DNA of 64,000 nt, taken from contig CAJNDT010000513.1 of the NCBI GenBank assembly GCA_905221615.1, positions 372,001 to 436,000 on the forward strand, written 5' to 3'. The DNA comes from Symbiodinium sp. CCMP2592 (Eukaryota > Sar > Dinophyceae > Suessiales > Symbiodiniaceae). A program made the translations under genes and the position numbers. Shown here piece after piece: positions 1 through 64,000 of the stretch (its first letter is position 1; each line of letters opens with the position of its first letter). The notes under the pieces were generated by a model that saw nothing but the letters and a program-made list of their open reading frames with translations, had not been told where the DNA came from and ran no database searches.

Positions 1-162
1 TGATAGTCGGGGTATGAAAAAGGGACTGTACATTATACAAGACGTTATAACTAATTGTTCCGACCACCGCATTAGGTGGGGGAAGTCTGGGCAAGCGCAT
101 GTGACATTCCTCAAACCTTGGTTTCACTTGCCTTGACCTCGCAACTAGCCCCTAATTACGAG

Positions 163-1057
163 AAGGAACAACAGCGCAACAACAGTATTTTGGGGGCTGC
201 ACCCCTTCTGGTCTAGACGCGAACCGCCTGCTAGGAAGCAAGAGAAGCTCAAGAAAAAGTACATGTTGGGGTGCCCCTAAACCCAAAACCTTAATCCCTA
301 AACCCCAAACCCTAGTTTGGGTTTATAGTTATGTGTATAGGACCCCTCAGCCCGAAAGCTTTACTGCCGGGGTTTATGGTTTAGGGTTCAGGGTTTAGGG
401 ATTAGGGTTTAGGATTTAGGGATTAGGGGTTTAGGGAACAAGGCCAGGGGTCGGCTCTCGAGCCCGGGCTACCCTGAGCAGAGGCACCTTTCAGCCACTT
501 GTTGAGGTATATGAAGCCTCCTTCAGCTTTCACTGGTCTCCTTGGTGCCGGAGAGAAGGTGTGGTTTAGGGTTTAGGCGGTTTAGGCGGTTTAGGGTTCA
601 GGGCTTTTTGGAGATAAGCTGTCTCCATGATTTGGCTTGTAGGGCCAGGGCTGGTTATATATATATATATATATATATTGCGCTTTCTGCCGTTCCTACA
701 CTTTGTTTGCATCACAGACATACAGCTACATGCTCTTTGTAACACCTAACACCCCCAGTTTTGTCAACAAAAGGAACTCCTTCGACCCGGCACTAAGGGG
801 TTTGGGCCTTTGGCAATGAATCCTACCCTGCTGCGATGGGTCATGCCGTATGACCCTTGGAAGCATTCGGAGAAAGGATTAAAGATGCCTGGCGTCCCGA
901 TCATAAGAAGGGTTAGGGTTTAGTCTAGTCATGGTCTATGGTTTAAGGGTTCAGGGTTTCTCCTAACAAGGCTTTGGGGATTGCCTGGCACCAAACTCTA
1001 CCCGAGATCGGCTGCAGGACCGTTGAAAAGGATTTTGCGGCCGAAGCTCCAAACTAA
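163..1057 (+). CDS. multi-exon hypothetical gene (exons ~163-258, 448-506, 759-911, 971-1057)
   Basis: Four protein-like islands follow one another in one phase. Exon 163-258 ends at a GTACATG donor with one base left over; 448-506 takes it up and ends GAG|GTATAT; 759-911 follows a CACCCCCAG acceptor and reads through MNPTLLRWVMPYDPWKHSEK; 971-1057 follows CTCCTAACAAG and ends in TAA. The third intron (912-970, 59 bp) begins GTTAGGGTTTAG and is largely telomere-like; the first holds CCCTAAA and TTTAGGG tracts facing each other. I do not recognise the product. The first exon start is weak, and a second frame ending in TGA at 503-505 is also possible for 448-505. The gene may continue into the island at 1111. 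Confidence 0.4.
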
Positions 1058-1110
1058 AGCCTAAACCCGCAATTAACTGCCCTCAAGACAATGTTGGTTC
1101 TAAATTCTAG

Positions 1111-2059
1111 CAGCGAACGTCAGACCTCACACCCAGCTTACTTCTCCAGGCTCTGCGGGTGAAGCCTCCGAAGCAATTCGTAAGTCAGGTGATCTCACAC
1201 CCAATACTGCAAAGTACATAAGCATGCAGTCGAACCACACCCCAACCTCCACGACCCTACCAATTTGGACAAAACCTTTATATGCTTGCCTTCTAGGCCC
1301 TAGACGTCTGTGTCGATTGGGCTAGGGGTTTTAGGCTTTGGTTCGGGTTATAAATCGTCTTTGCTACTTCATTCTGTATTTTAAGATGATAGCCAAAGAC
1401 ACTGGTTAACCCCAAATGGCACCTACCGTTATCCCTTAACCCCTGCAAAAAACCTATGAAGACCACCCTACTAAGTCAAAGAAACCGACAAACCTATATA
1501 CTCTCCCAGCATCTTCCGCATCTTCTTGCCCGCCGGAGGCCCTGGTCAGCGAAGGACTGGGGTGTTCAAAGTGGTTTTTAGGGGCGGCCCTTTCCCGGCC
1601 TTTCGTGATTTTTGGTTTAGAGCTCGAAGGTTTACGGTTTAGGGTCCAGGGTGTAGCACTTGCTGCTTTGCAGGGTGTTTAACTTCAACAAAATCTGGTT
1701 TCTAGGTTTGGAAAAGCCATAGGTGTTTCTACACCTATGCATTCTCAGCTGGCAGAATACTGTCGGGCAACACCCTTGCACATCGCCCATACAGATTTGA
1801 CTGCAGCTATGCTGCAGCTGTGGTTTGGGGTTTGGGTGTAGGGCTTATGTGGGAATCTCCTGCTGAAGGGTCATGAAGAAAGGGGTCCTACTACGGTAGC
1901 TACAGTTTCCTATAAGCTCCATTGTAGTTCCTTTTCTGGTTTGTATATAGGGTCCTAAAAGGCAATCCCAAAAAGGAACTCCAATCGAGCCTATGGGTAG
2001 GGTCAATATTTTGGGGTACCTCGTGTGCTGGAGCGCCCACATGTGCAGCAAGCTGCTCA
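1111..2059 (+). CDS. multi-exon hypothetical gene (exons 1111-1179, 1297-1327, 1386-1404, 1510-1573, 1749-1822, 2001-2059)
   Basis: Six islands join in one continuous phase with no stop. Splice signals are good: TTC|GTAAGT at 1180, GCCTTCTAG|GCC at 1297, a pyrimidine-rich TCTGTATTTTAAG at 1385, CTCTCCCAG at 1509 and CATTCTCAG at 1748. Protein-like stretches include IFRIFLPAGGPGQRRTGVFK and LAEYCRATPLHIAHTDLTAA, then VNILGYLVCWSAHMCSKLL. The intron 1823-2000 contains a family O palindrome, and its right arm ends CTATGGGTAG exactly at the exon junction. The 19-bp exon 1386-1404 is the weakest element. Product unknown. It may be one gene with the model to the left, but the TAA at 1055 would have to be skipped by an unseen donor. 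Confidence 0.45.
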
Positions 2060-2333
2060 GTAGGGAGCCCGAATTTTTGGAGAGTCGCTTCGCCTAGCCT
2101 CTCAAAATTTCGCTTTAGGCTTTTCCCGCATCCCCAACCCGGGTCATGGCCCCTTGATTATAGGGTATAGCACCGAAAACAGTAGGATTTCGGCCCACTT
2201 GTCCAGAATCCTTCGGGACTAAACGTTAACCTTTGGGAGTATATTGGGATTTTATGGGGAAAAAGAGACTGCAAAATGAATAGGGTTAAAGGTTACCTAT
2301 GCTACTACCTATGCTACTACTAGGTGTAAGGCG

Positions 2334-2651
2334 TCCGGATGTTGGAATATAAGGCCCGACTGTGGATTCCTCCGCGAGAAGTTGGCAAGGACAGTTTGCC
2401 CTGAAAGACAAGCAGGGGATCCAAAAACCTTCTGCTTTAGGGATATACCCTATCATTTAAGGGGCCATGACCTACCCATGTTGTAGGAAGTGGGGATACA
2501 GGGATGATTCAGCTTCAACAAGGAGGCAAACACTGCGTGTAACCGGGTAGTGCCGTGGAGATGGAAGCCCCGAACACCCATGCAAGGCCCATTCTCGCAC
2601 CATCACCAAGGAACCTTTAAGCAAAGCAGCTTCTGCAAAGACGCCACCTAA
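2334..2651 (+). CDS. two exon-like islands (2334-~2417 and 2513-2651)
   Basis: The first island begins after CTACTACTAG, the end of a palindromic element (about 2195-2333), and reads CKASGCWNIRPDCGFLREKL and onward to a family R element starting GGGGATCC. The second begins after GATGATTCAG, is open for 45 codons (FNKEANTACNRVVPWRWKPR at its start, SHHHQGTFKQSSFCKDAT at its end) and stops at TAA 2649-2651, just before CCCTAAA-type sequence. The two do not join cleanly in phase with a standard donor: a GA donor at 2418 would leave phase 0 where one leading base is needed. I therefore leave them as separate exon candidates. No family recognised. Confidence 0.35.
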
Positions 2652-2762
2652 AGGGAAGCCCTCAACCCTAAACTTTCTTTAAGGGAAGCCCTAAACCTTA
2701 AACCTAAACCCTAAACTCTTCTAAGGGGAAAAACCACATCGACATCTGTAACCCGTTCGCGA

Positions 2763-2820
2763 AGCCATGCCTTGGGTCGTTGGGCTGCTAGCCGCGGCCA
2801 GACCTGCACCAGCCTCACAG
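2763..2820 (+). CDS. possible first exon, MPWVVGLLAAARPAPASQ
   Basis: An ATG opens a short hydrophobic stretch (WVVGLLAAA) followed by Ala/Pro, which resembles the start of a signal peptide, and then runs into CACAGTGTAGGG. A family C palindrome lies downstream (2848-2943). It could be a 5' exon, but it is short and isolated. Confidence 0.2.
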
Positions 2821-2971
2821 TGTAGGGTTTAGGGCTTAGGGTTCTACTGTTGATGATATAACATTACCTTAAGGACCCTAAACTATGGGAATAAAAGTAG
2901 ATTCCTTCTTTTGGGTAATGCAGGATTTACATCATCAACCGTAGCTTAGGGCCAACATGGCCAACAAAATG

Positions 2972-3165
2972 TGTTTTCAAACTGGAACTCGCAAATTTCA
3001 ACCCACATGCACATGAAACCCAAACATTTGCAGAAAACGCTTGAGATGCCACCGACATGTGTTTCAAAGTAGAACTCACCAATGTCAACCCACATGCACG
3101 TGAAACCCAAGCATTTGGAAAAAACGCTTGAGGAGACACCGACATGTGTTTCAAAGTGGAGCTTG
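2972..3165. repeat. tandem duplication, unit about 87 bp, ~2.2 copies
   Basis: The segment TTTCAA..GGAACTC..TCAACCCACATGCAC..GAAACCCAA..CATTTG..AAAACGCTTGAG..CACCGACATGTG repeats with about 85-90% identity. In one plus frame each unit gives a peptide like MHxKPKHLxKTLE..PTCVSK, so it may be an exon duplication. Copy 1 meets a TAG at the unit junction. Confidence 0.7.
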
Positions 3166-3365
3166 CAAGTACAGCAGCAGAGTTCCAACTTCACATGTTC
3201 ACGCTAAGCATGGACATAATTCGCAACGTTACAAATCTTTTACAAGGCCCTCCCACCCTGTAACAGTGGTATAATATGAATACAATAGGACCCTATAATA
3301 CAGTCCTTATAGTCACTATTAAATTACAGGGTGGGGGGGCCTTCCAAAGAAATCTTCATTGTGAG

Positions 3366-3653
3366 CTGATTCTGCCAGTTGCGGAACCACACTCTGAAGT
3401 TTCCAAGGTTTTGGCGTTCGCTGTCGGGATTTTTTCTTAGTTGCTGAGTTCATAAGGCCCCCAAAAGTGTACACTTCTAGTTTTATAGTTGGTGATATTG
3501 TCCCAAAAAGTGCAAAGTGTATCCACTCAGCTACTAAGTTTTTGGCTGCTAGAAACCCAGAGAGCCCCATATGCCTCAGTTACGGACTACGTCTCCGCTC
3601 TATATACCTCAAACTCAAAGGAGCGATATCAACATGATGGCTTAAAGGCCTAG
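3366..3653 (+). CDS. two-exon hypothetical gene split by a family B introner (3366-3439, 3539-3653)
   Basis: Exon 1 follows TTCATTGTGAG and reads LILPVAEPHSEVSKVLAFAV, ending TCT TA. The 99-bp family B element (3440-3538) begins GTTGCTGAG and ends CAGCTACTAAG. Exon 2 takes over in phase and reads FWLLETQRAPYASVTDYVSA and onward to TAG at 3651-3653. Joined, the junction encodes FSYFWLL, giving a hydrophobic segment (VLAFAVGIFSYFWLL) that could span a membrane. This is one of the cleanest cases of a palindromic element acting as a complete intron. The product is unknown, and upstream exons are probably missing from the model. Confidence 0.55.
3437..3538. mobile_element. palindromic element family B, GT..AG introner (8 copies)
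   Basis: About 100 bp with terminal inverted repeats CTTAGTTGCTGAG / CTCAGCTACTAAG and an inner AAAGTGTACACTTTT hairpin. Both strands begin GT and end AG (GTTGCTGAG..CTACTAAG, or GTAGCTGAG..CAACTAAG). Copies: 3437-3538, 15449-15549, 19771-19870, 33320-33421, 37271-37371, 38224-38322, 51291-51391, 61174-61275. Two copies sit between phase-compatible exons. Confidence 0.9.
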
Positions 3654-3705
3654 AAAGTCGCAAGCAAAGCCTATAAAGCTTCTGTTCTGTATGTCCTCAA
3701 TTAAG

Positions 3706-3830
3706 AGGTATTGGGCGCTCTGGGATGCCCCCATGTACTCTAGGGGCCCCAATAATTCGAATGGGGTTTTGGGGCCCATTAATCTATAACTATAATTCAG
3801 GACCCTCCCCAAAAAAACAAAAAATATACA

Positions 3831-3865
<35 letters not shown>

Positions 3866-4016
3866 GTATCTCTGTGTATATGTGTGTATATGTGTATATA
3901 TATATACAGTAAAAGTAATTGTTGAAGCCCCTATATTAAATGGTGGACCGGCCTCCTGCCCAGTCTCCAGGCTATAGAGCCACTGAAGGGTTTGGAAGTC
4001 CACCTGCCAGTTGGGG
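3706..4016 (+). CDS. two exon-like islands (3706-3745, 3971-4016) around a family H element
   Basis: Exon 3706-3745 follows CTCAATTAAG and reads RYWALWDAPMYSR with one base left. The intron (3746-3970) would begin GCCCCAATAATTC, a GC donor supplied by the family H terminus, and contains a TA/TG microsatellite. It ends TGCCCAGTCTCCAG. Exon 3971-4016 continues in phase as YRATEGFGSPPASW, ending at GTGCATT. GC donors are known in dinoflagellate introns. Short and unrecognised. Confidence 0.35.
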
Positions 4017-4320
4017 GTGCATTAAGCTTTAGGGGTTTAGGGGTTTAGGGGTTAGGGTTTAGGGGTTTAGGGTTCAGGGGTTAGGGTCTAGGGGTTTAGG
4101 GTTTAGGGGTTTAGGGGTTTAGGGTTTGGGGTTCAGGGGTTAGGGTTTGGGGTTCTTAGGGTTCCGTAAGGGTTTCAGAAGCCCCTACCCCGGCTTATTG
4201 GGGCCCAAGGCTAACCCTTGGGATGATTCATAAACAGGAACCTGCTAATTACTTGACGAAACCTTGTCAACAATCCAGCAACCAATCCAAAACCCTGGAC
4301 CCTCAACCTTAAACCCTAAG

Positions 4321-4430
4321 CCCCACACCGTGCACTTGCCTGCCTTGTTGGGGAAGAGGCAGAAGTCCGCGCAAAACCGCACCAAAGCCATCAAGGACAT
4401 GTGCCTGGAAGGCTGGCTGCGGTTCTCAGG
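4321..4430 (+). CDS. exon of hypothetical gene (KRQKSAQNRTKAIKDMCLEG)
   Basis: Thirty-six codons open with strongly protein-like composition: HLPALLGK, then KRQKSAQNRTKAIKDMCLEG, then WLRFSG. The acceptor is CCCTAAG at 4314-4320, a one-base variant of a CCCTAAA unit, so the end of the upstream intron is telomere-like. The donor is TCAGG|GTTTTC. The basic helix-like segment suggests a soluble protein, family unknown. Confidence 0.5.
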
Positions 4431-4875
4431 GTTTTCAGATCGAACTTGGGGGGTTCAGGGTTTAGGGCTGTAGAGTCGATGATCGAATTTCGGGGTTTGA
4501 AACACGAGCTGATGTTGACTGATAGAAGTATACTCTATACATATATACATATATAATTATGCACTTGCACATACTCTTTCATACACATACACCGAGTTGC
4601 ACAACGGTGTTTGTGCGTTTGAGCTTGTCGTTGCATGCCTGCTTATTCTGTTGCCAAAATAAACTGCACTTTACGCTAAACCTTTGAAAGCTTCTGCCGT
4701 ACACCTAAGGACTCCGAAACTTTTGTCGGGTACTGGCTACCCTCTTTGCATACTGAAATCGACCCTTCAAGCTCGAAACGCCTTGACCCTGAAACCGCTT
4801 CCACATCGAACCCTGAACCCTCCCTAACCCCTAATCCCTGAAATCCTACACCCTGGGAGTGCGGCCCCTCTCCAG

Positions 4876-4928
4876 ATGCCGTCGGGATGTCGGCCTGCGC
4901 ACCAGCGGACACGACAATGTGCAGTCTG
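4876..4928 (+). CDS. short exon-like island MPSGCRPAHQRTRQCAV
   Basis: It follows a strong acceptor (CGGCCCCTCTCCAG) and ends GTCTG|GTGTTT before TTTTAG sequence. It begins with ATG and is Arg/Cys rich. Too short to identify. Confidence 0.25.
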
Positions 4929-5403
4929 GTGTTTCGGGTTTTAGTGCCGTAGAGCTTTAGGGCTGAATACAGGGGGCAGGAACAAAAAACACATTATAGT
5001 TTGCGGGTGGGTATATACATGTTTCTACTATGCCTGTGGTAGGGAACCTCAAAGAACATTACTACGACGGTTCTCTGAAAGCAACAAAGCCGTCTGAATA
5101 ATGAGAACTGCACCTTAAAGACTGATTCTATATTGGCACTGGCTTTCTATATGAATATTTAGTAATTTAGTAGACCTCACAGAAAGTAAAGACGCCTTGC
5201 CGCGGAGGTTCATGGAGCTCTCATCGTTGGGTTCGGCTTAGGGTAAGATTTGTTGGTGCTTTGGGTTTAGGATTTAGGGGCAACTCACTCCTTCCCAGCT
5301 CCTTGCATGAGCTTTAGGACTGTGGGCTTTAGTGCTTCCACTCCAGCATGATCTTACTGCTAAACAAACCTTAAACCCTAAACTCCCTTCGCCCTACTCG
5401 AAG

Positions 5404-5600
5404 CCCTTGTTCTTGTCGCTGAAGTCGTACGAGAATGGACCCAGGCTCTACTTCCAAAGGAAGCCAAATCCCTAAACCCCCAAAGAAACCCTTAACTCTA
5501 AACTTTAATTAATGCTTCCGGAGTAGAAGCCGGGGCAAGCTCGTAGGTTGAACGGCTCCTCGAGCTCTCAGTGCTTTTTCTGGGGATATCCAACCTAGTT
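5404..5600 (+). CDS. two exon-like islands (5404-~5463, ~5532-5600)
   Basis: The first reads PLFLSLKSYENGPRLYFQRK after CTACTCGAAG and runs into CCCTAAA sequence. The second reads PGQARRLNGSSSSQCFFWGY after TAGAAG and ends at a TAG. Both are separated by telomere-like tracts. No family recognised, and phase joining was not established. Confidence 0.25.
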
Positions 5601-5768
5601 AGGCCCAGTCCTAAAACACATCTTTTTGGACGCGGCAACTCTGTTTCGTCGAGACTCAACTCCTTAAGCAGTTAGCGCCCAGAAAAACAGATTGGTTGAG
5701 GGAGGGGAACACGTCTCTGTACTCTAATCACACTAGCGGGATGACCACAAGGCCTAGGGTTCGGGAAA

Positions 5769-6021
5769 TTAAGCTATATAGGGTTTAAGAATTGGGGCTG
5801 GAGGTTCACAGAAAGCATGTCCATGATGATCATCCCGAATCCCCATCAGAAGCAACAGTAGACATAATAATACTAGTCATGCTCTCTTGATTCACCCCTA
5901 AACCCTAAATCCCTAAACTACTCATCATGCTCGCTTCCAGGGGTCGCACATAAGCCCTGTAGATGGTGTGGAAGACTGGGCTAGTCTCGGCCACAAAGCG
6001 CAGGACCTGGGGAGCACCCAG
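5769..6021 (-). CDS. two-exon hypothetical gene with a 49-bp TTTAGGG intron (6021-5922, 5872-5769)
   Basis: On the minus strand exon 6021-5922 follows AGAAAACAG and reads LGAPQVLRFVAETSPVFHTI then YRAYVRPLEASMM, with high G/C at third positions. The intron 5921-5873 is only 49 bp: GTAG, three TTTAGGG-like units, then GGTGAATCAAG and a CATGACTAG end. Exon 5872-5769 continues in phase through LLCLLLLMGI to TAA. The joined segment MMILLCLLLLMGI is a likely membrane helix, so a membrane protein is possible. It lies opposite in strand to its neighbours. No family recognised. Confidence 0.55.
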
Positions 6022-6194
6022 CTGTTTTCTACTTTAGGGGCCCAAAATAATTACCTATACTATTTGGGGCCTTAATACCTACTTATACTATTCTGGGCCT
6101 TAATACTTACCTTTACTATTTTGGGGCCTTCTTATAGGTATAGTGGAGTGGGCCCCAAAACCCTATTCTACTCATTCAGGCCCCTACAGTACGC

Positions 6195-6353
6195 TCATGT
6201 GTTCTTCTTCTTCTCGGCAGTACTCTTCTTAATGTCGGCGAGCATGTTCATGATCACCTTGCTGAAGAACTTTTTACTCCTCGTTGCTTTCGACTAAGTG
6301 GCGGTGGGACTGCTTTTTTTGATGGGGAGGTTTAGCTTAAGGCCGACGGTGTC
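6195..6353 (-). pseudogene. coding-like island with an in-frame TAG
   Basis: A 53-codon minus-strand reading looks like coding throughout: DTVGLKLNLPIKKSSPTAT, then TAG, then SKATRSKKFFSKVIMNMLAD and IKKSTAEKKKNT with a TGA end. Base bias is the same on both sides of the TAG (6294-6296). Either it is a nonsense mutation, or the TAG belongs to a 3' splice site (GCCACTTAG|TCG) and the left part is read differently. The upstream edge is a family R element ending GGATCCCCG. The Lys-rich C-terminus suggests a soluble protein. Confidence 0.4.
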
Positions 6354-6582
6354 CGGGGATCCAAAAACCTCCGTTTTTAAGGGCTTTACCCTATAATGGA
6401 ATGGTCATAACCTACTATTCTGTAGGGTTTAAGGCTAAGGGCTCGGACTTGCGCACGGGTTTGACCTTTTGAACCCTGAAATCCAAGTTATTCTAAGGAA
6501 TACAAAGTTTAACAGAAGCCCAAGCAAGTTGTCGCACGACCTTGGTCAACACTGATTCCATAAATCTGCTTGCTCCCCCGAG

Positions 6583-6752
6583 GCCATCGCTATATGTTTC
6601 GATTCGCTAGTAAAGTAGATGGAGCGAGGAATTTCGAATGCTGCTCCTTCACAATCTCTGTAAAGTACAGTTGGAGTTTACTCAGGGTTGAGACTATGTG
6701 CTTCCAGCATAGTTACTCTTCCAAGGGGTTCTCCCGTAAAGACAGGGTCTGA
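6583..6752 (+). CDS. two-exon hypothetical gene (6583-6659, 6708-6752)
   Basis: Exon 1 follows TTGCTCCCCCGAG and reads HRYMFRFASKVDGARNFECC then SFTIS, ending TCT|GTAAAG. The 48-bp intron ends ATGTGCTTCCAG. Exon 2 continues in phase as HSYSSKGFSRKDRV and stops at TGA 6750-6752. The same region is also open straight through without splicing, so the intron is optional in this model. A family A palindrome follows at 6780. Unknown function. Confidence 0.45.
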
Positions 6753-6779
6753 CACATTGCACCGACGGTGAGAGCCATT

Positions 6780-6888
6780 CCCAGACCTTCCAAAATCCCT
6801 TAATTAAGGAATATACCTTAAATCATAGTAGGATCCCTAATATGATTTAAGGTATTTTCCTTAATTAAAGGATGACGGAAGGTCTGGG
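6780..6888. mobile_element. palindromic element family A (9 copies)
   Basis: About 109-bp hairpin with near-perfect arms: CCCAGACCTTCCAAAATCCC, then TTAATTAAGGAATATACC and TTAAATCATA, loop with GGATCC, mirrored arm ending GGTCTGGG. Copies: 6780-6888, 7682-7851 (internally duplicated), 9278-9391, 10465-10573, 14298-14406, 27560-27668, 42811-42921, 49416-49524, 60486-60593. High identity among copies suggests recent spread. The copy at 7682-7851 is flanked by GTAG and TAG between exon-like islands. Confidence 0.9.
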
Positions 6889-6998
6889 TTGAACAATTTA
6901 TACGCTTAATCGGCTAGTTTCTTGACCACTCGAACACTCGAAGCATTCACCTACCCTAAACCCTAACCCTCAACCCTGTTCAATGGCGAACTATCAAG

Positions 6999-7191
6999 AA
7001 ACATGAAGCAGATACAGCGCCAAAGCAAACAGCTACAATGGAATCCTGGACCAAGTAATCCTTAACCCTAAACACCTGAACTCTAAACCCTAAGCTAAAA
7101 ACCGAAACCTTCGCGCCTCTGGCTCCAACATCTGGCCCAGAAGGATTTCGCCTTTCATCAGCGCGAACCTGACAGTGCTTGGGCTTCAGGG
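6999..7191 (+). CDS. two exon-like islands (6999-7054, 7141-~7191)
   Basis: Exon 6999-7054 follows AACTATCAAG and reads KHEADTAPKQTATMESWT, ending AA|GTAATCC. The intron 7055-7140 carries CCCTAAA-type units and ends with the pyrimidine-rich CAACATCTGGCCCAG. The second exon joins in phase and reads RISPFISANLTVLGLQG up to GTTTGCG. A family L element starts about 7227. Unknown product. Confidence 0.4.
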
Positions 7192-8051
7192 GTTTGCGAT
7201 TTAGGGCATAAGAGGTTAGGGCCTGAAACTTTAACCCCAAGGGTCCAAGTACTTAATAATCATATACTCTCCAAAATCATAACCTACAAAACTACTATCC
7301 TAAAACCGAATACCTAATTATTGGGTCCTTTGGACCCTTAGGGTAAGGGGCTTAGGGTTTATTGGGAATTGTGAAACTTTAGGGGGTTTAGGGTTTACTG
7401 GGAATTCCAGGATCTAGAAGTAGATCCCCAAATTTGGGGCCCTGTGCTAATTTGGGGCCCTGTGCTACTAAGGGCACTTTACAGGAACCCCCATTAGGGG
7501 ATCTGCTTTTTGGGATCCTCCCAGGGGTCTGAATCTCTCTTCAACAACCGGGCCCCAAAAAGTTCAAACTTTCTAAGATAGAGCTATTATATAAGGCCGA
7601 AAAGTTTAAAGTTCCACCGTTCACTATCTAAGGAATTGGGGCTTAGTGCAAGATTCATGGTACCGGTGGCCGGTGAAGTAGCCAGACCTTCCAAACTCCC
7701 TTAATTAAGGAATATACCTTAAATCATAGTAGGAATTCCTGCTATGATTTAAGGTATATTCCTTAATTAAGGAATATATCTTAAATCATAGTAGAATTCC
7801 TAATATCATTTCAGGTATATTCCTTAATTAAGGGATTTTGGAAGGTCTGGGTAGCCTTCGTCTGGGCTGTTTGGTTCCCACTCTGGGAGCGAAGCTTTGT
7901 TCCGGCTTGGGATTTAGGATTCAGGGTTTTGGGCTTAGGATTTAGGGTTCAGGGTTTTGGGTTTAGGGTGTTGGGTTCAGGGATGTTTTCGCACCCGTGT
8001 TTCGCGAAGCCTTTTGGCCGTAGAGTGCGAAGCCCTGCTACAGATGTTGAG

Positions 8052-8366
8052 GGCTGTTTCGACATACCCTCGAACAGGAGCCCAAATTCCTAGCTTCCAT
8101 GGCAGCATGTCTGCCTTCCTTTATAGTAGAAGCCAGAAAGTTGGAAAATGATTATCCTCATGGCCTTACTGTAAAGTATAAGGGATCCTAGCACTAATCC
8201 TCCTAAAGCCATGTTCCACCTTGATGGCTTCTACTATAATTGAAATCGTTCCAGACGAAGCAAGGCCAACCGCCCAGAGAACGACGTTCGAGGGTCCGGT
8301 TAGATCGTCTTCGTAGCTATACCCCGTCCCAAAAACCCTATTCGATTATGATGGCCCATATGTTAA
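8052..8366 (+). CDS. two-exon hypothetical gene split by a family G introner (8052-8125, 8255-~8366)
   Basis: Exon 1 reads LFRHTLEQEPKFLASMAACL then PSFI and ends ATA|GTAGAAGCC, the GT being the terminus of a family G element. The intron 8126-8254 (129 bp) ends ATCGTTCCAG. Exon 2 is in phase: TKQGQPPRERRSRVRLDRLR then SYTPSQKPYSIMMAHMLS. The Arg-rich segment suggests a nucleic-acid-binding or basic linker region, but no domain is evident. A different frame in the upstream region (SRSLLAVECEALLQMLRAVS) is also open, so the upstream structure is uncertain. Confidence 0.5.
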
Positions 8367-8459
8367 GTGTTGGGCTTGGGGTCTTAGAGAAGCACGTGTG
8401 CGTCTCCAAGAGCCCAAACCCAAAGCCCTGGATATCGAACACCATAGTATAGAAGCAAC

Positions 8460-11400
8460 AATAACTAGAATAGGGTCTCGAGTGATGTTGTACATTAGTA
8501 TATATTAGAACTCCAAGGAACCCTCACAGGATGGTGTTACCAATTATTCAGACTCCGGCATTATGATAGCGATCGTCACTAGCATATCAATACCAGTACC
8601 GTTGTTGTGAGTGCTGGTTCTCTGCAACCAACCATGACCACAACATCCCCGCATGTTGCTCCTGGCTAAAGCAGCCCTGCCAGCGAAGAGTTCCGGTCAG
8701 TCGCAGGGCAAAACCCACCCCAAACCTCGCGGAATGGTTACGGTTTAGTTTTTTTTGTTTATGGGCCCTTTTCGAACTGCAGAACAGTTAGAATTCCTAT
8801 ACTAGGAGGAGCCGACGGTTTAGGGCTTTAGGGCTTTAGGGTTTACGTAGTTTTGGTACGTATTTCAGCATACTCCCCATAGATCCATTTTACAGGTCTC
8901 TGCTGTGGCCCCGGCGTTTGAGCGCAAAGCTCCGTGCCACCCTCCTTCTTTTCCAGAGCCTGAGGATGACTGTTTATAGGATCCTTAAGGGAGGGTGGTT
9001 CAAGGGGGGACGGTATAAGGATTCCTTAGGGGACTGTAAGGGAACCTTAGGGAGAACTAGGGATCACTAGGCTATATACCCCCCTTGGACCCCCCTCCCT
9101 TAAGGATACTACAAACTGAGGACTCAACCAAAGGGGTGTTAGCCTAAATCATAAGGGCCCTTAGGGGGGGGTAGGGGGAGGGGTGGTGTAGGAGGCCTTA
9201 CCATAAAAAGGACCTAGTAAGGCCTATCTAAGGAAGTACGGTCCCCTACCCCGCTCCCCCTTTTAGCCACCCAAGGGCCCAGACCTTCCAAAATCCCTTA
9301 ATTAAGGAATATACCTTAAATTAAATCATATTAGGGATCCTACTATGATTTAAAGTATATTCCTTAATTGAGGGATTTTGGAAGGTCTGGGACTAAGTGT
9401 GCAACTACGCAAATATCCATCTCCCTTAACTGTCCATCTATCCATCCATCTATCTGCCTGCCGATTTACCTTCGCACTTCCCCCTGCGGTTCTTCTTACT
9501 AGTATCCCCGAAAAAACCAAAAGATGCACTCACAAACCATTCTTCGAGCATTCTTCAAAATATACCAAAGGCTACCTATATAACCTGCCTTCCTTTTGAT
9601 TGTGTCAAGCCCTGGAGCCAACCATCTGAAGCTTACGACCCTAAACCCTGTTCCCTTTTGAAGGGTTCCTTTAAAGGGGTCTACATAAGGGATGTATAGT
9701 AGGGTTCTATAATGTAGGGGCCTCAATAATTAGAGCAGGCTTTTTGGGCCCATTATACTAGGTGGTTATGATAAGGAACCCTCAAAATGGTATAGGTAGT
9801 TATTAAGGTCCCTATATTGAACTCCAAAACGCTAAACTGCCCAACGCCAAGTCACGAAACCATGGAAGCCTCAAGCAACAGCCACAAACACCAAACTCCT
9901 AATCTCACAAACACACTCTACCCATGAACCACAGATGTCTCTACACTACAAGACGTCTGAACAAACACTGTCGACAGAACAGCCCATGAAATCCTACAAA
10001 CCATCAGCAGTCTTTTTCTTCGGGAAAGAATTCGGTATTCAACATGTTACTACACTACGCCACACTCCACTACAATACTCTACACTATATACAAAACACC
10101 CTAAACCCCAAACCCAACACCCCAAACCCCGAACCCTACTATACCACAAGCTCAACAGTTGAAACCCTGAGGGTCGTGCTCGGAAGTCCTCGACGACCTG
10201 GGGCAGATCCACTTGGAGGGTCGGGAGACTTAGTAAGTAGGTAGTAAGTAGACTTATAAGTACCCTACAAGGGACCCTAATTGGGGTTATGGTACTTAGA
10301 AGTCCCTAAAATAACCAGTTACTAAGTCCCCCGACCCTCCAAGCAGCGCTATCCAGTTGCATGCAACGTATTTTGGAGGGGCCTTGGGCTTCCGATGTAG
10401 GGGTTTACCCTAATCCTCCAAAGTAGTTCCTTTTTGGGGTTCATATATGGAATCCTATAAAGTACCCAGACCTTCCAAAATCCCTTAATTAAGGAATATA
10501 CCTTAAATCATATTAGGGATCCTACTATGATTTAAGGTATATTCCTTAATTAAGGGATTTTGGAAGGTCTGGGGGTTTACCCTAATCCTCCAAAGTAGTT
10601 CCTTTTTGGGGTTCATATATGGAATCCTATAATGTAATCCCAAAAAGGAACTACTATGGAGCCTCTGGGTAGGCTTTAGGATTTGGGGTTTAGGTGTGAC
10701 GGGGGTGTCGTAGGGGGTTGCTAAAGCTTACGAGGGTTCTTTAACGGGGCTTTATGAGGGTGTACTCATGACTTTTCGAGGGTGTTATGAAGGGTTCTAT
10801 GGAAGTTTCCGAAACTTAGGGGTACCCTATTTGGGGGGTCTTTATAATAAGGATCCTGCTATTTAGGGCACTATATTAGGGTCCCACCATTTTCGGAAAC
10901 TCCCTTTTCGGTGTGTTGTAGGGGCCTGAATAATTTGAATAAGGTTTGGGTGCCCGTTATATTGTAGCTAGACTAAGGAATCCCCAAAATAGTATAGGTA
11001 TTTACTTCGGCTTCTATATTGTGCAGGGGTGCCTATGGAATTTTAGGAGGGCAAGGAGCTGCAGGGCTTCAGGGTGTTCGGCGTGACAGGATAGAAAGCG
11101 GATTAGGGTTTAGTTTTGAACATAAGGGGATTTCAATTATAAGGGGATTTCAAAGAACTCTGGCGTTTGTACAGTCGCACAACATGTGCTCGGAAAAACA
11201 GCAAAGACAAAAAACATAGCAAAACAAGCGAACATTAAATCTAGGACTCAGCACCTGAAGCAGTAACCCGAAACCCGACTAAGATGCCTGATCTCAGGGT
11301 GTCAAGTCTCTCAGGCTTAAGGACTTAGGAATGTAAGATAAATGGGCTCAGCGATTGGAGTTTTACGGTTGTTGTCCGGTTGCTTGCAAGACGAAAAAGT

Positions 11401-12640
11401 TCACTTCGTCGCGTCATATTCCCGATCGCACCAACGGAACACGTTGTACGTTGCCTACCTGACTGAGAAGTAGGGAGCACCTCAATTGGGGTACGTCCCA
11501 AGCCTTATTATACCTACACCTATAAAACCCCAAACCTTTAAACTTTAAGCCCGGATTGAAGCTAATTATTGCATCTCTGTTAAACTTGCGAACCCTGCCC
11601 GATTACCCTAAACATGTTGATCCCAATAAGGGTGCAGAACTTGAGCCCGAAACCCTCCACACTTGGGAGTCACAGACCTTGCTAAACTTTCGAAAACTTT
11701 GAAGCACGAACTTTGGACATGTTCTGACTTCTGACCGAAACCTTCTTCAGCGTTACAATCAGCCACTTTGAGACCCTAAATCCTTGACCCCGAAGTACCT
11801 CCGAGTGAAAAGTGGGAGATCCTTTCAAAAGGTGCTGGGGGGCTGTCCTGATGGTGGAATACCAACCGTCGCAAAACCAAATCCGAAACTAACCTAAACC
11901 CTAAACCCCTCAACCCTAAACCCTTTTAACCCAAAACCTAAAGCCCTGATCCGCCTGGCTTGAGCCGGAGGCAGTGTAACCTGATTCGGTTTGGAGGGTT
12001 TAGGGTTTAGGGTGTCGGAATCGGGGTGTCCCGATTGGACATAATTGGGACGGGGCGTATGAGGAAGACGAGATGGCTGTCTGCAAGCAACTCGGTATAT
12101 AGTTGCGATGGGGCTTATGTGAGGAATTCGAGCAATTCCTTCTCCATCTCGGAAAGGGGACTACGAAAGAAGCAGGTCTACTTCTGGCAATTGGAGGCTT
12201 GACCATGCTACAGCCTGACGAAACAGCTAGTTGAGGGCTCAAGATTCATGAGCGAATGTTCCACTCTACGGTGACCTTTAACCATCCTAGAAGCCGACAA
12301 AGGTTGCACGAAGGGGCGGGGAGAAGTCGTCTCAAACGGGCCCTTGCAAAACTACGGTTGATGATATAAATCCTGCATTACCACTCGTAAGGAATATACC
12401 AAACTTCCCATGTATATATATATATATATATGTATGTATATGTATGTATGTATATATATATATATAAGTAATTGTTTAAGCCCCTGCATGATCCATGGAG
12501 TCCCCTGTGCTCGGCGTTTTCCCGGCTTCGGGCTTTCTTAGGGTTTCAGGCGGCTTCGGGCGGTTTAGGGTTTCCATGGTTTAGGTTTTTCTTGGGCTTA
12601 GGGTCTAGGGCTTTAGGGGTTTAGGGGCAGTTTAGGGTTT
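8460..12640. other. gene-poor repeat region
   Basis: Family A (9278, 10465), M (8978), H (9712, 10917), O (10402), D (10803) and J (10212) elements, telomere-like tracts (8815-8845, 10100-10140, 11885-11955) and a TA microsatellite (12412). Non-repeat stretches such as 9400-9620, 11000-11500 and 11960-12350 have short open frames, but I could not settle any exon there. Confidence 0.6.
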
Positions 12641-12705
12641 TGGGCTCTTGGGCGTTGGTGATTAGAATTTCCCTGCCACATGCACAAGCCGCAAAAAATC
12701 ATATA

Positions 12706-12856
12706 CTACGGACAACAATGAATCTGGCTGTGCTCGGGAGGGGTGGTGTCTCTGTCCTTGAACAATGTAATTACCGTGCCCAGGCTCTGAATCACACTGA
12801 CAGAACTATCAAACCTTGTAGCCGATTGCAGGGCTTGAAGTGGTAAGCTTCTGGGG
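12706..12856 (-). CDS. terminal exon of hypothetical gene
   Basis: Fifty codons on the minus strand end at TAG (12708-12706): SPRSLPLQALQSATRFDSSV, then SVIQSLGTVITLFKDRDTTP and PEHSQIHCCP. The acceptor TTGGATTGCCAAG lies in the arm of a family H-like element (about 12868-12960), so the upstream intron is probably element-derived. Unrecognised; Ser/Gln-rich, then a short helix-like stretch. Confidence 0.45.
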
Positions 12857-13029
12857 CTTGGCAATCCAAATCGGGTTTGGGGTTCCTTGTTATACATAGT
12901 TATAGTATAATACACCCCCCCAAACCCTAATCCAATTATGAAGGCCCCTTCACTGCGCTGTTGGGGCTTGGGGTTATAGTTCACCTGAGCTATATGCATT
13001 GACGGTATGATTATGCTTCTTGTGATGGT

Positions 13030-15190
13030 CAACATTACTAAGTATAGCGTTTGTACTTTGCACTCCGACTCTCCGACAAGAAATAACGGTTGTAATAGAG
13101 GAGCCTGAGTAAACCGAGGTTTCTCCCTAAACCCGAAACCCTAAACCGTGTCTGGTTTAGGGGGTGCGTTTCTGGTTTAGGGGTGCCAGGTACATGCTAG
13201 CGAAGCTCTCCATGCTAAACCGTATGAGCCCGAAAGAGGCTGGCGCCGCATTTGGAGTCTTTTCCTTGTGATGGAAGTCACAACAATATAAAATAATGCT
13301 TCCTTTATTATTGTCCCAGCCCCCGGCCCCCCTAAACCTAAACCCAAAAATCCTCAACCCTCCCCCCCAAAAACCCTAAACCCTAAACCCAAACATCCTA
13401 AACCCTAACCCCCCCCCCACCACCCCAATTGTTTCCGGTGCGTCTTGGAGACTGGAGGCCTCTTTGAGGCACATCAACAGTCCCCTACGGACTCTTGCGC
13501 GTGAGACGAATCTAGGGGCCAATTACTAGACTATAGGGCTTTGGGGGTTTATTATACTACAAGTATAACAAGGAACACCTCAAAACCCTAGTCTAATTAT
13601 AAAGGCCCCTGTATTGATGTAGGAAGGAGCCCTGGCTTGCTTGCTGTTTTAGGGTTCTGAACTCTGAATGGGAACTCTAACGCTTCCGAGGGCTTGGAAA
13701 AGGCTCATTACACTACTTGATACCATCTGCCAGTCGCCAAGCCTTGTAGCCTCTTGCCTGCTTGGCGCTGGTCGCCTGCAAGTTTTCGGCTGGAAAACTC
13801 GCGTCGGTAGGGGTTTCTAACCCACGGGATTCAACGGATCCAAGTAGCCTGCATGCTTAGGGGTATAGGGTATGGGGCAGGGGCTTTGTTTACGGCTTAA
13901 GGCTTCTTTCTGTTGAGAGAGGGGAAAGTTATCCAGAATCTGGGGTTTGGTGTGAACGATGTATGGCTCAAGACTTAGAGTAGCGGCAGACCCCCCTATA
14001 GGCAGACCTACTTGGACCCGTGGCGGTTGTCGTTATACCTTTGGGAGACCGCTGAAGAGCAGAGTTCCTCCGGCACATGCCGCTCAGCACGAATCGGAGG
14101 TGACATAAGGTTTACCTTAAGCCGGAATAACCTACCTTTGTAAGGACTTATATAAGGAAATCATAAGAAGGAACCCTAAAAAGGTAGGTTATTCCGGCTT
14201 AAGGTAGGGTTTAGGGATCCTGTTCACGGAGCATTGAAAAATTCGATGCATGGTGGCGCCATGCCGGCGCTGGCCGTTGCACTCGGAAGTTGTGCATCCC
14301 AGACCTTCCAAAATCCCTTAATTAAGGAATATACCTTAAATCATATTAGGGATCCAAATATGATTTAAGGTATATTCCTTAATTCAGGGATTTTGGAAGG
14401 TCTGGGTTGTGCATGCTCGGTCAACTTACGCATGTATGCAGAACCGCTTCTCTCTCCGTCTGTCCATCTGCCTGTGTGGCACACTTTTCTATGGCAGTAT
14501 ATAGGGACCCAGAAAAGGACCTAAACAACAACCATAAGGCTGGGATATCCCAGAATCCACTCTTTAATTAAGCCAATGAGACAATATCCCACCCGAAAGT
14601 TTATGCTTGGGTGCTTCTTTGGCTCCTGAGTATACTTGGCCAGCCCGACATGCTGATATCTCCAAGGGGAAGCAGGGGTAGTTGCTCAAGTGCGACTGGG
14701 CAGTGGGTTTCTCCGTTACAACGACTTAAATCTGAATCTCCCAAACCGGGCACGCACTTAATGATTAGAACAGGGTTTTGGGGGGTTCCTTTAAAGGGTT
14801 CACTAAGGTTGCCGGACCCAAAAAGGGATTAGGGTTTAGGACTTCGAATTTAAAACCCAAGGATCCACAAGCAAGGGTTTAGGGTTTAGGGTGTACGGTT
14901 TAGGGTTTAGGGGCAGTAGTAGCTATACTCGCAAGGTCTTGCTGTGCGCCAAGCTATTGGTTATAGGATCCTGCTTCGTGTCCAGTTATTCTTGCCCTAA
15001 GGGTCCATGTACCCAAATAGTATATTAAATATACTTTGGGCCCAATGTATACCTACATAGGGAGTACTTGAAGGACAATGTATATACTATATGAGTAAAT
15101 GGACCCTTCGGGTTGGGGAATATGGGAGGTATCCATGGTGCAGGGTCCTGATGAGAGAGCCATGAAGCCAGGCCTGCCATGGATTGGGAG
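13030..15190. other. repeat-rich stretch without a supported gene
   Basis: CCCTAAA tract (13130-13420), family H (13512-13612), E (14113), A (14298) and K (14998) elements. A short open frame at 14611-14760 (LLSILGQPDMLISPRGSRGS) could be an exon but lacks clear borders. Confidence 0.5.
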
Positions 15191-15227
15191 TGTTTTGATC
15201 CTTTCTCTTTATGGTAGTTGTTTCTAG

Positions 15228-15574
15228 TAGCCCGTCTTATCGATGATGCTATAGTTCGTGATCCCCACCTCTGTCGCCAAACCCTCAAAAATGGAAGCCC
15301 AGAACGTCAACCGCACGAGACGGTAGGGTTGAAAGGGTCTGGGGCCTTAACAGTAACACCAAACTCCACAGCCCAGACCCATGTCACGTTGAGAAACTTC
15401 TACACTGGCAACTGCCAGCAGCCCATGGACGTGGGTAAGGCAGCTCCCTTAGTTGCTGAGTTCATAAGCCCCCCAAAAGTGTACACTTTTGGTTTTATGG
15501 TGGGTAGTATTACCTCAAAAAGTGTGAAGTGTATCCACTCAGCTACTAGGCTCCTAATCCGCTTCTATGCAAGG
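15228..15574 (+). CDS. exon pair around a family B introner (15228-15451, 15550-~15574)
   Basis: Exon 1 follows a textbook acceptor (CTTTCTCTTTATGGTAGTTG then TTTCTAG) and is open for 74 codons: ARLIDDAIVRDPHLCRQTLK, SGALTVTPNSTAQTHVTLRN, FYTGNCQQPMDVGKAAPL. Two ends are possible: the strong donor GTGG|GTAAGG at 15435, or TTA|GTTGCTGAG at 15452 where the family B element begins. If the latter, the 98-bp element (15452-15549, ending CTACTAG) is removed and APNPLLCK follows in phase before TAA. No family recognised. Confidence 0.5.
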
Positions 15575-15696
15575 CTTAAGGTCGGGGGTACAAGGATCAT
15601 AAGGGCTTGTGGAGGGTTTAGGGTTGCGGGGTTGATACTGTGAATCCACGTGTTTCAACGCCTTACACCTGTCCCAAGGAAGCTGACAGCTAACAG

Positions 15697-15867
15697 TTTA
15701 TGCCCGGCGCCACGAAAAAATGGCGGCAGCCACCGGCAAAAGGCGAAGGGGGGTCGCATCTTGTACGGCTGCCTCAACATAGTCATAGCATACCTATAGT
15801 ATCCATTGCAGTTCCTTACTTCGCAAAACCAGGTAATCAAACACAAGAACTACAACGGAGACTTCAG
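15697..15867 (+). CDS. exon of hypothetical gene (PGATKKWRQPPAKG motif)
   Basis: It follows AGCTAACAG, has an ATG at 15700 and is open for 57 codons to a strong donor, CTTCAG|GTAAGC. It reads MPGATKKWRQPPAKGEGGSH, then IPIVSIAVPYFAKPGNQTQE, then LQRRLQ. An earlier donor, CCAG|GTAATC, is at 15833. The stretch CCGGCGCC.CGA.AAAATGGC resembles the exon at 26505 (PGAARKWHQ). Part of the right half resembles a degenerate family O arm, so the exon may be shorter. Confidence 0.4.
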
Positions 15868-16327
15868 GTAAGCTTTGCTTACTTGTCCAGTATCCTAGAG
15901 GGACTACAGGTTGATCCTGGAGACTGTACAAGGATTCTGGTGGCCCCAGTATGCCTGAAGGTTGTCTATAGTTCCTTTTTGGGATTACTTTATAGGATTC
16001 CATATATGAACCCCAACTAGACCCAAGAGTAAGCCAGGCATAAAAAGGATGCCCTTTTTGGTTTAAAGGGGCTTATAAGGGAACCTGAACCCTAAAAAAG
16101 GGAATAAGGGCTTACTCTGGGTCCTAGCCAAAAAGGAACTACTTTGGAGCCTTAGGGTAAGCCTCACAACACAGGCGTTGGAGTCGAGCTGTGTGGTTGT
16201 GTGGAGGGTCAGATTCTAGACATTCGGGTTCACACATCATAGCCCGCTACATATTTTGCAGGGTTTAAGGCCCGTTAACTCGAAGCCCCTGACGCCTCAA
16301 GGTTCTTCAAAGCCGCAATGGCGAAAC

Positions 16328-16797
16328 TCACAAACAATGCAGGCAAAGGATATGATGTAACGCAGCGGTTTTGGTTTCAGTGCTGCCGCCCTTCCCTGCA
16401 GGAGGCCAGCAGTCTGGCGGCTCAAGTGTAGCGCAGCTACACCCTGTACCCGGTTTCGGCTGCCGCACGCACAAAAGCGATATTAACTCAGCCAACTGCC
16501 GGGCTGGCTCCAGGTTTAGGGTACGGTTTAGGGTTTAGGGTTCAATTAGGGTTTTACTCTAAGGATTGAGGATTTTACGTTCAGGGTTGTTGGTTTAGAG
16601 ATATATACAGGCATCTGCGCAATTAGAAAATTCCGCTCCGGCACGGCATTCCTTTCATCCGAGAGCTTCCACATAGACCCAACTTTCGACGACCAAATGA
16701 GTGCGTGATGGCCTGCTGCAGCGAAGCCAGACTCGTAAACATTGAGAATAGGGCTCCTAGGAACTTCATCTTGGGTAGTGCGAAGTACGTCATGCAT
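16328..16797 (-). CDS. complete-looking two-exon gene, ~123 aa (16797-16558, 16459-16328)
   Basis: Exon 1 begins at ATG 16797 (in-frame TAA upstream) and is open for 80 codons with coding-like composition: MHDVLRTTQDEVPRSPILNV, YESGFAAAGHHALIWSSKVG, SMWKLSDERNAVPERNFLIA, ending CTTAGA|GTAAAACC. The intron (16557-16460, 98 bp) carries CCCTAAACCC units and ends TTTGTGCGTGCGGCAG. Exon 2 joins in phase (PKPGTGCSCATLEPPDCWPP) and ends at TGA 16330-16328 as HHILCLHCL. Several Cys residues lie in exon 2. An acceptor ATACACAG just upstream means the ATG may be internal. One of the best gene models in the window; function unknown. Confidence 0.6.
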
Positions 16798-17316
16798 ACA
16801 TGTACTGTGTATATGTTATATAAAGACATAGTCTCGTAGACAGCATAATCACAAACCCATAAGAACTGTAGAATTTTGTCGCTCTGTCGCTCCCGCAACA
16901 AACAATGAGACCAAAAACGGTAGCTCCCGAAAGTGGATGTAGAATCTTGGTACTACAACCACGGTCACATTCACAAAAGGATCGACTACGGCTCCAATGA
17001 ACGAATTAATTATTCATGAAAATCAGTTTAAATGTCACAAAGATCCTCTAAGGGTTCCTTTAAAGGGATCACTTACGGGCTCCTGTAAGGCATCCTTTAA
17101 AGGGACACTTTCAGGGCTGCTTTCAGGGATCCCTGTAGCGCCCTCGGCGCAGTGGCGGCGACGCGAATTCGCAGCGAACCAACGGCCCCGAGACCGATGT
17201 TACATAGGGGCCTTAATAATTAGAATCGGGTTTAGGATCTAGCAATAAATAGGATAAGGTTCCCTTAAACGGCTCTACATCAGGGCTGCTGTAAGGGATA
17301 CTACAAGGGCTCTATG

Positions 17317-17422
17317 GTATAGGGGCCTGAATAATTAGAACAGGGTTTTGGGGCCCATGATACTGTCATGATAATAATATGGAGCCCGCAAGACAGTATA
17401 GGCAATTATTAAGGCCCCTACT
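17317..17422. mobile_element. palindromic element family H (most abundant, about 19 copies)
   Basis: Arms ATAGGGGCCTTAATAATTAG / TAATTATTAAGGCCCCTA, inner TTTTGGGGCCCATTATACT. Copies near 3740, 6030, 9712, 10917, 12868, 13512, 17203, 17317, 19568, 21860, 25011, 27330, 32262, 35347, 37498, 42153, 45000, 47797, 51232, 63162. Several are split by other repeats. AGGG|GCCTTA could supply a GC donor. Confidence 0.88.
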
Positions 17423-18980
17423 TGAAACACGCCGAGACGATTGCGGACAGTGGATTCAGCAACCTGCTGCCGTAAGGGCTGCCTGAGGATCCAAAAGCCT
17501 ACTGATATTACGGTCCCTGTAATTAAGGAGTCGCGACCCATTATTTTGCAGGGTTTGGGGATACAGGCAGATATCCTATACTCATGGGATCTGAGGCTAC
17601 TATGTCGTTGGGATTTTGGGGCCCACAGGTAGGGAGTATTCCGTAGTTGAGGCTTTCTTGGAATTCCACCTCCAAGAGAACCAGGGTGCAGGGTTTAGGG
17701 TTTAAGGTAGGGCGCCCTTTGTGCATTGGGTCTACGATGGGAGAGCATGTCCGCTGTGGATTTGGCATGTGCGGCAGAGCTCAAAAATAGAAAACCTGAA
17801 TCCTAAACCCCTAAACCTTAAACCCTGCACCCTAGACCTGCACATATCCACGGTCTTCGTCGGAAGCTTCTCACGGAATCGATTGCAAGCCATGATCCGT
17901 AAAACATAAAGCTGACTCAGTCCCGAAACCTTAAGCCTACAGCAAAACCACATATACCCCAAAGCTACAGTCCAAGGGTTAAAGGTGGGACCTTTGATGA
18001 GGACCCCTATATACCCTGAATATAGCAATTAAATACCCATTATACAGCCCATTGTAGGGTCGGGGTCCCCATTAAGGGTCCCTCCTTTTCCCCTTTGATA
18101 TAATCTATTTCCAGACTCGACCAGCACCCTCGGGCACCAAATACAAGACCCCACGGTTTAGGGTTTAGGGTTTAGGGTTTTCTTATACAGCGTAATTACT
18201 TGGGGCGGGTTGGTAGCACAGTCCGAAGACAACATAGCCTAAATCCCAAGCATTGAAACCTCAACGCTACAACCATGACATACTAGTAATCGCAAGAGCG
18301 TGTTTGGCCCTGTTGGCTAAAAGTGATAAGTGATACAGTTATGTCAGTACTGTAGGATAAGACCCTACTTGTCGGGTATCAGCGGAACTACAGGTTAACC
18401 TTTTTGGCTATATAGGGATTCTCCAGGGACTATACTACCCAAAAAAGGTTAAAGGTTACCTACTCTACTACTAGGAAACTGTTATCGGACACGCAAGCTT
18501 CTGTCACTGTCTCCAAAATTTTCGCGCCTCTGAAAATCTGCGGGTGCAGTCTTCCCGGCAGAAGAAAAGTTGACCCACCCAGCGTTCTTCGTGATGCTTG
18601 GAGCCAGTAGTTGAGGGTTTCAGGCTCAAGGGCTGTAGGCCTACCTAGTAGGTTATATAGGGATAGGGGTCTCTAGCGTCTAGCGTCAGCTGTTTTATAA
18701 GGGGCTTGGGGGTTAGGAGGGATTACTTCTATGTAGCCTGCAGAGTCAGGGAATTCACGACCCAACCGAATGTCATGATCTGGTGTCTGGAGACGCAAGT
18801 ATACAGGATGTTCATCTTAGATGTGATTGCGTGCGCTGCTGTGCGTTCCGCCCAACGCCCCCCCCCCCCCACCACCAAGTTAGGCCCAAGCCGTTCTGCA
18901 GGAAAGGAGGCAGACTTCAAAGTTCAAGGCCAAGCCGTCTCAAAGGGAAGGAGGGGATGACCATACGCAGGGACGATTAG

Positions 18981-19266
18981 GTGGAGTTGGGGGAGCGGGT
19001 GGGGACGGCTGGGGAACAACCACGAGCGGATAAGGTTTCCCATCGCCTGGGCCGAACGAAAACAACATCAAGCCATGGACAAGCGAGAACTTACCATTGC
19101 GAATGCTCTTGTTCTCGAAAGTTGGAGCCTTTGCAAAGTCTCCACCAGCCTTACCTCCGTAGTGATGACTGTAACAAGTTCAAACAAACATCGGATCCTA
19201 TTGATCGAAAAAGCTATAGCCTACAACCAAGCATAACTTCACAGTCCAGAACCCGAAGCCAGCAAG
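18981..19266 (+). CDS. exon of hypothetical gene, 95 codons
   Basis: Open from the TAG/acceptor GGGACGATTAG at 18980 to donor CAGCAAG|GTATAC. It reads VELGERVGTAGEQPRADKVS, then HRLGRTKTTSSHGQARTYHC, CSCSRKLEPLQSLHQPYLRS and DDCNKFKQTSDPIDRKSYSL. The composition is basic, Ser/Thr/Gln-rich and possibly disordered, with a Cys cluster (CECSCS). The reverse strand of the upstream 200 bp is also open, so exon limits are uncertain. No domain recognised. Confidence 0.4.
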
Positions 19267-20286
19267 GTATACTTCGACATGTGCTATGGTTCGTGCTGTC
19301 TTTTCTGTTGTGTGAACGGGGTGGGGTTTACGGGCTTGAGATTTGGTGAATTAAAGATTTCGGGTGTTCTTTGAGTTTCAACTTTCCGAGCTTTCGGCGA
19401 CAAACTTCATGCCAATGCTAGCTCCAGGCCGACTCCTGGAATTAGGGGTGCATCGCCATTACCGAAGCCTTGGGTGAGGGTCGGAGGATGTAAACACACA
19501 TCAAAAATCACAAAACAGGCATCTCTGCAAACTTGCAGCAGCTTGATCCTCGAATCTTGAGTCTAACATAGGGGCCTTAAGAATTAGCATGGGGTTTCGG
19601 GGCCCATTCTTACTATAGCTACATAAGGAAGCCCCACAAAACAGCTTGGTAATTATTTAGGCCCCAATGTTGGGGTACGTCAGAGTGTCGGGTGAAGCTT
19701 CAGCGGTAGAGGTCGGAAGAGATCCTGATAACACTGAGAGTCCCCTTTGTAAACCACAACCCTATTCCCCAGTTGCTGAGTTCACAAGGCCCCAAAAGGT
19801 GTAGACTTTTAGTTTTATAGTGGGTGTTACTATCCCAAAAAGTGTAAAGTGTATCCACTCAGCTACTAAGCCTTTGTAAACCACAACCCTATTCTATCTC
19901 TTCAGGCCCCTTACTCAGGGCTTTGTCGTAAGAGATCCTGAGATAGCATGGCGAGTTAACGACTGACTCAGGGCTATGAGAAGTTCAGGAATCTATACTG
20001 AACTTAGAACCCTAGCAAAAATCATAATTTTAGCTGTTTCTTAAAGATTATAATAACGAAAAATTAAAAACTATTTCTAAGTACCCCTAAGGACTGACTC
20101 AGGGCTGTGAGAAGCTCTCGAATGCCTTGATCTGCTCTACAGCAGCAACAGCCCTCGTTGAAGGGATTACAGTAGGGTCTTGTGTGTTCAGGGTAATTAT
20201 GGTATCTTAAAGTGTCGGGTCATCCTATGCCGAAAGCCCACTCAAGTGCCCTGCAACCCTAGGAACTGCAACCCTGACTGGCCCAG

Positions 20287-20440
20287 TACCATGAACCCTT
20301 CTGATTCACGTCCCATGATACCAAGATCGTCAGCAACTTTTGGGATCACTGCCTGTGCCCGAGATGCTTTTAAAATCCAACCACCGGGGAGCGCTACCCC
20401 AAGTTGGTATCGATTGGATGGTTTGGGTCTCCATAGACTG
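20287..20440 (+). CDS. exon of hypothetical gene, 51 codons
   Basis: Follows CCTGACTGGCCCAG and ends GACTG|GTAGGT. It reads TMNPSDSRPMIPRSSATFGI, then TACARDAFKIQPPGSATPSW and YRLDGLGLHRL. Base bias is coding-like. A family I copy (20003-20090) lies upstream. Unknown family. Confidence 0.4.
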
Positions 20441-21900
20441 GTAGGTGCTCATTCCGTACTACTCCGCGTCAAAAAAGACTCCAAGCCCTGAACTAAGAAC
20501 TCCAAACCCCAAACCAACCCGGTTTAGGTTTTGGGGTTTAACCCTTTTAACTGCTACGGTATGAAATATCATCGGCTGTGTATGTTGGACATCGCTGCAG
20601 ATAAACAGCAGGTCAGGAATCCATGTGGTTTGCAGCGAGCAGATTGGCAACAGAATTGAACCTGGAAAGCTAGCTTTGGTGGTATAGTGTCATGATTTAT
20701 ATTGATTTAAACAGTGCGGAGGGGAATGTTGTTGCCAACTATTTCGGCTTCTAGATTACACCCTAAAACGCATTCTCAACTTGCAAGACATCCGGCCTTT
20801 TGGACGAAAACCCAACCTTAAGGGTCCAAGTGCCGAATCATCATATACTCTGCAAAGTAGTAAGCTACATAACTACTGCCCCTAAACCCAAGCACCTAGT
20901 TATCGGGTCCTATAAACCCTTGTGGCAAGCTTTAAAATGACAGCACGAGCGATCTTTCGCCTGAAGAAGGGGCTCTTGCCACTCAAAAGAAGCCCATCGT
21001 GTTCAGGGTTTTGGGGGTTTAGGGTCTGTAGGGCTTAAGGTTTAGGTGTTGAGAGCAAGGTGGCTTAGGGTCTATTTTGGGTTTGGGGTTTACCAGGACC
21101 ACCCAAGTACTCTTCCTTTGCTCTATATTTCTCATTAAGAGGTACTTAGGGGCTACAATAAAGGGTAGTTGGGGGGTCTAGGTAGAGCGCTGCGGTCTAA
21201 GGCTGACGGATTCTGATCTTGTTTAGGGTGCAAGTATCCAACGAGTGGGGTTTTGGTTTGGGTCCCAAGTACTACCTAGATACTGAAGGGTACTACCGTT
21301 TCGCGATTGCCTTCTTATCTTGGGAAAGGCTACAGACTGGAATAAAGCTTTCCAAAAACAAATACCAAACCTTCAGGGAACCACATAATATATAGGAAAC
21401 CGTTCGAAGGGTATTATAGAGTGCAGGGTATGCTCATCGTAGAAGCCTTGTGTAGTCGGATCTTGACAACAAATCAACCACGCATTTTCAGAGGCACAAC
21501 AGCCGTGACGAATTCCATCATTAAGTCCACACTCATCATCCAACCTAAACCCTGAACCCGCACATCTCTTACTACCCCAATAAGCCACAGGAATAGAAGG
21601 TTAAACTTTCCGATTCTTACTAAACTACAAGAACCCAGAAAGTTTAAAGGTTGGGTATCGGAGATCTAAGATCTTGAACCCTTAAAGCACCCAACCCGGC
21701 AACCGGGGCTGCGCAGAAAAGGGTCGAATCCATGGCTTCCTAGCCTTTCTGGAGCTCAGGGAGGACCCTTCTTTTCAGAAAATCCTGCAGCTTCGCGGAT
21801 CTCCGCCGAAGCTAAACGACCGTCCAGCAAACCTTCCAGGCAATCAAGTTTGAATAATCTAGTCGCCTTAACAATTAGAATGAGGTGTTGGGGCTAATCA

Positions 21901-22015
21901 TACTGTTGATGATATAAATCCTGCATGACCCGTAATAAGGAATATACCAGAATTCCTATAGTCTAGGGTCCTTAAGGTAGTGCAGGATTTATATCATCAA
22001 CCGTAGTGTAAGTAA
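21901..22015. mobile_element. palindromic element family C (6 copies)
   Basis: Arms ACTGTTGATGATATAAATCC and ATATCATCAACCGTAG with CTTAAGGACCCTAAACTATG inside. Copies near 2848-2943, 12353-12410 (cut off by a TA microsatellite), 21901-22015 (nested in a family H copy), 30745-30835, 47862-47970 (nested in H), 58374-58456. The CCGTAG end offers a 3' splice AG. Confidence 0.85.
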
Positions 22016-22870
22016 TTAGAACAAGGAAACCCATAGTTGAACGTCTTCATGAATTGGATATGCGTTTAGGATTTGGGGTTTAGGGTTTAGGGTTTAGAGT
22101 TTAGGGTTTAGGGTTTAGGGCATAGGATTCAAGATGTGGCTCTGATAGGTTGTGATAGTAGGCTTGGCGACAGCCCAACACCTAAACTCCCTTCCTGAAT
22201 CATCTGGCTAAGATCCTGGAATGCTGAAACATATCTTGTACCCCTAGGGGCTAAACCCTCAAGCCCATCTTATCTTGTTCTTCAAAGCACCATGAAACCT
22301 TCAAGAATACTTAATCATAACACCCTCTGAAAGTCTTACCCGCTTATAGTAGAAGCCCGAAAGTTGGAAACCCTATAATACGGATCCTACTATTTAGGGT
22401 ACTATATCAGGGTCCTCTATTTTCGGACACTGTCATATTATGTACGTACCACCAGCAAGACCCGAAGTTATCATAAACCCTAGTTTCGTTTGGCGCTTCA
22501 TTTATTGAGATTACCTGGCGGCTGCTGGGGGTTTCCTTTGGGGAGGCAGTCGCGAGTCGTCGACCAGCTTGGCTAATGCCTTTGGCGCCTTCTCGATGCG
22601 CCTCTGAAACCTGAGGGGGGTGGGTGGGTCGCTCTATGATTTTATTTGTTTGGAATATTTTTCATTCTTGGAACATGAGCAAGTTCGAAAAAATACTTCG
22701 TGGCTTCAAAGGTTTAGGGCCCTAAACCATCTAAACCCTCAACCCTGAATACCCTAAACCATCCTAAACCCCAAACCCTAAAGTGTGGGACGTCTTGGGC
22801 TCCTTGTGTTCTGTTCAAGGGCACGGGAATATAGGGCTCAGATTGCCTTCTTTTAGGGTTTGGGGTGTAG

Positions 22871-22969
22871 GGCCTTCTCTGTTTGTGTCGTTGGTTATCT
22901 TTGCTTGGCGTATGGGCTTTGATTTGGTGCGGCTTACCCTCACCTTCTACGGCCCCATGAGAGCCCCGG
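22871..22969 (+). CDS. exon with a predicted membrane segment
   Basis: Follows a telomere-like TTTAGGGTTTGGGGTGTAG and ends GCCCCGG|GTCCTT. It reads PSLFVSLVIFAWRMGFDLVR then LTLTFYGPMRAP. LFVSLVIFAW is hydrophobic enough for part of a membrane helix. It lies between CCCTAAA tracts and a GAGCC island at 22983. Confidence 0.4.
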
Positions 22970-23468
22970 GTCCTTCTTCAGGAGCCGGAAGCATTAGAAT
23001 AAGGCTCCGGGACTCCAGGGTCTACATACTAAACCTAGACCTAGCTCTGTCTTGACTCACACCCCTGCGATTGGGGTTGTAGGGTGTAGGAAGGGCTTCA
23101 GGGGCTTAAGGTTTCTGGCGTCCCATCCCAAGAGCCACAAACCTGGACCTCCGAAAACTCTCAACCCCTGAAGCTCCAAACCCTATCGGCACTCGTCTAA
23201 ACGAGTAGGGCTTAGCGGTTAAGGCTTATAAGGGTTCATGGTTTAGGGTGCCTGAAACCCGAAAACCCAAACGGTCGAGAACTTGAACAGCTACCAAAAC
23301 ACCCTCCTGCTCTACCGAAGCGCCTGCCATTTCTAGGATCAGAAAATCGGACCTGCACACGACCCAGCAAACTATAATTATTCATACATGCATGAATCAC
23401 AGACCTAACATACACAGTTATGCACACATGTCATGTTGATAAACCCAACCTAGGCCCCTCACGTTTAG

Positions 23469-23782
23469 AATGTGCTTGAGCCCAAAGCCTCCATAAAGGC
23501 TAACTTTAGGGGGTTTGGGGCCGGTGGTCATCCTGAGAGCTGTGAACAAATTGAGGTCTACATCCCGTACCATGAACCCTCGTTCAATTACAGTAAACCC
23601 CATAATGTTGGAAACCGGATGAAGGCCAAATACTGCTGGGATTCCCTAAAAATTGCTCTTAAGGATCGAGGCTGTTGGGTTTCCAACTTTTGGGCTTTTA
23701 CTGTATTATAGTATTCAAGGCTTATGGCTCAGGACTTGCAGGGTGCATCATGGGTTCGCGCATGTATAGGATGTCAGGCTGA
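23469..23782 (+). CDS. two-exon hypothetical gene split by an introner (23469-23592, 23712-23782)
   Basis: Exon 1 follows CCTCACGTTTAG and is open for 41 codons: NVLEPKASIKANFRGFGAGG, HPESCEQIEVYIPYHEPSFN, ending TTAC A|GTAAACCCC. The 119-bp intron (23593-23711) is a G-type palindrome: arms GTTGGAAACCGG and TTCCAACTTTTGGGC, ending GTATTATAG. Exon 2 takes up the left-over A in phase (ATA) and reads FKAYGSGLAGCIMGSRMYRM, SG, TGA. Gly-rich and Tyr-rich; family unknown. A strong case of an element acting as an intron. Confidence 0.6.
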
Positions 23783-24225
23783 GGACATATCGGTGTAGGG
23801 TTTAGCGTTTCTAGGAAGACTCTACATTAGCTCCGTAGCGGCCAAGCCTCTATGAAGGCTAAGCTGGGTTATAGTACGCTTTAAAGGGACCACATTAGAG
23901 AACCCCACTATAGTATCCTCTAAACGGGTTTCAACCTCAACAACGGCCTAAACCCTAAACCCTAAATCCTACACCAATCCCAAAAAATCTCAAAAACGGC
24001 CTAAATCCTAAACCAGCCCTAAAACATCTCAAAAACGGCCAAGCGTCTGATTCAGAGTCCTGACGTGCCGTTCGTGCATCCGGCGATCCGGCGGCATTGG
24101 GAACTTTGAGTGCTCCTCCTGGTCCGAAACTCTGGGGATTTAGTAAGTAGGGTTAGTAAGGTGGGTTATGGGGATTATAATAGGGTTTCTAGGGGATACT
24201 AAGTAGACTTACTAAGTCAACAGGG

Positions 24226-24412
24226 CCTCCAAGTGGTCCGAAACTCTGGGGATTTAGGGGTTTAGGATGTAGGGATGTAGGCTTTAGGGATTTAGGGGTT
24301 TAGGATTTAGGGATTTAGGGTTTAGGGATTTAGGGGATTTAGGGTTTAGGGATTTAGGGTTTCGGGGATTTAGGTAGAGTTTAAGGTTTAGGGATTTAAG
24401 GTCGTCTTAGAG
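24226..24412. repeat. degenerate TTTAGGG tract
   Basis: Many GGGATTTAGG / TTTAGGG variants in tandem. Similar G-rich tracts on the plus strand: 361-430, 4027-4165, 12580-12640, 29075-29215, 32080-32250, 36995-37115, 40495-40625, 55140-55215, 59828-59950, 62290-62535. Confidence 0.9.
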
Positions 24413-24672
24413 GGTAGAGATGGAGCGGAACCCATGGAAGTTAACACGATCCCCTGCCTTAGAACCGGGGATCCAGAATTATGTGAGTCGGTTGCAATTG
24501 TTTTCTTCGTTTTGTCGTGATGCTCTTGTGCTTTTTCTTGTTTGGGAGTGGGGGCGGAACATGGTATCAAGAACAGGCTTGGCCTTATGTGCCCAATAGC
24601 ACACCGATTCTTCGCAACTTCCCAAGGTTGCCAACACCGCACAAGTAGTTTGCAGGCACGAAGTCGTTGCAT
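24388..24672 (-). CDS. 94-aa hypothetical ORF or terminal exon
   Basis: Minus-strand ORF from ATG 24672 to TAA 24390-24388. It reads MQRLRACKLLVRCWQPWEVA, KNRCAIGHIRPSLFLIPCSA, PTPKQEKAQEHHDKTKKTIA, TDSHNSGSPVLRQGIVLTSM and ends TTLNP. The stop is supplied by CCCTAAA-type sequence (AAT CCC TAA), so the C-terminus runs into the telomere-like tract at 24230-24400. The middle is Lys/His/Glu-rich and probably disordered. No acceptor is needed if the ATG is real. Confidence 0.5.
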   Translation of the reverse strand: MQRLRACKLLVRCWQPWEVAKNRCAIGHIRPSLFLIPCSAPTPKQEKAQEHHDKTKKTIATDSHNSGSPVLRQGIVLTSMGSAPSLPSKTTLNP

Positions 24673-24796
24673 TCAGCCAGCGTCAACTGGAACCACCTTC
24701 TTCAACATACACAATTAAAAGAAGGCGAGCATTCGTGCCACCTGCAGGAGTTGCCCACCCGCATGGCTTGCACAGGAAATCGAGGTCCGAGCTTGG
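24656..24796 (+). CDS. competing plus-strand exon-like island, 47 codons
   Basis: Follows a good acceptor (TAGTTTGCAG) and ends AGCTTGG|GTAAAG. It reads SLHSASVNWNHLLQHTQLKE, then GEHSCHLQELPTRMACTGNR, GPSL. The following intron would contain a palindrome (about 24808-24925). It overlaps the minus ORF above by only 17 bp, so both could be real. Confidence 0.35.
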
Positions 24797-25448
24797 GTAA
24801 AGAGCGAAGGCAATCCCCAAAGGGTCCTAAGTACCGGTATAGTAGAATGTGGGGATTCTATATCAGGAGTTACTATAATGATTTGAGAGAATATTGCCCA
24901 TAACAATACCGAGGACCTTTTGGGATCTGCAACATCTTAAGAGAGACGCAGGGGCAAACGAAGAGCACGAAGACGGTGCGCTTGCCCCGACGTGCACGTA
25001 ATATAGGGGCCTTAATATTTAGAATAGGGTTTTGCGGCCCTTTATGCTATAACTATCTTTATAAGGATTCGGCTCTCTTTATTTGTTCTAACTATTTCTT
25101 TCTGGTCTAATGTCTTTCCTGCGTTCGCTGTTTCGTTTTCCCTCTATCTTTCTCTGTGAGCAAGAGAAACCAAACACGAAAAACAAACAAATCACAACAC
25201 ACAACACAGCAAACACATAACTCCAATTCCCTGGGAAACGTCCTCTTACAGATTACGGTTGCCCTAGAGGGTCCTATATAACCACACCAAGACAAACGTC
25301 CAGCAATTCAGTGACTAGGAATTGGAGAACTTCAGGGGACACAAAAAAACACAATTCCGAAGACTGAAATCGTCACACACACACACCCCTAAACCCTAAA
25401 CCCCTACCCTGGAACTCGCTAAAACCGATTCTGCGGACTGCCTTCCAG

Positions 25449-25712
25449 TGTTCGGAGTTCCACGAAGACCATTCCTTACTTCCACCATGCGAGAAGAAGA
25501 CGAAGTTTCGACTTGCAGAACAGGCTTTCAGGGTAACAGGAGGGACCCTCAATAAGGACCCCTAGGTATATACCCTTAATATAGCTCTTATATACCCATC
25601 AAATAGCCCATTATAGGGTAGGGGTCCCCATTAAGGGTCCCTCCTTTTCCCCTTTGAGGCGTGTATAGGAGACTCCACCGAAACTAAATACAAGATTAAG
25701 CGTTCAGAATAA
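25449..25712 (+). CDS. two terminal exons around a family F introner (25449-25532, 25669-25712)
   Basis: Exon 25449-25532 follows ACTGCCTTCCAG and reads FGVPRRPFLTSTMREEDEVS then TCRTGFQ, ending CAGG|GTAACA. The 136-bp intron is a whole family F palindrome. Its right arm CCCTCCTTTTCCCCTTTGA supplies a pyrimidine tract before CGTGTATAG. The last exon takes up the phase and reads DSTETKYKIKRSE, TAA 25710-25712. The basic tail resembles a nuclear localisation signal. A related tail (ACCAAATACAAGA) follows another F copy at 18111. Upstream, 25380-25410 has CCCTAAA units. Product unknown. Confidence 0.55.
25533..25668. mobile_element. palindromic element family F forming a GT-AG intron (5 copies)
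   Basis: Arms AGGAGGGACCC / GGGTCCCTCCTTTTCCCC with GGTATATACCCTTAATATAG inside. Copies: 17978-18098, 25533-25668, 37808-37855 (fragment), 39450-39570 (inverted), 44190-44312. In the 25.5-kb copy the left arm has become CAGGGTAAC, giving a GT donor, and the C/T-rich right arm serves as polypyrimidine tract. Confidence 0.85.
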
Positions 25713-25714
25713 CA

Positions 25715-25806
25715 CTATCACATACTACAGCATACTACAACAGATCGACCATAACATACTATAACATACTATGACATACTTTAACATACTGTAAACCTAC
25801 TATAAC
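25715..25806. repeat. degenerate 10-bp tandem repeat, ATAACATACT
   Basis: About nine imperfect copies of an ATAACATACT/ACATACTA unit directly after the stop codon at 25712. Simple-sequence repeat, probably in the 3' flank of the gene above. Confidence 0.75.
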
Positions 25807-26183
25807 ATTAGGCCTGACGTTGGGTGTTGCAGCGAGCTGAGGCTCTCGTTGGCCATCGTCATCATCCATCCCAAGGGCTGAACCGGGCAGTGAAGCCGTG
25901 CCTCAGAGGCCCCGAACTACTGTAGAGGCCTACATAAAAACCAGTATACTATTTTGAAGCTCCTTGTTGTAGTTCTGAGTAATTACATTTTTTAAGACCC
26001 TACATTAACTGGAAAAGTTTTTGTGATATTCATGTACAAAGGTGTGCATGTGCGCGAGCGCACACACACAGACGCATGATACCGCTCCGACGACTGACAG
26101 TTTTCTAAACCTCTACTACTTTATTTGATAGTGTTGCTACTGACTGCCATTATCTTACTTGTTAATAACTACTTACGCTACAG

Positions 26184-26600
26184 ACCGTTATTCCAGATTC
26201 GCCAAAGAGCTTGTCCCACCACGAAGATCGTGTGCAGCTTTCGCAGGGCGGGTAAAGGAGTCCTTTTTGTGCGGCCTCCTTCGCTGAGTGTCACCATCCA
26301 TGTCGTCCAGACCTTCGGGACTGGAAGGCCAGATAAATGTAAACCCCTCAGACAGGACTGGGCCGTTCAGATTTAGGGATGACAATGCTTCCCCAACCTG
26401 AGAGGGGATGTGACTTTCGAAACCCTCCGTTGGGGCACTTCTTTTGCGCTGCCTCCTGTTGCAGGTCCAATCGCATCAAAGACAGCGGCAGGAACGACCC
26501 GGGCGCCGCGAGAAAATGGCATCAGGCGATGCCTGTGCTGAAAACAGGCTGCTGTACTTTTGCATTATTTGCGCAACCTGCACCACCGCTAAAGCGGTAA
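26184..26600 (+). CDS. two-exon 3' end of hypothetical gene (26184-26251, 26465-26600)
   Basis: Exon 26184-26251 follows TTACGCTACAG and reads TVIPDSPKSLSHHEDRVQLS, ending GCGG|GTAAAG. The 213-bp intron contains no palindrome and ends in a classical TGCCTCCTGTTGCAG. The last exon joins in phase: SNRIKDSGRNDPGAARKWHQ, AMPVLKTGCCTFALFAQPAP, ending PLKR and TAA 26598-26600. PGAARKWHQ resembles the exon at 15700. A further plus-strand island at about 25837-25912 (RAEALVGHRHHPSQGLNRAV after TGGGTGTTGCAG) may be an upstream exon. Unknown function. Confidence 0.5.
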
Positions 26601-26635
26601 ATGCATTAAATTAAACTGCAAAGGATTGCAAAGGC

Positions 26636-27010
26636 ATATGTACACATGCATATACGAGCATGTGTATGTGCATGTATATACATATATTCATGTATTATAT
26701 ATACATGTACAGATATGTCTGTATGCATGTATGTATGGATGTGTATGTATATACGTATGTGTGTGTCTGTGTATACACAGACATACACGCATGTACACAT
26801 GCACATATACATGTACATACACAGATACATATATACATAATTAATTACACAATACATATATACATATAATACAAACGTGCGTGTGCATCTATATATATAT
26901 ATATATATATATATACACAAGTATATGTATATGTACATACATATTGTTCATAGATACATGTCACTATACATGAATACATATATGCATATGATATGTATAT
27001 ATCAGACACA
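26636..27010. repeat. TA/TG/ACAT microsatellite block
   Basis: About 370 bp of alternating TATATA, ATGTGTATG and ACACATAC runs. Smaller ones: 656-679, 3826-3908, 12412-12467, 26040-26075, 27463-27530, 43935-43985, 46075-46125, 49735-49760. Open frames inside are low-complexity artefacts. Confidence 0.93.
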
Positions 27011-27144
27011 TAAAGACATATGCAAACAGAGGCTTACCCCGAATGTAAGAAGATCAAACCGTCTGCGTAACCCCAGAACCGAGGTGCATGTTTGGATGCA
27101 TATTATTGGGATGCTCCACATCCTTGGCGGTACTCGCCCCACAG

Positions 27145-27308
27145 CCCATGGCGGTTGCAGCCCGTTTGGGCACGCAAGATGGACTCTTCTGTCACTGCAG
27201 TGCCCCCACCGGACAAGAGGACACTTGCAGCTTTGGAATCTTCGGAATGTTCCTAATGCAACGCCTCAAGGCGTCTATGCCTCGGGCCGACGGAAGACTC
27301 GAGCCCAG
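27145..27308 (+). CDS. exon of hypothetical gene, 54 codons
   Basis: Follows TACTCGCCCCACAG and ends GAGCCCAG|GTCTGC. It reads PMAVAARLGTQDGLFCHCSA, PTGQEDTCSFGIFGMFLMQR, LKASMPRADGRLEPR. G is frequent at first codon positions. There is a Cys cluster (CHCSAPTGQEDTC). The downstream intron would hold the family H element (27330-27432). The ATG at 27148 could be a start. Confidence 0.45.
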
Positions 27309-28354
27309 GTCTGCACGGACGAGCATCATCTAGGGGCCGTAATGACCATAGAATGGGTTTGGGGGATAGTACACACGAAATTTAATAAGGAACCCCCAAA
27401 ACCCTGTTCTAGTTACTCAAACCCCTACATTAGGCAACTTAGGCCTTTTGTCTGCCTTTGTGTGTGTGTGTGTGTGCATGCGTGACGATGCATGTGAGTG
27501 TCTGTCTCGGTGCGCGCGCGTGTGCGCGCTGTGTCCCGAATGCACAACAGAAGGGATCCCCCAGACCTTCCAAAATCCCTTAATTAAGGAGTATACCTTA
27601 AATCATATTACGGATCCTACTATGATTTAAGGTATATTCCTTAATTAAGGGATTTTGGAAGGTCTGGGCCCATTGGCAGGTCCGGTCCGGGCTGTCAGGG
27701 TGGAGGCAGTTGACGAGGCCTTCTTGCCAGCAATAATGTGGTCTCCCGATTAAGAACCCGCCCCCCGTGAACATCCTGAATCCGCTTTAGTGACGGGGAG
27801 GGGGGGGGGGGTCCGCCTCTCTGATCATCTTTAGCCGTGGTCTAAGTTTCTATTTTTCAAAACCTTAAAACAAAAACCAGGACGGGAATTTACACTATGG
27901 AGGGGCAGTGTATTATTGTGTGCAGGGCCGTGCTCAGCTTTATTGAGGGGCCTGAACTAATCAATCAGGAGATAACATTATGAAAGCTACAACAGGGGTT
28001 GAGGATTCAGGATGTTCGGTTTCGGATTCTTGGTTTGGAGGTTTATGTCACGGCGCAGGGCTGAGTGCTACATTCGCGTTTTGCAAACAACACGCTCCAG
28101 TTTATCCGCGTTGTACGATTACACGTACATGTATACCAACACATGTTCATAATATGGGTGGTCGTCAAAATTATGGTCCTTTTTGGGGTCCTTATTATTA
28201 TGGTACGACACCTAATATTTACGGTACCCAAACAGGGACCCTAATTTTGACAACCACCCATATGTATTCCATGCACGCGCGGATGTCCATAAGGTAGCAA
28301 TATCCGCCCAAAGCCAGAACAGACCCTAAAGCTGAAACAAGTCCACCGAAGCGT

Positions 28355-28710
28355 AAACCCTAAACCCTAAAGCCCCTCAGCCCCTAAAGCCCCAGACCCT
28401 CAAACCCTACGAACTGAATTCAATACCCTCAACCCAAAACCCCAACCCCTAAACCCGGAACCCTAAACCCAAAACCCTAAAGCCCTAAAGCCCTAAGCCC
28501 TAAAGACCTAAACCCAAAACCCCCAAACCCTAAACCCGGAACCCTAAACCCTGAACCCCAAAACCCTAAAGCCCTAAGCCCCTAAGCCCTAAAGCCCTAA
28601 ACCCCAAAGGCTGAAGCCCTACACCCGAAACCCAGAACCCTGAACCCTGAACCCCAAAACCCGAAACCCAAAACCCTAAAGCCCTAAACCCAGAACCCTA
28701 AACCCTAGAG
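28355..28710. repeat. degenerate CCCTAAA tract
   Basis: About 350 bp of ACCCTAAAGCCCTAAACCCGGAACCC-type units with no gene visible. Similar C-rich tracts: 13325-13415, 32950-33060, 37620-37750, 39560-40050 (with a repeated CCCTGAGCCCTACAGAATAT block), 41745-41850, 61470-61910. Confidence 0.9.
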
Positions 28711-29472
28711 AACCCGAGGTTCCCGGCTACGCGTCTGGCGTCGCAGTGTGTCGCCATTGGAAGTGGCGTGACTTCCTGGACTTTGAAGCAAAGTATAGAC
28801 GGTTTAGGGTTTAGGGGTTCAGGGTTTATTTTCAAGATTGGTTCCCTTTAAATACCAGGTCCCAAAAAAGTAATGAAGTATGAAGTACCTATAGTCTCCA
28901 TTGTAGTTCCTTTTTTTGGTTATCCAATTTTGAGGTTAGGACCCTATAGTTGAGATTTTGGTTAATCGAAAAAAGGAACTACAATGGAGACTATAGGTAT
29001 GGTACTCCAAAGCCCAGCTTCGGCTCCGTTCCAGAGTCACCTCCTTGGGCTTCTCCTGCAGAGAAACTCGGTGGTAGGGTTTGGGGGTTTAGGGTTTAGG
29101 GGTTTGGGTTTGGGGGTTTAGGGTTTGGGGGTTTAGGGTTTAGGTGTTAGTTTTTTGGGGTTGGTGTTTGGGGTTTAGGGGTTTAGGGGTTTAGGGGTTC
29201 AGGGTTTTGGGTTGAGGGTCTGCACAAAAACTAGGCTCCTGAATAAGGGTGCCCTTTTTCATACTGTTTGGCTTTAAGAATGGAACCACGAGAACAAGGG
29301 GCAAAAGGGTACCACTGAGGAACCTAGAAAAGCCAAGGTGACGCAAAAAGCTATTGTTCTACGCACTGTTTGGGTGTGTTCAACCTTAACCCCACGTAAC
29401 CTACCTTTTTAAGGACTTATATCAAGAAATCATATTAGGGAACCCTAAAAAGGTAGGTTCCTTGGGGTCCAG

Positions 29473-29920
29473 GAAGGGTCTAGAGGGCCTGACTTGGAGG
29501 AAGGGTCGGACGACGACGAGCCCGATGAGTACAAGGCTGAGGCTACCGGCAAAAGCTTCGCGCAGCTTGAAGATGATCCTGGAGTTGCTGCCCGCTGGGC
29601 TCAAGCCATGCTTGAAGAAAAAACATCCTGCGGTGCGCGGACACGTCAGCAAACTCAGCGTTGAAGTACTGGAAGTCGGGACCTCTGAGTGCTGATTTGC
29701 AACTCCCGCAGCCTCATTTGGCGGCCGAGCACGGGCACGTGCCAGTGGCACGACTGCCGCTCCATACCCCTTGGGAGCACAATGTGTCGGGCAAGTGCCC
29801 AGAGGCACTCGCCGTGTCCAGCGTGGGACAACTGTTGTGCCCTCTCACTCTGCACGGGGGTGCGGGGCGTTGGGCTAAGGGTGCACGAGGGATTCTGCGG
29901 GGTCATATCGGTCGGTTTTA
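29473..29920 (+). pseudogene. acidic coding island with a probable 1-base frameshift
   Basis: After GGGGTCCAG, just beyond a truncated family E palindrome, a frame reads PDLEEGSDDDEPDEYKAEAT, GKSFAQLEDDPGVAARWAQA, MLEEK to TGA 29662-29664. A second frame, open from about 29612, continues to TAG 29919-29921: SANSALKYWKSGPLSADLQL, PQPHLAAEHGHVPVARLPLH, TPWEHNVSGKCPEALAVSSV. The two are linked by one base near the A6 run at 29619-29624. I infer a single-base deletion, natural or from sequencing. A third plus frame and the minus strand are also open because the region is GC-rich; I prefer this frame for its G-rich first positions. No domain recognised. Confidence 0.4.
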
Positions 29921-31153
29921 GGGACGGGACTCAATGTTGTATTGTATATGGGCTTTCCATAGACCCTCAACGCCGGCTTGGTTTTTAAAATTGGTGAGAC
30001 CGCTGAAAATACCATCAGCTTTGACCCCCACCCCAGGCCCCCGCTAAACCCTCAACCCTAAACACTACATTCACTAAATACCCCAAACCCCAAACCCTCG
30101 GGAATTCCTGGGCTGAAGAGTTTGCACTGAAGGTTCCCATCCGAAGGATCTTACCAAAGGCCGGGTTCTTGCTAAGGGTTTTTATCTTATAAGTTACCAG
30201 AATGCTGAAACCATATTATCTACGTTAGATCCTTTTTATGGTAACTTAAGTTGAATTCCTTAACAAGAACCCAACAAGAGCCTGTCTTTCAAGCATAGCA
30301 TACCCGCAATTAAGGATCAGTAGGCCTGTGTTCACGGTTCCTGGGACATGGGGTCCTGGTAAGCTTTCTATTCTAAGCGTTTTCTGCTCCATCATACAGT
30401 AGGTCCTCGTAAACCGTACTCGTAGACAGAACCCAGCGCTTCCAGCGCAGCAGCAGCAACCCAATAAGTGTCAACAAAGCCCCCGCAAATGTCGCAATCG
30501 TACAAACCTACAACGACTAGAAGACATCATCCACCCTAACCCTAAACCAAATCCTAAACGTTATTCTTAACTTCTGAACACATCTCGGGGGTTGGCCCGG
30601 AGATGACCGCAAACTAATGTTACAGATGCGGCCTATTCTGGATACCGTTACTCGGCCTACATGGCTGAGCGGCAGAGGTTAACTGACTAATCTAAATCGA
30701 AAGTGCTCGCCGTGTGTCCTCCGCTTGGTTTAGGCTTAAGACTTACGGTTGTATAAATCCTGCATGCCTTAAGGCCCTAAACTATGGGAAATGGTATACT
30801 CCTTATTATGGTAATGCAGGATTCATATCATAACAGTATCAGGCATCCGAAGCGAGAATGCAAGAGCGAGAGGCACTGGAGCTCAGTGCGATCATTTGAA
30901 CAGTTCCCCTAAGGTCCACAGAATTATAAGGCTTTGGTTATGGATAGTAGTTATTTAGGTTAATTAATATTTGGGAGAGTATATGATTATTAGGCACTTG
31001 GACCCTTAGGTTCACCCTTCCTTGTAGTACCATATTGGAGGGGGGGGTAGATAACCGACTACCCTAGTTCTCTCTAGCCCTAAGGCCTTGAAGCCTAAGG
31101 ACCCTTTGTCCCTGCCCCCTTGAACCACTTCCTTAAGGCTATAACTCCCAAAC

Positions 31154-31223
31154 GGTTTAGGGTTTAGGGTTTAGGGTTTAGGGTTTAGGGTTTAGGGTTT
31201 AGGGTTTAGGGTTTAGGGTTTAG
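31154..31223. repeat. perfect telomere-type array, (GGTTTAG)x10
   Basis: Exactly 70 bp, ten perfect 7-bp units, flanked by identical 12-bp sequences TAACTCCCAAAC (31142-31153 and 31224-31235). The array begins G|GT and ends TTTAG, so it also has intron-like termini. Confidence 0.95.
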
Positions 31224-33417
31224 TAACTCCCAAACACTTCCAGGAGCGGAATTGTAACACAACGAGCCCTGCCTAGCCCTAACCCAAAGTACACCCCAAC
31301 AACCACCTGTTTAAAGCCCCAACGTGCTTCCCCACACAACGACCAGACCTCTACAGTGCGACTCATTTCAGCAGCAGCAATGCAGTAGGAGGAGGAGGAG
31401 GACGAAGACTACCCGTGACCCCAAACCCTACAGAATAGTAGGTTATGATCCCCCAAATTATAGGGTCTGACCGAAAACAGCAGGTTTTTGGATCCCCGGG
31501 TAGTACTAGTACTACTGCACTGACACCGGCGACGGCGACGACTGTCAGGCCTGTGAGAGGTGCTCGCGCACCCTCATGATGGAATTTGTTTGGTCCTGGG
31601 TCACTGTATGGTTAAGGGCTCAGGGTATCGAAGTTTCACGGCTAAGGGTTCAGGGCTACATGTGGCGTAATTATTAGTGTTAAGGGTTTAGGGTTCAGGG
31701 ATGTTCAGGGTATAGGAGCTTGAGGATTAAGAGTTCCGGCCTACAGATACGAGGAGACCAACCGCCCCAAAAAATAGAAAGAAAGCCTGCTCGTGACATT
31801 GACCGAGGAAATACACTATAAACCCTTAAAACCCTTATCATAGATCCCATATAGCCTCTTTAACTACTATTTGCTTAAGAGCCCCCAAAAAATAAAAAAA
31901 AATATTCCTCATAGGGATAATATAGGGATTATCATTTTTTATTTTTTGGGTGGTTCTTAAGCAAATAGTAGTTAACGAACCCTTAAAGGAACCCCAAAAC
32001 CCAATATATGGCCGAGGATCACTCACGTAGACCAGTCGGCGAGCCGCATATTTGCAAGCCTCCAGCGCGGAGGTTCTGGGGTTCAGGGTTTAGGGGTTTA
32101 GGAGTTAGGGTTCAGGGTTTAGAGTTCAGGGTTTATAGGGTTCAGGGTTTAGGGTTCAGGGTTTGGGGTTCAGGGTTAGAGTTCAGGGTTTAGGGTTGGG
32201 GGTTTAGGGTTCAGGGTTTAGGGGTTTAGGGTCTGGGGTTCAGGATTTAATCGTCTAATGCAGGGGCCTTGATAATTAGACTAGGGCTTTGGGGGGATAG
32301 TATACTATAACTCTAAAAGGAACCCCCAGAACCCCGATTAGGAGTTTCCGGTTTTCCCTCAACTGCCCTGGAACTAAAGCGCCAAACTGCTACTTTAGGT
32401 TTGAGGTTTAGGGTTTAGGGTTTGCAGGTTGAGAGTTGGTTTCCGAGTTTTGGGGAGAAGGGCCATAGTGCCTGAGGGTCCCAGCATTGTAGGGGTGCTT
32501 GCAGGGTCTCACGTCTAGGTCCCGAATTTTGCGACTCTCAGAAACACTGCTCTTTAGGCCTATGCAACAACCGGTGGAAACCGACAAATTGTAAGGTTGT
32601 AGATCTGTCGAAACCCTACATCACTCTTATAGCTTATGAAATCCTGGAATACTCTTCCAATCCTATACGACTCCTTCGAACCCTGCAAACCGAACCCCCC
32701 TGAACCCTAAACCCCCCGCATCGTATCATACTGGGCTCTTTTTGAGCAACTGAGTGTACGTTACCATGAACAGAAACCACACGATGTATGAATTTACTAT
32801 GGAGTCCTACTTGTTGTAATACTATCAAGTGGTCTGTATGTACTATATACTTATACATATGTGCACGGTAACTTGGTCTAAGTTACATGGTAACTTAACA
32901 AACCTTTAGGGCAACTTATCATACCGAATCATACTTTAACTACTTATATATGAACCCTAAACCCTGAAGCCTAGACCTTAAACCCTAATCCCTAGACCCT
33001 GAACCCTAAACGCTAGACCTTAAACCCTAAACCCTAAAACCTGAACCCTATACCCCCTTAGCAAGAACCCCTCTCAGCCAGGCCCCTAAATCATAGTTTG
33101 GGTACCCTTCAAAACGTAAAAAGTTGTCCAACTACCAGGGGTCTTGGTATCCTCTTCTACACAGCGGTTCTAGGTTCAGTGTTTAGGGTCTAGGATTTCC
33201 AGAACCCCCCCAAGTACCCTTTGAAGGGCTCTAATATCTCCCACTAAGAGGGAATTAGGGGCTACAGTAAAGTGTACTAGGGGGTCTAGGTATCCCCTCA
33301 ACCCGAAACACTGAACAGCTTAGTTGCTCAGTTCATAAGGCCTCCAAAAGTGTACACTTTTAGTTTTATAGTGGGTGATATTATCCCAAAAAGTGTAAAG
33401 TGTATCCACGCAGCTAC

Positions 33418-33482
33418 TAAGACAGTGGCCTGGGGAAGGAGCTTCTTGAAGACCTGGTCCCTTGCCAGCTTTTCGGCCCTCC
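33418..33482 (-). CDS. exon abutting a family B introner
   Basis: On the minus strand a very pyrimidine-rich tract (33486-33520, mostly C/T) ends TTTGCACCGCAG. The exon reads RAEKLARDQVFKKLLPQATV L and ends TTA|GTAGCTGAG, the other terminus of the family B element at 33320-33421. The plus strand is also open here (TVAWGRSFLKTWSLASFSAL), with an acceptor at the element's CTACTAAG end, so strand is not settled. I favour minus because of the polypyrimidine tract and the helical Lys/Glu pattern. Confidence 0.4.
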
Positions 33483-34125
33483 CTGCGGTGCAAACCGGGT
33501 GGAGGAGGGCGGGGGGGGGTGGCTGTAAGGGCTCCCTTTAAGGGTTTAGGGTAGGGTTTAGGGTTTAGGGTTTAGGGTTTGGGCGGCTACACGGGCTCCT
33601 TGCCTTTAAGGGTGCCTTTCGGGGTAGTATGGAGTTCTAGAATATGGCTCCCTTTACCGGGGGAAGGCTTGCTGTCACTGTAGGTCTTCACGGTTTAGGA
33701 TTTGAGTTCCTTAGGCTTTAGGTCTTGAGGGATTTAGGGTGCAGGAAATTTTGCTCAACTCGGAGCAAAACTTCGCGAATGAGCTTGACTAGAGCGGTTG
33801 ACTCGGGGTTTGAGGATTACGGATTCTGGGTTCAGCGTGGGGCTTAGGCTGCTGTTGGCTTGCTTTGCTCTCCTAAGTGCTTCGAGATAGGGGCCATACA
33901 ATGTGAACTATGCCTGGGCTGCAGGGCGCTCACCTCCTCCCACCAAAATTCTACCACATTTCTCACCGTCTGAGCAGACCATCATGCCGAACAGCGTACC
34001 GAATCGGTCACATTGCGAATGGCATGAACTTCCCCGCTTCCCCACCCCAATGCTTCAGCAATTGCAGAACCGAAGGTTTCAGGGAGATTCTCAAGACTGG
34101 ACTTTGAAGTAACCATGGAGAAAAA

Positions 34126-34297
34126 AGTATATAGACTTTTATTTCATAATGGTTCCTTCAAAGTATAGACTTTTATTTCATAATGGTTCCTTCAAAGTAT
34201 AGACTTTTATTTCATAATGGTTCCTTCAAAGTATAGACTTTTATTTCATAATGGTTCCTTCAAAGTATAGACTTTTATTTCATAATGGTTCCTTCAA
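34126..34297. repeat. five-copy 34-bp tandem expansion inside a family S element
   Basis: AAGTATAGACTTTTATTTCA then TAATGGTTCCTTCA repeats five times almost perfectly. The related element at 62760-62840 has this segment once, and the relative at 28790-28870 also once, so the array expanded inside the element. Confidence 0.9.
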
Positions 34298-34369
34298 GGA
34301 ACAGGTACCAAAAAAAATATTCAAGTATGGTACTCCTAACCCAGGATGATCGCTTCCCAGACTCATCAG

Positions 34370-34414
34370 GCTCAGAGCTGGCATGCCAGAGCCCATGCCT
34401 TACCTTTTGTTAAG
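34370..34414 (+). CDS. 15-codon exon ending at a family G donor
   Basis: AGACTCATCAG precedes AQSWHARAHALPFVK, which ends in the consensus donor AAG|GTAAAAGCC formed by the left terminus of the family G element at 34415-34520. Confidence 0.3.
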
Positions 34415-34520
34415 GTAAAAGCCAGAAAGTTGGAATATGATTATCCTAAACCCTTTCTATGGTAAATTATAGGGTTTCCTACCAAGAAACCATATTCCAA
34501 CTTTCTGGCTTTTACTGTAG
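34415..34520. mobile_element. palindromic element family G (about 11 copies including a subfamily)
   Basis: Arms GTAGAAGCCAGAAAGTTGGA / CCAACTTTCTGGCTTCTACT. Copies: 8126-8240, 34415-34520, 40060-40151, 47350-47456, 52490-52590, 62157-62272, fragment 22348. A subfamily with GTTGGAAACCGGATTAAGG: 23593-23711, 35812-35902, 47199-47285, 49552-49664. The GTAGAAGCC or GTAAAAGCC terminus forms the 5' splice site at 8126, 34415 and 40151. Confidence 0.88.
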
Positions 34521-34582
34521 TAGGGAATGGAAGAATGGTCGTAGTAGTAGCTATAATTGTACCCCATTCCTCCATTCCCTAC

Positions 34583-34687
34583 TAAAGGTAAGATAACGGC
34601 CCCTTGAGGCGCGAGAGAGTCGCTAGCAATGCTCGGTGGCATCTTTGAATTCATGTCATCCTCTCTTTCCGGGACTGGAGCCAAGCC
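34583..34687 (-). CDS. exon ending at a family U donor
   Basis: On the minus strand CGCCCTGCACAAG precedes 35 open codons: GLAPVPEREDDMNSKMPPSI, ASDSLAPQGAVILPL. It ends CCTTTA|GTAGGG, the terminus of a family U palindrome (arms GTAGGGAATGG and CCATTCCCTAC). Pro/Ser/Asp-rich, probably disordered. Confidence 0.45.
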
Positions 34688-34690
34688 CTT

Positions 34691-35089
34691 GTGCAGGGCG
34701 AGGTCGTGAGACGGCTTGACGTCACGTTTGTCGAAGAAACAACGCGAAGGCGAGCCGACGTCTGTTCTGCAGCAACAATTACAACAGGATGCTTCGGTAT
34801 GTTACTGCGCAAGATAGTCATGCAGGCAGTATATATGAGGGTCTGTGATATGCATGTAGAGGTTTACGTGGATTTCAGCTCGGCCGTACGAAGCCCAGCC
34901 TGCTCTTTCGTTGCGGATTTACATCTACTTCAGGGGATGTATGTCATCAGGGCCTTTGGCTGCAGGTTCGTTGAGGGCTTGGGATTCTCGGCTCGGAGAC
35001 CTCAAACTTTAGCTTTGGACGAGAGTCGCACCGCGGGTTCCACACCGAACGGCAATGATGGAAATCAAGCCCGTCTTTGCGCTGCATAG
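34691..35089 (+). CDS. 132-aa open frame, possible exon(s)
   Basis: Uninterrupted plus-strand frame ending at TAG 35087-35089. It reads GEVVRRLDVTFVEETTRRRA, DVCSAATITTGCFGMLLRKI, then VDFSSAVRSPACSFVADLHL and ends ESRTAGSTPNGNDGNQARLC AA. It begins with GTG, so this is more likely an exon or exons than a complete gene. An internal donor (CAGGCA|GTATAT, about 34828) is possible. It is one of the longest non-repetitive open frames in the window. No domain recognised. Confidence 0.4.
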   Translation: MQGEVVRRLDVTFVEETTRRRADVCSAATITTGCFGMLLRKIVMQAVYMRVCDMHVEVYVDFSSAVRSPACSFVADLHLLQGMYVIRAFGCRFVEGLGFSARRPQTLALDESRTAGSTPNGNDGNQARLCAA

Positions 35090-37125
35090 GGTTGCAGGTT
35101 TACTCGTAAGCCCAAACCCCACAACCTACTAGCTCATCCCCCCTGGACTAGAGAGCATTGGCTGTAAAGTCGGTAAGTGGGGGGAACAGGTAAAGGTAAA
35201 ACAAGTTCCCTATAAACCCTAAACCCTACACTTAAACCCTAAAATCCAACCCGACACACCCGCACAGCGCACGGAAGCCTCGCTGGGAGACAGCATCCAA
35301 GCCGACCAGCTGTGGCTCAATCTCCTTGGTGATGTCCTGTCCGGTAATGTAGGGGCCGAAATAATTACCAACACTATTTTGGGGGCTCCTTATTATTCTA
35401 GTTATAGTATAACGGGCCCCAAATCCCTATTCTAATTACTAAGGCCCCTGTATGATGTTGCTTCTAAGCGCCTGCTTGCCCATCTTCAGTGGTTTAGAAA
35501 CCATGGTTTTTCAGTTCAATACAGTCAGGGTTTTGGGTTTGTAGGTTGAAGTATTGCCGGCTTAAGAGGTATGGAGTTCTCTGTTTCATCGTGCAGGCTC
35601 CACAAAGCCCTACCACGTGCATCCTCAGAGTTAAGAACCTGATGTAATTTGGGAGTTTCCGAAAATTAGGGGTACCTTATTTGGGGGCCCTTATTATAAA
35701 GGATCCTACCAGTTTAGGGTACAAGATCAGGGTCCCCTATTCTCGGAAACCCCTTTTGGGTTTATGGCTTCGAGTTCAGGTTTAGAGTTTCCTGAGTACA
35801 GTAGAAGCCCAACCCAATAGCCTCGATCCTCAAGACTAATATATAGGGAATCCCAGCACTATTTGGCCTTAATCCGGTTTCCAACTGTATGGGGTTTACT
35901 GTAATTAGAACAGAGTCGGGCTTTGGAGGTATAATCAGTGTGTACCTATTCTAGGATGCCCAGTAACCTAGGAAAAAAAGGGCTCCCTTTTTGTATTTGG
36001 GCAACTTTATAAGGAACCTAGGGCTACAAAAAGGTAATAGGGGTAGTACTGGGCATCCTAGTATTAATTATTACAAAGAACTCAGAAACGGTATTGGGCT
36101 ATTCATGTGCCGATACTATACATCCTAGAATGAGTGGCAACCTTGGGTGGCAAGTGGGAAGCGCAAAAACGAGGGAGAGCAACACCCAAAGGAACCCGGT
36201 AATCATGAGCTACGAAAGTAGTAACATACATAACCGCTAACTTGAACGTAAGTATGCACCGAACTGCTGGATGCGCCAAAGCCCAACACCCCCGACTCCT
36301 AACCTAGGTCCACCCACAATCCCTGAACAGTAATATTCCCTCCCAACAGTGAAGTTCTATCTCAACACGACAGAGAAGGGCAACAGTTTACTGTTGGGAA
36401 ACCTGCTGGACGGAAGCCAGAATCCCGAGGAAGGCTGCCCCAAGCCCATGTACAAAACATCAGAACACCTATAATCCTTAATGGCTTTAACAGGGCTTGT
36501 CGGGATTTTACGGTACGCTGAGGTCAGGAGCCCTAAGGAACAACATTGGCAACTGCTGAGGCCTCTATGTGGCTTTCCTGGTCAAAATAGCCTGCCCAAC
36601 CCAACAACAAAAACAAGGGAAACCCTAAACCCTAAACTTCTGAGCCCTTGTAATGGAAGCAAGATCTATTCCCTTGCTCAAGTATATTGGGCTACCTGAT
36701 CTTGCCTGAATACTTCCAAAACCCGTCGTGAGCACCCGCAGCAAACCCTACAGACCATACAAACACCCGACCAAAAAAGCTAAACCTTACAAATTCAAAC
36801 TTTTTGATATACCCTAACTTTAAAAATCTACAATTAAACCCTAACTAAACCCTAACTTAAGAAAGGAAATACAACGTAACTGTTAAAAAGGAAACAAACC
36901 TTAACTTAAAAAAGGAACGCCTGCACGATCTGCGCGAAGAGCCGGGCCATGGGCGTGGAAACGATGCCAGGCGACCTTCGGAGCTTAGAGGCGGTCCCAG
37001 GGTTTAGGGTTTAGGGGCTTTGGGGTTCGGGGTTTCGGGGTTTAGGGTTTAAGGGTTTAAGGGTGTAGGGTTTAGGGGTTTAGGGGTTTAGGGTTTAGGG
37101 TTTAGGGTTTAGGGTCCCATGTGGA

Positions 37126-37227
37126 AGTTTCCGGAAATTAGGGGTTCCTTATTTAGGGGTCCTTATTCTAGGAGCCTTCTATTTAGGGTACTATATTAGG
37201 GTCCCCTATTTTCGGAAACCCCCATGT
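37126..37227. mobile_element. palindromic element family D (about 10 copies)
   Basis: Arms GAGTTTCCGAAAATTAGGGG and CCCTATTTTCGGAAACTCC, core TAAGGATCCTACTATTTAGG. Copies near 10803-10904, 35648-35752, 37126-37227, 40715-40827, 41960-42150 (interrupted), 46567-46662, 50818-50928, 52784-52889, 53948-54046, 63917-64000 (cut by the window end); fragments at 22365 and 44515. Confidence 0.88.
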
Positions 37228-38671
37228 CAGGTTTAAAATTTTGCGTCTATGGTCTTACCTTTGGTGTAGCTTAGTTGCTGAGTTCATAAGCCCCCAAAAG
37301 TGTACCCTTTTAGTTTTGTAGTGGGTGATACTATCCCAAAAAGTGTAAAGTGCATCCACTCAGCTACTAAGATAGATTAAGTAAGGGCTTAAACTTAAGC
37401 AAACTTAAAGGTTTCATGGTACTGGAGGGGTCTCGCGTTTAGGAATTTTGGGCTGTTGGGTTTAGGGTGGCGGGGATGGAGGCCTTCATCGCCTACTATA
37501 GGGGCCTTGATAATTAGAATAGCGGGTCCCATTATACTATAATCATAAAAAGCAACCCCTCCATAGAATTGGTAATGGAGCATTCTTTAGGCCCCATCTG
37601 TGGGCTGAAACAGCAATCCTGAACGCTAAACCCCTAAGCCCTGACACTCAAAACCAAAACCCTAAACCCTAAAACCCTAAAACCCTAAACCAAAACCCTA
37701 AACCCTAAACCCTAAAACCCTAAAACCCTAAACCCTTAAGCTAAAGAAATCCCCGACCCCTTTGCAAGTCCGCAGCCGGAAACCCCGAATCCCAAACTCA
37801 AAAGACAAAGGAGGGACCCTTAATAAGGACCCCTAAATATAAAATGGGGACCCCCCAAGGAATCTATACTGAACTTAGAACCCTAGCAAAAATTGTAATT
37901 TGAGCTGTTTCTTAGGGATTATAATAACCTAAAAAATCAAAAGTTGTTTCTAAGTACCCCTAGGGAATCCCAAACCAAAATCGCAAGCCCGGACCTGGTG
38001 TCGAGCTCCAGCAGGGGGATGCCACAGAATGTTGTGCCTGTTGCCTTGACCTGGTGTTAGGATTAGGGGGACCCTTGGGGATATAGACCCTCTCAGTAAG
38101 GTCCCCTTTAAGGGCATAAGTGGGGTTGAGAAGGGTCCCCTTTGAGGGGTCTCCCTAATACCACCTAGGATGACCTGGTGTTGAGATGCTTGGCGTGAAA
38201 AAGGGTTTGGGGCTACATTATACTTAGTTGCTGAGTTCATAAGGCCCCCCCAAAAGTGTACACTTTTAGTTTTATAGCGGATGAAATTATCAAAGTGTAA
38301 AGTGTATCCACTCAGCTACAAGTATAAGGGCCATAAGAAACTGTGGCCTGCGGCTTAGGGGTTGGAGGGTTCTTGCATAATTACGGACGGCTAAGGAACA
38401 ACTGACAAGGCTTAGGGCCAGGATATACCAGGACCTGCTAAAAGCGTTTCAGATTCCTCATTGGGCAATTAAGGGCTACAGCAAAGGGTAGTTGGGATCT
38501 AATGTAGGAACCTGATTAAGAAACCCTGAGCCCATAACACCAAAATAGTAGGACTCATATAAGGAAGCCTAATAAAGGCCCAAGGTTTCTCAATTCTAAA
38601 CCCACCCTAAACCCTAGGTAGGGTTTGGGGATTTGGTGCTGAGAGGGATGGGAATTAGGATATACTCATAG

Positions 38672-38818
38672 GATCCTTAAGGGAGGGTGGTTCAAGGGGG
38701 GGGAGGGTATAAGGAATCTTTAGGGGACTGTAAGGGAACCTTAGGGAGTACTAGGGAGAACTAGGGATCACTAGGCTAATATACCCCCCTTGGACCCCCC
38801 TCCCTTAAGGATACTACA
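38672..38818. mobile_element. palindromic element family M (G-rich arms, 4 copies)
   Basis: Arms GGATCCTTAAGGGAGGGTGG / CCCCCCTCCCTTAAGGATAC with repeated AGGGAACCTTAGGGAG inside. Copies: 8978-9116, 31035-31140 (diverged), 38672-38818, 60905-61052. A related G-run element is at 9148-9270. Confidence 0.82.
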
Positions 38819-40151
38819 ATATACGGTCGCTCCCCGGCTCTAGATCTCGAGTACGGAACAGCCAAGGACGCGATGGTCAAAGGTTAGCAGAGAGGGACCC
38901 AATCATTAGGTACTCGGCCTTAGGATAGTAGTTATGCAGGTGAGGATTTTGGAGAGTATATGATTATTAGGTACTTGGACCCTTATGGATAAGGCTGGAA
39001 AGGTCAATGCATTCTCCCGACCCGGTACGTCCATGTTCTGGAAAACGGATTTAGTACAGAAGTGCTAGAATGATGCGGGTAATCTCCAAGTCCAATGAGC
39101 CTCAACGAGAAAGCCCAAACCCTGAAACCTTGAAACACTATGCTCTAAACGAACACAGGAGCCTTACTACAGAACCCTCACAGAAACCTTCTGATCTAGA
39201 ACCCAAACCCTAAACTCTAAACCCCTTCTTGGAGGATCATGGGACTTAGTAAACTTAGTAACTAGGGTTACTATTAAGGTAACTATACTTATAACTACTT
39301 CTGACCCCAATTAAGGTACTTATACCCATACTTACTAAGTCCCGCGATCCTCCAAGTAAAAGCCCGAGGAAGCTTGCAAGCCGGGCCAAGCACCAGCCTC
39401 AGAAACCTTCTAGAACCTTAGAGAAGAACCCGGGTAATCTCCTAAGGTCAAAGGGGAAAAGGAGGGACCGACCCCTACCCTATAATTGGCTATATAATGG
39501 GTATATAGTAGCTATATTAAGGGTGTATACCTAGGGGTCCTTATTAGGGGTCCCTCCGTTCACCCTTTGATGGAGCTTAAACCCTAAACCTTAAGAACCC
39601 TGCAAGCCCCTAAGGAGCCCTGAACCCCATGAAAGACAGATCCCCAAACCCCGAACCCTGAACCGGACTCTAAGCAGCCCTGAGCCCTACGGAATATAGA
39701 ACCCCAAACCCCAAACTCTAAACCCGAACCCTAAACAAGACCCTATGGAGCCCCTAAACCCCATAGAATACAGATCCCCAATCCCTAAACCCTAAACCCG
39801 AAAACTCCAAAACCTCAAAAAATCTAAAAATCTAAACCCCCAGGCCCTAAACCCTAAGCCGGACCCTAAGGAGCCCTGAGCCCTACAGAATATAGAACCC
39901 CCAAACCCCAAACTCTAAAAACCCCAAAACTCTAAAATCTCAAAACCTACACCCTAAAACCCTAAACCCCCCAAGCCCCAAACTAAACAATAAGGAGCCC
40001 TGAGCCCTACAGAATATAGAACCCCAAGCCCCAAACTCTAAAAAACCCTACAGGGAACTCCAGAAAGTTGGAATATGGTTTCAGGGTAGGATACCCTATA
40101 ATTTACCATAAAGGGTTTAGGATAATCATATTCCAACTTTCTGGCTTTTAC

Positions 40152-40224
40152 TTTAAACCCTAAGGAGCCGGCGAGGATCTCTTCTGCCAGGCTATCGAAA
40201 TACTTCGCGCTGCGACCTCGACGT
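40152..40224 (-). CDS. exon ending at a family G donor
   Basis: On the minus strand TGTTTTTTTTCTGGGAG precedes RRGRSAKYFDSLAEEILAGS LGFK, which ends AAA|GTAAAAGCC, the terminus of the family G element at 40060-40151. That element's other end, GAGTTCCCTGTAG, offers the acceptor. Helical Glu/Leu pattern; unknown family. Confidence 0.45.
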
Positions 40225-40967
40225 CTCCCAGAAAAAAAACACAAGGGCCCAGGAATTCACCCTTAAAGAAGACTTTGTAGGCTTCTTAAGTAAGATTTTT
40301 CCTGAGAATATATTGGGCATCTGATTCCGATTCGAGGTATTACCCCAAGGGCCCAAAGGACGCAATCATTAGGTACTCGGTTTTAGGATAGTAGTTATGT
40401 AGGTTAGGATTTTGGAGAGTATATGATTATTCGGTACTTGGACCCTTGGGGGAAGGAGAACTCCGCGGTTGCAACCCTTAGTGTCTATTAGAGTTTTGGG
40501 GTTTAGGGGTTTCGGGGGGGTTTGGGGGGGTTTGTTTTTTTTTTTTTTTCGGTGGGTTTGGGGTTCAGGGGTTTCGGGGGCTTTGGGGGTTAGGGGTTCA
40601 GGGGGTTTAGGGGTCTAGGGTTCCGGGAGGTGCCTAAAACAAACCATTCACGAAGTCGTGGGTTTAGGATAGCATTACTGTTGTAGGGCGAACGCCCAAA
40701 ACCATACACGAATGAGGAGTTTCCGAAAAAAGGGGACCCTAATATAGTACCCTAAATAGTAGGATCCTTATGAAAAGGACCCCGAAATAAGGTACCCTGA
40801 ATTTTTCGGAAACTCCATCAGAGCCTTCAAGGGATTTCCTTGGGTTTCTTAAAACTCTCTTCTTCAACAACCGGGCCCAAAAAAGTTCAAACTTTCTAAG
40901 AGAGAGCTCAGATACAAGGCCAGAAAGTTTCAAGTTCCCCCGTTCACTATCTAAGAAAAACTTCCGG

Positions 40968-41240
40968 CTAGCCAAACGGGACTTCCGCAATGAGGGCTGC
41001 AGGCTTCTCCGGGCTTGATCTACGGGTTTCAATAGTGCTTTGTCTGGTATAGCACAAATTATATGGTATGACTGAAGAGGGATCCTTTGGGACAACACTG
41101 CCATGTTCAGACCTCTGTATTACATCATCAGGCAGTGCCTGACCAGTTTGAGGCATGTTCCTTGGCTCAGGGGTGTCGGGCTCTCCCGGGCCTTGAATCA
41201 CTACAGCCTCGCCCTTGATAAAAGGGACATCGAAGTTTGT
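40968..41240 (-). CDS. 90-codon terminal exon of hypothetical gene
   Basis: After CCGTGAAACCAG the minus strand is open to TAG 40970-40968: TNFDVPFIKGEAVVIQGPGE, PDTPEPRNMPQTGQALPDDV, IQRSEHGSVVPKDPSSVIPY, NLCYTRQSTIETRRSSPEKP, AALIAEVPFG. Pro/Ser/Glu-rich with good coding bias. The exon could instead end at GCGGAA|GTCCCG, just before the palindrome at 40855-40955. A second overlapping frame ending LLSRARL is also open upstream. Confidence 0.5.
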   Translation of the reverse strand, partial: TNFDVPFIKGEAVVIQGPGEPDTPEPRNMPQTGQALPDDVIQRSEHGSVVPKDPSSVIPYNLCYTRQSTIETRRSSPEKPAALIAEVPFG

Positions 41241-41330
41241 CTGGTTTCACGGATATAGCGAAGGTCGTCTGTTGAGCCTGAACTTTGCATAAAGACCCTA
41301 AGCCCTAAATGTGGGGTGTCCCGGGAATAC

Positions 41331-41427
41331 TGTAAGTGCCCGGTAATCCTTTTTGAACGGACGGGACAGTGCTTTCGATGGACTTGCAATCGCCCCGAAA
41401 TCTCGAGGACTTTAGTAGAAATCGTAA
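41331..41427 (-). CDS. exon of hypothetical gene
   Basis: Minus strand: TTTTGGGTCGACCAG precedes LRFLLKSSRFRGDCKSIEST then VPSVQKGLPGTY, ending TTACA|GTATTC. It is probably an upstream exon of the gene at 41240-40968, but the one left-over base does not match that exon's phase directly; it would fit an alternative acceptor (GCTCAACAG) with a different frame. Confidence 0.35.
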
Positions 41428-41462
41428 CTGGTCGACCCAAAAGCAACTAAACCCCTACTCCT

Positions 41463-41590
41463 GGGGAATCTAGTCCTAAGGCTCCATGTACCCTTATAAT
41501 GTATACTTAGGCCTTAAAGTACCTATATAGGGACCCCTTTAAAGCTTAAGTATCTACTGTTACTATAAAGGCACATGGAGCCTGTGGGTA
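41463..41590. mobile_element. palindromic element family K (4 copies)
   Basis: Arms CTAAGGCTCCATGTACCC / GGCACATGGAGCC, inner CTTAGGCCTTAAAGTACC and TATATAGGGACCC. Copies: 14998-15105, 41478-41590, 49125-49235, 49535-49770 (interrupted by a G-subfamily copy). Confidence 0.8.
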
Positions 41591-42473
41591 GGTGACACAC
41601 ACATGATAATAGGGCCCCAAAAAAGCACATAAGCAAAAACAAGGTTAGGGATATCCCATATAAACCCCCTTGAAGGGAAGCTCAATAAGGTAGGGATATC
41701 CCCATGAAAGGCTGGTGCTTATCTCCTGTTTGGGCCCCAATCCCCCCTAAACCCGAAACCCCTAAACCCCAAACCCTAAACCCTAAACCCTAAAACCCTA
41801 AACCCCTAAACCCTAAACCCTAAAACCCAAAACCCCTAAACCCTTATGTGCTTTTTTGGGCCCTCCAAGGTAAAGCGCCCGATCGACTGAGCTCCGGGCT
41901 GAGCCGCGGTGTTGCGCCGTCCGATGCGCAGAAGCCCTCCGCGGCATGACAAAGAAATATAGGGGAGTTTCCTAAAATTAGGGGTACCTTTAAAGGGATC
42001 CTTTAAGGGCTCCTTTGAAGGGATCTTTAAGGATAAAGGGTCTAGGGTTTAGAGTTTCCGAAAAATTAAGGGTACCTCATTTTGGAGTCCTTATAAGAAG
42101 GATCTCACTACTTAGGGCACTATATTCGGGTCCCCTCTTTTCGGAAACTCCAATAGAGGGGCTTTAATAGTTAGAATAGGGTTCCTTTCAAGGGGTTACT
42201 ACGAGGGCGACTACAAGGGGTCTATATTAAGGGCCTCAATAGTTAGAATAGGGTTTTGGGGTATACTACAGTATAAATACCTTAAGGACCCCCCAAAAAG
42301 GTATAGGTAACTATCAAAACTAATCAGGACAGGTGTCCACCAAAGGGTCCCAGGTACCTGTAGTACAGCCTGTAGAGTGGAATGCAGGGGTTTCTATGTT
42401 AGCAACTGCTGGTATGGTTTGGGGAAGGGTCCACCACAACAATACCTAGGACCCTGAAAAAAGTAGGGCTCAG

Positions 42474-42712
42474 GGGTGTTGGATGGGTTTCTTGGAAGCG
42501 GATTTGATCTTCACCTACGCACTTTCAACGGCACAGAGTACCAAAGCGATTCAAGTCAGAAATTGCACAGATTGAACACAGCAGAAGACACTCTAGGCAG
42601 ACAGTGTTCACCACAGTATCGCAACTGCAACTTGTCAGTCTTACAGTGTACGACAGCAGCTCAAAAAGACAGCCACCAAAACAGCCTGCGACCCGATCTC
42701 AAGCGCACGTGA
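42474..42712 (+). CDS. 79-codon terminal exon of hypothetical gene
   Basis: Follows AAGTAGGGCTCAG and is open to TGA 42710-42712: FLGSGFDLHLRTFNGTEYQS, DSSQKLHRLNTAEDTLGRQC, SPQYRNCNLSVLQCTTAAQK, DSHQNSLRPDLKRT. Gln/Asn/Ser-rich with four Cys. A family A palindrome follows at 42811. No family recognised. Confidence 0.5.
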
Positions 42713-44599
42713 ATAGGAGCCCGACTTCTGATGGATTGAGGGGCGTCTTGAGAATGCACACCGTTTCGGCATAGTCACAACGGATATTCAATTTAGGGCG
42801 TTGGGGCTCGCCCAGACCTTCCTAAATCCCTTAATTAAGGAATATAAACCTTAAGCCATATTAGGGATCCTACTATGATTTAAGGTATATTCCTTAATTA
42901 AGGGATTTTGGAAGGTCTGGGACCCTAAACCCTAAACCGCACAACCCATGGATCGAAAGAGGCTACCTGAAGCTACGGACGTGTCGTCAGGCTCAGCTTC
43001 TCGCCGGTCCGAGGTTGCCTTTTGACTTTCCCAAAGGGTGTTATGTACTGTTATAGGGAATACTTCCCCAAACCATAATAGTAATTCCCAATATAGAAAC
43101 CCTACATTCTACTATATCGGTACTTTGGACCCTATGGGTTTTGATGGGATGCACCAGGCTGCCAGCATTCCACTGCTTTAGAAGGGTTCTCAATTAAGCT
43201 GAAACTGGAAACAAGTGCAATATGTAGACTTTGTAATATGTACCCTATCCCTCCAAGGACCTCATAGTTAGGGCCCTAGACCCCTTAAGGACCCCATAAT
43301 GAGGTCCCTGGAGGGCTAGGGGTAGACTTAGGGTTTAGGGCTTCGGATACAACAATACAACCATAACTTCCAGCGAGGCCTGGGCTGCACAGGCGAGGTG
43401 GCAAAATGTCTGCCTCCAGCAAAAGTAGCTTTTGCGCTTCATAAACTAACCCAAAAGCCCAGGTAGGGTTTTGGGGTGTTGGGTATACCTTAACACTGAA
43501 TAACCTACCTGTCTTAGGGTACCTTATTATGATTTCCTTACATACGTCCTTAAAAAGGTAGGTGCCTCCGGATTAAGGTCGGGTTTAGGGTTTAGGGTTT
43601 CGGGTCCCCAAGGTCCAGGAGACACGGTAAGACGCAACCCCATTCTCAAAGTTGAGCCCCAACCCCGAAACCCGACGCTCCCATCCCTTTAGATCATGAA
43701 AAAATTGACTCTTAAAAAAAAGACTCTATATAGACCGCCGAGTACCTGAACTCGCTCTCAAAAGTCTTTGCATTACGACCAGTATCGTCATATTTCCTGA
43801 CCAAGGGCGTGCTCTGTAAGAACCAGCGACCTTTGCGTAAGGAGTCCTGTTTGTGACTACCCCACCTAGCTTCATCCCATGGACCCCGTCGATTTTCAAA
43901 ATAAGGGTTCGGATGTAGGCAGTCGACATGTAGGTGTATATATATATATATATATGTGTGTGTATACATATATATATATATGCATAATGTACGTTAACAT
44001 ACTATAATGTACCATCATATGCTACAGCGGTTGAAGGTCTGAGGCGCTTAAAAGTATTTATGAAGAGGCACCTCTATCCTATAGGAGCCATAAAAAGAAA
44101 CCAACAAGTTTCCCGAAGTGCCACCCAAGACGTATTTTAAGGGGCACTATTTGGGATCTAGGAGTTTCCTTTAAGGGCAGTCCAAAGGGTAGAAGGAGAG
44201 ACCCTTAAGAAGGACCCCTAGGTATATACCCTTAATGTGGCTATTTTATGCCCATTATATAGCCCATTATAGGGTAGGGGTCCCCATTAAGGGTCCCTCC
44301 TTTTCCCCTTTGACTTAGGGGTCCTTCACAGGCCGCTAAGGACGGTAATGTAGTTGGAGTCCCTGGGCCAAGGGATCCCGGAAGTCTTGCTCTGGGACTT
44401 TAGTTCATTCCCTAAGGGTCCAGGTATCTCTTTACGAGGGTCCGGGATGTCCTAGGGAGAGCCCTTGGTTCTCTTTGGGGTCTCAGAAACCCTCAATTTT
44501 GAGCCCTTAGGGTTGCCATTAGGGGTACCTGATTTTTGGGTCCTTATAATAAGGATCCTACTATTTAGGGTATATGGGACTATACTAGTTCATTGTTGG

Positions 44600-44725
44600 G
44601 ACAGGATTAAAAATCCCAAAGGGTCCTATGTACCGATATAGTAGAATGTAGGGTTTCCATATTAGGAATTACTAAGATGACTTAGGGAATTATCCCCCAC
44701 ACCAGTACAAAGGACCCTTCGGGAA
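44600..44725. mobile_element. palindromic element, CCCAAAGGGTCCTATGTACC arms (4 copies)
   Basis: Copies near 24808-24925, 43030-43140 (inverted), 44605-44720, 52015-52110, sharing GATATAGTAGAATGTAGGG. Neighbouring TACTAGTTCATTGTTGGGA elements at 44583 and 48875-48985 form another small family. Confidence 0.7.
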
Positions 44726-46175
44726 TGTACATTGTTATTCCTGACTGGATTCAAGTAGTTGTAAGTAGGGTTATAAGTCCCCTAATATGGGTTATAAGTA
44801 CAATTACCCTACTTATAACCCTACCCATAAAAATGGAAACATGTTACCCCACTATCACAAAGTTGTCTGGGACTGAGGCTTCGGTGGACTTGGGGATTCC
44901 GGGCCGGGCTCAGGGTCGTTAGGGCTGCTTAGGGTTTAGGGTTTAGGGTTTAGGATTTAGGGTTTAGGGCTTTCATCCCAAGGGTCCAAAGGACCCAAGA
45001 ATTAGACTAGGGTTTTGGGGCCCAGTATACTATAATTATGATAAGGAACCCCCCCAAATAGTACTGGTGATTAATTGGGTAGTCGGTTTTAGGATGGTGG
45101 TTATGTAGATTAGGATTTTGGAGAGATTGTCATGATTAGGTGCGTGGACCCTTGGGGTAAGGGCTTAGGGGTTTAGGGTTACGGGTTTCGGGTGTCGTGC
45201 CTGCTCATTACCGGCGGATCGCCCACTCCTGCAAAAACGCCGGGCATGCAGGTTACGGGGTTCGGGCAGCCGTTTACATGCAGCCTGTTCGCGACAGCAC
45301 GCTAAACTCTACCTGGGTCCTCAAAGGTAGCATCTGATCTTGGCTACGTTGTTCTTAAAGTATATACAGACGGACCAGCAAACAGGTCGTCAAAAATAGG
45401 TCATCAAAACTTAGATACTGCAACAGCAATATTGTACATCGGGGTCTACACAAAACTGATAGGGCCACAGAATCGGGTTTCCTGAACTCGAAAAACTAAA
45501 CCCCAAACCCCCGTAAACCCTAGACCCCAAGTGCCACGAAAAACCTGGCGGCTGCTTTGGGTTTTTCGGTGTAGAAAGGGATATATCAGGGTCTATAACT
45601 AAGGGTTTATGAAGGCTTATAGGGGTTGATAAGGGCTTTTCAGCGTCTATCATTAAAGGCTTATAAAGGCTTATAGGGGTTTTCAGGATTATGGAGGCTG
45701 TTAAACTGTACAGTGGCTTATGGTGCTATATGAGGGCTTAGAGTGTTGTCATGTCGCGTTTACATGCATGCTGTGTCTGGAAGTTCACCTAGACCTTCTG
45801 TGATTGGACTTTCTGGATCGTGAAACACGCCGTCATGAAGTTAGCATGAACACAGTACCGTAGTCGTCTACAACAGAGACAGTAGGTTCACGCGTCAATT
45901 TTGCCGAGAAGAGCCTTCATACGCCCAAAGCAGCATATGTATGTACCTCTATCTATCTTTCTTTCTATCGAAGTATTTATCTATCGATTCATCTATCTAC
46001 GCATCTATCTGTAAATATTTTATACATAGGCATATGTATGTAGTTATATAGAAAATGTATTAGTACATGTATGTGACTGTATATGTATACATACATATAT
46101 ATATATATAGACATATATACACATGCAGGTATAAACATGTCTAATAGGCCTGTGTCAACATAGTCGTCTGTTTTA

Positions 46176-46358
46176 TTACTGTATGCGTTCTCTTGCCTGC
46201 AAGACTAAGATGCCCACAAGCCTTGTTTCTTGAGGCGGCTTTCGGTGGGTATGTGATTTATGCTGCAGTGCTACAGATTCTCGAAGATGTAGGATCTGGT
46301 AGTGCAGGTGATACACTTGCTTGCATGTACAACTAGCATACGGAAATTTTCGCAGCAC
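46176..46358 (-). CDS. 60-aa terminal exon of hypothetical gene
   Basis: Minus-strand frame ending TAA 46178-46176: LRKFPYASCTCKQVYHLHYQ, ILHLRESVALQHKSHTHRKP, PQETRLVGILVLQARERIQ. His/Gln/Arg-rich. The start is GTG, and I see no convincing acceptor, so the 5' limit is open. It faces away from the plus gene at 46451, leaving a ~90-bp gap that could hold divergent promoters. Confidence 0.4.
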   Translation of the reverse strand: MLRKFPYASCTCKQVYHLHYQILHLRESVALQHKSHTHRKPPQETRLVGILVLQARERIQ

Positions 46359-46450
46359 AGTTTACCATGAGTCTAAGTCGGATAACTAAGCTCCTAGACG
46401 AAGGGACGGGGCTGTGCTGAAGAAGAGTTCTCACGAAGAGAGGCAAGCGA

Positions 46451-46806
46451 ATGAGCCGTGTCTGCCTGGGAGAACATAGCTCAAGTTTCATGGTCGCTTA
46501 CGATTTTTTGTTTCAGACTTCATATTCATATCTGGAGCATCGGCTTCTGAAAGGTACTGTATGGGAGGCTCCGAAAATTAGGGGTACATTATGTTGGGGT
46601 CCTTATTTGATCCTACTACTTGGGGTACTATATTGGGGTCCCCTACTTTCGGAAACTCTGCGGAATATACTATTATGCAAACCCCAACAGGGCCCATGAT
46701 TCTTGATCAACTCCCAGATGCCCTTCCCCAGGGAGCCTGTGTTTGCGCAAGGTGCGATCAGCGCCTGTGGCTGGCTCCAGAGTTCAGAATGGTTATCAAT
46801 TCATAG
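46451..46806 (+). CDS. complete-looking two-exon gene, ~72 aa, with a CxxC pair (46451-46553, 46691-46806)
   Basis: ATG 46451 is the first start after an in-frame TGA (46418-46420). Exon 1 reads MSRVCLGEHSSSFMVAYDFL, FQTSYSYLEHRLLK and ends AAAG|GTACTG. The 137-bp intron contains a family D palindrome and ends AACCCCAACAG, about 20 bp beyond the palindrome. Exon 2 joins in phase: PMILDQLPDALPQGACVCAR, CDQRLWLAPEFRMVINS, TAG 46804-46806. CVCARC gives a CxxC spacing typical of metal-binding knuckles, but no second pair is seen. Function unknown. Confidence 0.55.
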
Positions 46807-46979
46807 GGACCCTTAGGGGGGGGTAGGGGGAGGGGGGTAGGGTACTATACTTTTATCGGGGATGTATATAGGGTTTAAGTTTAAGGGTGTAGAGCTTAGG
46901 GAACCAATTTGCAGGGAATAGTGTAATTGGAATCTCAAGCTTACATATCCGACTTGTGGAGGAAGCTCTTCATGATTTA

Positions 46980-47075
46980 AGCTGGGTTGTGCTTTAAACC
47001 CTTTGAAAATTATTTATGAATACGTTCCCTTTATCAGGAAATAAGGGAAATTCAAAATTATCCCAGAGCACAACC
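46980..47075. mobile_element. palindromic element family T (2 copies)
   Basis: Arms CTGGGTTGTGCTTTAAACCC-like and AGCACAACCCAG, inner CCCTTTGAAAATTATT. Copies: 46980-47075 and 63256-63351; the second is nested in a family H copy. Confidence 0.82.
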
Positions 47076-47471
47076 CAGGTATCTTCCTTCATTGAAGGTC
47101 TCTTGGGCCTTGTGGTCTTCTACAGTAAGGGTTCCTTATAAAGGGATCTATAAGGGTTCTATAAAGGGTTTAGGGTTTAGAGTTTCCGAAAATTAGATAA
47201 AGCTGGAAACCGGATTAAGGCCAAGAAGTGCTGGGATTCCCCATACATTACTCTTATGGGGTTTCGAAACTTTTGGGCTTCTACGTTAAATCTCAACCTA
47301 TGTCCTGAACCCGCAAGACCTCTGACGACCTGGCTTTCTTCTTGTATAGTGAATCCCAGAAAGTTGGAATAAAGGTTTAGGATGATTCATGCTGGGATTC
47401 CTTATGCTTTAAGGGCACGAGGCGAGTGATGCTCCAACTTTCTGGCTTCTACTGTACTGCTCGACAACAGT

Positions 47472-47532
47472 CCTGCAACGTTCAGGCTGAGCTTAGAGCT
47501 TCAGGATTTATGACTGACTGTCTGGTTCTTAG
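47472..47532 (+). CDS. short exon between family G and family U elements
   Basis: The family G arm ends TTCTACTGTACTGCTCGACAACAG. The exon reads SCNVQAELRASGFMTDCLVL and ends CTTA|GTAGGG, the terminus of a family U element (47533-47622). The two repeats leave just this exon-sized gap. Confidence 0.35.
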
Positions 47533-48246
47533 TAGGGAATGGGGGAATGGATCTTGGGGACAAATATTGGGGATTATACAGGGGCTACTACTGGGATCCA
47601 TTCCCCCATTTCCTGCCAAGAAGCAGACAGTTGAGGTTAACAGGGTCCTAGGGATTCTGAATATGAACCACAAAAAAGCAACTACTATGGGGCCTTTAGG
47701 GCCTTAGGGTAGACGGTTTTAGCATATTTACAGCGATTGCAAACTCTTATCCTTTAAAAGGGGTCTATAAGGGATCTATAGTAGGATTCTATCATACAGG
47801 GGCCCCAAAAGACCGAATAGGGTCTTGAGGCCCATTATACTGATAAGGAACCCCCAAGATACTGCTGATGGACATAATCCTGCATGACCTTAAGGACCCT
47901 AAACTATGGGAATTATGGTATATTCCTTATATTGGGTCGTGCAGGATTTTGTCCATCCACAGTAGTATTGGAAATTATTTGGGCCCCTCTAACCCTCAAC
48001 CTCAGCCCCGCAAACCCGAAACCCTCAACCTCAGCCACCTAAACCCGACGGCTCAAACGACTGGCGGTGTAAAGGGAACCCCCCAATCCTAAAGCCATAA
48101 CCTAAAGCAACTAAGCCCATCAGCACCAAAACTCCGAAACGCAAGATTCTAAGTCCGGTCTGTCTAGGGCACTAAGCCTCCCCCAACAGATCCTACAGAT
48201 TCAGTTTTAACCCCACCCTACACCCTAAACTCCTAAACCCTAAACT

Positions 48247-48684
48247 CTATCTCTCGCACACAGCAAACCCAGCGAGTACGTCGGTACTCCGCCTGCAGTA
48301 GTACGTCGAACGCTTGACCCTAGCGTTCACGCGCCGGTAATCGACGACCAAGCGGCGCTTGCGCGCCCGCTTGTGGTTCGGCATTTCCTTGGTCGGAAAC
48401 GGCGCCGAACCCCAGGCCCCCAGGCCGAGGGTCCGCGGACCAATTGGCCCCGCTGGACTAGGACCCACGGTCCATCCCATGAAAACATCCTGAACTGCTC
48501 GCCTTTGTTCTCGAAGTTGCCCCTGATCAACCCCGTGACAAACGTGACCATCTTGTGGGGGCACTGGGGATAATGCAAACCAGGGGTCATATCCTTCTGG
48601 GATCTCCTCGGCGTTGCACGACTTTCTGCTCTGACCGAGCATGGGTCGACTTGAAGCGTGGCCCCGAAACCGCAAGCGCAGACA
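48247..48684 (-). mobile_element. reverse-transcriptase fragment of an LTR-type retroelement (Ty3/gypsy-like)
   Basis: A 142-codon minus-strand frame contains WGSAPFPTKE followed by RRLVVDYRRVNARVKRSTY and DVLAGFA (residues about 88-137). This matches the start of the palm/fingers of Ty3/gypsy-type reverse transcriptases, where a SPWxSP..V segment is followed by R..VDYR.LN. The catalytic YxDD region, RNase H and integrase are absent. The right edge meets a family J palindrome at 48689 and the left edge a CCCTAAA tract, so it is truncated on both sides. Whether it is dead or part of a spliced gene is open. The upstream 80 residues are not recognised. Confidence 0.6.
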
Positions 48685-48688
48685 CTAC

Positions 48689-48823
48689 TTGGAGGGTCGG
48701 GGGACTTAGTAACGGGTTATTTTAGGGACTTATAAGTACCATAATCCCAATTAGGGTCCCTTTTAGGGTACTTATAAGTCTACTTACTACCTACTTACTA
48801 AGTCCCCCGACCCTCCAAGTAGT
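48689..48823. mobile_element. palindromic element family J (4 copies)
   Basis: Arms ACTTGGAGGGTCGGGGGACT / AGTCCCCCGACCCTCCAAGT, inner TTATAAGTACC. Copies: 10212-10343, 24118-24235 (diverged), 39230-39357, 48689-48823. The last abuts the reverse-transcriptase fragment. Confidence 0.87.
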
Positions 48824-50089
48824 CCGCGTTTTGTGTAGAAGGCCCTTCTCTTCCCTCCAGCAAAGGGCCTAGGGTTTACTAGTTCATTGTTGGGATAGGA
48901 TTAAAAATGTACACTTTTATTCCTTATTGGGTTCAAGTACCCATATAGACATGTAAAGTGTTACCCAACTATGACAAAGTCTAGGGGTTCAGAGTATCAA
49001 ACCCCGTACCTGCTCCATATAAAAAAACGACATGTAGGGCTGAGACGATTTAGACGGATTGGGTTTAGGGTTAAGGGCTCCTTATTAATTATATGCGTTC
49101 CATTATGTGTTCCCTACCTACATACCCAAAGGCTCCATGCACCCATGTAGCAGGTACTTAGGCCTTAAAGTACTTATATAGGGACCCTTTAAGGACTAAG
49201 TACCTACTATATGGGTACATCCTTCGGGATACACTCTGAAGCCCCAAGTAATAGACACCTCCTTATTATATGCGTTCCATTATGAGTTCCCTACCTACAT
49301 ACATTCTGAAGCCCCCTAAACCCTAAACCGCCAATAAACGCCGGACGAGTCCCGGGCATGGAAGAGGTTGCACGCCTTCAGCGCTTCCTGACGGCAAAGA
49401 GCGGATGCAGGGCTTCCCAGACCTTCCAAAATCCCTTAATTAAGGAATATAACTTAATTCATATTCGGGATCCTACTATGATTTAAGGTATATTCCTTAA
49501 CTAAAGGATTTTGGAAGGTCTGGGTTACCCAAAGGCTCCATGTACAGCAGACTCCAAAAAGTTGTAAACCGGATTAAGGCCAAATAGTGCTGGGATTCCC
49601 TCTAGATTACTCTTGAGCATTGAGGCTATGGGGCTTCCAACGTTTAGGCTTCTACTGTACCTTTATAGTAGATACTTAAGCTTTGAAGGGGTCACTATAT
49701 AAATCTAATATAGGTACTTTAAGGCCTAAGTATATGTGTGTATATATATATATATATATGGAGCCTTAGGGTGATTTCCCTGCGCCGATCACGCCCTAAA
49801 GCTACCTGAGTACACGCCCCGACACTCTACAAAGCACATCTCTGAGATCAAAGTTTCCAGTTCGACCTAAACCCGAATGCCCCATGAACCCTAGACATTC
49901 CTAAACCCTACCCTAATGCCCCATAAACCCTAAACATAACCCCAAGCCCCCAAACCAAACCCTAAACCGTTCCGAGGCCTCGATAAGCTGCCACCAAAAA
50001 CCCTGTAAAACAAAACAAAAATTCCATAGGGGTTTAGGGCTTCAAGGGTTTTGGGGTTCCGGGTTTACGGGCCTAGAGGTTTAGGGTTT

Positions 50090-50362
50090 GGATTGGGCCG
50101 GTCCGAAGGTCTGATTCTAACCCTGGACCAAGACGACCCCTCTCTGTCTGGGCCCAGGAACAGGAGCCTGGCTACTGTTATTACTACCATTGTTGTTATT
50201 ATTAGAACTTCTGTTACTGCTATTGTCATTTTCTTAATGAATATGATACTATTGGTCTGCTATTGTCATATTATTAATGAATATGACATTATTGGTCCCC
50301 TTCTTGCGGCTGACGATGTAATTACCACTACCATTGGACACGGATTGTTGATCCATCGTTGA
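50090..50362 (+). CDS. hydrophobic open frame with an internal duplication
   Basis: The frame reads LILTLDQDDPSLSGPRNRSL then VITTIVVIIRTSVTAIVIFL and ends TTTIGHGLLIHR, TAG. It contains a ~42-bp tandem duplication (CTGCTATTGTCAT..TTAATGAATATGA, 50218-50300). Two hydrophobic stretches could be membrane helices, but the AT-rich repeat alone would create such a pattern. Weak. Confidence 0.25.
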   Translation, partial: GLGRSEGLILTLDQDDPSLSGPRNRSLATVITTIVVIIRTSVTAIVIFLMNMILLVCYCHIINEYDIIGPLLAADDVITTTIGHGLLIHR

Positions 50363-51532
50363 TAGGATTTGTCAGGCTTGGACCTCTGAGGCTTATTCCG
50401 TTCTGGTCTCTAGGGATGTCGTGCAAGTTGGGTTTGGGTCCATCAAATCAAGGTCGCCCAGCTGCTGTCTACTATCTCCAGTTTCCCATGTCAAGGAAGC
50501 TCTAAGAAAGCAGGAATATCCTAACTAACCAGCCTAATCAAAACATGTGTTATCAGCACCCCCGCTGCAAAAGTTTGTTGCGAAGGGTCTGCAGAACACT
50601 GCTCTTGTCGTTTGGATGGAACTTAAGCGTGATTCCGGTAGCCAAACTTGCTCTGTCTGCTCTGGCAGTTTGAGGAGCCTCTCTACCTCTGCGCCCGTGT
50701 CGTCGTAAAGATCGCGATATCTTGGCGCTGAGAACCGTATCAAACCGCCTGAAAAACCTGTAAAACCCCTAAACCCTAGTCCGACAACAACACGAGTGCC
50801 AAAACTAAACCCTTATATGGGAGTTTCCGAAAACAGGGGACCCTAATATAGGACCGTAAATAGTAGGATCCTTATTATAAGGACCCCAAAATAAGCTACC
50901 CCCAATTTTCGGAAACTCCCATATAAGCCCTTTTATCTTGAGTTTATTTTCAACCTTGGTCTCTGCTTCGCTTCAGAGTTGATATACGGACAGACAACCT
51001 TTAGGGTGTAGGGCTCTCGGGTTTGGGGTCCGAGGTCTAGGATGGTCCGCTGTAAGGATCAGCGGCCTTAGCAAGTAATAAAGGGATCCTAAACTAAAGA
51101 TCGGAATTGTAGGGTGTATAGGCTGTTTAACAGAGCTTTGTACAGGGCCTTGGTGTAGGGAGTCTTTTAGCTGTTAGAACAGCGTTATGTTAAATCACGC
51201 TTGCTTTGAAGGGTTCTAACTGGGCTTCATATAGGGGCCTCGATGACTAGAATAAGGCTGGGGCAGATTCAGGGGATGTTACTGATTACCTTAGTTGCTG
51301 AGTTCATAAGACCCCCAAAAGTGTACACTTTTAGCTTTATAGTGGGTGGTACTATCTCACAAAAGTGTAAAGTGTATCCACTCAGCTACTACGTAAATCT
51401 AACACCCCGAAGACCCTGAGAACCCTGAAACCATTTAGGGTACATAACCTACTTACGAAGCCCAGGGATTACGAACTGTACAATCGACCCGGGTTAGGAG
51501 CCGTGGAGCCACCCTGAACATAGCTTTCGACT

Positions 51533-51643
51533 ATGTGGGTAGTTGTCAAAATTACGGTCACTTCTTTGAGTACCCCATATATTAGGTGCCGTATTATATT
51601 AAGGACCCAACAAGGGACCATAATTTTGACAACCACCCATGTG
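51533..51643. mobile_element. palindromic element family N (4 copies)
   Basis: Arms ATGTGGGTAGTTGTCAAAAT / ATTTTGACAACCACCCAT. Copies: 28153-28262, 51533-51643, 56815-56914, 57626-57713. Confidence 0.87.
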
Positions 51644-52189
51644 GCAAACGGGGCACTCAACTCTCCCACAGGGCCCTTAACCCTACACTCTGAACCCTAC
51701 CCAAAAGGGTGTAGGGTTTCGGCTTAACCCTAAACCCTAAACCCTGATGAGACCCCACAGGGTCCAGAATCTCGGGAATTTCCAGCGCGATGTCGTGGAT
51801 TCCCATGGTTGCCGTCGCGGATGAGCGCCGGGAGAACTGAGACCTGGGGCACCGTCGGATGGGTCAAAGGGTCCTAAAGGTTTGGGATTGTGCTTGTTTT
51901 GTTGAACGCCTATCTTCCAGCGGGTTACATATGGGGTGAGGGTTTAGGGTTATAGGGTTCAGGCTTTACGGGCTTAGGGGTTTAGGGCTCAGTTTAGGAT
52001 TTAGGGTTGGCTGTTACCGCAAAGGTTCCTAACCTTAAGTATATAGAATGTGGGGGTTTCTGTATGAGGAATTACTTTTGTGATTTGGGGGGAGTATTCC
52101 CCATAACAGTGCCTAGGATCCATTGTTTAAGTCATGGGTGCTTTGGTGGCTTTATAGTGGCTGTGGTTTAGTTTCAGCTGTTCCCTCTC

Positions 52190-52285
52190 CTCTTCAAGAA
52201 CCGGGCCCCAAAAAGTTCAAACTTTCTGAGACAGAGCTCATATAGAAGGCCAAAAAGCTTAAAGTTCCCCCGTTCACTATCTAAC
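52190..52285. mobile_element. palindromic element (3 copies plus a fragment), CAAACTTTCTAAGA arms
   Basis: CAACCGGGCCCCAAAAAGTT..AAAGTTCCCCCGTTCACTAT. Copies: 7535-7635, 40855-40955, 52192-52285; a diverged relative at 21600-21655 has AAACTTTCCGATTC / AAAGTTTAAAGG arms. Confidence 0.78.
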
Positions 52286-52395
52286 CCTAAGGGTCCAAGT
52301 GCCAAATTGTCATATACTCTCCAAAATAGTAACCTACATAACTACTACCCTAAAACCGAGTACCTGATTATTGGGTCCTTTGGACCCCTAGGGTA
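52284..52395. mobile_element. palindromic element family L (7 copies)
   Basis: Arms CCTAAGGGTCCAAGTGCC / GGGTCCTTTGGACCCTTAGG, inner CATATACTCTCC and AACCTACATAACTACT. Copies: 7227-7350, 20815-20932, 30930-31015, 38884-38995, 40345-40450, 44980-45160 (family H nested inside), 52284-52395. Confidence 0.83.
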
Positions 52396-53597
52396 AGCTT
52401 CGTAGTCTCCATTGTAGTTCCTTTTGTTGGTTTAACCAAATATATAATTAGGATCCTAGAAGGTAACCCCAAAAAAGGAACTACGGTAGAAGCCAGAAAG
52501 TTGGAATGTGATTATCCTAACCCTTCTATGGTAACTTATAGGGTATCCTACCATGAAACCATTTTCCAACTTTCTGGAGTTCCCTTTATACTATAATGCA
52601 AACAGCTTCGGTCCCAGGGATCCTGGTTTCAAGCAGAAAACAAGTTCTAGGCCTTGGCTCAAGGGTTGACGTTTGCAAGCTCTTGCTGCTGAACCAGGGT
52701 TTGGGGGTACCTTTAAAGGGATCGTTTAAGGGTTCCTATAAAGGGATCAATAAGGGTTCTATAAAGGGATTTAGGGTTTTGAGTTTGCGAAAACTCGGGG
52801 TACCTTATTTGGGTCCTTTTTAATAAGGATCCTACTATTTGTAAGGTACTATGTGAGGGTCCCCTATTTTCGGAAACCCTCCATTTAGGCTATCATGTCG
52901 AGCTGTTGCAAATTTCTGGAAATTTCACTGTTGGGTTCAAAGCTTTTGTGCATCTCGAGTTGCGGGGATATCGAGTCTATGTTATGCAAGTCTTGAGGCG
53001 CTACTTGTAGGATGATTTGGATGCTCAGGTCAACCCAGACAAAGCTGTAACACTGTAAACTCATGACACCCCCTTCACGATTTTCCAGAAGCGCCCTTAA
53101 AGCAAGCTATTAAGACCACTTGTGTATCCAGGTTTGTGCTCCTGAGGCCGCTACAGATTCGTCACCGTCACTTGCCGCACCTGGCAATATCGGAGCTAGC
53201 TTGAGGAGCTTTGAAGTTTAGGGTTATGTTTCCTAGGATACCCAGTAACCTAAGAATAAAAAGGCCTCTCTTTTTGGTATTGGGTAACTTTATAAGGAAC
53301 CTAGGACTACAAAAAGGGAATAAGGGTACTACTGGGCATCCTAGTTGAGGAGCTTTGGGTTTAGGGTTATGTTTCTGTGGAGCGGTTTGTCTCAGCTGGG
53401 GGCTCCCAGGCGCCGTTTCTGGGAACTTGGGGACTCGTCTTCAGCCCATTGGATATATGCACGTGCCTCGAAGAGGCTGTTCATGAATAGCTGTCTTCCG
53501 GCATAGAAATGACGACCCTAAAGCTTTGTAAAGTGTAGAGTGCTCAGTACTCAAGCTACGAGTTTGAAGGTATTTCAGGGTGTGGGCGTATGGGGTT

Positions 53598-53696
53598 ACC
53601 TGGACTCCCCAAACTACCCTTTAGTATACCCTAAATCCCACTATTAAGGACCATAACGGCTTTATTAAAGGGTACTTGGGGGGTCCTGGTGAAACC
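53598..53696. mobile_element. palindromic element family Q (5 copies)
   Basis: Arms GGACTCCCCAAACTACCC / AAAGGGTACTTGGGGGGTCC. Copies: 21100-21187, 33205-33292, 38420-38500 (half), 53598-53696, 61508-61603. The inner CTCATTAAGAGGT hairpin is conserved. Confidence 0.78.
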
Positions 53697-54115
53697 CGCT
53701 GAAAGCTGGACCTGTAACCCAAAGCACCTGCCCTGTCGGACTCGTAACCGTTACTACGCATTCAATAGATATGCCCCTTAAAAAAGACGTTTTTTTGGCG
53801 ACAGGTAGGATTCATGTGGGGCTTCAGGAATGCAGGGTTTTGTTTTGATGGCTTTACAACAGCTCTGCCTACAGAACTAGAAAAACAGTAATGCAACGGC
53901 CTCAATGACTTGGATAAGGTCTCGGGGAATGCTTGCATAAAAATCTGGGAGTTTCTGAAATAGGGGACCCTTATGTAGCACCCTAAATAGTAGGATCCTT
54001 ATTAGAAAGACCCCAAGAGAAGGTACCCCTAAATTTCGGAAACTCCTACATGTAACAAGGAACTCTTAGGATTCTTAGGATGACTGTTCGCCATCACTCA
54101 GGCGTTCATGTGGAC

Positions 54116-54880
54116 CTCGGGTCTCTAGCTTTCTCCCAAGCCTCCATTGCAGTGAACATTGGGTTCTGCATCAAGCTGTCCCACTCGCTGCGCGGCGGCA
54201 CGCCATGTTGGAACTCTGCCTGAAAGTCTCCTGCCATTATGAGCACGTCGCCGTCTTCTTGGAACAATATCTTTGTTTGCTCGGCCTTCTTCTTTTTGCT
54301 GCCCAAAGTCAACACACCTCCATGGCCAAAGGAAAGCGACGTGATCGGATCACGAGTGCTGTAAGTGTCGGAGGAGTCCGAATGAGGCTCGATTCCATGA
54401 TTCGCACAGTGGTCATTCCAATTCCACAAAACCTGCCACGACTTGTCCAACCAAACGGGACGAAGGTCACACTATACTGAACTTAGAACCCTAGCAAAAA
54501 ATGTAATTTTAGCTGTATCTTAGGGATTATAATAACGAAAAATTAAAAGCTATTTCTAAGTACCCTAAGTTCTATAGCACCGCCAGGGTGCGGGGGGATT
54601 TGGGGGATTTAGGGCCTAGGGTTTCGGCAGTTTGGGCGATTGAGGTTTATGGGAGAGAATGAGCAGTCAGGATTAAGCGTCCACCTCAAACCTCAATCAA
54701 ACACGAGCTTCTGCTAAATTCTACACGCCGGCGAACCCCAGCTTGAACTTGAACTCAGATCCCCGATCCGCACTATCGCTGAACCTACAGTCTAAACTTA
54801 GACAACCAAACGTGGCATCCCTACCTCGATAACTGTTCGAACAATGTGGCCACCCGGAGAAGCAACGGCCTAACTGCTGC
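54116..54880 (-). CDS. AlkB-like 2-oxoglutarate/Fe(II) dioxygenase, partial (exons 54880-54825, 54784-54727, 54471-54116)
   Basis: Three minus-strand exons join in phase: AAVRPLLLRVATLFEQLS, then FSDSADRGSEFKFKLGFAG, then a 118-codon exon. The last carries the double-stranded beta-helix of the AlkB family: VLWNWNDHCANHGIEPHSDS with the iron ligands HxD (model residues H68, D70), PITSLSFGHGGVLTLG, then GDVLIMAGDFQAEFQHGVP with the distal ligand H127. The C-terminal RxxxxxR that binds 2-oxoglutarate is not in this exon and must lie further left if the gene is intact. Family members oxidatively demethylate nucleic acids or protein; the substrate here is unknown. The last intron contains a family I element whose terminus CAGTATAG forms the acceptor, and a family D element lies just downstream (54047-53946). 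Exon 3 ends CCGAG|GTCCAC. Confidence 0.75.
54472..54568. mobile_element. conserved ~100-bp element family I (4 copies, not a simple hairpin)
   Basis: Begins CTATACTGAACTTAGAACCC, continues TAGCAAAAA..TAATTTTAGCTG, ends CTATTTCTAAGTACCCC. Copies: 20004-20090, 37863-37966, 54472-54568, 62951-63049. It lacks long terminal inverted repeats, unlike the others. Its reverse-strand end CAGTATAG is the acceptor of the AlkB-like exon. Confidence 0.85.
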
Positions 54881-55214
54881 CTAACCATGTGCATCTTAAT
54901 AGCTCTGTTTAAGGCTGAGGATAGGGCTAGGGTTCAGGGCTGAGGATATAGGAAGCCAAGACCATGAAGCCTGAGCCCCCAAAAAGCCCAAATCTTGAAC
55001 TCCCCCTCCCCACGAAAACCTAAACCCTAAACCCTAAACCTTAAACCGCGTTTGCCTGCCGTTTTGTCGGCAGCCTCGCGACCCTGGCAGCAACAGAGGA
55101 TTCGTTTCGGGCCCCGAACCCTAAAACCCCAAAACCCCTCAGCCTTGGGTAGGGTTTAGGGGTTTAGGGTTTAGGGGTTTAGGGTTTAGGGTTTAGGGTT
55201 TAGGTTTTAGGGTT

Positions 55215-55340
55215 ATTAATATTGGGTACGGCCCCCACTCAGTAATAGTTGAATAGTATTCATAATATAGATATACTAGGACCTCAATAGTAGCCCTCTT
55301 ATAAATTCTTATTGTATGGGGGTCAGTACCTAACCAAAAC
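55215..55340. mobile_element. palindromic element family W (2 copies)
   Basis: Arms GGGTACGGCCCCCACTCAGT / GGGGGTCAGTACC with GAATAGTATTCATAATATAG inside. Copies: 55223-55335 and 56590-56705; the second reads GGGTACCGCCCCCATACAG and ACTGAGTGGGGGCAGTACCC. Confidence 0.8.
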
Positions 55341-55639
55341 CCCAAACCCCACACCAAAACCTGGCACCAGGAAAGGCTTTGGTTCGACTTGAGCCTAAAC
55401 CCACACCGTGAGCCTAAAGATAAAACCTGAAACAGTCTCGTGGACTCCCAGACCGTATCCCTAGATAAACCCAAAACCCCTAAACCCAACCACCCCTTAA
55501 TAGTATTTCGACGATGATGGCTATGAGGCCTCTGCTGAAGGTATCTTTAGGGCGACCTGGTATACGGCTCGGAGTTTTGCAGGCGATGCATGCACAGTCA
55601 TAGTATAGGTCTGTGTAGATGTTTAGATGAGGCCTTGCT

Positions 55640-55799
55640 TCTGACCCCCTTTGTTTCCTTTGAAACTTTCGGGGTTGTGAGCTTGGTCGCGGAATGGGGG
55701 GCCTACGGCATGATGTACCTGAAAGACGGCACCCCGACTCTAATGAGGATTTTGGGGATACTTCGGGTCTCGGGGTCAGGGCGGCAACGCCAGTCATGA
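55640..55799 (+). CDS. possible terminal exon (VAEWGAYGMMYLKDGTPTLM)
   Basis: Open to TGA 55797-55799: TPFVSFETFGVVSLVAEWGA, YGMMYLKDGTPTLMRILGIL, RVSGSGRQRQS. G-rich first positions support this frame, though the minus strand is also open. No clear acceptor; no family recognised. Confidence 0.3.
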
Positions 55800-57879
55800 G
55801 CACAGTTGGCAGGGGCACCTAGACCTCTAACCTATACATCCTGGGTATGAACACTTGCATAGACTTACCGCGAGACCCTGACCTTAAAGCACAACCGCTG
55901 AACCTTAGATAAAGAAGACAGCAAGTTTGAACCCTAGTCACTTCTAGCCCATCCATGGCCACGGAATCTTCAACAAATAAGCTACTATGATGACCCCTCA
56001 CAGGACCCTCCAATTTCTGAAACCTCCGCATGGCTTGCAGCAAGCTGAGCCATCAAAGAAGAAACAAACCCTCAAGACCTAGTCGACAAGAGGTTTTATG
56101 ACTTGGGATCTAATATAGGACCCTTACTATATAGAATAAGGTTCTGTGGTAGTTCTACTCTTAGCTGAATAAGGACCCGCCCCCCACCCCCCCAAAAACA
56201 AGCTTGATACTTTTTGGCCATTACAGTAAATCCTAGGTTCACGAGTCTACTAATTAGTCAGGGTTTAAGGTTCAGGATCTCGCGCCTATTGCACTGAAAA
56301 ACCTGTGTCCAGGTGTTCGATGCACGGTACTGCCCGTGCCGCCAATCGCCTGCGATGTTTAGCGTTATACTTAAACTGAGTATAATGTGACAACATATGA
56401 AATATGAAAAAGTATATTGCGATATAATGAAATATAATGCACCCTCTGACTCTGAAGTCCGACGCCCGCCAAAATCGGCAGCGGCACAGAGGTGGGGGCA
56501 GCAGGCTTCTCGGCTCTGGAATCGGCGTGAAGGCAGCGGTCACCCTCAGACAGTCAGAAGTTGGGTAATATGTTCAGGGTGGCTCTAGGTTGGGTACCGC
56601 CCCCATACAGTCACAGTCTATAATAAGGCTACTATTAAGGTCCGAATATATCTATATTATGAATGTTACAGTATCCAACTGTTACTGAGTGGGGGCAGTA
56701 CCCAAGCTTTAGGATTACTTTAGGCCTAACCTCCCAAGATTGACAGTCGGGTCTTGCAGAAGGGCTTCAGGGCTGGAGATTAACAGAAATCAGGGCACAG
56801 CAGACATGCAGCACATGGGTGGTTGTCAAAATAAGGGTCCCTTCTTGGGAACCCTAAACATTAGGTGCCGCATTATAATAGGGACCCAACAAGAGTAATT
56901 TTGACAACCACCCACAGCCTTAAAGCCCGAAAGCCCGCGAATCGAAAGTGAACCACTTGCCTACGCACTAGGATTCGTTGAAAAGCGTTCCATGCATCTG
57001 GCAAAATTAAGCCGCTAGTTGGTTGAAGTATAGAAGCCTACTTAAAGTCACGGGCGATCAAGCAAGTCCTTTGTAAGTAGACATAAACGTCGCGTAGCCC
57101 ATTTACTACGTGCCCTGCCCATTAAAGCCTTGTGCCCTCAAAGATTGCTTCTAGCTCCCATTGAAGAAGCTTTACTTCTATCCAACTTACTAAGCCCTCT
57201 GATGTTTTAAGTTGTAGGCCGACCTTGCCGCCCAGGCTTTGCAGTGTCCCCGAAATCCGAACCCTCAGGGCTTAGGGCCTACGGTAAAGTGTGGGGGGGG
57301 TGCCAGTTAGGGGCAGGCCAATCTGTGGACATGTACAGAGGTGTCAGAAAACTAGGGCACCCTGACATAGACCCAAAACAGCTGGTTTAAGGTTTAGGGC
57401 TTTAGGGTTTAGCCGTTTGGGGAGGACCCCAACCAAACTTAGGAAAGGCCCATATAAACTAAAACCCCCTTGGTCCGGCTCGCATGCGACACTTGCAACA
57501 CCCTTGTAAAAACCCCTTGCAAACCTCTGCAGAACCACACAACGCCCTCTAAAGCCCTTCTGGATCATCACCCACGAAGAATCCGCGATAGAGGCCCTAG
57601 CCCCTAAACCTTGAAGCCCTTGTACATGGGTGGTTGTCAAAATTAGGGTCCCTTTTTGGGTACCCTAAATATTACAGTAGGAAAAGGGGACCGTCATTTT
57701 GACAACCACCCACATACATAGATCCCTTATGAGAGTACCCTTATATGGAACCCTTTAAAGTACCTAAGTGCTTGTACCCTAAACCCTAAACCCTAAGTGC
57801 TTGTTTTCATCCTCTTCTGCGTGCAAAAGGGCCAGTGACAGTCGACAGCATGCTCCCGCGCTCGCTGATCTTCGACGTT

Positions 57880-58150
57880 CTCTTTGCCCTGCGCCGCTCG
57901 GTTTAGGGTTTAAGGGTCCTGTCTTAGGGTTTAGGGTCCTTTCTTAGGGTTTAGGGTCCTTTCTTAGGGTTTAGGGTCCTTTCTTAGTGTTTAGGTCCTT
58001 TCTGAGGGTTTAGGGTTTTTGCCCTGCGCCGTTCGGTTTAGGCCTTCGGGGCCTTTTGGGGGGTTTAGGGTTTTTGCCCTGCGCCGTTCGGTTTGGGGTT
58101 TAGGGTCCTTTTCGGGGTTTAGGGTTTGGGGTTTTGGCCCTGCGCCGTTC
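57880..58150. repeat. compound minisatellite with telomere-like units
   Basis: Four copies of TTTGCCCTGCGCCG.TCGGTT (about 57884, 58019, 58074, 58136) alternate with a ~20-bp unit, TTTAGGGTCCTTTCTTAGGG, repeated five times (57904-58005). Confidence 0.88.
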
Positions 58151-58725
58151 TAATGAGGTCTGTGCTGTGCTGACCATCCTGCCGCAAGACCCGATGAAAG
58201 ATCAAAACTTGACTGGCTTGTGTAAGAAACGGGTTTAGAGTTTGGGGTATAAAGCAATTCAGCAATAGGCCTGCTAAAGTCTGTTTAGGGCTGTAGACTG
58301 CTTCTTTTGAATTAAGGTATAGTCCCTGAACAAGCGGTGTTTGGCTTTATGGTGATGCTTTGGGAAATCAGCTACTGTTGATGGTATAAATCCTGCATTA
58401 CCCATAATAAGGAATATACCGTAATTCCCATCAGGAAGTATATCATCAACCGTTGGAGCCCGCTCACCCGCATTTTAACTCTTAAGCCATTGCGTACCTG
58501 GTTATAACCCAGAGGGTCCAAGTACCCAGATAGTAGGGTTTCAAGCTCCAAAAACCATTCAGAGTATGGATTCTAGGACCTGAACCCTACTATTTCGACT
58601 TGGGCCCTCTGGGTAATGCATTACTATGCACGGGTGCACGAAAAACAGACATCCAGACCAGACAAAAAGCTAAACCGCACTGTCCAAGCAGCTCAGCTTC
58701 TAAGGGTTGGGATTTACGGTCGCGG

Positions 58726-58838
58726 ACCCAGGAGTAACCTGGAAATAAAAAGGGTGCCCTTTTTGGTTTAGAGGAGCTTATAAGGGAACCTGAACCCTAA
58801 AAAGGGAGTAAGGGCCTACTCTAGGTCCCTAAGTTGAA
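58726..58838. mobile_element. palindromic element family P and relative
   Basis: GGGTGCCCTTTTTGGTTTAG..CCTGAACCCTAAAAAGGG, copies 16025-16125 and 58738-58832. A related form with arms TAGGATGCCCAGTAACC / TACTGGGCATCCTA is at 35953-36061 and 53233-53343. Confidence 0.8.
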
Positions 58839-58929
58839 AGAAGTGACGGGAGCGGCTTTAAGACCTGCGAGGCTCAGTTCCGGAAGCCATGCCGCGAAAA
58901 GATGCCGGGTTTAGGGTTGTGTATAACTA

Positions 58930-59025
58930 CCCTAAGACCCCAAAGTAGTTCCTTTTTGGGGTTCATCTTCAGAATCTTATGAGGTAATCCGAAAAAGGAA
59001 CTACTATGGGGCCTCTCGGTAGCTA
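58930..59025. mobile_element. palindromic element family O (6 copies)
   Basis: Arms CCAAAGTAGTTCCTTTTTGG / CCAAAAAGGAACTACTATGG with TTCATATATGGAATCC inside; ends near GAGCCTCTGGGTAG. Copies: 1893-2000, 10402-10672 (split by family A), 15955-16160 (split by family P), 28885-29005, 52400-52488, 58930-59025. At 2000 the GGGTAG end is an exon boundary. Confidence 0.83.
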
Positions 59026-59605
59026 GTTTAATTGACAAGGAACTTGTTGAGGCACTCCCGCACCAAAAAAAGCAGCACGTAGCGGGAGGCTCTCAGAGCC
59101 CTTAAGAGGGTCCTTGCAGTTGGCCGCAGCCGTAATAATAGAAGAAACGACCCCCCAAGGACCAACTGAACCTGAAACGAGGTTCAAAACCGATAGAAGG
59201 ACGATTGCAACAGGATGTAGGAAAAGGGCATCATAGTGCGACATCCCGTGCTTAAGGACTCAAATTGCCACCGGATGTAGCTAAATGGTGAGAACCACTT
59301 CAACGTAGTGACGCGGGGCTGAACAAACCTGAGCTGAACTTGGCCATACTGAGATCCAGCTGCATACAGTTTACTGCAAACTAGCATAAACGGGTTATAT
59401 AACACTGCGGACACTGCAACATGAAATACACGAACATGGCTGCATGTGTCTGAACTAAACTGACACCTCTGACCCCTGACAGCTCCCTGGCTGTCCGAAA
59501 CCCTGCAAGCCCCAAAACCTGAGTCCCTTAACCCTAAACCCACAAGCCTATAAATCCTAGCCCTAAACTTTCTAAATCCTGCTTAAGAGTCCCTTGACCT
59601 AAAGC

Positions 59606-59746
59606 CCCAAGCCCCATCACTCTTAGAGTAAAGTCCTCGTTAGCTTTTTAAAAACCCAAGCCCTATCACTCTTAAAGTGAAGTCCTCATTAGTTTTTTAA
59701 AAAACTTAAGCCCCAAGCCCTATCACTCTTAAAGTGAAGTCCTCAT
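59606..59746. repeat. tandem repeat, three ~50-60-bp units
   Basis: CCCAAGCCCTATCACTCTTA then AAGTGAAGTCCTCATTAG and a TTTTTTAAAA spacer, three copies with few differences. Confidence 0.85.
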
Positions 59747-60072
59747 TGAGGAGATTCTGCACATAGAGCTTGTCCGCGGCGAGCGCAGCCTCAAGTTTAG
59801 AGCTCCCAAGGTTTTAAATTCTCAGTCCGAGTTTTAGGGTTTAGGGGTTTAGTTCAGGGTTTAGGGTTTAGTTTAGGGTTTAGGGGCTTTAAAGTTATCA
59901 GTCAGACTTTAGGGTTTAGGAGATTAGTTCGGGGTTTAGAGGGTTTAAAGTTATCAATCAAGAACGAAATTAGCTGCCTACAGAAGTATTTTAAGGGCCT
60001 TCGTAATTAACATTCGCAGGGTTTGGGGTGTATGATGGTACAAGAAGTATGCGCAAACAGGATCCCTGAGGA

Positions 60073-60234
60073 ATGGTTGGGAACACAGGTGGCGACCAGG
60101 GCAAACAGAACAAAGAACAACAGGGGGACAACAACCAGCCCAACAAGGACGGGAAGGGCCGCGGCCAATTTGCTAGCGCACAGGACACGCATTCAAAGAC
60201 TACAGGCTCAACGCCAAAGCGAAAGTTAAAGTAA
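60073..60234 (+). CDS. small Gln/Asn/Lys-rich frame, 53 codons
   Basis: ATG 60073 follows an in-frame TGA. It reads MVGNTGGDQGKQNKEQQGDN, NQPNKDGKGRGQFASAQDTH, SKTTGSTPKRKLK, then TAA. Third positions are G/C-rich (GGC GAC CAG GGC), and the KRKLK tail resembles a nuclear localisation signal. Other frames in the island (for example HDNVHGLFGDKRSSPESRAQ downstream) are also open, so exon limits are unclear. Confidence 0.3.
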   Translation: MVGNTGGDQGKQNKEQQGDNNQPNKDGKGRGQFASAQDTHSKTTGSTPKRKLK

Positions 60235-61704
60235 CCAAGGGCAGCGTGGTCTAAGTGGACGACGACACGACAACGTCCACGGCCTCTTTGGCGACAAACG
60301 GTCGAGTCCCGAGTCGCGGGCACAAGAGGCTCTGGCAATTTCTCAAGCCCTTATAGCAATGTGATTACCTCTTGCGGTTCCTAAAGTCATAAGGATGCTG
60401 GTCATACGATGTATGCTGATTCTTAAGGCCCTAGATTCAGTGAGGAGGCGCGGTGACCTATGCGGTGGGTTAGCAGCCAGACCGGCCAGACCTTCCAAAA
60501 TCCCTTAATTAAGGAATATACCTTAAATCATAGTAGGATCCCTAATATGATTTAAGGTATATTCCTTAATTAAAGGATTTTGGAAGGTCTGGGCAGCTCG
60601 TCTCTGAATAGTACTTGGAAGTCTCCGACTGCCACTTTGAGGACTTGACCCCGACATTCTTCTTTCGCTCCGTCATGGTGATCGTCCTGCGAGACTGCAG
60701 AATCTCCGAACATGGTTCAGGGTTCGGGGTTTAGGAGAAATTCCCAAATTCTCCTTTGACTCCTTCTCCCAGAATATCCTACCATTTTAGGGACTTTTCT
60801 AAGGAAATCATGATAAGGAACCCCCAAAAGGGTTGCTTCTTCAGGGTCCAGGTAAGCCTTAACACGTCAAGTTCTGAACTCTGAATCACAACACCCTAAA
60901 CTTAGGATGTCCTTAAGGGGGGGTGGTCCAAGGGGGGTAGGTAACCTAGTAATCCCCATTATTCCCCAATACTCCCTAAGCTTCCCTAAGGTTCCCCAAA
61001 GCTCCCTAGTACCCTCCCCCCTTGAACCACCCCCCCTTAAGGATCCTATAATAAACTCGAAAACCCCGAACGAATCCTAAGGCCCTACACCCTGCATCTT
61101 ACACCTCAAAGCATCGAAGCCCTCAATCTGAAACTAAAGTGCTGAACCCTAAATCTCGAACCCTAAGGCCCTCTTAGTTGCTGAGTTCATAATCCCCCAA
61201 ACGTGTACACTTTTAGTTTTATAGTGGGTGAGATTATCACCAAAAAGTGTGAAATGTATCCACTCAGCTACTAAGTAAATCTAAAACCCCGAAGACCCTG
61301 AACACCCTGAAACCCTACATCTGAGACCCAACGGCCATGATACTCTATATCTGAAGCCCTTCCTGAACCCTCGTTCCTACCCGGACCCTAAATAAAACCT
61401 ACGTTTTAGGGCTCGGTGCTATGATGTCCTGAAACAATACCAAATAAAGTAGGTTATATGGGATAAGGTAGACCCTAAAACCTAAACCCCTAAACCCCTG
61501 AGCCCTGAACCCCCCAAGTACCCTTTAAAGGGCTCTAATATTCCTCATTAAGAGGTGATTAAGGGCTACAAAAAAAAGGTAGTTTGGGAGTCTAGGTAGA
61601 CCCTAAACCCCTAAACCCCTGATCCCCTAACCCCTAGACCCCTAAACCCTAACCCCTAAACCCCTCCCCCTGGGGTGAGCCCTGAGCCCTAAAGCCCTGA
61701 ACCC

Positions 61705-61778
61705 TACAGAATAGTAGGTTATGACACCTAAATTACAGGGTCTAACCCCTAACACAGTAGGTGTTTGGATCCCCAGGT
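61705..61778. mobile_element. element family R (5 copies)
   Basis: Ends CCTACAGAATAGTAGGTTAT and TTTTTGGATCCCC, with ATTATAGGGT inside. Copies: about 2145-2205 (partial), 2415-2490, 6353-6432, 31428-31500, 61705-61778. Confidence 0.72.
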
Positions 61779-61973
61779 AAACCCGAAAGCCCTGAACCCA
61801 AAGTTCGACCCTAAACCCTAAACCCTAACCTTAAACCCTAAACCCCAAAACCCTTAAACCCTAACCCCCAAACCCCCCCCAAACCCTAAAGCCCTGAACC
61901 CAAAATTCGACGTGCGGCGCTGGCCTTCTGCAGCCTTTCGATCGGCCCAGCTCCCTCCAGGGCCGGGGTTTAC

Positions 61974-62073
61974 CCTTACCTTAAGCCGGAATAACCTACC
62001 TTTTTAGGGTTCCTTATTATGATTTCCTTATATAAGTCCTTAAAAAGGTAGGTTATTCCGGCTTAAGGTAGGC
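61974..62073. mobile_element. palindromic element family E (5 copies)
   Basis: Arms CCTTAAGCCGGAATAACC / GGTTATTCCGGCTTAAGG, inner TACCTTTTTAGGGTTCC. Copies: 14113-14206, 29389-29459 (outer arms missing), 43490-43581, 60757-60860 (diverged), 61974-62073. Confidence 0.85.
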
Positions 62074-63551
62074 TCTAAGGACTCATATGTTGAGGCTTTT
62101 GGGCCCAAAGACCATACTATATAAGGCTTTTGGGCTGTTTTGAGCCGTAGGGTTATAGTAGAAGCCAGAAAACTGAAACATTAGACTCCTCATGCCCTCA
62201 AGGTAAAGTGTAAGGGATCCTAGCACTAATCCTCCTAAAACCATGTTCCAACTTTCTGGGGTTCGCTATAAGGCTTTTGAGAATTTAAGGACTTGAGGTT
62301 TAGGGTTTACGGGGTTTAGGGTTTAGGGGCTTTTGAAGGTTTTAAAGAATTTAATTAGGGTTTTGGGTTGTTGTTTGAGGTTGTAAGGGTTTAATTAGGG
62401 CTTGGGGCTCAATTTAAGGGTCTTTCGGAATCCGATTAGGGTTTAACGATTTATGTGTTTAGGGTTTAGAACTCTTGTGATGGGTGTTTAAGGGATTTTC
62501 TTTAGGGTTTAGGGATTTGGGGGTTTAGGGTTTGGATATTTAGTTCTTTCCAAATCGACACCTAGTTCGTCGAGGTACTAGGAAGGACCTGTAATAGGAA
62601 GAGATATCCTGACAAGGAACCATATAAACAAGTTAGATTTCTGGGTTCAGAACCGCAAGGACCAGTACTTGTGACAAGCTTTGGGGTGCAGAATCTGAGG
62701 TTTTCGGGTCTAAGGTGACTTTGTAGCCTTTTCCTTGAACCCGGCTTTGAAGAAGCCAGGGAGAAAAAAGTATAGACTTTATTTCATAATGGTTCCCTCT
62801 AAGTAACAGGTCTCCAAAAAAGTCTTAAAGTATGGTACTCCAAAACGCAGCAAGCCCTAACTCTAAGGCTCAAAATAGCACAAAAGCCTTATATAGTATG
62901 GTCTTTGGGCCCCAAAGCCTTAAAATATGAGTCCTTAGAGCCTAAGAGTAACTATACTGAACTTAGAACCCTAGCAAACATTTTAATTTTAGCTGTTTCT
63001 TAGGAATTATAATAACCAAAAATTTGAAAATATTTCTAAGTACCCCCAAGGTAAGACTATCATCGCAACCCAAGCCCAAGGCCCGGCCTCAGCAGCTGTT
63101 CAAATGGCTTCTCCTCCTCAGCCTCCTCTGCTGCCTCTTTTTGGGGCTTTAGGGTGAGTCTAATCTAGGGGCCTTAATAATTAGGCTAGGGTTTTGGGCC
63201 CACTATACTATAATTATGATCATAAGGAGCCCCCAAGCTGGTATAGCTAATTATAACTGGGTTGTGCTTTAAACCCTTTGAAAATTATTCATGAATAGGT
63301 TCCCTTTACAAGAAAACAAGGGAAATTAAAAATTATCCAAAAGCACAACCCAATTAAGGCCCATAGGTTAAGGTTTAGGTTGGGGTGCAGAGCTTCAAGA
63401 CCTGATTAAAAGCGCGGGTGGAGGGTGGTGGGGGGGTGGGTTTGGGGGGGGGGGGGGGTCCGGCTTCGCGCTCCAGAGTATAGCCAGCCTTGTTAAAAAA
63501 ACATAGTACGCTCGGGACACCGGTGGCTTCCTCCCTCCCTGGTGCTTCGTA

Positions 63552-63635
63552 GGGAATGGGGGAATGGATCCCTACAGAAGTCCGTCTCTAGTCCCCAATT
63601 ATAGCCCCCATAATCCATTCCCCCATTCCCGGCTA
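63552..63635. mobile_element. palindromic element family U (3 copies)
   Basis: Arms GTAGGGAATGGGGGAATGG / CCATTCCCCCATTCCC. Copies: 34516-34583, 47533-47622, 63552-63635. The GTAGGG terminus is a splice donor for the exon at 34687-34583 (minus) and probably at 47533 (plus). Confidence 0.82.
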
Positions 63636-64000
63636 AACACCAGATAGTTTCTGCTTGAAAAGAGTATTGTCAATCAGGGCTGTGCATTACAGGTGCAGGT
63701 GTGAGACTATCGTCCTGTGGAGCTTTGGGAGTGTACTACAGTAGAAACAGGACTTAATGTAGGAACGTGATTAAGAAACCTTGGGCCCTAATTCGGGTTC
63801 CTTACGATATGAATCCTACTATTTTGGGTTATAGGCCCAGGGTTTCTTAATCAGGTTCCTGCATTAACATTAATAATGAGAATATGGTGGGGGTTTAGAG
63901 TTTAAGGTTTCGGGGGTTTCCGAAAATAGGGGACCATAGTATAGTATCCTACAAAGTAGGATCCTTATTATAAGGACCCCAAAATAAGGTACCCATATTT

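What the first reader, a model, noticed from the sequence alone, without database searches (positions are those of the whole stretch)
3366..3653. Family B element is a ready-made intron in both orientations
The ends CTTAGTTGCTGAG / CTCAGCTACTAAG place GT and AG at the right spots on either strand, so insertion in any orientation creates splice sites. At 3440-3538 removal from GT to AG joins two protein-like exons in phase. Copies at 15452-15549 (plus) and 33320-33417 (minus) fit the same rule. Introners are known from dinoflagellates and other protists; a terminal repeat that works on both strands would explain strand-independent spread.
Basis: partly seen in the sequence, partly recalled or inferred. 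Interest (0 to 1): 0.85.

Follow-up and report, generated by a model that had tools for sequence, protein, structure and literature searches.

The report
Strand-locked intron-making mini-transposon in alga

Summary
Family B is real: eight copies of about 103 bp lie in the window, all in one orientation. It is a MITE with 13-bp terminal inverted repeats and a 4-bp target-site duplication (TSD): exact in 21 of 40 held copies, 0.4% expected. B does make introns elsewhere in the genome: in three genes (ankyrin, DnaJ, RCC1-like) removing element plus one TSD restores the expected protein. The 5' splice site then comes from the TSD (GA, GT, GT), the 3' AG from the element end, a mode published for Symbiodinium microadriaticum introners. 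No window copy has such a TSD. New here: orientation is locked. Of 112 neighbouring same-contig pairs, 105 agree, including 78 of 78 within 200 kb, and all 7 switches are convergent. Five other ~100-bp families, chosen because they looked polar, share the polarity. Nearby genes lie on the opposite strand, but more distant gene markers disagree. Splicing is inferred from protein homology, not RNA.

The parts
3436..3538 (+). B copy 1 (the finding), 103 bp; TSD TTTT on both sides (3432-3435, 3539-3542). The orientation that is spliced elsewhere is the minus strand.
3436..3448 (+). left terminal inverted repeat CTTAGTTGCTGAG of copy 1
3526..3538 (+). right terminal inverted repeat CTCAGCTACTAAG of copy 1
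15448..15550 (+). B copy 2, TSD CTCC
19768..19870 (+). B copy 3; no 4-bp TSD but a 24-bp direct repeat CCTTTGTAAACCACAACCCTATTC on both sides
33319..33421 (+).
37270..37371 (+). B copy 5, TSD GTAG/ATAG (one mismatch)
38223..38322 (+). B copy 6, TSD TATA with the element ending at 38322
51290..51393 (+). B copy 7, no clear TSD
61173..61275 (+). B copy 8, no TSD; shares its downstream flank with copy 7

Best explanation
B is a non-autonomous DNA transposon (MITE) of a Symbiodiniaceae-like dinoflagellate, moved in trans by an unidentified transposase that makes a 4-bp target-site duplication. It is also an introner. In an exon, in the orientation CTTAGTAGC...CAACTAAG relative to the gene, the spliceosome takes the first two bases of the upstream TSD as 5' splice site (GT or GA in the three cases) and the AG ending the element as 3' splice site; the second TSD copy restores the reading frame. 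Elsewhere it is an ordinary MITE. Its orientation is locked, not free: copies over hundreds of kilobases face one way, most likely antisense (as named here) to the local unidirectional gene block, which is the orientation in which it splices. Shown: TIRs, TSDs, copy number, orientation coherence, three frame or motif restorations. Inferred: actual splicing, the link to gene direction, and the cause of the lock (strand-directed insertion coupled to transcription or replication is favoured over selection).
For: TIRs and TSD; exact 4-bp TSD in 21 of 40 held full-length copies plus 9 with one mismatch, null 0.4% and 5.9%; exact 5-bp matches 1 of 40 and 6-bp 0 of 40. L037 RCC1-like gene, TSD GTGG, 107 nt: VVTWGHSLF|GGDSSAV continues the gene's own repeat. 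Lock: 105 of 112 same-contig neighbour pairs agree, 78 of 78 within 200 kb, 7 of 7 switches + then -. Genes opposite: the 7 longest ORFs, from 5 loci; Pfam matches in 5 or 6 of the 60 longest ORFs on the other strand against 0 of 60 on B's strand, next tier 0 of 60 against 0 of 60; DnaJ matches within 100 kb 3 of 3 opposite; strand skew p=0.0025 and 0.0003 in 29 loci.
Against: No RNA data: splicing is inferred. Only three exonic copies, one of them (L051) looked at because a DnaJ match lay 486 bp from a B copy. In L047 an in-frame stop stands about 400 codons downstream with ankyrin-like sequence after it. Gene direction far from B does not fit a strict rule: of the 13 DnaJ rows on contigs with a listed B copy, 7 are opposite and 6 the same; at 100-300 kb 2 opposite and 5 the same (three of those five, on C569 and C267, match the 3-62 stretch that recurs with tied scores at many places and may be retrocopies; the other two are weak). 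RRM rows (by eye): C358 opposite, C2 same. Some neighbour pairs (C102, C160, C250) share their upstream 8 bases and may be segmental duplicates. No transposase partner was sought.
Confidence: 0.8

Rival explanations
1. One reading: B carries both splice sites in its termini (GT at base 5, AG at the end), is a ready-made intron on either strand, and spreads regardless of strand.
For: The letters GT and AG are there on both strands.
Against: In the three exonic copies this excision leaves 8 bases and breaks the frame; window flanks are no more open than chance and have no Pfam match; copies are strand-locked.
Confidence: 0.04
2. B is only a MITE; the three exonic copies sit in pseudogenes and are not spliced.
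For: Coding flanks were recognised around only 2 of 40 held copies; the window has no recognisable gene among the ORFs scanned (also no Rfam or tRNA match). In L047 a stop about 400 codons downstream is followed by more ankyrin-like sequence; in L037 the unspliced frame is open.
Against: In L051 376 codons are open after excision and the protein is 90% identical to P0006 over the whole query; L047 is open for 405 codons in the span tested. Two of the three TSDs begin GT and one GA, both reported as dinoflagellate 5' splice sites (PMC11453091, passage).
Confidence: 0.12
3. The orientation lock comes from selection: insertions are random in strand, but copies in the wrong orientation inside long unidirectional transcription units are removed because they carry harmful splice or trans-splice signals.
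For: Dinoflagellate gene arrays are long and unidirectional (PMC11071213, PMC8110479, passages); the locked orientation is the one spliced in the three exonic copies; G as first TSD base is mildly enriched in that orientation (31 of 100 against 17 of 100, p=0.03).
Against: 78 of 78 close pairs agree although coding flanks were recognised around only 2 of 40 held copies; other repeats in the same loci (D16, D19) are mixed in strand, so wrong-strand repeats are not removed in general.
Confidence: 0.35

Closest known systems
Introners of Symbiodinium microadriaticum (Gozashti et al. 2022, PMC9860276; outline and the whole Results section with the Fig. 2 legend read)
   Same: 4-bp TSD, TIRs, 3' splice site carried by the element, 5' splice site taken from the TSD, dinoflagellate host.
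   Different: Sequences were not compared with their families. Here coding flanks were recognised around only 2 of 40 held copies, GA is the 5' splice site in one of three exonic cases, and orientation is locked at the scale of hundreds of kilobases, which that section does not mention.
Introner elements of Amoebophrya, Polarella and Prorocentrum (PMC7789003, PMC11453091, PMC10666404; passages read)
   Same: Intron-like repeats with inverted repeats (8-20 nt) and 3-5-nt direct repeats at the ends; non-canonical 5' splice sites.
   Different: B is one homogeneous ~103-bp family with a fixed TSD length; of Amoebophrya introners only a small part could be assigned to MITE families and their motifs are described as very diverse.
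MITEs (non-autonomous TIR DNA transposons; general knowledge, recalled)
   Same: About 100 bp, non-coding, TIRs, fixed-length TSD, hundreds of copies.
   Different: MITEs are generally taken to insert on either strand; B and five co-resident ~100-bp families do not.
dinoTAD gene polarity (PMC8110479, PMC11071213; passages read)
   Same: Domains are pairs of divergent gene arrays with borders where arrays converge; B switches are always + then -, as expected for elements antisense to divergent arrays.
   Different: The passages read describe genes and Hi-C domains, not the orientation of transposons.

Membership tests
Introner | Group of similar introns whose similarity reaches the splice boundaries at both ends | tested here: met
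   Three exonic copies; element plus one TSD is the stretch whose removal fits the protein
Introner | Insertion into an exon without change to the protein after removal | tested here: met
   L051 join invariant in five homologues; L047 linker length similar in five homologues; L037 repeat motif continued for seven residues
Introner | Removed by the spliceosome in RNA | not testable with these tools
   No transcript reads available
S. microadriaticum-type introner (TSD donor, element acceptor) | 4-bp TSD, TIRs, AG at element end, 5' splice site in TSD | tested here: met
   GAAT, GTGA, GTGG TSDs with ...CTAAG end
S. microadriaticum-type introner (TSD donor, element acceptor) | Sequence homology to the published families | not tested
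   Published family sequences were not at hand
   8 bases remain in 3 of 3 exonic copies
   105 of 112 neighbour pairs agree, 78 of 78 under 200 kb
MITE | Short non-coding element with TIRs and fixed-length TSD, high copy | tested here: met
MITE | Autonomous partner with matching TIRs and a transposase | not tested
   No search was made

The most novel reading that the evidence does not exclude
A class of ~100-bp cut-and-paste-type elements (B, two families with the same 4-bp TSD and CTAAG end in part of their copies, and three more locked families) inserts in one orientation only, dictated by the polarity of the host's megabase transcription or replication domains. The genome's domain polarity is thus written into the strand of its introners, which is why nearly every copy arrives in the orientation that can be spliced.
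Probability: 0.42. Interest if true: 0.85.

Novelty: new variant of a known kind. Interest (0 to 1): 0.64.

Why it matters
Introners are a leading explanation for bursts of intron gain, and how a transposon avoids wrecking the genes it hits is open. If introners arrive already oriented with transcription, many harmful insertions never happen, and strand-directed insertion becomes a testable step in intron gain. The lock would also give a sequence-only way to read the polarity of dinoflagellate chromosome domains, and would be unusual for an element with nearly symmetric ends.

Tried and rejected
Exact B patterns in viral contigs and genome contigs: 0 matches. Rfam and tRNA scans of the window: 0. 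Family A as a control for orientation: unusable, it matches itself on both strands. L043 (TSD GCAA) checked as a fourth exonic case: no clear exon, left undecided. Whole element without TSD as the intron: 273 codons with only 37 upstream in L051, worse than the TSD rule. Kinase (PF00069), peridinin-protein (PF02429) and TCP1 (PF00118) searches and a search for empty-site paralogues of the ankyrin gene were asked for and never answered. Literature searches listed nothing whose title or abstract start mentions the orientation lock, nor did the passages read; the library lacks most subscription papers. Roy et al. 2023 (Curr Biol, cited in PMC11453091) was not read; Huff et al. 2016 is not held.

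Counting notes: two partial hits of 42 were dropped before the TSD count; copy 38223 is scored as a mismatch there because its end was set one base late. Position lists behind one search are truncated: 100 of 166, 100 of 912, 100 of 463, 40 scored of 1248 candidates. Pfam counts by alignment do not name members: L042, L043, L047 and L037 are identified, one more RCC1 member and one 2OG-oxygenase member are not, so 5 or 6 ORFs; the Fisher p=0.027 is for 6. The 60 and 60 are the top of 521 and 538 ORFs. The five locked families were picked from 12 repeat families (at least six copies) because their matches were mainly on one strand; one further one-strand family lies in a single locus, and the other six gave similar or mixed numbers of matches on both strands (palindromic or mixed, not resolved). 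The f41 group had 136 opposite-strand matches but 13 of 13 by the stricter search. In one search the best of several possible right ends was taken.

Full report
What is there. The window is C513:372001-436000 of a 1.098-Gb assembly in 5383 contigs. Family B has eight copies in it, 100-104 bp, with termini CTTAGTTGCTGAG and CTCAGCTACTAAG, a 13-bp inverted repeat with one mismatch. All eight lie in the same orientation, here called plus. Genome-wide the exact 20-base left end occurs at least 912 times (450 plus, 462 minus, not counting copies with C eight bases upstream; control 0).

It is a DNA transposon. In 40 held full-length copies (two partial hits dropped) the four bases on either side are identical in 21 and differ at one base in 9; shuffled partners give 0.4% and 5.9%. 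Exact matches of 5 bp (1 of 40) and 6 bp (0 of 40) are rare. In 100 listed copies the four bases upstream are T/A-rich and C is enriched just before them. No transposase was looked for.

Applied to the window copies, it gives flanks open for 30 codons on both sides in 3 of 8 copies, against 20.6% of 20,000 random positions (P=0.22). The joined translations have no Pfam match. More directly, of a 103+4-bp insertion the rule removes about 99, so 8 bases stay.

But B does create introns. Five homologous proteins (44-52% identity over the N-terminal 110 residues) cross the join through a variable linker of similar length. About 400 codons downstream the L047 frame has a stop with more ankyrin-like sequence after it, so this copy of the gene may be damaged or have a further intron there.

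A second case came from a DnaJ match 486 bp from a B copy. In L051 the excision (109 nt, GTGA...AG) gives 376 codons (140+236) against 237 (1+236) and 69. All five homologues found carry LPLCDDECPD across the join, four of them at 76-90% identity over 97-100% of the query; the fifth (80% over 39%) is named DNAJ1 of Symbiodinium necroappetens, which also supports a Symbiodiniaceae-like host.

A third case, L037, has an RCC1 match upstream of B, and the excision (107 nt, GTGG...AG) gives VVTWGHSLF|GGDSSAV, the same spacing as the sister repeats in that gene. In all three the gene runs opposite to B's named orientation, the 5' splice site lies in the TSD (GA, GT, GT) and the 3' AG is the element's end. 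This is the arrangement published for Symbiodinium microadriaticum introners (PMC9860276, Fig. 2B legend); GA as 5' splice site is reported for dinoflagellates (PMC11453091, passage). In this orientation none of the eight window copies has a 5' TSD beginning GT, GC or GA, so the finding's own copy is best read as a non-coding MITE.

The orientation lock. Merging truncated position lists with held copies gives 307 copies on 195 contigs; of 112 neighbour pairs on a contig 105 agree, 78 of 78 closer than 200 kb, and the 7 switches are all plus then minus. Random strand would give half. A few pairs may be segmental duplicates (same upstream 8 bases on C102, C160, C250), which does not change the picture. 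Of 12 further repeat families in the held loci, five of about 100 bp that looked one-sided were searched again after normalising each locus to B; all are in one orientation: 9 of 9, 7 of 7, 5 of 5, 8 of 8 and 13 of 13. One other one-sided family lies in a single locus; the remaining six match on both strands (palindromic or mixed). Two of the five have 4-bp TSDs and CTAAG-type ends in part of their copies (exact in 5 of 9, and in 2 of 6 with a recognisable start). D16 and D19 are mixed in strand, so the lock is a property of certain elements.

What the lock follows. The seven longest ORFs of the held loci, 253-628 aa, from five loci, are all on the strand opposite to B. Pfam matches at E<=1e-4 occur in 5 or 6 of the 60 longest ORFs of that strand and 0 of 60 of B's strand; the next 60 of each have none. 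Normalised to B, GC skew and T-A skew are both negative in the mean over 29 loci (p=0.0025, 0.0003), as expected if the other strand is the sense strand (inference). DnaJ matches within 100 kb of a B copy are opposite in 3 of 3. Against this, over the 13 DnaJ rows on contigs with a listed B copy the count is 7 opposite and 6 same, and at 100-300 kb 2 and 5; the two RRM rows split one to one (by eye). So the link to gene direction is likely, not proven. Published Hi-C work describes domains of two divergent gene arrays with borders where arrays converge (PMC11071213, PMC8110479, passages); B switches of the plus-then-minus kind are what antisense elements would show at divergent centres, and the absence of the other kind fits contigs that break at domain borders (inference).

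Mechanism. I favour strand-directed insertion: a transposase that reads host polarity through transcription or replication, with an asymmetric element interior. Selection against wrong-way copies is the main rival. The mild excess of G as first TSD base in the spliced orientation (31 against 17 of 100, p=0.03) hints that some selection for splicing may act as well.

Verdict. The element is real; the introner reading is right in kind but wrong in splice rule, wrong for strand-independence, and unproven for the window's own copies. The introner mode is known; the orientation lock was not seen in the listings or in the passages read.

Noticed in passing
window 19744-19767 and 19871-19894: B copy 3 is flanked by a perfect 24-bp direct repeat instead of a 4-bp TSD.
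   Followed up: no
window 51394-51433 and 61276-61315: B copies 7 and 8 share about 37 nt of downstream flank but not the upstream flank.
   Followed up: no
window 19987-20092, 37858-37965, 54471-54566, 62950-63051: Another ~100-bp family (f10), 9 of 9 copies in one orientation relative to B in 6 loci, with exact 4-bp TSDs in 5 of 9 copies.
   Followed up: partly
window 21569-21662 (f8); 7539-7633, 40858-40953, 52197-52276 (f7); 34096-34345, 62741-62846 (f6); 16020-16125, 53244-53346 (f41): Four more locked ~100-bp families; termini and function only partly worked out.
   Followed up: partly
window 34096-34304: 34-bp unit repeated in tandem, lying inside a copy of family f6.
   Followed up: no
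window, whole: Scattered telomere-like TTTAGGG (192) and CCCTAAA (146) repeats throughout.
   Followed up: no
window 6766-6890, 7729-7853, 9269-9393, 10451-10575, 14284-14408, 27546-27670, 42799-42923, 49402-49526, 60471-60595: ~125-bp family, nine copies, matching itself on both strands.
   Followed up: no
window 58692-58704: A lone match to the right terminus of B (CTCAGCTTCTAAG, one mismatch) without a B body found by the profile search.
   Followed up: no
G000 C215, C264, C267, C339, C569, C1201, C3057, C5341: DnaJ matches over the same profile stretch (3-62) with tied or nearly tied scores in open frames at many places, possibly retrocopies or a mobile element with a J domain; the sequences were not compared.
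   Followed up: no
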